This document shows, one piece after another, positions 1 to 35,165 of a stretch of 35,165 nucleotides of DNA. Under the pieces are notes generated by a model that did not search any database, was not told the origin of the DNA, and worked only from the letters and a program-made list of their open reading frames with translations. Location: the NCBI GenBank assembly GCA_013003245.1, contig JABDJX010000152.1, positions 1-35,165 of the forward strand, given 5' to 3'. The number at the start of each line of letters is the position of its first letter. Position 1 is the first letter of the stretch. A program made the translations under genes and the position numbers. The stretch is from Silicimonas sp. (GTDB lineage Bacteria; Pseudomonadota; Alphaproteobacteria; Rhodobacterales; Rhodobacteraceae).

Positions 1-221
1 CGCTTGTGGTGACGGGATGTACGACATCTGGCTGTGTGCGCTCTTCTGTGACGGACGCTTTCGCGCTGAATTTCAAGGTCATCGTTCCGGAGGATTGCGT
101 TTATGACCGCGCGCCGACCGCGCATGCCGTCAATCTGTGGGACATGAATGGCAAATATGCAGATGTCATGCCGTCCTCAGACGTGATTGCGACCTTGAAT
201 GAACTGGAGGCAGCCAAATGA
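1..221 (+). CDS. Isochorismatase-fold cysteine hydrolase (N-carbamoylsarcosine amidase-like), C-terminal part; gene starts before the window
   Basis: Frame 3 reads L-VVTGCTTSGCVRSSVTDAFALNFKVIVPEDCVYDR..., the nucleophilic-Cys region (TSGCVRSS) of the isochorismatase-like hydrolase family; stop at 219-221. Confidence 0.88.
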   Translation, partial: LVVTGCTTSGCVRSSVTDAFALNFKVIVPEDCVYDRAPTAHAVNLWDMNGKYADVMPSSDVIATLNELEAAK

Positions 222-1579
222 GTGCTGAAGATGTTGGTGCGGCCTTAGCCCAGTTGATCGCGTTCACCAGCACAATCGAGTGGCGCGATATTCCTGAGCC
301 CGTGCAAAAGCGCGCGGCACTCGTTTTGTGCGATGATATGGCTGCGATGGTTGCCGCACGTGGCGAACCCGAAGTGGTCTCGCTGCATGACGGTGTTGCG
401 AAATCGGCAGGTGCTGCGGAAGCAACTGTGTTCAATGCCCGCGCGCAAAGGTTGGATCGCTATTCAACAGCTCTTGCCAATGGCTGTGCGGGGGACTGGG
501 CAGAGCTTGACGAAGGGTATCGCCGGGTCATCTGCCATGCCGGCGTCTATTGTCTTCCGGCACTTCTGGCCGAGGCAGAGGCCGAAGGACACTCGGGCGC
601 GGATCTGTTGCGGGCATTGGTCATCGGCTATGAGACCGTGGCCCGCGTCGCGCGCGCCTTCACCTTTCCAAACCTTGTATTGCATCCGCACGGCAGCCTT
701 GCCGCTGTTGGGGCCGCGGCTGCCATCTGCGCTCTCAGGCGCGTACATGACGATGTGGCGATTGGCGCAATATCAAGCGCCGCCACCATGGTGCTGCCGG
801 GGCCGTACACGCATCCGATCCAAGGCTCGCTTGTGCGCAATGTCTGGCCGGGAGTTTCTGCGCAAACCGGATTGCGCGCAGTTGACTGGGCCGCACTTGG
901 CATCCTTGGCCTGCCCTCGGCGCTGCATGACGTTTACGCGGACGCCTTTGGGGCCTCGGCAGACGCCACGCAACTTAACGGTGGGCTTGGCGAGGCTTGG
1001 GCGATCTCAGACGGCTATCACAAGGTGTTCGCCTGCTGCCAATATGGCCATGCCACGATTGAGGCGACGAAAAAGCTATTGGAAAAAGCGCCTGTGAAGC
1101 GTGTAACGGCAATCCATCTCGATACCCACGAGAAAGCCCGGATCATGGATAACCCCGATCCGGACACAACGATTGCCGCCAAGTTCTCGATCCAGCACAT
1201 CGCAGCAACGGCTGCAGTACACGGGCATGGCGGGGCAGAGGCGTTTTCCTCGAATGCGTTGCACATCCCCGAAGTCGCGGCCTTGCGCCACAAAGTCACG
1301 ACCTCTCCTTTTGTGCCGCTGCCCGATTGGCCCAACGACCGCCCGACCCGGGTGACGTGGACGCTGAATGATGGCTCGACCTTAAGCGAAGAGGTGATGA
1401 GCGCGCGCGGCGGTCCTGATCTGCCTTTCACGCCGGACGAAATCCGCACCAAGGTCCATGGCATTGTCAGCGGCCCTTATCCGGCTATGAGCGGGGTCTT
1501 CGATGCGCTGCTTGATCTTGAAACATCAACACTCTCACGACCTTGGAACGAAACCGTGCGGGAAATGACCCGGGCATGA
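218..1579 (+). CDS. MmgE/PrpD family protein (2-methylcitrate dehydratase/isomerase-like)
   Basis: 453 aa ORF with PrpD-like features (GYETVARVARAF...HPHGSLAAVGAAAA, KVFACCQYGHATIEA, FSIQHIAATA); 4-nt ATGA overlap with the upstream gene. Confidence 0.85.
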   Translation: MSAEDVGAALAQLIAFTSTIEWRDIPEPVQKRAALVLCDDMAAMVAARGEPEVVSLHDGVAKSAGAAEATVFNARAQRLDRYSTALANGCAGDWAELDEGYRRVICHAGVYCLPALLAEAEAEGHSGADLLRALVIGYETVARVARAFTFPNLVLHPHGSLAAVGAAAAICALRRVHDDVAIGAISSAATMVLPGPYTHPIQGSLVRNVWPGVSAQTGLRAVDWAALGILGLPSALHDVYADAFGASADATQLNGGLGEAWAISDGYHKVFACCQYGHATIEATKKLLEKAPVKRVTAIHLDTHEKARIMDNPDPDTTIAAKFSIQHIAATAAVHGHGGAEAFSSNALHIPEVAALRHKVTTSPFVPLPDWPNDRPTRVTWTLNDGSTLSEEVMSARGGPDLPFTPDEIRTKVHGIVSGPYPAMSGVFDALLDLETSTLSRPWNETVREMTRA

Positions 1580-2931
1580 GCGACACACTTGACGTGCTGG
1601 TAATCGGCGCTGGGGCCTGTGGTTTGGCGGGGGCCATCGCGGCCCATGACGCAGGCGGAAATGTTGCCGTTCTGGAAGGGCGCGACAGGCCGGGGGGCAA
1701 CTCGGCGCTGTCTACGGGGTCGATCCCGGGGGCAGGGTCCAAGTACCAGCGAGCGGCAGGCATCGATGACAGCCCGGAGCGGATGGTCGACGACCTGATT
1801 AGTGTTGCCGGACATCACGATGCAGATGAGTTGACCTGGATGATCGCCTCGGAATGTGGCCCGCTCTGCGAATGGCTGATCGACGATCTGGGCGCGCGGA
1901 TGGAGCTGATCACCGCTTATCGCCACATTGGTCACTCGGTCGAGCGCCTGCATGCCCCGCGCTCCCGCCGTGGTCAGGATCTGGTGGACGACCTGCTGCG
2001 TTTCGTGGCAGAGCGCGACATTCCAATTGCGGTCGGCAACAAGGCTGACAGCTTGTTGGTCGAAAATAATCAGGTTGCCGGAGCCATTGTGGGCGGAGAG
2101 ACAATCCGCGCCCGCAAGGTGTTGTTGGCCACCAACGGCTTTGCCGCTGATCCGGCTATGGTCGCCGAATATTGTCCTGAAATAGCTCGGGCCGAGTATT
2201 TTGGTGCGCCTGGAAGCACAGGCGACGCGGTTCGCTGGGGACAAGCGCTGGGCGCGGCGTTGGGCAACATGGGCGCTTATCAGGGTTACGCGGCGGTGGC
2301 CTATCCGCAAGGGCAGCTGTTGTCGTGGACGACGCTTGAAAAGGGCGGTGTGCTGGTCAGCGAAACAGGGCTCCGGTTCGGGAACGAGGACCTGGGATAC
2401 TCCGGCTTTGCATCGCATGTGATGAAACAGGGCGCGTTTGCCTGGGCCATTTACGACGCGCGCATTCACAAGGTGGCCGAGGCGGAAGAGGAATACGCCG
2501 AGATGTCAGCGATGGGCGCCGTGACATGGGCCGAGGCCCCTGCGGAGTTGGGCGAAGCCGTAGGTGTTGATCCCGCCGGTTTGGAAGAAACCGTGGCCCG
2601 TTACAATGCAGCAGCATCGGGCGAGGGGCCGGACGCTTTCGGGCGCACGGCCTTTGCCATGGCACCGCTGAAGCCACCCTTTGCCGCCGTCAAGGTCAAG
2701 CCGGGCCTCTTTCACACGCAAGGCGGACTGATGGTCGACACATCCGCGCGGGTGCGTAAAGCAAGCGGCGGTGTGGTGCCTAATCTTTTCGCAGGCGGAG
2801 GGGCCGCCGTTGGCATCAGCGGACGCGACGGCGCGCTTGGCTATGCGTCCGGCAACGGGCTGATCACAGCGCTTGTACTGGGCCGCAAGGCGGGCATAGT
2901 CGCGATGGACGAGATCAAGGCAGAGCCATGA
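1576..2931 (+). CDS. FAD-dependent oxidoreductase (fumarate reductase/succinate dehydrogenase flavoprotein-like, FAD_binding_2)
   Basis: N-terminal Rossmann motif DVLVIGAGACGLAGAIAAHDAGGNVAVLEGRDRPGGNS; C-terminal GLFHTQGGLMVDTSARV...LFAGGGAAVGISG. ATG at 1576 overlaps the previous stop. Confidence 0.88.
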   Translation: MSDTLDVLVIGAGACGLAGAIAAHDAGGNVAVLEGRDRPGGNSALSTGSIPGAGSKYQRAAGIDDSPERMVDDLISVAGHHDADELTWMIASECGPLCEWLIDDLGARMELITAYRHIGHSVERLHAPRSRRGQDLVDDLLRFVAERDIPIAVGNKADSLLVENNQVAGAIVGGETIRARKVLLATNGFAADPAMVAEYCPEIARAEYFGAPGSTGDAVRWGQALGAALGNMGAYQGYAAVAYPQGQLLSWTTLEKGGVLVSETGLRFGNEDLGYSGFASHVMKQGAFAWAIYDARIHKVAEAEEEYAEMSAMGAVTWAEAPAELGEAVGVDPAGLEETVARYNAAASGEGPDAFGRTAFAMAPLKPPFAAVKVKPGLFHTQGGLMVDTSARVRKASGGVVPNLFAGGGAAVGISGRDGALGYASGNGLITALVLGRKAGIVAMDEIKAEP

Positions 2932-4268
2932 CGGGTGCCGAGCAGATCGCCGCCTTTGCCGCGCACACGTATCAAGACGGTGTTCCCAGCGATGTTTCAG
3001 ACGCCGCGCATCTGCATTTGCTGGATGCGATAGGCGTCGGCATTGCGGCCTCAAGCTTTGCGGAAAACGCAGGCTGGGCTGGGGCGGCCTCTGCGGGCAG
3101 CGCGACGCTTCTCAGCGGTGGTACTGCCGAGCCGGGGGCGGCTGCGATGATCAACGGCGCGTTGATCCATTCGCTGGAGTTCGACGACACCCACATCGCC
3201 TCAGTCGTGCATGGCAGCGCTGTTGCCGCATCGGTAGCCTTGGCCGCCACTGAACTTGTCGAGGGGTCAGGGCGCGACTTGATCCTGGCTTACGTCATCG
3301 CGTGGGAGGTCGCGATCCGCCTGGGACTGGCGGCTCCGGGCGCTTTTCAGACAAAGGGGTTTCAGGTGACCTCTGTTGGTGGCGCGATAGGGGCCGCAGC
3401 CGCCGCCGCGCAAGTGCTTGGGCTCGACCAACAACAGACCGTATCCGCCATCGGTATCGCAGGCGGGCAGGCGTCGGGGACGCTTGCGTTTCTGGCAGAC
3501 GGGGCGACATCAAAGGCCCTGAACCCCGGTTGGGCGGCGCGGACCGGGATTGAAGCGGCGCGTCTTGCACAGGCTGGCATGACCGGACCAGCGTCGGTTT
3601 TGGAAAGCACCTTTGGGGTTATGAACGTGTTTGCCGATGGCACAAAGGGGACGGAGCCGTTGCTTGCGACACTTGGCCGGGAGTGGATGACGCCTGACGC
3701 TGCCTTCAAGCTTTATCCCTGCTGTCACTACATTCACCCGTTTCTGGAAGCGGTTGAGAAGATAATGGCGCAGGGTGTTTCTGCAAATGATATCAACAGC
3801 GTGATGGCCTTGGTTCCACCGCCTGCGGCACCGCTTATCTGCGAGCCTTGGGCGCGCCGGCAAGCGCCCGTCTCGGGGTATGATGGCAAATGGGGGTTGG
3901 CCTATTGCATGGCGCTGATGCTGGTGGATGGCCGGGTTGACGTGGGCAGTTTCGAGGCCGCGCCGCGGGAAGACGTGATTGCGGTTGCGAAAAAGATGAC
4001 GTGGAAGCCGATGGAAGATCACAGATTTCCAGCGCGGTTTTCCGCGCGGATCGAGGTTGAGACGACAAATGGCGCGTTCAGCGCGGAGGTTCCGCAGGTG
4101 CGCGGCGCGCCGGACCGGCCTTTAGATGCAATGGACATCCGTGCCAAGTTCGTAGCGAACGCCGGGCGCAGGTTTGATGCAAAGCGCATTCACGCATTGG
4201 AGCAAGAGATACTTAGCATGGCATCGGCCGCCGATCTTGGGGGTATAGCGGGCTTGCTACAGGGATAA
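2928..4268 (+). CDS. MmgE/PrpD family protein
   Basis: 446 aa; LLDAIGVGIAASS, HSLEFDDTHIASVVHGSAVAASVALA, KLYPCCHYIHPFLEA; 4-nt overlap with the upstream gene. Confidence 0.88.
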   Translation: MTGAEQIAAFAAHTYQDGVPSDVSDAAHLHLLDAIGVGIAASSFAENAGWAGAASAGSATLLSGGTAEPGAAAMINGALIHSLEFDDTHIASVVHGSAVAASVALAATELVEGSGRDLILAYVIAWEVAIRLGLAAPGAFQTKGFQVTSVGGAIGAAAAAAQVLGLDQQQTVSAIGIAGGQASGTLAFLADGATSKALNPGWAARTGIEAARLAQAGMTGPASVLESTFGVMNVFADGTKGTEPLLATLGREWMTPDAAFKLYPCCHYIHPFLEAVEKIMAQGVSANDINSVMALVPPPAAPLICEPWARRQAPVSGYDGKWGLAYCMALMLVDGRVDVGSFEAAPREDVIAVAKKMTWKPMEDHRFPARFSARIEVETTNGAFSAEVPQVRGAPDRPLDAMDIRAKFVANAGRRFDAKRIHALEQEILSMASAADLGGIAGLLQG

Positions 4269-4284
4269 ATAAGCGGAGGAAAAC

Positions 4285-4668
4285 ATGGAAATTCAAAGAC
4301 ACATGGTTGAAGGGCAAATGGCACCCGTCAGTCACTATTGCCATTCGGTGCGCGCAGGTGAGTTGATCTGGGTCTCGGGCATTGTCGGCATGACGGCGGA
4401 CGGGTTCATCCCCGAAAACACGGTCGAGCAATTCGACATTGCACTGGACGCGATGGATGCGTGTCTGTGCGCAGCCGGTGGCACACCGGACACAGTGACC
4501 AAGGTGCAGGTCTTTCTGACGGACATCTCCGAGCGCGCATTGATCAACCCCGCCCGGGAAGCTTACTTTCGCGAACACCGACCCGCGTCAACACTTGTGG
4601 AAGTCTCAGCCCTTGTCGACCCGCGCATGAAGGTCGAGATCGAGTGCATGGGTATCGTCGCGACCTAA
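4285..4668 (+). CDS. RidA/YjgF/YER057c family protein (enamine/imine deaminase-like)
   Basis: 127 aa; VRAGELIWVSGIVG...GFIPENTVEQFDIALDAMDACL...TVTKVQVFLTD...PASTLVEVSALVDPRMKVEIECM. An AGGAAA purine tract precedes the ATG. Confidence 0.9.
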   Translation: MEIQRHMVEGQMAPVSHYCHSVRAGELIWVSGIVGMTADGFIPENTVEQFDIALDAMDACLCAAGGTPDTVTKVQVFLTDISERALINPAREAYFREHRPASTLVEVSALVDPRMKVEIECMGIVAT

Positions 4669-5975
4669 CCCATCAGGTTTGGCAGGAAGAGCACGATGGA
4701 TGGGAAGGCGATGAGCAGGCCAAGCGTGACAAGGTCCATCAGCAGGAAGGGTGTGACGCCTGCGAAAACCTCTTCCAGTCTGAGGGGAACGGGCGAGGCC
4801 GAGCGCACCACATAAACGTTCAACCCGACAGGTGGCGTGATCAGGCTGATCTCGGCCAGTTTTATCGCAATTACGCCCAGCCAGATCGGATCATAGCCGA
4901 CACTTGTCATGATTGGGAACATCACCGGCAGGGTCATGACCATAATCGCAATCGGGTCGATCAGCATGCCAAGGATGAGGTAGAGCACAGCGAAGCCCAT
5001 CAGGTAGGCAATCGGCGACAGCTCTAGTGCCAGCATCCAGTCCGATATGTCTCCGACAAGGCCGGTGTAGGTCAAAAAACGCGCGAAGATGATGCCGCCA
5101 ATGACGATGATGAAAATCGTTGATGTGGTGATGCCCGCGTCCTTGAACGTATCGACTAGCAATTTGATGTTCAGCTTGCGTTTGGCGGCGACGATCATGA
5201 ATGCCCCAAAGGCACCGACAGCTCCGGCATAGGTCGGCACAAAAAAGCCCAGGTAGATGCCGCCGATGACCAGTATAAACAAAAACGAGATGCCCCAGAC
5301 GCCCTTGAGCGACTCCCATTTCTCGCGCCGCGTTATCGTCACGTCGGGGATCGGGGCGAGGTCGGGACGAGCTTTCGCAACCAGATAGATGCCAAGCATA
5401 TAAATCCCGGCTGACATCAGACCCGGTATCAGACCAGCTACAAGCAGCCGGGCGACGGATTGCTCGGTAATCACCGCGTAGATGATCATCAGGATCGATG
5501 GAGGGATGAGCGATGCCAGCGTGCCCGATGCAGCGATGCAGCCCGCTGACAAACGTTTGTCGTACCCGAACTTCGTCATCTCGGGCATGGCCATTTTGGT
5601 GAACACGGCCGCATTGACGATTGTTGAGCCACAGGCAGCCCCAAAAGCCGCCGAGGCCAAAGTCGTCGCCATAGCCAAACCGCCCGAAAGTTTGCCCAGC
5701 CAGTTGTAGGCGGCGCGGTAAAGGTCGGTCGTCAGCCCCGCTTGCGTGGCAAGCGAGCCCATCAGGATAAACAGCGGGATCACGGCCAATGTGAAAGAAT
5801 TGGTCGTCGAGAACGGCACTGTTGCGACCTGCGCAAAGGCAGCGCGATCGCTGATCGTGATGAAAATGCCAAGGAACCCGCTTAGGCCCAGGGCAACGCC
5901 GATATGCGTACCCGTGGTCAGAAGGAAAAAAAGGAGGCAAGCAACGATGATGCCTGCAGTGGCCGGATCGAACAT
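4665..5975 (-). CDS. dctM: TRAP transporter large permease (DctM-like)
   Basis: 436 aa multi-TM protein; TRAP large-permease motifs (SGTLASLIPPSILMIIYAVITEQSVARLLVAGLIPG; LITPPVGLNVYVV). Confidence 0.93.
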   Translation of the reverse strand: MFDPATAGIIVACLLFFLLTTGTHIGVALGLSGFLGIFITISDRAAFAQVATVPFSTTNSFTLAVIPLFILMGSLATQAGLTTDLYRAAYNWLGKLSGGLAMATTLASAAFGAACGSTIVNAAVFTKMAMPEMTKFGYDKRLSAGCIAASGTLASLIPPSILMIIYAVITEQSVARLLVAGLIPGLMSAGIYMLGIYLVAKARPDLAPIPDVTITRREKWESLKGVWGISFLFILVIGGIYLGFFVPTYAGAVGAFGAFMIVAAKRKLNIKLLVDTFKDAGITTSTIFIIVIGGIIFARFLTYTGLVGDISDWMLALELSPIAYLMGFAVLYLILGMLIDPIAIMVMTLPVMFPIMTSVGYDPIWLGVIAIKLAEISLITPPVGLNVYVVRSASPVPLRLEEVFAGVTPFLLMDLVTLGLLIAFPSIVLFLPNLMG

Positions 5976-5981
5976 GTGCGG

Positions 5982-6521
5982 CTACTCGGCTTTCTGAAGG
6001 ATGTTGAGGGGATCGTTTTCCAGACCTTCACCGCTTTTGATGCGGATCACATCTTCGATCAGGTGCAGAAGCAGTTGAACGATCATTAATGCGCAGCCTG
6101 CCGCAAGGATAAAACGCGCAGGCCATAGCGGGAAGCGAATCAGTCCAACGGTGGCCTCGCCGATCTGCAGGGAATACTGCGCCTCGTTGATCGCCTCTGA
6201 CAGGATCAGACCAAAGAAAGTGATCGCGGCCAAATCGGTGATCACATCCATCATGGCACGGATGCGCGGCGGCATCTGGAAGTATACCAGTTCGACCCGG
6301 ATGTGCGCCCGTCTGATCTGTGCGTAGGCGAGTGCGCCAAAGACGATCAGAACCATGGTGCTTTCTGTCAATTCGCGCGGGCCGGGGACAGGGATCAGCA
6401 AAACCTGCGTTCCGATCACGTCTGCAACACCAAGAAACATCGAAAACAGCATCCCAACGCCGCCGATCAACAGGACGACCAGCGCTAGACGTTCGACAAT
6501 TCGGGAGATCTGTTTCACCAA
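5982..6521 (-). CDS. dctQ: TRAP transporter small permease (DctQ-like)
   Basis: 179 aa, four predicted TM segments; ADVIGTQ...ELTESTMVLIVFGALAYAQIRRAHIRVELV; lies between dctP and dctM. Confidence 0.9.
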   Translation of the reverse strand: MVKQISRIVERLALVVLLIGGVGMLFSMFLGVADVIGTQVLLIPVPGPRELTESTMVLIVFGALAYAQIRRAHIRVELVYFQMPPRIRAMMDVITDLAAITFFGLILSEAINEAQYSLQIGEATVGLIRFPLWPARFILAAGCALMIVQLLLHLIEDVIRIKSGEGLENDPLNILQKAE

Positions 6522-6543
6522 GGAAAGCCTGTCACAAAGGGGT

Positions 6544-6568
6544 GGTGGCGGGCCAGAAGCCCGCTACC
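6544..6568 (-). promoter_or_regulatory. Strong intercistronic hairpin between dctP and dctQ (mRNA processing or attenuation candidate)
   Basis: GGTGGCGGGC-CAGAA-GCCCGCTACC: 10-bp stem with one non-Watson-Crick (T/G) position and a 5-nt loop, in the 57-bp dctP-dctQ gap. Confidence 0.6.
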
Positions 6569-6578
6569 AGGTGTTGAT

Positions 6579-7589
6579 TTAATTAGCGTCGATAATTGCG
6601 CGCCAGTAGGTGGCGACTTCGCTCGCCTGATCACCCATACCGCGTGAGGTCATGTCCTCGACCCAATTTTGCAACAGGTCAGGAGCAGCCTCTTTCCACT
6701 TGGCCAGCTCTTCGGCTGGGAACGGCTTGATGGTGCCGCCTGCCTCGACGATCTTCTCGCCAGCCGCTTCCTCGGCCGCCTCGATATTGTCGATATAGAC
6801 CTGACCAGCTTTGGTGGCTTCTTCCTGAATGATCGCCTGATCATCAGCCGAGATGTCATTCCAGACGTCTTCGTTGATCACGATCAGGTGGCCGGTGATG
6901 GCCATCACCGGACCACAGCTGAAAGGGCCGGGCTCGTAAAGCCGGTTCGACAGGATATTGCCGCGGTTGAGGAACGAGTAATCTAGTGCTCCGCTTTGCA
7001 GCGCCTCGTAGACCTCGCCAACACCCACCGAAACCGGCACGGCACCAACGGCTTCATGGGCTTTTGGAATGTCAGCTCCGAACGAGCGGATTTTCTTGCC
7101 CGAAAGGTTAGCAACGCTGTCGCAATTCTCGTCAGGTCCAGTCAGGTAGTAGCCGCCGAGCGGTTGGTGAAAGAGGAACTTTACCCCGAACTTTGAGAGT
7201 TCTTCCTGAAAGTATGGCAAGTCCTTATAAGCGGCTGCCGAGATTTCCATTGCCTGACGGGGGCTCTCGAAAACGAACGGGATCTGATACGCACGCCAGT
7301 ACAAAAGCTGGTCTGCATAATACCCCGGTACGACCGACGCCATGTCGATAGCGTTGCGTCCCGCAAGCGTCAGCACCTCGTTGCCGGCACCAAGGCCGCC
7401 TGCAAATGTGATCTCGACCGTCACGCGCCCTTCGGTGCGCTCGGTCACGGCTTCGGCAAAGTCTTTTTCAGCCTGCAAAAAGGCACTGTCGCCAAGATAG
7501 TGGCCCCAACGAAGGGTCACTTCCTGTGCACTTGCAGCGCCTGCGGCAAGTACCGCGGCTCCGACGATGCTGGTAAAACGGTTAAACAT
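6579..7589 (-). CDS. dctP: TRAP transporter solute-binding protein (DctP family)
   Basis: 336 aa with Sec signal peptide (AAVLAAGAASA-QEVTLRWGHYL); DctP core FAGGLGAGNEVL, GKKIRSFGADIPKAHEAVGAVPVSVGVGEVYEALQSGALDYS. Confidence 0.93.
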   Translation of the reverse strand: MFNRFTSIVGAAVLAAGAASAQEVTLRWGHYLGDSAFLQAEKDFAEAVTERTEGRVTVEITFAGGLGAGNEVLTLAGRNAIDMASVVPGYYADQLLYWRAYQIPFVFESPRQAMEISAAAYKDLPYFQEELSKFGVKFLFHQPLGGYYLTGPDENCDSVANLSGKKIRSFGADIPKAHEAVGAVPVSVGVGEVYEALQSGALDYSFLNRGNILSNRLYEPGPFSCGPVMAITGHLIVINEDVWNDISADDQAIIQEEATKAGQVYIDNIEAAEEAAGEKIVEAGGTIKPFPAEELAKWKEAAPDLLQNWVEDMTSRGMGDQASEVATYWRAIIDAN

Positions 7590-7763
7590 AGACGTCTCCC
7601 TAGTTATCCGCCGCCCGTTTCGGACAGTCGGTTTGTTATCTTGGTAACCTGATCGTCGCGGTGAGCAAGCGTGTTGTTATTCCATGAAGCCGGAACGCAT
7701 TTACTGCGCCTTAAGCCCACAGTTACACGCGTTCCAGTTGGAATTTCCCCTCGCATCCAATCG

Positions 7764-7776
7764 GTCAACTGTTGAC
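7764..7776. promoter_or_regulatory. Candidate operator: perfect inverted repeat GTCAAC-T-GTTGAC
   Basis: Perfect 6-bp arms with 1-nt spacer; overlaps TTGACA (7772-7777, consensus -35); a third half-site GTCAAC lies at 7802-7807. Sits in the divergent region between dctP and the nitroreductase-methyltransferase gene. Confidence 0.45.
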
Positions 7777-7836
7777 AGTTTTGCGAAGCTGACGAAGACT
7801 TGTCAACGACGGCGTTTTTTCCAAGGGGATTTGAGG

Positions 7837-9204
7837 GTGAGCAGATTGCGACCAGAAGCCGAAGCGGCGCAATCGCAAACGTCCACGGATGAGGCGCGTT
7901 TCATTCTTGATAAGCTGGCACTGCGTGCGTCCTGCCGCGACTTCGACGGCAGTGAGATTGCGCCTGAAATTCTGGAAGACATCGTGCGCGATGGTGTGGA
8001 GGCACCTTCGTCGTGCAATCAGCAAAACTGGCATTTCATCATCGTTGCAGATACCGCTCGAAAGCAGCGTGCGCGTGAGATTTCAGGGGGAAATCACCAC
8101 TTTTCGGAATGCTCGGCGCTGATTTATCTGTGCTTTCAGAAGGGGTGGACGCACGGCAACTTCTCAATCGTGCAGTCGGTTGCGGGGGCCTGCTATCACA
8201 TGATGCTGTCATCCCACCTGCGTGGGTTTCAGTGTATCTGGAACGCAGGCATCGGTGACACAGATGCCTTGCGTGATATGTTCGCTTTGCCTCCAACTTT
8301 CGATGTGATCGGTGCGCTGGCAATTGGTCGCGCAAAAGGCACTGCGCCTAAAATGAAGGCACCGCGCAGACCCGTGGACGAGGTTTTTTCCTGGGAACGG
8401 TTCGAACGACCCGAGGCAAGTCTCTATCCCGTTAAACAGGCAGAGGCTTATCCGTTCTGGGAGATCAGGAACGACAGCAATCCATTTGCCCAGTGGAACC
8501 CACGGGCTTGGAGTTGGGACCAGATTGCCGACTTCCGTGGATATTCCGTATGGGCCAAATCGCCCTTGGCCGGTGTTTATGTCTCGCGCAGGCAAGGCAA
8601 CGCACAGGAGGCGGAACATGCCTTGTTGCCAGAATTGCCGGCGGGCGCGCGGGTGGCCGAGATCATGCCTTGGGGGGGAACCTCGACCAATGCTTTGCTG
8701 ACGAGGCTGGGCGATGTTCATGTGTCCGTCGCAGAATTGTCGGTGAACAACTTAAGCTTCATCAAAGAGCGCTTGCTCCGCGAAGGCCGCGATCTGGAGC
8801 GCGTCACATTTGACCTTATGGCGGGCGGCAAGCTGCCATATCGGGATGAAAGCCTTGATCTTGTGGTCCTTCCGCAAACGTTGGAGCACATGCCGAACCC
8901 CGAAAGCGTTTTGGACGAGGTGAGGCGCGTTCTTTCTCCGGCAGGTGCGGTCGTGGCCAGCGTGCGCAACGCACACTCGGCTTACGGTGCAAATTGGCGC
9001 GATCATGAAACGCTTGCTCAAGTGCCGAACCAGGGGCCATTCACTCCTTTGGCTGCGAAAGATGTGGCCAATTGGTTTGCTGCACGGTTTAAGATCGAGG
9101 ACGAAGTCGGAATTGGCGCTGAGGCAACAGGTGATGCAGCAATCCTGACGGGTGATCAGCGCCATTCAGGGCGTCTTTACGCCTTGCGAGGACGTCGTGC
9201 TTAA
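7837..9204 (+). CDS. Nitroreductase domain fused to class I SAM-dependent methyltransferase-like domain
   Basis: N-terminal half: LRASCRDFDGSEIAPEILEDIVRDGVEAPSSCNQQNWHFIIV (nitroreductase). C-terminal half: FDLMAGGKLPYRDESLDLVVLPQTLEHMPNPESVLDEVRRVLSPAGAVVASVRN (methyltransferase motif II onward). GTG at 7837 follows AAGGGG at spacing of about 8. The ORF is open from ATG 7684, which is the alternative start. Confidence 0.82.
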   Translation: MSRLRPEAEAAQSQTSTDEARFILDKLALRASCRDFDGSEIAPEILEDIVRDGVEAPSSCNQQNWHFIIVADTARKQRAREISGGNHHFSECSALIYLCFQKGWTHGNFSIVQSVAGACYHMMLSSHLRGFQCIWNAGIGDTDALRDMFALPPTFDVIGALAIGRAKGTAPKMKAPRRPVDEVFSWERFERPEASLYPVKQAEAYPFWEIRNDSNPFAQWNPRAWSWDQIADFRGYSVWAKSPLAGVYVSRRQGNAQEAEHALLPELPAGARVAEIMPWGGTSTNALLTRLGDVHVSVAELSVNNLSFIKERLLREGRDLERVTFDLMAGGKLPYRDESLDLVVLPQTLEHMPNPESVLDEVRRVLSPAGAVVASVRNAHSAYGANWRDHETLAQVPNQGPFTPLAAKDVANWFAARFKIEDEVGIGAEATGDAAILTGDQRHSGRLYALRGRRA

Positions 9205-9211
9205 CCGCGCA

Positions 9212-10594
9212 TCATCGCAATTCGCGGGCGACGAAACGTCCGCCGCCAATCGCATTGTCCTGCAGTGCACCATCGCGCAAAGCAAACCGACCACGCGACA
9301 AAGTGTGCACGACACGGGCGCTCATACTTTCGCCTTCATAAATCGAATACCCGGCGTCCGTACCAAGATCATCCTTGCCGACAACCCAGTCGGCGTTGAG
9401 ATCCACAACCGCAATGTCCGCATCCAGTCCAGGCCGCAGAGTTCCCTTTGCATTCAGCCCCATGCGCCGGGCCGGGTTCTCGCTCGCCAGCGGGATCAGC
9501 GTATCAAGCGGCACGCCATGGCGCTGTCCATACGTCAAAAGAACCGGAAGAAAGGCATCCAGCCCCGGAAATCCCGGTTGAGCTTTCCAGATGCCCCCGT
9601 CTTTGCAGGCGATCGGGCGGTGAATGTGATCCGTGGCAATCGTGTTGATATCTCCACGTTTTATCCCAGCCCAAAGCGCCTCCCGGTCCTCGGGTGCGCG
9701 CAGCGGCGGATTGACCTTGCCAATCTCGGCGATGGCGCTGGTCGTATCGTGGGTCAGATAGTGCAGGCAGGTCTCGATACAGACGTCGGATCCGGCAGCG
9801 CGCTGCCGCAGGGCGGCATCCAGCGCCTCTCCAGACGAGGTGTGCACGGCGTGGACAGGTGTTCCGGTAATCCGCGCAAAGTATGTAGCACGCGACAGGG
9901 CGTCAGCCTCAACGAAGGGCGGGCGCGTGTCGTTCCAGGTGGCCAAGCCGCCTGTGCCCTCGGGATCGGCGGCGGTAACACGGTCGCGCAGAACCCAGGC
10001 CACTTCGATGTTTTCAGGGTGCGGGCAGAGAAGACCGTTGTTTTCTGCCAGAACTCCCAAAAGCCGGAAGAGAAAGCCGTCGTCCGTGCCCGGAAGCCCA
10101 AGTCGCGCCCCTTCGTCGCCGCGGATGTTCATGAAGAGTTTGGCACTGGGCGCGCCACGTTTGATCAACGCGGGCAGTTCGGCAAGCTGGTCTTCGGTGG
10201 CGATGACAAAGTGAAATCCGAAATCAATCCGGGCACCTGCTTGAGTGGTTTCGCAAAGCTCGGCGAAAACGGGCGTGTAGGGGTCGGGGCTCATCACGTA
10301 GGAAATAAACGTCGTGACCCCGCCTTTGGCCGCGGCACCCGTCTCGGATGTGGCATCTTGCGGCACGCGGGGTCGGGCAATGTCCATGCCGTGGCCCAAG
10401 TGGATATGCGCATCCACGACACCGGGCAAAACGGTCAGGCCGGTGATGGCCTCGTCCTGTGCCGCATCACCACCGCCCGGCACCTCGATCGACGCTATCG
10501 TGCCATCGCTGATCAGAATATCGCAGTCCGTCAGGCCCACATCCGGCAAGAGCGCTGCGCCACCCCGAAGGGCAAGGTCTGCTTGTTGGGCCAT
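9212..10594 (-). CDS. Dihydroorotase/dihydropyrimidinase-family amidohydrolase (hydantoinase-like)
   Basis: GVVDAHIHLGHG (HxH), SAKLFMN (carbamylated Lys region), HAVHTSSGEAL, ATDHIHRPIACKDG. ATG start at 10594 (MAQQADLALRGGAALL) preferred over the ORF-track start at 10645. Confidence 0.87.
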   Translation of the reverse strand: MAQQADLALRGGAALLPDVGLTDCDILISDGTIASIEVPGGGDAAQDEAITGLTVLPGVVDAHIHLGHGMDIARPRVPQDATSETGAAAKGGVTTFISYVMSPDPYTPVFAELCETTQAGARIDFGFHFVIATEDQLAELPALIKRGAPSAKLFMNIRGDEGARLGLPGTDDGFLFRLLGVLAENNGLLCPHPENIEVAWVLRDRVTAADPEGTGGLATWNDTRPPFVEADALSRATYFARITGTPVHAVHTSSGEALDAALRQRAAGSDVCIETCLHYLTHDTTSAIAEIGKVNPPLRAPEDREALWAGIKRGDINTIATDHIHRPIACKDGGIWKAQPGFPGLDAFLPVLLTYGQRHGVPLDTLIPLASENPARRMGLNAKGTLRPGLDADIAVVDLNADWVVGKDDLGTDAGYSIYEGESMSARVVHTLSRGRFALRDGALQDNAIGGGRFVARELR

Positions 10595-10623
10595 GGTCCG
10601 TCTCCTGTGCTGGTGCGCACACA

Positions 10624-11502
10624 ATGACCTTGGAGCGCGTGCCATATCAACCCATCACCAACAGGCCGCGTCTGACGTGGCCCAATGGCGCGCGCGTGGC
10701 CGTTTGGGTCGTGCCCAATGTCGAGCACTATGAATACCTGCCGCCTGAAAACGGTGGACGTGATCCTTGGCCGCGCACTTCGCACCCCGATGTGTTGGGC
10801 TATGGGCTGCGCGACTTCGGCAATCGTGTCGGACTTTGGCGCATGGCAAAGGTGACGGATGATTTAGGCATCCCGCTCACGTTGTCGCTCAATCTGGCGA
10901 ATTGGTTGCACTATCCCGAGATATTCGAGGCGTCAGAGGCGCGCGGCTGGGACGTGATGGCCCACGGGCTTTACAACACGCGCTATCACTGGGGTATGTC
11001 CAAAGAGGCCGAGCGCGCCGCAATTGGCGAATGCGTCGAGATTTATCGTGAACTGACGGGGCGCATGTTGCGGGGTTGGTTTTCGCCTGCCGCGACGTGG
11101 ACTGAGAACACCCCTGATCTCGTGGCCGAGGCGGGGATCAGCTATTACTGCGACTGGTATCACGACGATCAGCCGACGCGGATGAACGTGCGCGAGGGTC
11201 AATTGATCACGCTGCCCTATCAGATGGACATCAACGACGCGATGGTCTGGCGACACCACTTCGAGGCAGATGACTTCGCGCAGATGGTGATCGATCATTT
11301 CGACACGCTGTGGCGCGAAGGTGCGGATCAGGGCCGCGTCGTTTGCATTGCATTGCATCCCTACATCATGGGGCAACCGCACCGCATTCGGGCATTGGAA
11401 CGCGCGCTGCGTCATGTGGTGGAGCATGATCAGATCTGGTTGGCGACCGGGGCCGAGATTGCGGACTGGTACCTGTCAGATCAGTGGAGGCAGGCCGCAT
11501 GA
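10624..11502 (+). CDS. Polysaccharide deacetylase-fold hydrolase (PuuE allantoinase / cyclic-imide hydrolase-like)
   Basis: 292 aa; RLTWPNGARVAVWVVPNVEHYEY...VMAHGLYNTRYHWGM...GWFSPAATWTENTPDLVAEAGISYYCDWYHDDQPTRM...CIALHPYIMGQPHRI. Confidence 0.87.
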   Translation: MTLERVPYQPITNRPRLTWPNGARVAVWVVPNVEHYEYLPPENGGRDPWPRTSHPDVLGYGLRDFGNRVGLWRMAKVTDDLGIPLTLSLNLANWLHYPEIFEASEARGWDVMAHGLYNTRYHWGMSKEAERAAIGECVEIYRELTGRMLRGWFSPAATWTENTPDLVAEAGISYYCDWYHDDQPTRMNVREGQLITLPYQMDINDAMVWRHHFEADDFAQMVIDHFDTLWREGADQGRVVCIALHPYIMGQPHRIRALERALRHVVEHDQIWLATGAEIADWYLSDQWRQAA

Positions 11503-12404
11503 GCATTGCCGCTGGCATGGACCACGACCTTTATCCCTATCGCGGCGTGCCGGGACGGGCTGCAATCGAATGGCCGGGTGGGGCGAAGGTGGCTTTTGCG
11601 CCTGTGGTCTACCTTGAGCATTGGCCCTATGAGGCGACGCCTGGCGGTTACGCGGATCCTAGGTTCCGGGATCCCTATGGCGCGTTTCAGCCAGACTACC
11701 GAGGCCACACATGGCGTGAATACGGCAATCGTATCGGGATATTCCGGCTGTTCGAAGTTCTGGATCGTTTTGGCCTGACGGCGACGCTGGCGGCCAATGC
11801 GTCGGCAGCAAAACGGTATCCGGTGATCATTGACGAGGCGCTGCGCCGTGGTTGGGAGATTGCCGCCCATGGTGACGTCGCTGATGCGATGGTGACGTCT
11901 GAGATGTCTGCTGATCAGGAAGCCGACTTGATCGCGCTGTGTCTCGCCAGCTTGGAAGGCGACACTGGCGCTCGCCCCAAAGGTTGGATCGCGCAGGATT
12001 TTGGCGAAAGCACGCGCTCTGTCGACCTTTTGGCCAAAGCAGGCATCGAGTGGATCGCGCACTGGCCGAATGACGACCAACCTTATTGGATGGCCTCCGC
12101 ACCGCCGATTGTCTCAGTGCCGCAACTGTCCGAGTTGGATGACGCCGAGTGTCTGTGGCACCGCCGCGTGCCCACACCACGATGGCCGGGAATGCTGGAA
12201 GAGGCGATCAGCGTCATGGCGGGCGAGAGTGGCCGCGTGGCCGTCATCGGCATCCATCCATGGATATTCGGGATGCCGCACCGGATCCGCTACCTCGGGG
12301 AAGGTCTGCGCCGGGTCGCGGAAATCGACGGTGTCTGGTCTACATGCGTTGGACAGATCGCGGCGCACTACAGATCGAAACAAGCAGCGGAGGGTGCGCT
12401 GTGA
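11499..12404 (+). CDS. Polysaccharide deacetylase-fold hydrolase, second tandem copy
   Basis: Same architecture as the previous ORF: AIEWPGGAKVAFAPVVYLEHWPYE, WEIAAHGDVADAM, IEWIAHWPNDDQPYWM, VIGIHPWIFGMPHRIRYL. ATG at 11499 in a 4-nt overlap. Confidence 0.87.
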   Translation: MSIAAGMDHDLYPYRGVPGRAAIEWPGGAKVAFAPVVYLEHWPYEATPGGYADPRFRDPYGAFQPDYRGHTWREYGNRIGIFRLFEVLDRFGLTATLAANASAAKRYPVIIDEALRRGWEIAAHGDVADAMVTSEMSADQEADLIALCLASLEGDTGARPKGWIAQDFGESTRSVDLLAKAGIEWIAHWPNDDQPYWMASAPPIVSVPQLSELDDAECLWHRRVPTPRWPGMLEEAISVMAGESGRVAVIGIHPWIFGMPHRIRYLGEGLRRVAEIDGVWSTCVGQIAAHYRSKQAAEGAL

Positions 12405-13093
12405 GCGGGTCAGACGGATCAGAACGCCTTGTGGCACAGAACCTCTCTGGCCTTGCGCTGGAACGCCTTGAACGCGCCATTCTGGAAGGTGAGCTTGGAC
12501 CCGGTGAGCGGCTGAGCGAAAGCGGTCTGGCGCGCAGGTTCGGGATTTCTCGCGGGCCTTTGCGTGAAGCCATCGGGCAACTGGAGGGTCGCAAGCTGGT
12601 GACCCGCGTCTCTAATCAGGGTGCGCGGGTTGTGTCTTTGTCCAAAGATGACCTTATGGACCTTTTGCAAGTCCGAGAAAGCCTTGAGGGTATGGCTTGT
12701 CGGTTGGCCTGTGGAAACATGACCGAGGCGGGTCTTGCGCGGTTGGATGACATGTTGAGCGCGCATGAAAAGACCGATGCCATGCAAACTGGACGCGGTT
12801 ATTTCCAGAGTGCTGGCGATGGTGATTTTCATCAGGTCATTCTGGCAGCCTGCGGCAACGCGCGGCTGACCGGGATGCTGGGCGATGAACTCTATTCGCT
12901 GTTGCGGCTTTATCGACATCGTTTGTCGATGCGCCCCGGGCGCCCGGCAGAGGCGCTTGAGGAGCACAGGCAGATAGTGGCAGCTCTGCGCGCCCGCGAT
13001 CCCGATGCCGCCGAAGCAGCGATGCGCGCGCATTTGCGCAACAGCCGTTCCGCGCTGGATACCTGGGTTACAGATGAGGAATTTCGTCAATGA
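12401..13093 (+). CDS. GntR family transcriptional regulator (FadR/FCD subfamily)
   Basis: LERAILEGELGPGERLSESGLARRFGISRGPLREAIGQLEGRKLVTRVSNQGARVV winged HTH, then an FCD-like domain. GTG start at 12401 overlaps the preceding TGA. Confidence 0.88.
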   Translation: MSGSDGSERLVAQNLSGLALERLERAILEGELGPGERLSESGLARRFGISRGPLREAIGQLEGRKLVTRVSNQGARVVSLSKDDLMDLLQVRESLEGMACRLACGNMTEAGLARLDDMLSAHEKTDAMQTGRGYFQSAGDGDFHQVILAACGNARLTGMLGDELYSLLRLYRHRLSMRPGRPAEALEEHRQIVAALRARDPDAAEAAMRAHLRNSRSALDTWVTDEEFRQ

Positions 13094-13971
13094 CAGGGAC
13101 CCTTGCCGACCGCCGCAAAGATTTCCGCATTCGAATGGAGCGCCGCGATGCGATGATCCTTCCCGGTGCCGGCAACGCTCTGACGGCACGCGTGATTGCC
13201 GATCAGGGTTTTGATGCGGTTTACATCACTGGCGCGGGAATTTCGAACACGCTTCTTGGCGTTCCCGACATCGGATTGGTAACATTGAGCGAGCTTGCAG
13301 GGACTGTCTCGGCCATTGCTGAAATCACCGATCTGCCTTTGGTCGTTGATATCGACACCGGGTTTGGCAATGCGATTAACGCGCACCGCACCGTGCGCAT
13401 GATCGAGCGCGCAGGCGCCACCGCCATGCAAATGGAAGATCAGGTTTTTCCCAAGAAATGCGGACACTTCGCGGGCAAAGCTGTTATTCCACTTGAAGAA
13501 GCCGTGTCAAAGGTCAAAGCCGCTGTTGACGCCCGCGAAGACGCCAATACACTGATCATTGCCCGCACCGATGTCCGCGCCATCCATGGGTTGGATGCCG
13601 CGTTGGACCGCGCCGAAGCCTTTATTGAAGCAGGTGCCGACATGACGTTCGTTGAAGCACCCGCATCGATTGAGGAAATGCAGGCCATCACCGGACAGCT
13701 CTCTGTTCCCCAAGTCGCCAACATGGTGGTCGGGGGCAAAACGCCCTTGTTGCCGCAGGTGGAATTGGCACGGTTGGGGTTCTCGCTGGTGCTTTATGCC
13801 AACACGCCGTTGCAAGCCGCCATGCGCGCGATGAGCGATGTTCTGAGTGCTTTGAAAGAGGACGGAGATGTCAGTGGCGTGATCGACAAACTCGCCGATT
13901 TCAAAGAGCGCCAACGCCTTGTCGACAAGGATAACTATGACGCACTTGAAGCGCGTTATTCTGTGGATTGA
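13090..13971 (+). CDS. Isocitrate lyase/PEP mutase superfamily carboxy-lyase (2-methylisocitrate or 2,3-dimethylmalate lyase-like)
   Basis: 293 aa; LPGAGNALTARVIADQGFDAVYITGAG, PLVVDIDTGFGNA, MEDQVFPKKCGHFAGK (catalytic-Cys KKCGH motif), ANMVVGGKTPLL. Confidence 0.9.
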   Translation: MTGTLADRRKDFRIRMERRDAMILPGAGNALTARVIADQGFDAVYITGAGISNTLLGVPDIGLVTLSELAGTVSAIAEITDLPLVVDIDTGFGNAINAHRTVRMIERAGATAMQMEDQVFPKKCGHFAGKAVIPLEEAVSKVKAAVDAREDANTLIIARTDVRAIHGLDAALDRAEAFIEAGADMTFVEAPASIEEMQAITGQLSVPQVANMVVGGKTPLLPQVELARLGFSLVLYANTPLQAAMRAMSDVLSALKEDGDVSGVIDKLADFKERQRLVDKDNYDALEARYSVD

Positions 13972-14618
13972 ACCAGAACTGCGCCAAGCGCCATTGCCAC
14001 CGCTGCCTGCGTGGGGTCGACTACCGGACGACCGATGGCGGCCTCAAGTTTCGCCCTGTGCGCGGAGAGCCCTGCACAGCCCAGAACGACAACGTCCGCC
14101 TGATCCTTCTGCACCAAAACCTCGGACACCGATTGAAGACGCGCGAAGGTGCCTGCCCCGGTGGCCGTCTCAGCCACAGACATGTTCAGCGGGCGTTCGG
14201 CCACCAACCGGTCAAGCACGCCCATGCGGCGCAGATACTTGCGGTGCCGCAGGATAGACGCATCGGCAATCGCGATCACGCCGATGCGGTCACCGCGCGC
14301 CATGGCGCTCAGAAACCCGCTTTCCTGCATGCCGAAAACCGGGGCCTTGCTGATTTCGCGGGCCGCATCGATGCCGGGGTCAGAATAGCAGGCAATCACG
14401 ACAGCCGCCGCGTCGGGACGTGCCTTTATCAACGTGAGCATTGGCGCAACCGCCGCGTCGCTGTCCGCCTGGCTTTCGATTCCAAACGGTCCTTCGGACA
14501 CGGTAAGACATTCAATCGGCGGGCTGCCATCCATGCGAAACGGCGCCATCGCGGCGTCCAAACCGGCGGTCACGTCCGGATTTGAGTTCGGGTTGATGAC
14601 CAGAATTGGACCGCTCAT
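13956..14618 (-). CDS. Aspartate/glutamate/hydantoin racemase family protein
   Basis: 220 aa; ILVINPNSNPDVTAGLD, AVVIACYSDPGIDAARE, VVVLGCAGLSAHRAKLE (both catalytic Cys regions). Convergent 16-nt overlap with the lyase gene. Confidence 0.88.
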   Translation of the reverse strand: MSGPILVINPNSNPDVTAGLDAAMAPFRMDGSPPIECLTVSEGPFGIESQADSDAAVAPMLTLIKARPDAAAVVIACYSDPGIDAAREISKAPVFGMQESGFLSAMARGDRIGVIAIADASILRHRKYLRRMGVLDRLVAERPLNMSVAETATGAGTFARLQSVSEVLVQKDQADVVVLGCAGLSAHRAKLEAAIGRPVVDPTQAAVAMALGAVLVQSTE

Positions 14619-16063
14619 GACAGGTTCGCCCCGAAGTTTTGGGCCGGATCCAGCTCGGGCACAGGATGTCCGGGTTGCCCGGTCAAATCAACGGTCGCGC
14701 GTTTCACAAACAGGCCATCCCCCGGCTTTGCCATCAATTCTCTGCCTTCAACAATCCTGCGGCCACGCCCCAAAACGGTCACCGGCCATCCCGTCACTTC
14801 GATCCCGGCGAAGGGGTTGTAGTCCATGTTGTCGTGCATCTCGCCCGCGATCCGCGTCTGGTTTGGATCCCAGATCGCGATGTCCGCGTCCGCCCCAATC
14901 GAAAGCGTGCCTTTCCGCGGTAGCATCCCGTAGATCCGTGCGGCATTGGTCGAGGAAAGGGCGACGAATTGGTTCAGGCTGATCCGCCCCTTGGTCACAC
15001 CTTCGGAGAACAAAAGCGGCAAGCGCATCTCGATCCCCGGCATCCCGTTGGCAATCTGGCGGAAATTCACGTCCTTGCCTGCGTGGAATTTTCCCGTTTC
15101 ATCATAGCGATAGGGCGCATGGTCAGACGATACCAGCGATAGCGATCCGCCTTGCACGTGTTGCCAAAGGGCAGCCTGCGTGGCTGTGTCACGCAAGGGG
15201 GGAGAACAGATGAACTTGGCCCCTTCCATGCCCGGCTTATCCAAATCCTCGCGCGTCAGGGAGAGGTATTGCGGGCAGGTTTCGGCCCAGACCTGACCGC
15301 CATTGGCGCGGGCCTCGGCGACCAGTTTGGCGCCAACCGGGGTTGAAACGTGCACGATGAAAAGCGGCGCTTGCGCGAGACGGGCCAGCGAAATCGCGCG
15401 GTTGATTGCTTCTCCTTCGGCCAAGCCAGGGCGCGACGGTGCATGATAGCGGGGGGCTACATTGCCACCGTCGACCATGCGGCGGCCCATCCAATCGAGC
15501 ATGTCGTGGTTTTCGGCGTGCACCATGGTCAAACCACCGTGCTTGCCAGCCACTGAGAGGATGTCAAGGAACTGGGCATCCGACACGCGCGTGGCATAGG
15601 TCATGAAGACCTTGAACGAGGTTACGCCTTTGGCAAACACCTCTGGCAACTCGGCCAACACGTCTGGCGTCGGGTCGGTCAGGATCAGGTGATAGGACCA
15701 GTCCAGCACCGATTTCGGTGCGGCGCGTCCGTCATATCGTTGGATCGTATTGGCAAGGCTTTCGCCCTTGTTTTGCGCGGCAAAGGGCACAAAGCAGGAA
15801 TTACCTCCAAACGCCGCCGACATCGAGCCCGACAGGTAATCATCCGAGGTCATCACCCCCATGCCGCTTTCCTGCGCGATGTGACAATGCGCCTCGATCC
15901 CGCCGGGCATAACGATACGGTTGGTGGCGTCAATCACGTCGTCTGCATCCGTCACGGCCTCGGCAATTGTCACGATGCGCCCGGCGCGGATGCCGATGTC
16001 GGCGCGGTAAGTTTCGGTTGCTGTCGCAAGGGTTCCGCCCCGGATTGCCAGATCATGTTTCAT
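14615..16063 (-). CDS. Dihydropyrimidinase / D-hydantoinase family amidohydrolase
   Basis: 482 aa; GGIEAHCHIAQESGMGVMTSDDY, GVTSFKVFMTYATR, MVHAENHDMLDWM, LFIVHVSTPVGAKLV, LVSSDHAPY. Confidence 0.92.
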   Translation of the reverse strand: MKHDLAIRGGTLATATETYRADIGIRAGRIVTIAEAVTDADDVIDATNRIVMPGGIEAHCHIAQESGMGVMTSDDYLSGSMSAAFGGNSCFVPFAAQNKGESLANTIQRYDGRAAPKSVLDWSYHLILTDPTPDVLAELPEVFAKGVTSFKVFMTYATRVSDAQFLDILSVAGKHGGLTMVHAENHDMLDWMGRRMVDGGNVAPRYHAPSRPGLAEGEAINRAISLARLAQAPLFIVHVSTPVGAKLVAEARANGGQVWAETCPQYLSLTREDLDKPGMEGAKFICSPPLRDTATQAALWQHVQGGSLSLVSSDHAPYRYDETGKFHAGKDVNFRQIANGMPGIEMRLPLLFSEGVTKGRISLNQFVALSSTNAARIYGMLPRKGTLSIGADADIAIWDPNQTRIAGEMHDNMDYNPFAGIEVTGWPVTVLGRGRRIVEGRELMAKPGDGLFVKRATVDLTGQPGHPVPELDPAQNFGANLS

Positions 16064-16066
16064 TGT

Positions 16067-17005
16067 TCAGCCTTTTGTTCCATCGGGATAAATCACACCG
16101 GTTTGACCAGTGATGCGACCATAGTGTTCGATCCGGCGATGTCGTTTGAAATCAAAGATCGTCTCTTTGCCAAACTTGGTCGCATCCATGTCGCAGGCAT
16201 GCACCAACAGTTCGTCACCTTCCGTTATAGCCTTTTGCACTATGACCCCGTCAGGCGAGACAATGATGCTTCCGCCATTCAATTGATGGCCGTCTTCGTC
16301 TCCGGCCTTGGCGACGGCGACGACCCAGGCAGAGTTTTGATACGCCCCGGCCTGCACCGACAAATCGGAGTGAAACTGGCGCATTTCGGGGCCTTCATCA
16401 GAGTTCTGCGAGTTTACGGAGGGTGTGTTGTAGCCAAGCATGATCAACTCGACACCTTGCAGCCCCAGCTCGCGATAAGCCTCGGGCCACCGACGGTCAT
16501 TACAGATCAGCATGCCCATCCATGTGTCCATGTTGCGGAACACCGGAAAGCCCAAATCACCGGGTTCGAAATAGCGTTTCTCAAGATGCTGAAAGGCGCG
16601 GTTCGGATCGAACTCGGAATGCCCGGGCAGGTGTATCTTACGATAGGTGCCCACGATATTGGCGTGGCGGTCCGTGGTGATCTGCGTGTTAAAGTGTCGC
16701 CCATGGGGTGTCTTTTCCGCATAGCCCAACGAAATCGCGATGCCGTATTCACGCGCGCGGTCAAACAACGGCTTTGTCGCGGCATTGGGCATTTCTGTTT
16801 CGAACCACGTGTCCACCTCGGCCTGATCTTCCATGTACCAACGCGGGAAGAAGGTGGTCAGACAAAGTTCGGGATAAACCACCAGCGTGCAGCCCGCCGC
16901 CTTGGCCTGATCCAGCAGAATAAGCATCCGGTCTACGACGCTTTCACGCGTGTCTGCGCGTTGAATTGCGCCCATCTGGGCGGCTCCGATGACAATTTCT
17001 CGCAT
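16067..17005 (-). CDS. Nitrilase-superfamily amidohydrolase, N-carbamoyl-D-amino-acid hydrolase-like
   Basis: 312 aa; E-K-C triad contexts VVYPELCLTTFFPRW, GTYRKIHLPGHSEFDP, MLICNDRRWPEAYRELGLQGVELIMLGYNTP. Confidence 0.92.
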   Translation of the reverse strand: MREIVIGAAQMGAIQRADTRESVVDRMLILLDQAKAAGCTLVVYPELCLTTFFPRWYMEDQAEVDTWFETEMPNAATKPLFDRAREYGIAISLGYAEKTPHGRHFNTQITTDRHANIVGTYRKIHLPGHSEFDPNRAFQHLEKRYFEPGDLGFPVFRNMDTWMGMLICNDRRWPEAYRELGLQGVELIMLGYNTPSVNSQNSDEGPEMRQFHSDLSVQAGAYQNSAWVVAVAKAGDEDGHQLNGGSIIVSPDGVIVQKAITEGDELLVHACDMDATKFGKETIFDFKRHRRIEHYGRITGQTGVIYPDGTKG

Positions 17006-17023
17006 TTTGGTTCCTTCTCAAAG

Positions 17024-18358
17024 TCAGCGGGGCGCGTTGGCCATTTCGGTCATAAGCGGGTCAAGGGACTGGGCAGTTGCAACGTCCATCCCCATATCCC
17101 AAACGCGCTTTGCGGCGTCTTCACGCCAAAGGCGCGTTGTCAGTGACAGGTATTTCCTGCGGATTTCCTCTGGCGGGTAAGGATCAGACCAGTCGCCCCG
17201 GTTGGTTTCGGTTTCAGCTTCAAGAACCTCGCCGGTTTTCAGTGTGACGATGATACGAGCCGGGCGCTTGTCGGGCAGCAGCGCTGTCATGCTTGGGTCT
17301 TCTGTCACGCTCACACGGCGCGCCAGATCGAGGATGTCAGGGTTGGTGACATTTGGCATGGTGAAGCTATCGACGCCGGTTGAGCCATTCAACAGCGATG
17401 TCGCCACCGCAAAGGGGACTGAAAATTTGCCTGCCAAAACATTCACAGGCGCAGGGTCGTCCAGTTCGACGGCAAGGGAATAGGTTTCAACCTGCACGCT
17501 TTCGATGTGGTGGTGATCCAGCCCCTTGGCCTGCAAACTGGCCAACGCATCAAGCGCCGCGTGGTTATAGCGACAGCAGGAGTGCATCTTGAAATAGTTG
17601 CGGTTGACCTCCCAACGTCCCCCCAGATCTCTGGCAAAGGTGGCATCGTCAAAGCTGTCCGACACAACGTGCCCAAACACCTGAGCCACGCCGTCATGAT
17701 CCCCGGTATAGCCCGATGCGATCATGTCGCCGGCCAGCACCCCCATCTGTCCCGACACGCCCGCAAAGACGTTTCGCACTGTGCCGCCTTCCAGCATCGT
17801 ACGGCGCGAAGTCGATAATCCAAGGCTTGCCGACAGGCTGATCGCGTGGCGCATCTGTGCGGCGTCGGCCCCTTTCAGGCGTGCCACGGCAGTTGCCGCG
17901 CAGATCGCGCCCCATGTGCCGTGTGGATGCATCGACGGGCGCAATTGCGTGGAAATCCCGACACGCGCTCCGACCTCGTAGCCAATCGCGACAGCGGCCA
18001 GCAAGTCCGCGCCGCTGGTCTGGGCTTGCGCAGCCGCCAAAGCAGCGGGCACCGTGTGCATACCGGGGTGGCCTTTGCAAAACTGATTGCCTTCATCCAT
18101 CTCAAGGGTTGTGCCAGCCGTGCCGTTCAAAAGGGCCGCAGTGCCAGCGGCGCGCGTTTGCGTCGTGCCAATCAATAGGGCCGGGCCGCTGCCGGATTGG
18201 CGACGGGCCAGGGCGGCAACATCGGGTTCGGCAGCGCCACCCACGATCGCCCCAATGCAATCGGCCAGGATCAGGGCAGTGCGTGCGCTGACGTCCGGCG
18301 GAAGATCCGACGTTGGCGTTTCAGCGGCAAAACGCGCCACGTGCCCTAAACTGTCCAT
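17024..18358 (-). CDS. MmgE/PrpD family protein
   Basis: LADCIGAIVGGAAEPDVAAL, AIGYEVGARVGISTQLRPSMHPHGTWGAICAATAVARL, NYFKMHSCCRYNHAALDAL. ATG at 18358 (MDSLGHVARF) chosen over the ORF-track start at 18442, which would cover the whole divergent spacer. Confidence 0.86.
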   Translation of the reverse strand: MDSLGHVARFAAETPTSDLPPDVSARTALILADCIGAIVGGAAEPDVAALARRQSGSGPALLIGTTQTRAAGTAALLNGTAGTTLEMDEGNQFCKGHPGMHTVPAALAAAQAQTSGADLLAAVAIGYEVGARVGISTQLRPSMHPHGTWGAICAATAVARLKGADAAQMRHAISLSASLGLSTSRRTMLEGGTVRNVFAGVSGQMGVLAGDMIASGYTGDHDGVAQVFGHVVSDSFDDATFARDLGGRWEVNRNYFKMHSCCRYNHAALDALASLQAKGLDHHHIESVQVETYSLAVELDDPAPVNVLAGKFSVPFAVATSLLNGSTGVDSFTMPNVTNPDILDLARRVSVTEDPSMTALLPDKRPARIIVTLKTGEVLEAETETNRGDWSDPYPPEEIRRKYLSLTTRLWREDAAKRVWDMGMDVATAQSLDPLMTEMANAPR

Positions 18359-18440
18359 CCCTTGCCCCGCACCCGATTTCCTGATTGCCTGCCAAATTAG
18401 GCGTGTATCGAACGCCCCTGCAAGCAGTTTGGAGAGTGTC

Positions 18441-19208
18441 ATGAAGCGGGTACTGGTGATCGTCCCTTTTCCGATGAGCGAAGATAACCGCGATCAGCGC
18501 CGGGCTCAGCTGGGATCGGTCGAACTTGGGCCAGACATCGAGTTTGTCTTTGAGTCCGTCCGCGTGGCTCCAAAGAACTATGTCAGCGCGTCCGACATGG
18601 CTTTGGCCGAATTCGGCGCGTTGGAGGCGGGGCTGAAGGCCGAAGAGCGCGGCTTTGATGCGGTGTGCATCGACACGATGTCCGACAGCGGCATGGCAGG
18701 CTTGCGCTCGGAATTAACCATCCCTGTGATCGGGCCGGGCCGTGCGTCAGTGCTTATGGCGATGATGCTGGGAAACCGGTTCTAGATCATCGCGATGTGG
18801 CCGCATTGGCAACATCTCTATCGCAAGACGATCGGCGAACTTGGGGTCGAGAAGCACTGCGCCTCGGTTCGTTGGATCGATGCGACGCCCGACAATCAGG
18901 CGCTGATGGCAGGCAAAGAGAGTGACATCTTTCCTGCACTGGAAGCCATTGCGCGCCGTTGCATTGAAGAAGATGGCGCGGATGTGATTCTGTTGGGCTC
19001 CACCACGATGCACCAATCACATGCCTATCTTGCCGAGCGCCTTTCGGTCCCTGTCGTCAATCCCGGACCGCTGACCTACAAGCTGGCAGAAACCGTGCTG
19101 GGCCTTGGTTTGACCCACAGCCGTGCTGCCTATCCAACAACGCTTGCCCCGCGCCGGGATGTCATTCACGCGATGCTGGACGCAGCTGAGGCGCATGATC
19201 AATCATAA
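18441..19208 (+). pseudogene. Asp/Glu/hydantoin racemase family gene interrupted by an in-frame TAG (18783-18785)
   Basis: 18441-18785 encodes MKRVLVIVPFPMSEDNRDQ...DTMSDSGMAGLRSELTIPVIGPGRASVLMAMMLGNRF*. The same frame continues after TAG as IIAMWPHWQHLYRKTIGELGVEKHCASVRWID...VILLGSTTMHQSHAYLAERLSVPVVNPGPLTYKLAETVLGLGLTHSRAAYP to TAA 19206-19208. Both halves belong to one racemase family. Confidence 0.82.
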
Positions 19209-19221
19209 GTACGACTTGTCT

Positions 19222-19245
19222 AAATGACATAATGTTATATCATTT
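19222..19245. promoter_or_regulatory. Candidate GntR operator: imperfect palindrome AAATGACATAATGTTATATCATTT
   Basis: 20 of 24 positions are palindromic, with perfect 6-bp outer arms AAATGA/TCATTT; located 31 bp upstream of the GntR start at 19277 and markedly AT-richer than its surroundings. Confidence 0.55.
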
Positions 19246-19276
19246 AAGGTATGAACGCTGGCACTTCAAAACCTCA

Positions 19277-20089
19277 ATGACCAAAATCGACCGCGCCTTG
19301 TCGAATGTACCCTCGCGGCTGGATGCCGCCTCTGCGGTGCCGCTTTATCAGCAATTGGTCGTGCAATTGGAAAACCGGATTGCCAGCGGTGAGTTTGGGC
19401 CGGGTAGCGTGCTGCCGGGCGAATTTGATCTCTCGCGTGGCTATGGCGTCTCGCGCATCACCGCAAAACGGGCGCTGGATGAACTGGCAGATGCCGGTCT
19501 GGTCAAACGCGAACGCGGGCGTGGCACGAAGGTTTTGAAACGTCCGAAAGCAGCGGCAATGCGGACCTCAATCGACGGTTGGCTCGACACCATTAGCCTG
19601 ATGCAATCCACCACGGACGTGCGGCTCTTGCAGTTAGACTACCTCTCGGCGACCCCCGATATCGCAGCGGCGCTTGAGGTGCCTCAGGGCACAGAAGTGC
19701 AGCGCTCGGTGCGGGTGCGCACGCTGGAAGGGACGCCGATGTCCTATCTTGTTTGCTTTCTGCCCGGTGCCATTGGTCACGGTTTTGATGAGGATGATTT
19801 ACGTAAAACAGCCATGCTGAAGCTGCTTGAACGTGCAGGCCATACCGTTGCCTTGGCGCGCCAGACCGTGTCGGCCACCCTCGCCACCCCCGAGACAGCG
19901 CAGGCGCTGGACTTGCTGGCAGGCGCACCATTGCTGGAAGTGCGCCGCATTGCGCGCGATGCCGATAACGTGGCGGTGCAGTACATCCGTGCCCTTTATT
20001 CCCCCGAGCTTTACCACATTGAAATGGCGATGACGCGCAAGGTCGGGCCTGATGGGCCGCTTTGGTCGGCTGAGGAGGATCCAAGCTGA
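19277..20089 (+). CDS. GntR family transcriptional regulator (HutC/UTRA subfamily)
   Basis: SAVPLYQQLVVQLENRIASGEFGPGSVLPGEFDLSRGYGVSRITAKRALDELADAGLVKRERGRGTKV, then a UTRA-like domain (TEVQRSVRVRTLEGTPMSYLVCFLP...VQYIRALYSPELYHIEM). ATG 19277 preferred to 19232, which lies inside the palindrome. Confidence 0.9.
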   Translation: MTKIDRALSNVPSRLDAASAVPLYQQLVVQLENRIASGEFGPGSVLPGEFDLSRGYGVSRITAKRALDELADAGLVKRERGRGTKVLKRPKAAAMRTSIDGWLDTISLMQSTTDVRLLQLDYLSATPDIAAALEVPQGTEVQRSVRVRTLEGTPMSYLVCFLPGAIGHGFDEDDLRKTAMLKLLERAGHTVALARQTVSATLATPETAQALDLLAGAPLLEVRRIARDADNVAVQYIRALYSPELYHIEMAMTRKVGPDGPLWSAEEDPS

Positions 20090-21351
20090 TGCCCCAAACT
20101 CTTGCACAAAAGATCATCGCCCGCGCGGCCGGTCGCGATCATGTGACCCCCGGCGAGGTTGTCACCGCCCGGATCGATCTGGCGATGATCCACGATTCTG
20201 GAGGCCCGCGCCGCGTGGCCCCGATCTTGGCCGATCTTGGCGTGGGTTTGTGGGACAAGGACAAGGTCTTTCTTGTGTCCGACCATTTCGTGCCGGGCGA
20301 TACCGAAGAGGGGGCTTCGATCCTTGCTCTGACCCGCGACTGGGCGCGCGAAACGGGTGTGCGGTTTCATGATGGCCTGGGAATTTGCCACGTGGTCTTG
20401 CCGGAAAGCGGGCAGTTACAGCCCGGCATGTTCGCGGTTGGAGGAGACAGCCATTCGCCCACAGGCGGTGCCATGGGTGCCTTCATGTTCGGCATCGGCG
20501 CAACCGAGATGGCGGGCGTTCTGGCGACCGGTGAAATCTGGGTCAAGGTGCCCGAGACAATCCGCATCGAGTGGACCGGGCGACTGGGCGAGGGGCTGAT
20601 GGCCAAGGATATCATGCTGGCGCTCTGCGGCAGACTCGGCATGGACGGCGGCAAGTATCAGGCGGTGGAGTACACCGGCGATGCAATCCGCGCGCTGTCG
20701 ATGCAAGAGCGCATGACGCTTGCCAATATGGCGGCTGAACTGGGCGGGCAAACCGGGCTTATCGCGCCGGATGAGGTCACCGCAGAGTTCTTGCGCGATG
20801 TTGGCGGTGACGTGCCAGACCTGAGTGATCTTCATTCCGACGACGGCGCACCTGTTCTCGAACATCACACCTTTGACGCCAACACACTTGCCCCGCAGGT
20901 CGCGGCCCCGCACTCTCCTGCCAATGCCATGCCCGCCGATGAGGCCGAAAAGACGACCATCGATGTGGCCTACGTTGGGGCCTGCACTGGGGCGAAATAC
21001 GAAGACTTGGCTGCCGCTGCCCGCATTTTGCAAGGGCGCAAGCTGGCCAAAGGTGTCGAGCTGTTGGTGGCCCCGTCCTCTAAACGCGATCAGGACCGCG
21101 CTGCCAAAGACGGCATCATGGCCGTGTTCGAGGCTGCTGGCGCCAAGGTTTTGCCCAATGCCTGCGGGATATGCGCGGGCTATGGCACGCACCGTCTGGG
21201 GGCGGACGTAACCTGTATCTCTTCGACCGCGCGCAATTTCAAGGGTCGGATGGGCGAGGCATCGTCGCAGGTCTGGCTTGGCTCTCCTCTGACCGTGGCA
21301 GCCGCCGCCGTCGCCGGACATATCGTGGACCCGAGGGAGATGCTGGCATGA
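20089..21351 (+). CDS. Aconitase-superfamily hydro-lyase large subunit (LeuC / dimethylmalate dehydratase large-subunit-like)
   Basis: 420 aa; SDHFVPGDTEEGAS, GGDSHSPTGGAMGAFMFGIGATEMAGVLATGEIWVKVPETIRI, YVGACTGAKYEDLAAAARIL, LPNACGICAGYG (Fe-S Cys ligands). Confidence 0.92.
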   Translation: MPQTLAQKIIARAAGRDHVTPGEVVTARIDLAMIHDSGGPRRVAPILADLGVGLWDKDKVFLVSDHFVPGDTEEGASILALTRDWARETGVRFHDGLGICHVVLPESGQLQPGMFAVGGDSHSPTGGAMGAFMFGIGATEMAGVLATGEIWVKVPETIRIEWTGRLGEGLMAKDIMLALCGRLGMDGGKYQAVEYTGDAIRALSMQERMTLANMAAELGGQTGLIAPDEVTAEFLRDVGGDVPDLSDLHSDDGAPVLEHHTFDANTLAPQVAAPHSPANAMPADEAEKTTIDVAYVGACTGAKYEDLAAAARILQGRKLAKGVELLVAPSSKRDQDRAAKDGIMAVFEAAGAKVLPNACGICAGYGTHRLGADVTCISSTARNFKGRMGEASSQVWLGSPLTVAAAAVAGHIVDPREMLA

Positions 21352-21851
21352 GCGGGCGCGTTTTTCTTCTGGGGGATGACATCGACACCGATCAGCTGGC
21401 ACCCGGTCAGTACATGCGCGGCGGGATCGAAGCGATTGCCGCGCATTGCCTTGAGGCGACGCGGCCTGATTTTGCGACATCCGTTCAACCTGGAGACATC
21501 GCCGTGGCGGGGCGGAACTTTGGCGCGGGGTCGTCGCGCGAACAAGCTGCCGAGGCATTGCGTCACCTTCAAGTGGCAGGCGTCGTGGCGCTTTCCTTCG
21601 CGGGCATTTTTTATCGAAACGCTGTCAATCTGGGGTTGCCGGTTCTGATCGCACCGTCACTTGAGGGCGTCTCAGATGGTGACCGGGCGACGCTGGATGC
21701 TGAAGCCGGGGTCCTCTGTCTAACGGAAAAAAACACCGACATCACGCTTGAACCGATGCCCGAAAACCTGCGCGCCATTATCGACAGCGGCGGCTTGGTG
21801 CCACATCTGAAAAAGCGTTTTGCCGCACACCGCAAAGGACAGGTGACATGA
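21348..21851 (+). CDS. Aconitase-superfamily hydro-lyase small subunit (LeuD-like)
   Basis: 167 aa; VFLLGDDIDTDQLAPGQYM, VAGRNFGAGSSREQAAEALRHLQVAGVVALSFAGIFYRNAVNLGLPVLI. ATG at 21348 overlaps the LeuC-like stop. Confidence 0.92.
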   Translation: MSGRVFLLGDDIDTDQLAPGQYMRGGIEAIAAHCLEATRPDFATSVQPGDIAVAGRNFGAGSSREQAAEALRHLQVAGVVALSFAGIFYRNAVNLGLPVLIAPSLEGVSDGDRATLDAEAGVLCLTEKNTDITLEPMPENLRAIIDSGGLVPHLKKRFAAHRKGQVT

Positions 21852-22705
21852 CACTGAAAGCCCTTCTGAAAGGGCCAGATATCCTGCTTGCACCAGGTAT
21901 CTTTGATGCACTGACAGGTTTGATTGCCGAGCAATCAGGGGCAAGGGCACTTTACCTCTCCGGGGCCGGAATCGCCTATACGCGATTTGGCCGGCCCGAC
22001 ATCGGACTCGTGTCGATGTCGGAGGTCGCCGACACGATTGCCCTGATCCGGGACCGCGTCTGCCTGCCGCTGATCGTGGACGCAGACAACGGCTTTGGGA
22101 ACGCGCTGAACGTCCAGCGCACCGTACGGGTGTTCGAGCGGGCTGGGGCAAATGCGTTGCAGCTGGAAGACCAGACCATGCCCAAGCGCTGTGGACATCT
22201 GGATGGCAAAATGCTGATTTCAACGACTGAAATGGCTGGAAAAGTCCGGGCAGCAGCGGATGCAAGGGCCAGCGGCGACACGCTGATTATTGCGCGCACC
22301 GATGCGATCGCGGTGGAAGGTTTTGACGCGGCTCTTGAGCGGGCGGAACTGTACGTTGAGGCAGGCGCGGATGTTTTGTTCATCGAAGCCCCTCAGGATC
22401 GCGCGCAACTGGAAGCGATCGCTAAGACCTTCAAAGGCCGCATTCCTTTGATGGCAAACATGGTTGAAGGTGGCAAAACCCCGATCCATGGTACCGACGA
22501 TTTGCAAGCCCTTGGGTTTTCGCTTGTTATCTTCCCGGGCGGCGTGGTGCGCGCTCTGGCGAAAACAGCGGGCGATTATTACCGCGGGCTGATTACCACA
22601 GGATCGAACGACGGTTTCAAAGATCGGATGTACGACTTTGCAGGCCTCAACGACGTGATTGGAACGGAAGACATGCTGAAGCAGGGGAAAACCTATGGAG
22701 ATTGA
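21848..22705 (+). CDS. Isocitrate lyase/PEP mutase superfamily carboxy-lyase (second copy)
   Basis: 285 aa; LLAPGIFDALTGLIAEQSGARALYLSGAGIAYTRFGRPDIGL, PLIVDADNGFGNALNVQRTV, LEDQTMPKRCGHLDGK (KRCGH catalytic Cys). Confidence 0.91.
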   Translation: MTLKALLKGPDILLAPGIFDALTGLIAEQSGARALYLSGAGIAYTRFGRPDIGLVSMSEVADTIALIRDRVCLPLIVDADNGFGNALNVQRTVRVFERAGANALQLEDQTMPKRCGHLDGKMLISTTEMAGKVRAAADARASGDTLIIARTDAIAVEGFDAALERAELYVEAGADVLFIEAPQDRAQLEAIAKTFKGRIPLMANMVEGGKTPIHGTDDLQALGFSLVIFPGGVVRALAKTAGDYYRGLITTGSNDGFKDRMYDFAGLNDVIGTEDMLKQGKTYGD

Positions 22706-24425
22706 TCCGGTCACGCTTGCGATCCTGAAAGGGCGTTTCGAGCAGATTGCCGACGAGATGGATGCAACGCTGTTCCGCTCGGCGTTTAACCCGATCATTG
22801 CCGAAGCACATGACGCCAGCCATGGGCTCTATGATGCTGAATCCGGCGACACGCTGGTGCAGGGCAAGTCCGGTCTGCCGATTTTCGTCGGGGTTATGGC
22901 TTTTGCAGTGAAAGCGGTTATCAAAAAGGCAGCGGCACAGGGCGATGTGAACGAAGGCGACGTCTGGATCTTTAACGACCCTTACGATGGCGGTACGCAT
23001 TTGTCCGACTTTCGTCTGGTAAAACCTGTGTTCCGCGATGGCGAGGTGTTTTGCTTCCTTGCCTCGGTCGGTCACTGGCACGACGTGGGGGGCAACGTAC
23101 CCGGCAACTACAACCCGGCGGCGACCGAGTGTTTTCAGGAAGGCATGCTGATCCCGCCCGTCAAGCTATATGACAAGGGCGAGTTCCGCCAGGACGTCGT
23201 TGATATCCTCTCGGCCAACTCCCGCCAGCCGATGTCTCTTTATGGTGATCTGAACGGCCAGATCAACGCGATGGATCTTGGCGAAAAGCGGCTGAATGCG
23301 CTGCTTGACGAATACGGCGTGCCTACGGCGCGGGACGCACTTGCGGCGCTGAAAGACCGCGCCGCCACGATGATGCGTGCGCAAATCTCGAACCTTCCGT
23401 CCGGCACGATTTCGGCAGAAGACTGGCTTGATAACGACGGCATTGACGATGTGCCACTGAAGATCGCGCTGGATATGACCATTGATGGCGACAGGATGGT
23501 GCTTGATTTCACGCGCTCGTCGCGTGCCTGTCAGGGGCCGGTGAATATCTCGCGCTCGACCACCATTGCGGCGTGCTATGTGGCGCTGAAACACATCTTT
23601 GGCGATGTGCCAGCCAACGCCGGTGTGCTTGAACCCGTCGAGTTTCGCATTGACGACGACTCGCTTTTGTCGGTGACGGCGCCCAAGCCCGTTGGCGGCT
23701 ATACCGAGACGATCCTACGACTGATCGACGTGGTGTTTCAGGCGATGTCGCAGGTCGCTCCAAAGTCGGCAATGGCCTGCGCCTATGGCACGATCAACGC
23801 GCTCTCGCTGGCGGGGCACCGAGAGAACGGCGCACGCTGGGTGATGTTCTCGTTTTTCGGCGGGGGGCACGGAGCGCACGGGGCAGGCGATGGTCTGAAC
23901 CACGGCAACGCCCCGATTTCCACGGCGACGATCCCGCCCTTGGAAATCCTCGAATCCGCGTACCCTGTCCGGTTCACCAAATGGGCGCTACGCCCGGACT
24001 CCGGCGGCCCCGGTCAGTATCGCGGGGGTTTGGGAGCGATCTATGAGATTTCGCTGTTGGAAAAGGACGCAGATGTCTTCCTGTTTGGTGAGCGGGGCAA
24101 AGTACCACCGCGCGGTGTCGTGGGGGGCATGGATGCGGCGACCAATCGGTTTTACTATGAGCAATCCGACGGCGAGCATTCACCGCCGATGAAATCAAAA
24201 ATGGTCGGCATCCATATTGAACGCGGCCAGCATGTGCGTCTGGAAACACCCGGCGGTGGTGGGTATGGCGACGCATTCAAGCGCGATCCCGAAAAGGTTC
24301 TGAAGGATGTGGTGCAGGGCTATGTCTCGGCTGAAACCGTGCGCGAGACATATGGGGTCGTGCTGACAGATGGTGTAGTCGACCAAGCGGCCACCAAAGC
24401 CTTAAGAGAAGAGCGCAGCGCATGA
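22695..24425 (+). CDS. hyuB: Hydantoinase B / oxoprolinase family protein
   Basis: 576 aa; MEIDPVTLAILKGRFEQIADEMDATLFRSAFNPIIAEAHDASHGLYD, DVWIFNDPYDGGTHLSDFRL, ALRPDSGGPGQYRGGLG, ETPGGGGYGD. Confidence 0.95.
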   Translation: MEIDPVTLAILKGRFEQIADEMDATLFRSAFNPIIAEAHDASHGLYDAESGDTLVQGKSGLPIFVGVMAFAVKAVIKKAAAQGDVNEGDVWIFNDPYDGGTHLSDFRLVKPVFRDGEVFCFLASVGHWHDVGGNVPGNYNPAATECFQEGMLIPPVKLYDKGEFRQDVVDILSANSRQPMSLYGDLNGQINAMDLGEKRLNALLDEYGVPTARDALAALKDRAATMMRAQISNLPSGTISAEDWLDNDGIDDVPLKIALDMTIDGDRMVLDFTRSSRACQGPVNISRSTTIAACYVALKHIFGDVPANAGVLEPVEFRIDDDSLLSVTAPKPVGGYTETILRLIDVVFQAMSQVAPKSAMACAYGTINALSLAGHRENGARWVMFSFFGGGHGAHGAGDGLNHGNAPISTATIPPLEILESAYPVRFTKWALRPDSGGPGQYRGGLGAIYEISLLEKDADVFLFGERGKVPPRGVVGGMDAATNRFYYEQSDGEHSPPMKSKMVGIHIERGQHVRLETPGGGGYGDAFKRDPEKVLKDVVQGYVSAETVRETYGVVLTDGVVDQAATKALREERSA

Positions 24426-26467
24426 ACGGTACATTTGTCATTGGCGTCGATGTGGGCGGCACGTTTACGGATGTCTTTGTTTTCAACGAGGCAACGGGTC
24501 AGGTCGAAACAACCAAAGTGCCCTCAACGCGCGGCGATCAGTCGAGGGGATTCATTGAGGGGATTGGTCAAAAAGTGTCTGATTTCAGTGATATCCGCAC
24601 CGTTGTTCATGGAACGACGGTCGGCACAAACGCGCTTTTGGAGCGCAAGGGTGCCCGCACCGGGATCATCACCACCAAAGGGTTTCAGGACGTTCTGGAA
24701 ATGCGCCGCCGCGACCGACCGACAACATGGGGTCTGCGCGGTGCGTTTGAGCCGGTTGTAGCGCGCCCCGACAGGCTTGAGGTGGCCGAGCGGGTGTTGG
24801 CGGATGGAACAGTTTTGCAACCCGTCGATCCTGAGGCGGTCAAAAAGCAGGCGCGCGCGCTGGCGGAGGCCGGGTGCGAAGCGGCCTGCGTGTTCTTTAT
24901 CAATGGATATGCCAACGCGGAAAACGAGCGGATTGCCGTGGAGGCGGTGCGCAGCGTCTGGCCCACGGCCTATGTCACGGCTGCCACGGAAATTTTGCCA
25001 GAAATCCGGGAGTTTGAGCGGCTCTCGACAGCAACTTTGAACGCTTACCTCCAACCGGTCGTGTCCTCTTATCTTGATCGGTTGGAACAGGGCTTGGATG
25101 CCCAGGGGTTCGACGGCGAACTTCTGATCGTGCAATCAAACGGCGGCGTTATGGGCGTGGGCACGGCCAAGGATTTCCCGGTACGTACAGCCCTTTCAGG
25201 CCCGGCAGCGGGCGTGATCGCAGCGCAGGCTATCGCCTCGGCGGCAGGCTTTGAGAACATCGTGACCTGCGATATGGGTGGCACCTCTTTTGACGTCTCA
25301 CTCGTGGCCGAAGGGAGCGCCGCACTCGCGCCGCAAACCTCGATCGATTTTGGCATGGTCGTGCGCACACCCATGATCGAGATCACCACCATCGGTGCGG
25401 GCGGCGGCTCTATCGCCAGCGTTGATGCCAGTGGCTTGCTGACCGTTGGCCCTGAATCCGCCGGGTCGGATCCCGGGCCCGTTTGCTATGGGCTGGGGAA
25501 CACCCGCCCGACGGTGACGGATGCCAACCTGATCCTGGGGCGCATCAATCCGGATCGTCCCATCGGCGGCAAGCTTGATCGTTTGGATGTAGAGGCCGCA
25601 AGGGAGGCGATCCGGACAAATGTTTCGGACCCACTAGGTTTGTCTGTCGAAGAAGCGGCAGAAGCGATTTTGCGGCTTGCCAACGCGAAAATGGCTGGAG
25701 CGATCCGACTGGTTTCAATCGAGAAAGGCCACGATCCACTGAAATTCGCAGCCATGCCCTTTGGCGGCGGCGGCGCATTGCACACCGGAGCCTTGATCAA
25801 AGAGGTTGGACTGGGCTCGGCCCTTGTGCCGCGCTTTCCGGGTGTGACCTCGGCGCTTGGATGCGTTGTGGCTGACATGCGCCATGATCGGGTGCAGACC
25901 GTCAACCGCTTGTTGTCTGATGTCGATGCGGCGGCATTGGGCGAAGAGTTGCGCGCAGTTGCTGACAAGACCGAGGCAGTCGTTACCTCTTCCGGCACCA
26001 CCTTTGCGCAGATCGATCGGGTCTATGAATTCGACATGCTTTATCTGGGACAAACCCATACCGTTGCCGTGGCCGTCGATCCGACAGCGGGGCTGACAAC
26101 GCAAGCGATACAAGTCGCGTTTGATATCGCTTACGAGGCCGCTTACGGACGTTTGCTCGATGACATCCCAGTGCGCGTGATGAACTATCGTGTCACCGTG
26201 ATCGGGCGTCGTCCGGTGTTTGACATGGCCGTCTTTGCACCTGACCGTGGCAAGCCGGCAGCAGAGTGCCAGACCGGGACACGCCGGGTCTGGGCCGAAG
26301 GCGCGTTCCACGACGCGGGGCTTTATGACCGGCTGTCGCTTGCCTTGGGCGAGGTCATCACCGGCCCTGCGATTCTCGAACAACCCGACACCACGATCTT
26401 TGTAGACCCCGGTCTGGCGGCAACAGTCGACGGCTTCGGAAACCTTGTCATTCGCCCAAAGGAGTGA
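24422..26467 (+). CDS. hyuA: Hydantoinase A / oxoprolinase family protein (ATP-dependent hydantoinase subunit)
   Basis: 681 aa; FVIGVDVGGTFTDVFVF, VVHGTTVGTNALLERKGARTGIITTKGFQDVLEMRRRDR, VTCDMGGTSFDVSLV, TIGAGGGSIASVDASGLLTVGPESAGSDPGPVCYG. Confidence 0.95.
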   Translation: MNGTFVIGVDVGGTFTDVFVFNEATGQVETTKVPSTRGDQSRGFIEGIGQKVSDFSDIRTVVHGTTVGTNALLERKGARTGIITTKGFQDVLEMRRRDRPTTWGLRGAFEPVVARPDRLEVAERVLADGTVLQPVDPEAVKKQARALAEAGCEAACVFFINGYANAENERIAVEAVRSVWPTAYVTAATEILPEIREFERLSTATLNAYLQPVVSSYLDRLEQGLDAQGFDGELLIVQSNGGVMGVGTAKDFPVRTALSGPAAGVIAAQAIASAAGFENIVTCDMGGTSFDVSLVAEGSAALAPQTSIDFGMVVRTPMIEITTIGAGGGSIASVDASGLLTVGPESAGSDPGPVCYGLGNTRPTVTDANLILGRINPDRPIGGKLDRLDVEAAREAIRTNVSDPLGLSVEEAAEAILRLANAKMAGAIRLVSIEKGHDPLKFAAMPFGGGGALHTGALIKEVGLGSALVPRFPGVTSALGCVVADMRHDRVQTVNRLLSDVDAAALGEELRAVADKTEAVVTSSGTTFAQIDRVYEFDMLYLGQTHTVAVAVDPTAGLTTQAIQVAFDIAYEAAYGRLLDDIPVRVMNYRVTVIGRRPVFDMAVFAPDRGKPAAECQTGTRRVWAEGAFHDAGLYDRLSLALGEVITGPAILEQPDTTIFVDPGLAATVDGFGNLVIRPKE

Positions 26468-27081
26468 GCATGGACTTTGACATCATCCCCGCCAGCACAG
26501 GCCTTTTGATCGTCGATCTGCAAAATGACTTCCTGCATCCTGACGGCGCCTATGCGCGCGGCGGCCAGACATCGGACGCCATCGCAGCACTTCCGGCCAA
26601 GGTGTTGCCGGTTGCAAACGCATTGCGCAAAAAGGGCGGCTGGATCGTCTCGACGCAGTTCACTTTGGTGCCCGGCAAAGGGGGTGAGCCCTTCATCGCG
26701 CCGCATCTGAAATCGATCCGTCCCTTCCTTGGCAAAGGCGATTTCGCGCCCGGTGATTGGGGGCATTCTTTGGTCGATGAGTTGCAACCTGCTGATTTGA
26801 CTGTCGAAAAAGTGGCTTATTCCGCGTTCTATCAGACCCGCATGGAGTTCAGTTTGCGTAAAGCCGGGATCGACACGCTGTTCGTCTGCGGGATTGTCAC
26901 CAATGGCGGCGTTGCCTCGACCGTGCGCGCGGCACACGTGCGCGATTTCAAGACCGTGGTGCTTTCGGACGGGTGCGCCGCATTCTCACAAACAACGCAT
27001 GACAGCGCGATTGCCGATTTGTCCACCGTGGGCAAGGTCGTCACCTGTGCTGAGGCGCAAAGCTTGATTGAGGCTGCGTGA
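26464..27081 (+). CDS. Isochorismatase-fold protein with the nucleophilic Cys position replaced by Gly
   Basis: GLLIVDLQNDFLHPDGAYARGG (Asp), VEKVAYSAFYQTRME (Lys), CGIVTNGGVASTVRAAHVRDF (Gly where N-x-C-V is expected). GTG at 26464 or ATG at 26470. Confidence 0.85.
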   Translation: MSMDFDIIPASTGLLIVDLQNDFLHPDGAYARGGQTSDAIAALPAKVLPVANALRKKGGWIVSTQFTLVPGKGGEPFIAPHLKSIRPFLGKGDFAPGDWGHSLVDELQPADLTVEKVAYSAFYQTRMEFSLRKAGIDTLFVCGIVTNGGVASTVRAAHVRDFKTVVLSDGCAAFSQTTHDSAIADLSTVGKVVTCAEAQSLIEAA

Positions 27082-28487
27082 TGCCGCAGATCAGCCATGA
27101 GGCGCCAACTCCCGATTTCTCAACCGATGTCGTGATCATCGGGGCAGGGGCGTCGGGTCTGACTGCTGCTTTGGCTGCGGCTGAAAAGGGTGCGGAAGTT
27201 GTGGTGTTGGAACGCGATGCGTCGCCGTCCGGCTCTACGTCGATGTCGTCCGGGTTTGTGCCTGCGCCGGGCACACGGTTTCAGGTGGCGGTTGGCGTGA
27301 CTGATGACACGCCCGATCTGTTCTGTGCCGACGTGATGGCAAAGTCTTATGGCAAGTCTGACGAACGCCTCGCCCGCCTTGCCGCCGAAACCATCGGCCC
27401 TGCGATGGAGTGGTTGGCTGATGTCGGCAACACCGAATGGCAGGTCTTGGACGACTTCCTGTACCCCGGCCATTCGCGCCACCGGATGCACGCGGTCCCC
27501 GAAAAGACCGGAGCGGGGCTGGAAGCAAGGCTTCTGGCAGCAGCGACCGAGGCCGGGATCACCATCGTTACCGAAGCTCTGGCCGAGACGCTCTTTGTCG
27601 GTGAAGAAGAGTCAATCATTGCAGTGGCCGTGACACGCCCGGGTGGTTCAACTGAAGTCATCGGCTGCAAGGCCTTGATCCTTGCTTGCAATGGCTATGG
27701 CGGAAACGCCGAGATGGTTGCCAAGCACATCCCTCAGATTGCCGAGGGTGAATATTATGGCCACGCAGGCAACACCGGACACGCGGTGGCATGGGGGCAG
27801 GCGCTTGGCGCTGAGCTTAAACACCTGTCGGGCTATCAGGGGCATGGATCGTTGGCACATCCGCATGGCATTTTGATTTCATGGGCTTTGATGATGCAGG
27901 GCGCTGTGCAGGTGAACCTCGATGGTATGCGGTTCTCAAACGAGATGGGCGGGTATTCCGAGCAAGCCGTCAAGGTGCTGGCTCAACCCGATGGCATCGC
28001 ATGGAATATCTACGATCAGGCACGCCACGACTTTGCTGCTGCCGGGTTTCCCGATTATCGCGAGGCGGTGGATGCAGGTGCAATCCGCTCTGGCCATTCT
28101 GCCGCAGAACTGGCCGCAGCCACAGGTTTGCCAGAAGCCGCTCTGACGGAAACAATCGAGGAGGTGCAAAGACATGCAATGGGCAAAGACAAGGATGAAT
28201 TCGGGCGGGATTTCTCGGGCGTAAAGGCTCTTGCCGGACCTTACTTTGCCGTCAGGGTCACCGGTGCGCTCTTCCACACCCAAGGCGGACTGATGATCGC
28301 AGACGATGCGCGCGTTCTGCGCAAGGATGGTGGTTCTTTCCCGAACCTCTTCGCTTCTGGTGGTGCAGCCTGCGGCGTTTCCGGGCCAGCGGTAGAGGGA
28401 TATTTATCTGGAAATGGATTACTGACGGCGATCGCCTTTGGCTATCTTGCCGGCCGCTATGCCGGGCAATCTGTTGCGCAAGAATAA
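27081..28487 (+). CDS. FAD-dependent oxidoreductase (fumarate reductase-like; paralogue of 1576-2931)
   Basis: DVVIIGAGASGLTAALAAAEKGAEVVVLERDASPSGSTSMSSGFVPAPGTRFQ, GEYYGHAGNTGHAVAWGQALGAELKHLSGYQGHGSLAHPHGIL, GALFHTQGGLMIADDARVL. Confidence 0.9.
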   Translation: MPQISHEAPTPDFSTDVVIIGAGASGLTAALAAAEKGAEVVVLERDASPSGSTSMSSGFVPAPGTRFQVAVGVTDDTPDLFCADVMAKSYGKSDERLARLAAETIGPAMEWLADVGNTEWQVLDDFLYPGHSRHRMHAVPEKTGAGLEARLLAAATEAGITIVTEALAETLFVGEEESIIAVAVTRPGGSTEVIGCKALILACNGYGGNAEMVAKHIPQIAEGEYYGHAGNTGHAVAWGQALGAELKHLSGYQGHGSLAHPHGILISWALMMQGAVQVNLDGMRFSNEMGGYSEQAVKVLAQPDGIAWNIYDQARHDFAAAGFPDYREAVDAGAIRSGHSAAELAAATGLPEAALTETIEEVQRHAMGKDKDEFGRDFSGVKALAGPYFAVRVTGALFHTQGGLMIADDARVLRKDGGSFPNLFASGGAACGVSGPAVEGYLSGNGLLTAIAFGYLAGRYAGQSVAQE

Positions 28488-28579
28488 TATCTCTTTAGCC
28501 CATGTAGTCCTTTTCGGTTACTCCGAGCGGCAGTGCGAAATTTGAACAGGACAATTCTGATACAACACCGGTTAGCCAG

Positions 28580-28705
28580 CTTGTGATTTGCAGAACGAAT
28601 AACATCCGGGCCATTACTAAGGCCTGATTTGGTCAGAGAACGTCAGTGTTCATTTGGTTTGGCAGCAGCTATTGTTGCCCCTAACACAGGCTTGCAAATC
28701 ACAAG
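28580..28705. repeat. 13-bp perfect inverted repeat pair (CTTGTGATTTGCA ... TGCAAATCACAAG) spanning 126 bp
   Basis: Arms at 28580-28592 and 28693-28705, 100-bp interior, in the intergenic region upstream of the SDR gene. Confidence 0.6.
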
Positions 28706-28740
28706 TATTGAGAGGTGTACTTTCAACGGAGGCATCAAGG

Positions 28741-29679
28741 TTGAGTACGGAACTCAGTAATTCCGGCTTTTCGGATTGGAAGCCAGATCAACTGTCAGAC
28801 CTCACTGGCAGAACGTACGTCATTACCGGAGCCAATTCCGGTCTGGGCTTTGAGGCCTCTAAGATGCTGGCGGCCAAGGGCGCTAACATCGCCATGTTGT
28901 GTCGCTCGGCTGAACGTAGCGAAAGCGCACGAAACACACTTGCTCAAAGCGGTACGGGCAGCGTTGACGTCGTCGAGATGGATTTGAGCGATCTGACTTC
29001 GGTCCGAAACGCTGCTGTCACCCTTAGGAGCCGTGTTAGCAAGATTGACGGATTGGTGAACAATGCGGGGATCATGAACACGCCTGAAGGCAAAACCAAA
29101 GACGGGTTCGAATTGCAGTTTGGGACCAACCACCTTGGGCCGTTTCTTTGGACCGGGCTATTGATTGATCTTGTGGAAGCCGCTGCGGGCCGCGTTGTCG
29201 TGGTCACCAGCGCTTATCACAAGAAAGGCCAGATCAATATCGACAACCTCATGCTCACGGGCGAATACTCTCCGGCAGCAGCTTACGAGCAAAGCAAACT
29301 GGCCAATCTGATGTTTGCGATTGAACTTGATCGACGGTTGAAAACTGCAGGAAGCGTTGCAAGCTGTATCGCGTGCCATCCAGGATTTGCCTCGACAAGT
29401 TTGCAGGATGCGAGCACCGGGTTGAGTGGGTTCTTAATCAAACACATTCTCAACCGGTTCATCGCCCAACCAGCACAGGCAGGTGCCGTGCCGATGGTAC
29501 TTGCGGCGGCGGGGACAGAAGCGCAGCCGGGAGGGTTCTATGGACCTCAAAAGGGCGGTGAAATGCGTGGGCCCGTTAGCGACGCATCAGCTGGCGAACA
29601 GGCGCTCGACGAGGACATGCAAGCGCGATTGTGGGCGGAAAGCGAGCGTCTGGTCGGGTTCGAGTGGAAACCGCTGTGA
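28741..29679 (+). CDS. Short-chain dehydrogenase/reductase (retinol dehydrogenase-like SDR)
   Basis: TYVITGANSGLGFEASKMLAAKGANIAMLCR, DGLVNNAGIM, FGTNHLGPFLWTGLL, AAAYEQSKLANLMFAIEL. TTG at 28741 is a likely start; the ORF is open from 28654. Confidence 0.9.
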   Translation: MSTELSNSGFSDWKPDQLSDLTGRTYVITGANSGLGFEASKMLAAKGANIAMLCRSAERSESARNTLAQSGTGSVDVVEMDLSDLTSVRNAAVTLRSRVSKIDGLVNNAGIMNTPEGKTKDGFELQFGTNHLGPFLWTGLLIDLVEAAAGRVVVVTSAYHKKGQINIDNLMLTGEYSPAAAYEQSKLANLMFAIELDRRLKTAGSVASCIACHPGFASTSLQDASTGLSGFLIKHILNRFIAQPAQAGAVPMVLAAAGTEAQPGGFYGPQKGGEMRGPVSDASAGEQALDEDMQARLWAESERLVGFEWKPL

Positions 29680-29992
29680 GTTTAGTCCTCTTTAGCGCAT
29701 AGGTTTTTTGCGGCTCCAAAACAAAACTGAAGCAGACTTTCGCGGCGAAGCGGCAATCTGCATTCTGGGCTCGAAGCGGTCATCCGACAGCCTCGGTCGG
29801 GTTCTGACAGGGCACAATCGCCAACGATGTCCGGTAAGCGGGACAAAGCGGACCTTTGCAGCGTTGGTACGAATGTCCGGTTCTGGTATTTTGGCGTGGC
29901 TCCAATGTCCTTGGTAAATTTATCGGCATCCAATTATTCTCGCCGTGCCGAACGAAGGGGCGGGATTTCAAGTTCGCGCCAAATTGCGCGCT

Positions 29993-30451
29993 TCATGGCG
30001 GGCCGTGCCAGCATCTGGTCAAAAAGTGCAGTGTCATGGCGTCTAGTTCGAATTCTTTTTCCAACGTGGTGCCAACCAACTTCAACCATTGCGCTTGCGC
30101 CTGATAGGCGGGCTGCTCGCGCCCTTCTTTGCATTCCTGCGGGATATTTCCGACGTTCTGAAGGTGGTGCACCATTTCATGGACCAGAACCGAGACATCT
30201 GCAGGCGAAGTGGCGGACCAGTTGCTAGGCAGGTAGATCGTGCGGCTTTTGTCGTCGTAAAAGGCGACGACACTATGCCCGTGCTCGACGGTATTGCGAA
30301 ACTTCGCAGCGTCCTCGTTGTCCAGGGCTGACACGCGTAATTCGATCATTTCGTTCTGACCGATCAACTTCACGTCTGGGTGCTCGTAGATGGCGGGCAG
30401 GCCGAAGTTCATGGTGAGCCAGGTAACAACAACGGTTAAGAACGTATCCAT
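29993..30451 (-). CDS. Small hypothetical protein with HEMVHHLQ (HExxH) zinc-metallopeptidase-like motif
   Basis: MDTFLTVVVTWLTMNFGLPAIYEHPDVKL...TIYLPSNWSATSPADVSVLVHEMVHHLQNVGNIPQECKEGREQPAYQAQAQWLKLVGTTLEKEFELDAMTL. Start at 30451 preferred; the ORF extends to 30523. Confidence 0.75.
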   Translation of the reverse strand: MDTFLTVVVTWLTMNFGLPAIYEHPDVKLIGQNEMIELRVSALDNEDAAKFRNTVEHGHSVVAFYDDKSRTIYLPSNWSATSPADVSVLVHEMVHHLQNVGNIPQECKEGREQPAYQAQAQWLKLVGTTLEKEFELDAMTLHFLTRCWHGPP

Positions 30452-30601
30452 CGGGGCTTCCTTGTGATGCGTAGTCATCCGTGACCACGCAATCAGCCTG
30501 TTGGGTGTGGCAAAATCGCTCAATCAGCCAGTGGGCGCGCAACCAAAGTCGCGCCATGCGGGCATGACCTTTGCAACTGGCTGTTTTTATGCACTAATTT
30601 T

Positions 30602-31342
30602 TTGAAAACTCAGATCTCTCAGCATGGTGCAAAGGTCCTGAGACTGGCGTATGATCCAAGGTCAAAAGACGGAGAAAACCTTTTGCTGGCCCTGATTGTC
30701 GATGACCATGTCCTGATCAGAGACGCGCTGCGCGGCGTTCTTGGCGCCTTCGATGACGTGAGCGAAATCATCGAAGCTGCGACGGCGGCGGACGCGGAAC
30801 GCGCGTTGGACGGGACGCCGGGAATTGGCTTGGTCTTGCTTGATCTCTCGCTACCGGATCGCGACGGATTGTCGTTGCTGAAATCGATCCGCAGCGGGCA
30901 TCCTGGGACGTCGGTTGTCATGCTGTCGGCCAGTGAAGACCGGGCCAAGATGAATGCGGCCTTGGAAGGTGGAGCTGCCGGGTTCATCCCCAAATCAGCA
31001 ACGCGAGAGGTCATGCAGGGCGCCTTGAAGTTGATCTTTTCCGGCGGAATTTACGTGCCGCCGGAAATCCTCACCCGACCCGTGACGCCACCTGCGGCGC
31101 AGCCATCTCCGTCTGCCTTGCGCGCGACTGCCAAACTTGGAATGACCGAGCGCCAGGTCGATGTTTTGCAGTTGATGATGCAGGGGATGAGCAACAAGGC
31201 GATTTGCCGCGTACTCGATATAGCAGAGCCAACGGTCAAGAACCACGTCACCGCCATTCTGCGCGCTCTTGGAGCAACGAACCGGACTGAGGCGGTTGTT
31301 GCGGCGTCTTCGCTTGGCCTGTCTGTTGATGACAGCAGCTAG
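30602..31342 (+). CDS. LuxR/NarL-family response regulator
   Basis: LALIVDDHVLIRDALRGVLGAFDDV...GLVLLDLSLPDRDGLSLLKSIRSGHPGTSVVMLSASED...GAAGFIPKSATREVM (REC); LGMTERQVDVLQLMMQGMSNKAICRVLDIAEPTVKNHVTAILRALGATNRTEAV (LuxR HTH). Start uncertain (TTG 30602, or TTG at about 30683). Confidence 0.9.
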   Translation: MKTQISQHGAKVLRLAYDPRSKDGENLLLALIVDDHVLIRDALRGVLGAFDDVSEIIEAATAADAERALDGTPGIGLVLLDLSLPDRDGLSLLKSIRSGHPGTSVVMLSASEDRAKMNAALEGGAAGFIPKSATREVMQGALKLIFSGGIYVPPEILTRPVTPPAAQPSPSALRATAKLGMTERQVDVLQLMMQGMSNKAICRVLDIAEPTVKNHVTAILRALGATNRTEAVVAASSLGLSVDDSS

Positions 31343-33291
31343 GCGTCTTTAAGAAGCTGCGACGACAGGGCCCTGAGCGCTATAGGCGTGACAGGTTTTT
31401 GCAAGATCGGAAAGCCGCTGTCTGCCGCGTCACGCAGTCGCTCGGCCCCGGTTTCGGCGGTGACGAGGAAAGCTGGCACCTTTTGACCAGCGATCCGGTG
31501 TACCTCGGCGATGGCATCCAGCCCTGTTTGGCCGCCATCCAAGCGATAGTCGGTCACGACAAGGTCGGGCACGCCTCCGATTGTGACTGCTTCGACGGTA
31601 TCGTACACGCCCTCGGCCAAGGTCACATCGCAGCCCCAAGACCGAAAAGTGCCCGCCATGCTGTCGCGGACAAGTGCGTCGTTTTCAACCACAAGTACGC
31701 GCCGACCTTCGAGCGGCTCGAATGACGTGGACGGCTCGGGTCCGGGGTCTCTGGTATCGGCAACGGACAAACTCAATGAAAACCGCGTTCCGTGGGCGGG
31801 GGTCGAGACAAGCTCGAGCTTGTGGTCCAGCAGCTGCGCCAGACGGTCAACGATTGAAAGCCCAAGGCCAAGGCTTTCTGACCTGTTTTGTGCTGCAGGT
31901 GCAAAGCTGACGAATTCTTTGAATATCTCCTCCTGCATCTCGGACGGAATACCTGGACCGGTATCGCAGACATCGATCCTGGCGCTATCACCGCGAAGAC
32001 GGCACCCCACAAGGACGCCACCTTCGCTGGTCGCGCTGATCGCGTTCGACACAAGGTTCAAAAGGATGCGTTCCAACAAGATTAGGTCGCTTCGCACCCA
32101 GTAACCTGAGGGAACAACGCGCAGTTGCAGGTCCTTATTGGCAGCCGCCGTCGCGAAAGTTGCTTCAATTCGATCCAGAACGGTGGAGATCGGGAAGGAT
32201 GAGACGTTGGTTTCAAGGACGCCAGCTTCCAGCTTCGACATGTCAAGAAGGGCGTCGAACAATTCGTTGGTCGATGCGGCGGCCTCGGAGATTTTTTCTT
32301 CCAAACGGCGGCGTTCGTCGGGGGCAGGGCCGTCGCGCAGCTGCCCGATGAAAAGGTTGAGCGCGTGAAGCGGTTGGCGAAGATCGTGGCTGGCGGTGGC
32401 AAGAAAGCGGGTCTTGAACTGGTTGGCGGTTTCCAACTCGGCGGTGCGCTCGGCAACTTCCATTTCCAGACGCTCGGCGGCTTCGGCGCGCTCTTCTAGC
32501 AAGCGGTTCCGCTCTTCAGCCGTGACCCGAAAGGTTTCGACCGTGCGGGTCATTTCATCAACTTCGTCGCCCCCCTTGGCAACGGGCAAAACCGTGCGCA
32601 GATCGCCGCCTGCGATTGACAGCATCGCCTTGCTCAGGTCGGTCAGCCGCATAACGAAGTTACGGTCGACCACCAGCCAGGTGAAAATCAAGAGCATCAG
32701 GACGCTAAGGCCTCCAATGGCAATTCCCGCAATGACAGGGCGGTTATGAATCTCTCGCTCACGGTCTACTGCGGCCTGCAATTGCACGCGCAAATCGCGG
32801 GAAAGATCGGTAAGTGCCGAGGCGACATTGACGAGGGACGCGTCGAGAAAGATCGCGCGCTCAAGCAGCGTGTCCATATCCACCGTATCGACCGACAGGG
32901 CCGCTTCCGTCCGCGCCAATTCTGCGGGCAGGCCGCTAAACACCCGCTCAAGCGCAATCTGGCTATCCTGCGCGGTTTCACGCGTCGCCGCTGCGGTGAT
33001 CGACCGGATGCGTTGCTCCAGATTGTCAAAAATTTCGCGAAAAGCCCCGAGTCCTTCGTCGCCCGTGGCTCTGTCTGCAACGAAACTTTGCGGCAACCGC
33101 TTTGCCTCGGCACGAAGTTCGGACACCAGATCGTTCGCCGTGAAGGCGTCTTCGATCGTTTTGTGTGTCTCGGCGATGAACGTCACGGCCTCTTGCAGCT
33201 CGCGGACGAAATACGTGACCAGAGCGATCTGCAGTACCAGCAATCCGACTGGCACCGTGATGGCGAGCAAAAGCTTGCTGCGGATCCTCAT
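31339..33291 (-). CDS. Hybrid sensor histidine kinase (TM-periplasmic-TM-HAMP-HisKA-HATPase_c-REC)
   Basis: 650 aa; two TM segments, FKTRFLATASHDLRQPLHALNLF (H-box), LILLERILLNLVSNAISAT (N-box), DVCDTGPGIP, SLGLGLSIVDRLAQLL, C-terminal RRVLVVENDALVRDSMAG...DLVVTDYRLDGGQTGLDAI...ILQKPV receiver. Confidence 0.94.
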   Translation of the reverse strand: MRIRSKLLLAITVPVGLLVLQIALVTYFVRELQEAVTFIAETHKTIEDAFTANDLVSELRAEAKRLPQSFVADRATGDEGLGAFREIFDNLEQRIRSITAAATRETAQDSQIALERVFSGLPAELARTEAALSVDTVDMDTLLERAIFLDASLVNVASALTDLSRDLRVQLQAAVDREREIHNRPVIAGIAIGGLSVLMLLIFTWLVVDRNFVMRLTDLSKAMLSIAGGDLRTVLPVAKGGDEVDEMTRTVETFRVTAEERNRLLEERAEAAERLEMEVAERTAELETANQFKTRFLATASHDLRQPLHALNLFIGQLRDGPAPDERRRLEEKISEAAASTNELFDALLDMSKLEAGVLETNVSSFPISTVLDRIEATFATAAANKDLQLRVVPSGYWVRSDLILLERILLNLVSNAISATSEGGVLVGCRLRGDSARIDVCDTGPGIPSEMQEEIFKEFVSFAPAAQNRSESLGLGLSIVDRLAQLLDHKLELVSTPAHGTRFSLSLSVADTRDPGPEPSTSFEPLEGRRVLVVENDALVRDSMAGTFRSWGCDVTLAEGVYDTVEAVTIGGVPDLVVTDYRLDGGQTGLDAIAEVHRIAGQKVPAFLVTAETGAERLRDAADSGFPILQKPVTPIALRALSSQLLKDA

Positions 33292-33315
33292 GACGGCGCA
33301 TGTCTACGGGCCGGA

Positions 33316-34644
33316 TTAGATTTTGCCCGCATCGCGCCACTTCTGAAATATCGGGGTAATCTCGGCCTGAGCAAGGTCCATCGCCTCTTTCGGAGTTGCT
33401 GAACCACTGGCCACCCGAGCAAACATGGCGGAGATGATACGCTGGTTCAGCACATCATCCGTTGCGGCATTAGAATGTCCCGGGTGACCAAGGTTGGTCA
33501 GTCCATCGGCCAAGTTGAGCAGAATGTTATAGCGACCCGGTCTGTCTTTCGATGCCCCGATCAGATGGGCCATATCAGGTACGGTTCCGGGGTAACTTGG
33601 CATGTTTTGAAACCCGCTGTGGATCAGCCCTTCGCTGAACGCCGCCATGTAATCCAGCAGGAATTTTTGCGCGCCCGTAATATTCCGTGCGAACTTCCAG
33701 ATGACGTAAGTGTTTGTTGCATAGGCCGGACCGCCGCGGCCAAACGGGCCTGCGGGCAACGACGCAAGTGCTAAGTCGGGCTCGATGGGAAGCCCCTTCG
33801 CCTCCGCCGCCCGAATGATCGACATCGTGTCTATGGTAAGACTGACATCTCCGGAAAGGATGGCCAGATTGTTGGACGGAGATGTCCAGTTCAAAACATC
33901 GGGCGACATGGTCTCTTCGAACAGGGCTTTGGCGAAATTCAACGCCTCCAATGTGTTCTGCGACGCCAACGCCAAATGGCCATCCTCAGTCTGCACAGAC
34001 GCGCCGAATGCAGCCATCAGCGCGCGCAGGCTATGTTCAGCATTGTGTTCCGGGGCAAAACTGATCCCGACCGGTGAATTGTGCAGCAGCTTTGCCGCAC
34101 GCCCCGCTTTTCGGATGTCTTCCCATGTCGAGGGTGACGTCCCGACTGCGTCCCAGACGTCCCTGCGATAGGTCAGCAGCGTCGGCGCAAAGCTTTCGAT
34201 AAAGCCGTGATGCACACCGGTGCGGGGATTGACGTTGCTTCGGCCCACAAAAGCATGGGCCTTGCCAAAACGAAGTTCGCATTCCTCGTGGATTTCACGG
34301 TGATTGATTGTGTGGTCTTCAAACGAAGGCTTGGGCGACAGGAAAAGAACCAGATCATGGCCCTCGCCAGCTGCTATTTCCGCCGCTGCACGGTGCCCGA
34401 TTTCTCCCAAGCCAACGTTAGTGACGATGACATGCGTGTCGTTTTTCGCGCCCCAGGTTTTGACAAAAACGTCATTAAACCAAACCTCATAAGCCGGTAC
34501 AAAATTCTTCCAGCGCATAAGACGAAGCGTTTTTGACCGCGTAGTCTGGCTTTGAGCGATCGTCGGAGCGAGAACTTGGCAAGCACCAAAAGCACCGGCC
34601 CCGGCAAGTAAATGTCGCCTTCTTATTGTGCTAGAGCCACCCAA
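33316..34644 (-). CDS. Extracellular solute-binding protein (ABC family 1-like), Tat signal
   Basis: 442 aa; N-terminal TIRRRHLLAGAGAFGACQVLAPTIAQSQ twin-Arg signal; NSPVGISFAPEHNAEHSLRALMAAFGASVQTEDGHLALASQNTLEALNFAKALFEE. TTG start with AAGGAG upstream on the minus strand. Confidence 0.85.
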   Translation of the reverse strand: MGGSSTIRRRHLLAGAGAFGACQVLAPTIAQSQTTRSKTLRLMRWKNFVPAYEVWFNDVFVKTWGAKNDTHVIVTNVGLGEIGHRAAAEIAAGEGHDLVLFLSPKPSFEDHTINHREIHEECELRFGKAHAFVGRSNVNPRTGVHHGFIESFAPTLLTYRRDVWDAVGTSPSTWEDIRKAGRAAKLLHNSPVGISFAPEHNAEHSLRALMAAFGASVQTEDGHLALASQNTLEALNFAKALFEETMSPDVLNWTSPSNNLAILSGDVSLTIDTMSIIRAAEAKGLPIEPDLALASLPAGPFGRGGPAYATNTYVIWKFARNITGAQKFLLDYMAAFSEGLIHSGFQNMPSYPGTVPDMAHLIGASKDRPGRYNILLNLADGLTNLGHPGHSNAATDDVLNQRIISAMFARVASGSATPKEAMDLAQAEITPIFQKWRDAGKI

Positions 34645-35124
34645 ATTTGCTCCTTAAATTAGTCGTTGTCGTTATTCCGTAATTTGAGGTTTTTACACCC
34701 AAAGAGATGAACCGAGCTTAATCCAAGGCCGGCCAAACTGTCTACAATGTGCCTATTTGCCTCCGAACCTTGCCTTTAACGCCATTATTCGGCGCGTGTT
34801 TGCACCAAAACTGCCACCGGTGCAGGCCGCAGCATTGGTCGCTATCGGTTTCACGCCCCCACGATTGTTTTCAGCCGCGATCCTTTGACGCCGTAGAACT
34901 AAGTGTCACCACACCACCCTTGCCGACGCTCACAGGTCGGTTCTGCGAATATTTGCTGCGTGAGCGAAGGGCGAAAAAGGAATGACAGCTGTGTCTCGCG
35001 ATCCAGTCGTCCAGCTGGGCTCAAATGCTACATGATGTACGACCGTCCTGTTTGGATGGCTCCTGCATAGCAAGACTTTTTTGAGCTGATATGAGCGTCT
35101 GTCAGATGCAGTCGTGTGTTCCCG

Positions 35125-35152
35125 CTGCCCGGCAGGCGATGCTTACATCGCC
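35125..35152. other. Two abutting short hairpins at the window edge
   Basis: CTGCC-C-GGCAG (35125-35135) shares one base with GGCGATG-CTTA-CATCGCC (35135-35152; perfect 7-bp stem, 4-nt loop). No T-tract seen. Confidence 0.4.
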
Positions 35153-35165
35153 GAGAGGGGCCTGT

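Follow-up and report, generated by a model that had tools for sequence, protein, structure and literature searches.

The locus described here raises the question of what a nitroreductase may be doing in one chain with a methyltransferase-like domain. The gene lies in a stretch of 35,165 nucleotides from Silicimonas sp. (contig JABDJX010000152.1), called hereafter the window. An earlier note on this DNA had pointed out the two domains in one open reading frame, with an aromatic-rich linker between them. It had envisaged an enzyme able to reduce and then methylate a pathway metabolite, or to modify a peptide, a cofactor or a thiol. The gene and its elements are the following.

7764 to 7776, no strand: palindromic operator GTCAACTGTTGAC in the dctP/fusion intergenic region, with exact copies in the same place at most loci
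7823 to 7829, plus strand: Shine-Dalgarno-like AAGGGGA, read in the sequence, 8-14 bases upstream of GTG 7837
7837 to 9204, plus strand: nitroreductase-methyltransferase fusion gene, 455 residues, a single open frame with 36 homologous loci
7894 to 8406, plus strand: FMN nitroreductase-family domain, residues 20-190 (PF00881, profile matches, AlphaFold2 model and Foldseek)
8407 to 8631, plus strand: conserved cap or linker, residues 191-265, with NPFAxWxPxxWSW..ADFRGYSVWAKSPLAGVYVSRRQG (conservation in 35 homologues)
8632 to 9201, plus strand: class I methyltransferase-fold domain, residues 266-455 (PF08241, AlphaFold2, Foldseek)
8659 to 8682, plus strand: remodelled SAM motif I, E-I-M-P-W-G-G-T, residues 275-282 (alignment of 35 homologues)

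From the GTG at 7837 to position 9204, the frame contains no internal stop. Pfam recognizes in it both Nitroreductase (PF00881, 53.4 bits for a cut-off of 23.5) and Methyltransf_11 (PF08241, 47.4 bits for a cut-off of 21.2), in agreement with the two domains first noticed. The whole protein is modelled by AlphaFold2 with a mean pLDDT of 88 and a pTM of 0.84. The open frame counted from the first ATG would extend from 7684 to 9204. This ATG was rejected as a start because it would place the conserved operator inside the gene. GTG 7837 is preferred in view of the position of that operator, of the Shine-Dalgarno-like sequence upstream and of the homologous ORFs, which begin near the equivalent position.

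The N-terminal domain is of the FMN nitroreductase type, as had been proposed. It carries RASCRDF, APSSCNQQNWHF and a C-terminal IGR...PRRP segment, and the FMN-contact motifs are kept: S32, R34, F36, P57, S58, N61 and W65, among others, are invariant and align with the motifs of 3ge5 and 4qlx. Profile matches are 3ge5, 4dn2, 4g8s, 4qlx and 9exv. Among these, 4qlx is CLA-ER, a nitroreductase-family enone reductase in which profile comparison reveals a very similar APSxCNxQxWHF motif. The fusion is very likely to be an FMN oxidoreductase. As to the type of reaction, the top Foldseek matches include 4dn2, 3ge5, iodotyrosine deiodinase (IYD) and AlbA/cyclodipeptide oxidase, the last two with TMt values of 0.81-0.86; the structural matches to this fold are generic, at about 20% identity. 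The best scorer among the 25 best NCBIfam matches is BluB, the 5,6-dimethylbenzimidazole synthase (TIGR02476), which reaches 32.3 bits for a cut-off of 150. The nitroreductase match does not tell whether the enzyme is of the enone reductase, deiodinase, BluB or cyclodipeptide oxidase type.

The linker rich in aromatic residues is real. Of its 75 positions, 21 are invariant in 35 homologues, and the mean frequency of the majority residue is 0.76, versus 0.77 for the nitroreductase domain. Being as conserved as this domain, it is to be seen as a functional cap rather than as a spacer. Judging from this conservation, it is probably part of the active site or a lid.

The C-terminal half adopts the Rossmann-like fold of class I methyltransferases. 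Modelled alone, it reaches a pLDDT of 90 and a pTM of 0.90. Its nearest Foldseek neighbours are MitM, Hvo_0019, SpnF and AtmM, with E-values of 1e-12 to the first three. The core after strand 2 fits the Methyltransf_11 family well, and the acidic residue that follows strand 2 in class I enzymes is present (E300, E or D in 35/35). The SAM loop is another matter. In an alignment with MitM, 3mgg and RebM, the canonical GCGxG corresponds to MPWGG in the fusion, and nearly all of the 35 homologues have [E/D]x[M/L]PWGGT in place of [D/E]xGxGxG. Either M or L occupies position 277, P is found at position 278 in 33 of the 35, and W279, G281 and T282 are invariant. The canonical glycines at D+2 and D+4 have given way to M/L and W in every homologue, and the pattern [D/E]x[G/A]xGxG is lost. 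As a control, this pattern is kept by all 14 other Methyltransf_11 proteins that the genome encodes. Among the 15, the Pfam match starts after motif I in the fusion alone. The region normally in contact with adenine (about 328-330) is variable. Invariant residues of the domain are W279, Q347, E350, R377, N378, P397 and Q399-G400-P401. Because the unusual residues are themselves invariant, the domain looks repurposed, not decayed. From these alignments, the fusion would probably make no canonical use of SAM, and the idea of an enzyme that reduces and then methylates loses its footing, since no homologue has kept the normal SAM-binding loop.

A truly bifunctional enzyme may still be imagined, in which the nitroreductase domain would reduce a compound and the C-terminal domain would methylate the product with SAM, thanks to an unusual motif I. 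Altered motifs I do occur in some true methyltransferases. The confidently predicted class I fold, the real SAM enzymes among its nearest structures (MitM, AtmM, METTL6), the acidic residue at position 300 and the well-fitting core would all suit such a mechanism, but the loss of the first two glycines of GxGxG in 35/35 homologues, in a genome where 14/14 paralogues are canonical, and the variable adenine-contact region speak against it, and it is hard to see what methylation would contribute to a catabolic operon. We regard this possibility as doubtful.

The catabolic character of the operon appears from the neighbouring genes of the window.

1 to 221, plus strand: 3′ end of a RutB/biuret-hydrolase-like isochorismatase, its 5′ part being on contig C79
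218 to 1579, plus strand: MmgE/PrpD-family enzyme 1 (PF03972 and PF19305; PDB IDS-epimerase 2hp0)
1543 to 2931, plus strand: FAD_binding_2 flavoprotein, fumarate reductase/TcuA-like (PF00890; TIGR01813 below cut-off)
2928 to 4268, plus strand: MmgE/PrpD-family enzyme 2 (PF03972 and PF19305)
4285 to 4668, plus strand: RidA-family enamine/imine deaminase (PF01042)
4665 to 5975, minus strand: TRAP DctM (PF06808)
5982 to 6521, minus strand: TRAP DctQ (PF04290)
6579 to 7589, minus strand: TRAP solute-binding protein DctP, divergent from the fusion (PF03480)
9212 to 10645, minus strand: allantoinase/hydantoinase-like amidohydrolase (Amidohydro_1; AllB model below cut-off)
10624 to 11502, plus strand: PuuE-like cyclic amide/imide hydrolase 1, of polysaccharide-deacetylase fold (TIGR03212 below cut-off; PDB 3cl6)
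11484 to 12404, plus strand: PuuE-like hydrolase 2 (TIGR03212 below cut-off)
12149 to 13093, plus strand: GntR/FCD regulator, maximal ORF (PF00392 and PF07729)
13090 to 13971, plus strand: PrpB/isocitrate-lyase-superfamily C-C lyase (TIGR02317 below cut-off; PF13714)

Most of these enzymes resemble known families without reaching the corresponding NCBIfam cut-offs. The amidohydrolase scores 243.7 bits with AllB (TIGR03178, cut-off 358), the two PuuE-like hydrolases 149 and 79.5 bits with PuuE allantoinase (TIGR03212, cut-off 425) and the lyase 294.5 bits with methylisocitrate lyase PrpB (TIGR02317, cut-off 354). PuuE-like hydrolase 1 matches the PuuE structure 3cl6 at 7e-33, and the PDB matches of the lyase include 2,3-dimethylmalate lyase (3fa3). 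The true start of the GntR/FCD gene is probably near 12390, since its homologues have about 235 residues. To the left, the cluster continues on contig C79 (positions 1-3887), the last 127 bases of which are positions 1-127 of the window. C79 carries an AtuA fragment, an isochorismatase, two SnoaL-like genes, a third PuuE-like gene and the RutB/biuret-hydrolase-like gene, families assigned there by likeness to genes searched at related loci. Such a hydrolytic and catabolic neighbourhood gives no reason to suppose that the fusion modifies a peptide, a cofactor or a thiol, or has a role in glycan metabolism.

The gene set is found again in relatives. In 26 loci with wide flanks, PuuE-like genes are present in 24, PrpD1 and FAD1 each in 23, TRAP and PrpB1 each in 22 and AllB-like genes in 21. 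In Microvirga, a branched-chain-type ABC importer replaces the TRAP genes, as at locus L028, and similar ORFs are recognized by eye at L027. Asparaginase- or amidase-like genes also occur in the clusters of relatives.

The earlier note had suggested that the fusion and the divergent TRAP operon are co-regulated, and this view is now strongly supported. The dctP gene is divergent from the fusion in 27 of the 27 loci having a dctP orthologue, and the operator is conserved across loci. The palindrome (GTCAACTGTTGAC / GTCAACNGTTGAC) is found in 32 copies in 37 loci; base composition predicts 0.03, and palindromes made by scrambling the letters give at most 2 copies each, and 0.04 on average. In this genome, the only exact copies are that at 7764-7776 and one on C79 (3256-3269), between divergent PuuE-like and RutB-like genes, at the second divergent promoter of the cluster. 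Further copies precede AtuA/DUF4387 genes in Thalassobaculum and its relatives, and the loci of Phyllobacteriaceae and Falsigemmobacter have, instead of the operator, a related palindrome, AACTGTTTACAGTT. The most evident candidate for binding the operator is the GntR/FCD protein encoded in the cluster. With high probability, the fusion belongs to the catabolic regulon of the cluster.

What would this regulon degrade? The combination of PuuE/AllB, RutB-like, RidA and PrpD/FAD/PrpB genes suggests that a cyclic imide or ureide is taken up and broken down; the PuuE family has cyclic imidases among its members, for example HxnM (PMC9304392). The cluster thus looks like an apparently undescribed catabolic regulon for a heterocycle of this type, the substrate class being deduced from enzymes most of which stay below the NCBIfam cut-offs of their families. 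That the substrate is of the imide type is a tentative proposal, with somewhat less than even chances. In the mechanism that we favour, the TRAP transporter, or the branched-chain-type ABC importer in Microvirga, would import a small cyclic imide- or ureide-type N-heterocycle. PuuE/AllB-type enzymes would open the ring, isochorismatase/amidase-type enzymes would remove nitrogen and RidA would deal with the enamine or imine. The PrpD, FAD_binding_2 and PrpB enzymes would then convert a branched di- or tricarboxylate into a 2-oxoacid and a short acid. The role of the fusion would be a flavin-dependent redox reaction, with the imported heterocycle or its first intermediate as substrate, for example the reduction of a conjugated C=C bond, as in CLA-ER. 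Instead of transferring a methyl group from SAM, the methyltransferase-like domain, together with the cap, would bind and orient the substrate or another ligand. To this reading, a flavin redox step in heterocycle catabolism with the methyltransferase-like domain as a ligand site and not a SAM site, we give a probability of about 0.5.

A bolder version of it would see a new type of flavoenzyme, in which the methyltransferase fold, its SAM loop being replaced, would provide a second site for a ligand beside the FMN site. The nutrient would be cyclic imide-like, possibly a tetrapyrrole-derived maleimide (hematinic acid), handled by an undescribed catabolic regulon. This version is speculative, at perhaps one chance in four. 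Literature searches on hematinic acid and bilins brought up no bacterial pathway like this cluster. A search for nitroreductase-methyltransferase fusions or for the cluster itself, which took in few subscription papers, returned nothing relevant.

A more modest role may also be considered, that of a housekeeping-like detoxifier that, like RutE in the Rut pathway, would reduce a semialdehyde, a quinone or a flavin, the C-terminal domain being a structural or regulatory pseudoenzyme. The Rut-like partners in the cluster (the RutB-like isochorismatase and the RidA/RutC-like protein) would be in keeping with it, as would a divergent promoter, which fits an accessory protein. However, the RutE model is absent from the 25 best NCBIfam matches, and the unusual invariant residues of the cap and of the methyltransferase-like domain exceed the needs of a passive scaffold, so that this role appears unlikely. 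Reductive dehalogenation in the manner of IYD, or dehydrogenation in the manner of cyclodipeptide oxidase, of an imported compound is brought to mind by the Foldseek matches mentioned above, but the low identity of these generic matches and a cluster devoid of halogen- or peptide-related genes make it very improbable.

Finally, a chance join of two genes can be dismissed, whether by assembly or by a frame error, the latter named in the earlier note among the findings that would overturn its reading, since 36 independent loci carry the same uninterrupted fusion.

The fusion is almost certainly a real and conserved gene. Tblastn finds its relatives at these 36 loci (L004-L039), with 52-77% identity over most or nearly all of the protein, in a scan with one genome per species. 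With few exceptions, the hosts are alphaproteobacterial: Paracoccaceae/Rhodobacterales, Thalassobaculaceae, Microvirga, Phyllobacteriaceae and Afifella. The exceptions are a contig of 3.3 kb assigned to Pseudomonadales (L029) and some MAGs that bear no finer label than Proteobacteria. The fusion is rare. In the family sample it occurs in 4 of 298 genomes besides that of the window, and the phylum sample (399 genomes) gave no further full-length fusion, its one partial match being a single-domain nitroreductase. In a class sample of 289 genomes, no stand-alone relative of the methyltransferase-like half was found at E <= 1e-15, and the nitroreductase half alone gave only distant single-domain proteins. 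No plasmid-borne relative was found. In the gene tree, the Paracoccaceae fusions are scattered among those of other families, which suggests horizontal spread.

Both halves of the fusion fall in known superfamilies. With PF00881 proteins (3ge5, 4dn2, 4qlx), it shares the fold, the RxSxRxF and PSxxNxQxW FMN motifs and the C-terminal phosphate-side segment; unlike them, it is joined to a cap and a methyltransferase-like domain and has its own GGNHHF and CFQKGWTHGNFS segments. With Methyltransf_11 enzymes (MitM, RebM, AtmM), it shares the fold, the strand order and the LPxxDxSxDxVVxxQxLEHxPDPExxLDExxRVLKPGG core, but its motif I is MPWGGT instead of GxGxG and it has a long N-terminal cap. SpnF (4pne), a [4+2] cyclase among the top Foldseek and profile matches, also puts a methyltransferase fold to another reaction. 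SpnF retains bound SAM/SAH with a normal motif I, whereas the SAM loop of the fusion is replaced. Thus, the protein is apparently a nitroreductase-family oxidoreductase with an appended, repurposed methyltransferase fold. As for the cluster, it shares with the Rut and allantoin/PuuE pathways RutB-like, RidA and PuuE/AllB-like hydrolases and a nitroreductase-family member. It differs from them in having no RutA/F or urate genes among the annotated genes, in members that remain below equivalog cut-offs, and in PrpD/PrpB/FAD_binding_2/AtuA genes, which indicate a branched-acid carbon skeleton.

If this reading is true, the fusion represents a new architecture among flavoenzymes, with a methyltransferase fold that no longer has the canonical SAM loop. 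It would also be the marker of an alphaproteobacterial N-heterocycle regulon with a wide, scattered distribution and a history of horizontal spread. Automatic annotation as nitroreductase plus methyltransferase would then mislead pathway reconstruction. The identity of the N-heterocycle is directly testable in cultured Thalassobaculum litoreum, Pseudooceanicola atlanticus and Microvirga vignae.

Other features were observed around these loci. Further right of the PrpB-like lyase, the window encodes a racemase, a D-hydantoinase (above its cut-off), a carbon-nitrogen hydrolase and a third PrpD. The Asp/Glu/hydantoin-racemase-family gene (18087-19208, plus strand) is apparently split in two ORFs, by a change of frame or a stop, with halves matching profile positions 28-111 and 120-207. 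It is intact in relatives (for instance L005 19321-20115, 264 aa) and is here either a recent pseudogene or an assembly error. A second block (20089-28487, plus strand) comprises genes for both aconitase subunits, large and small, another PrpB, hydantoinase A/B, an isochorismatase and a further FAD_binding_2; it is only partly common to L017, L024 and L039 and may handle a related substrate. At L015 (17453-18529), as well as at L025, L030, L031, L035 and L037, a TcuB-like 4Fe-4S protein adjoins a FAD_binding_2 flavoprotein near the fusion, as a tricarballylate-oxidation-like pair. In the Thalassobaculum group, AtuA (PF07287) followed by DUF4387 stands behind operator copies (L028 13205-14895, L012 15735-17123 and others), and this operator linkage offers a lead to the function of an unexplained pair.
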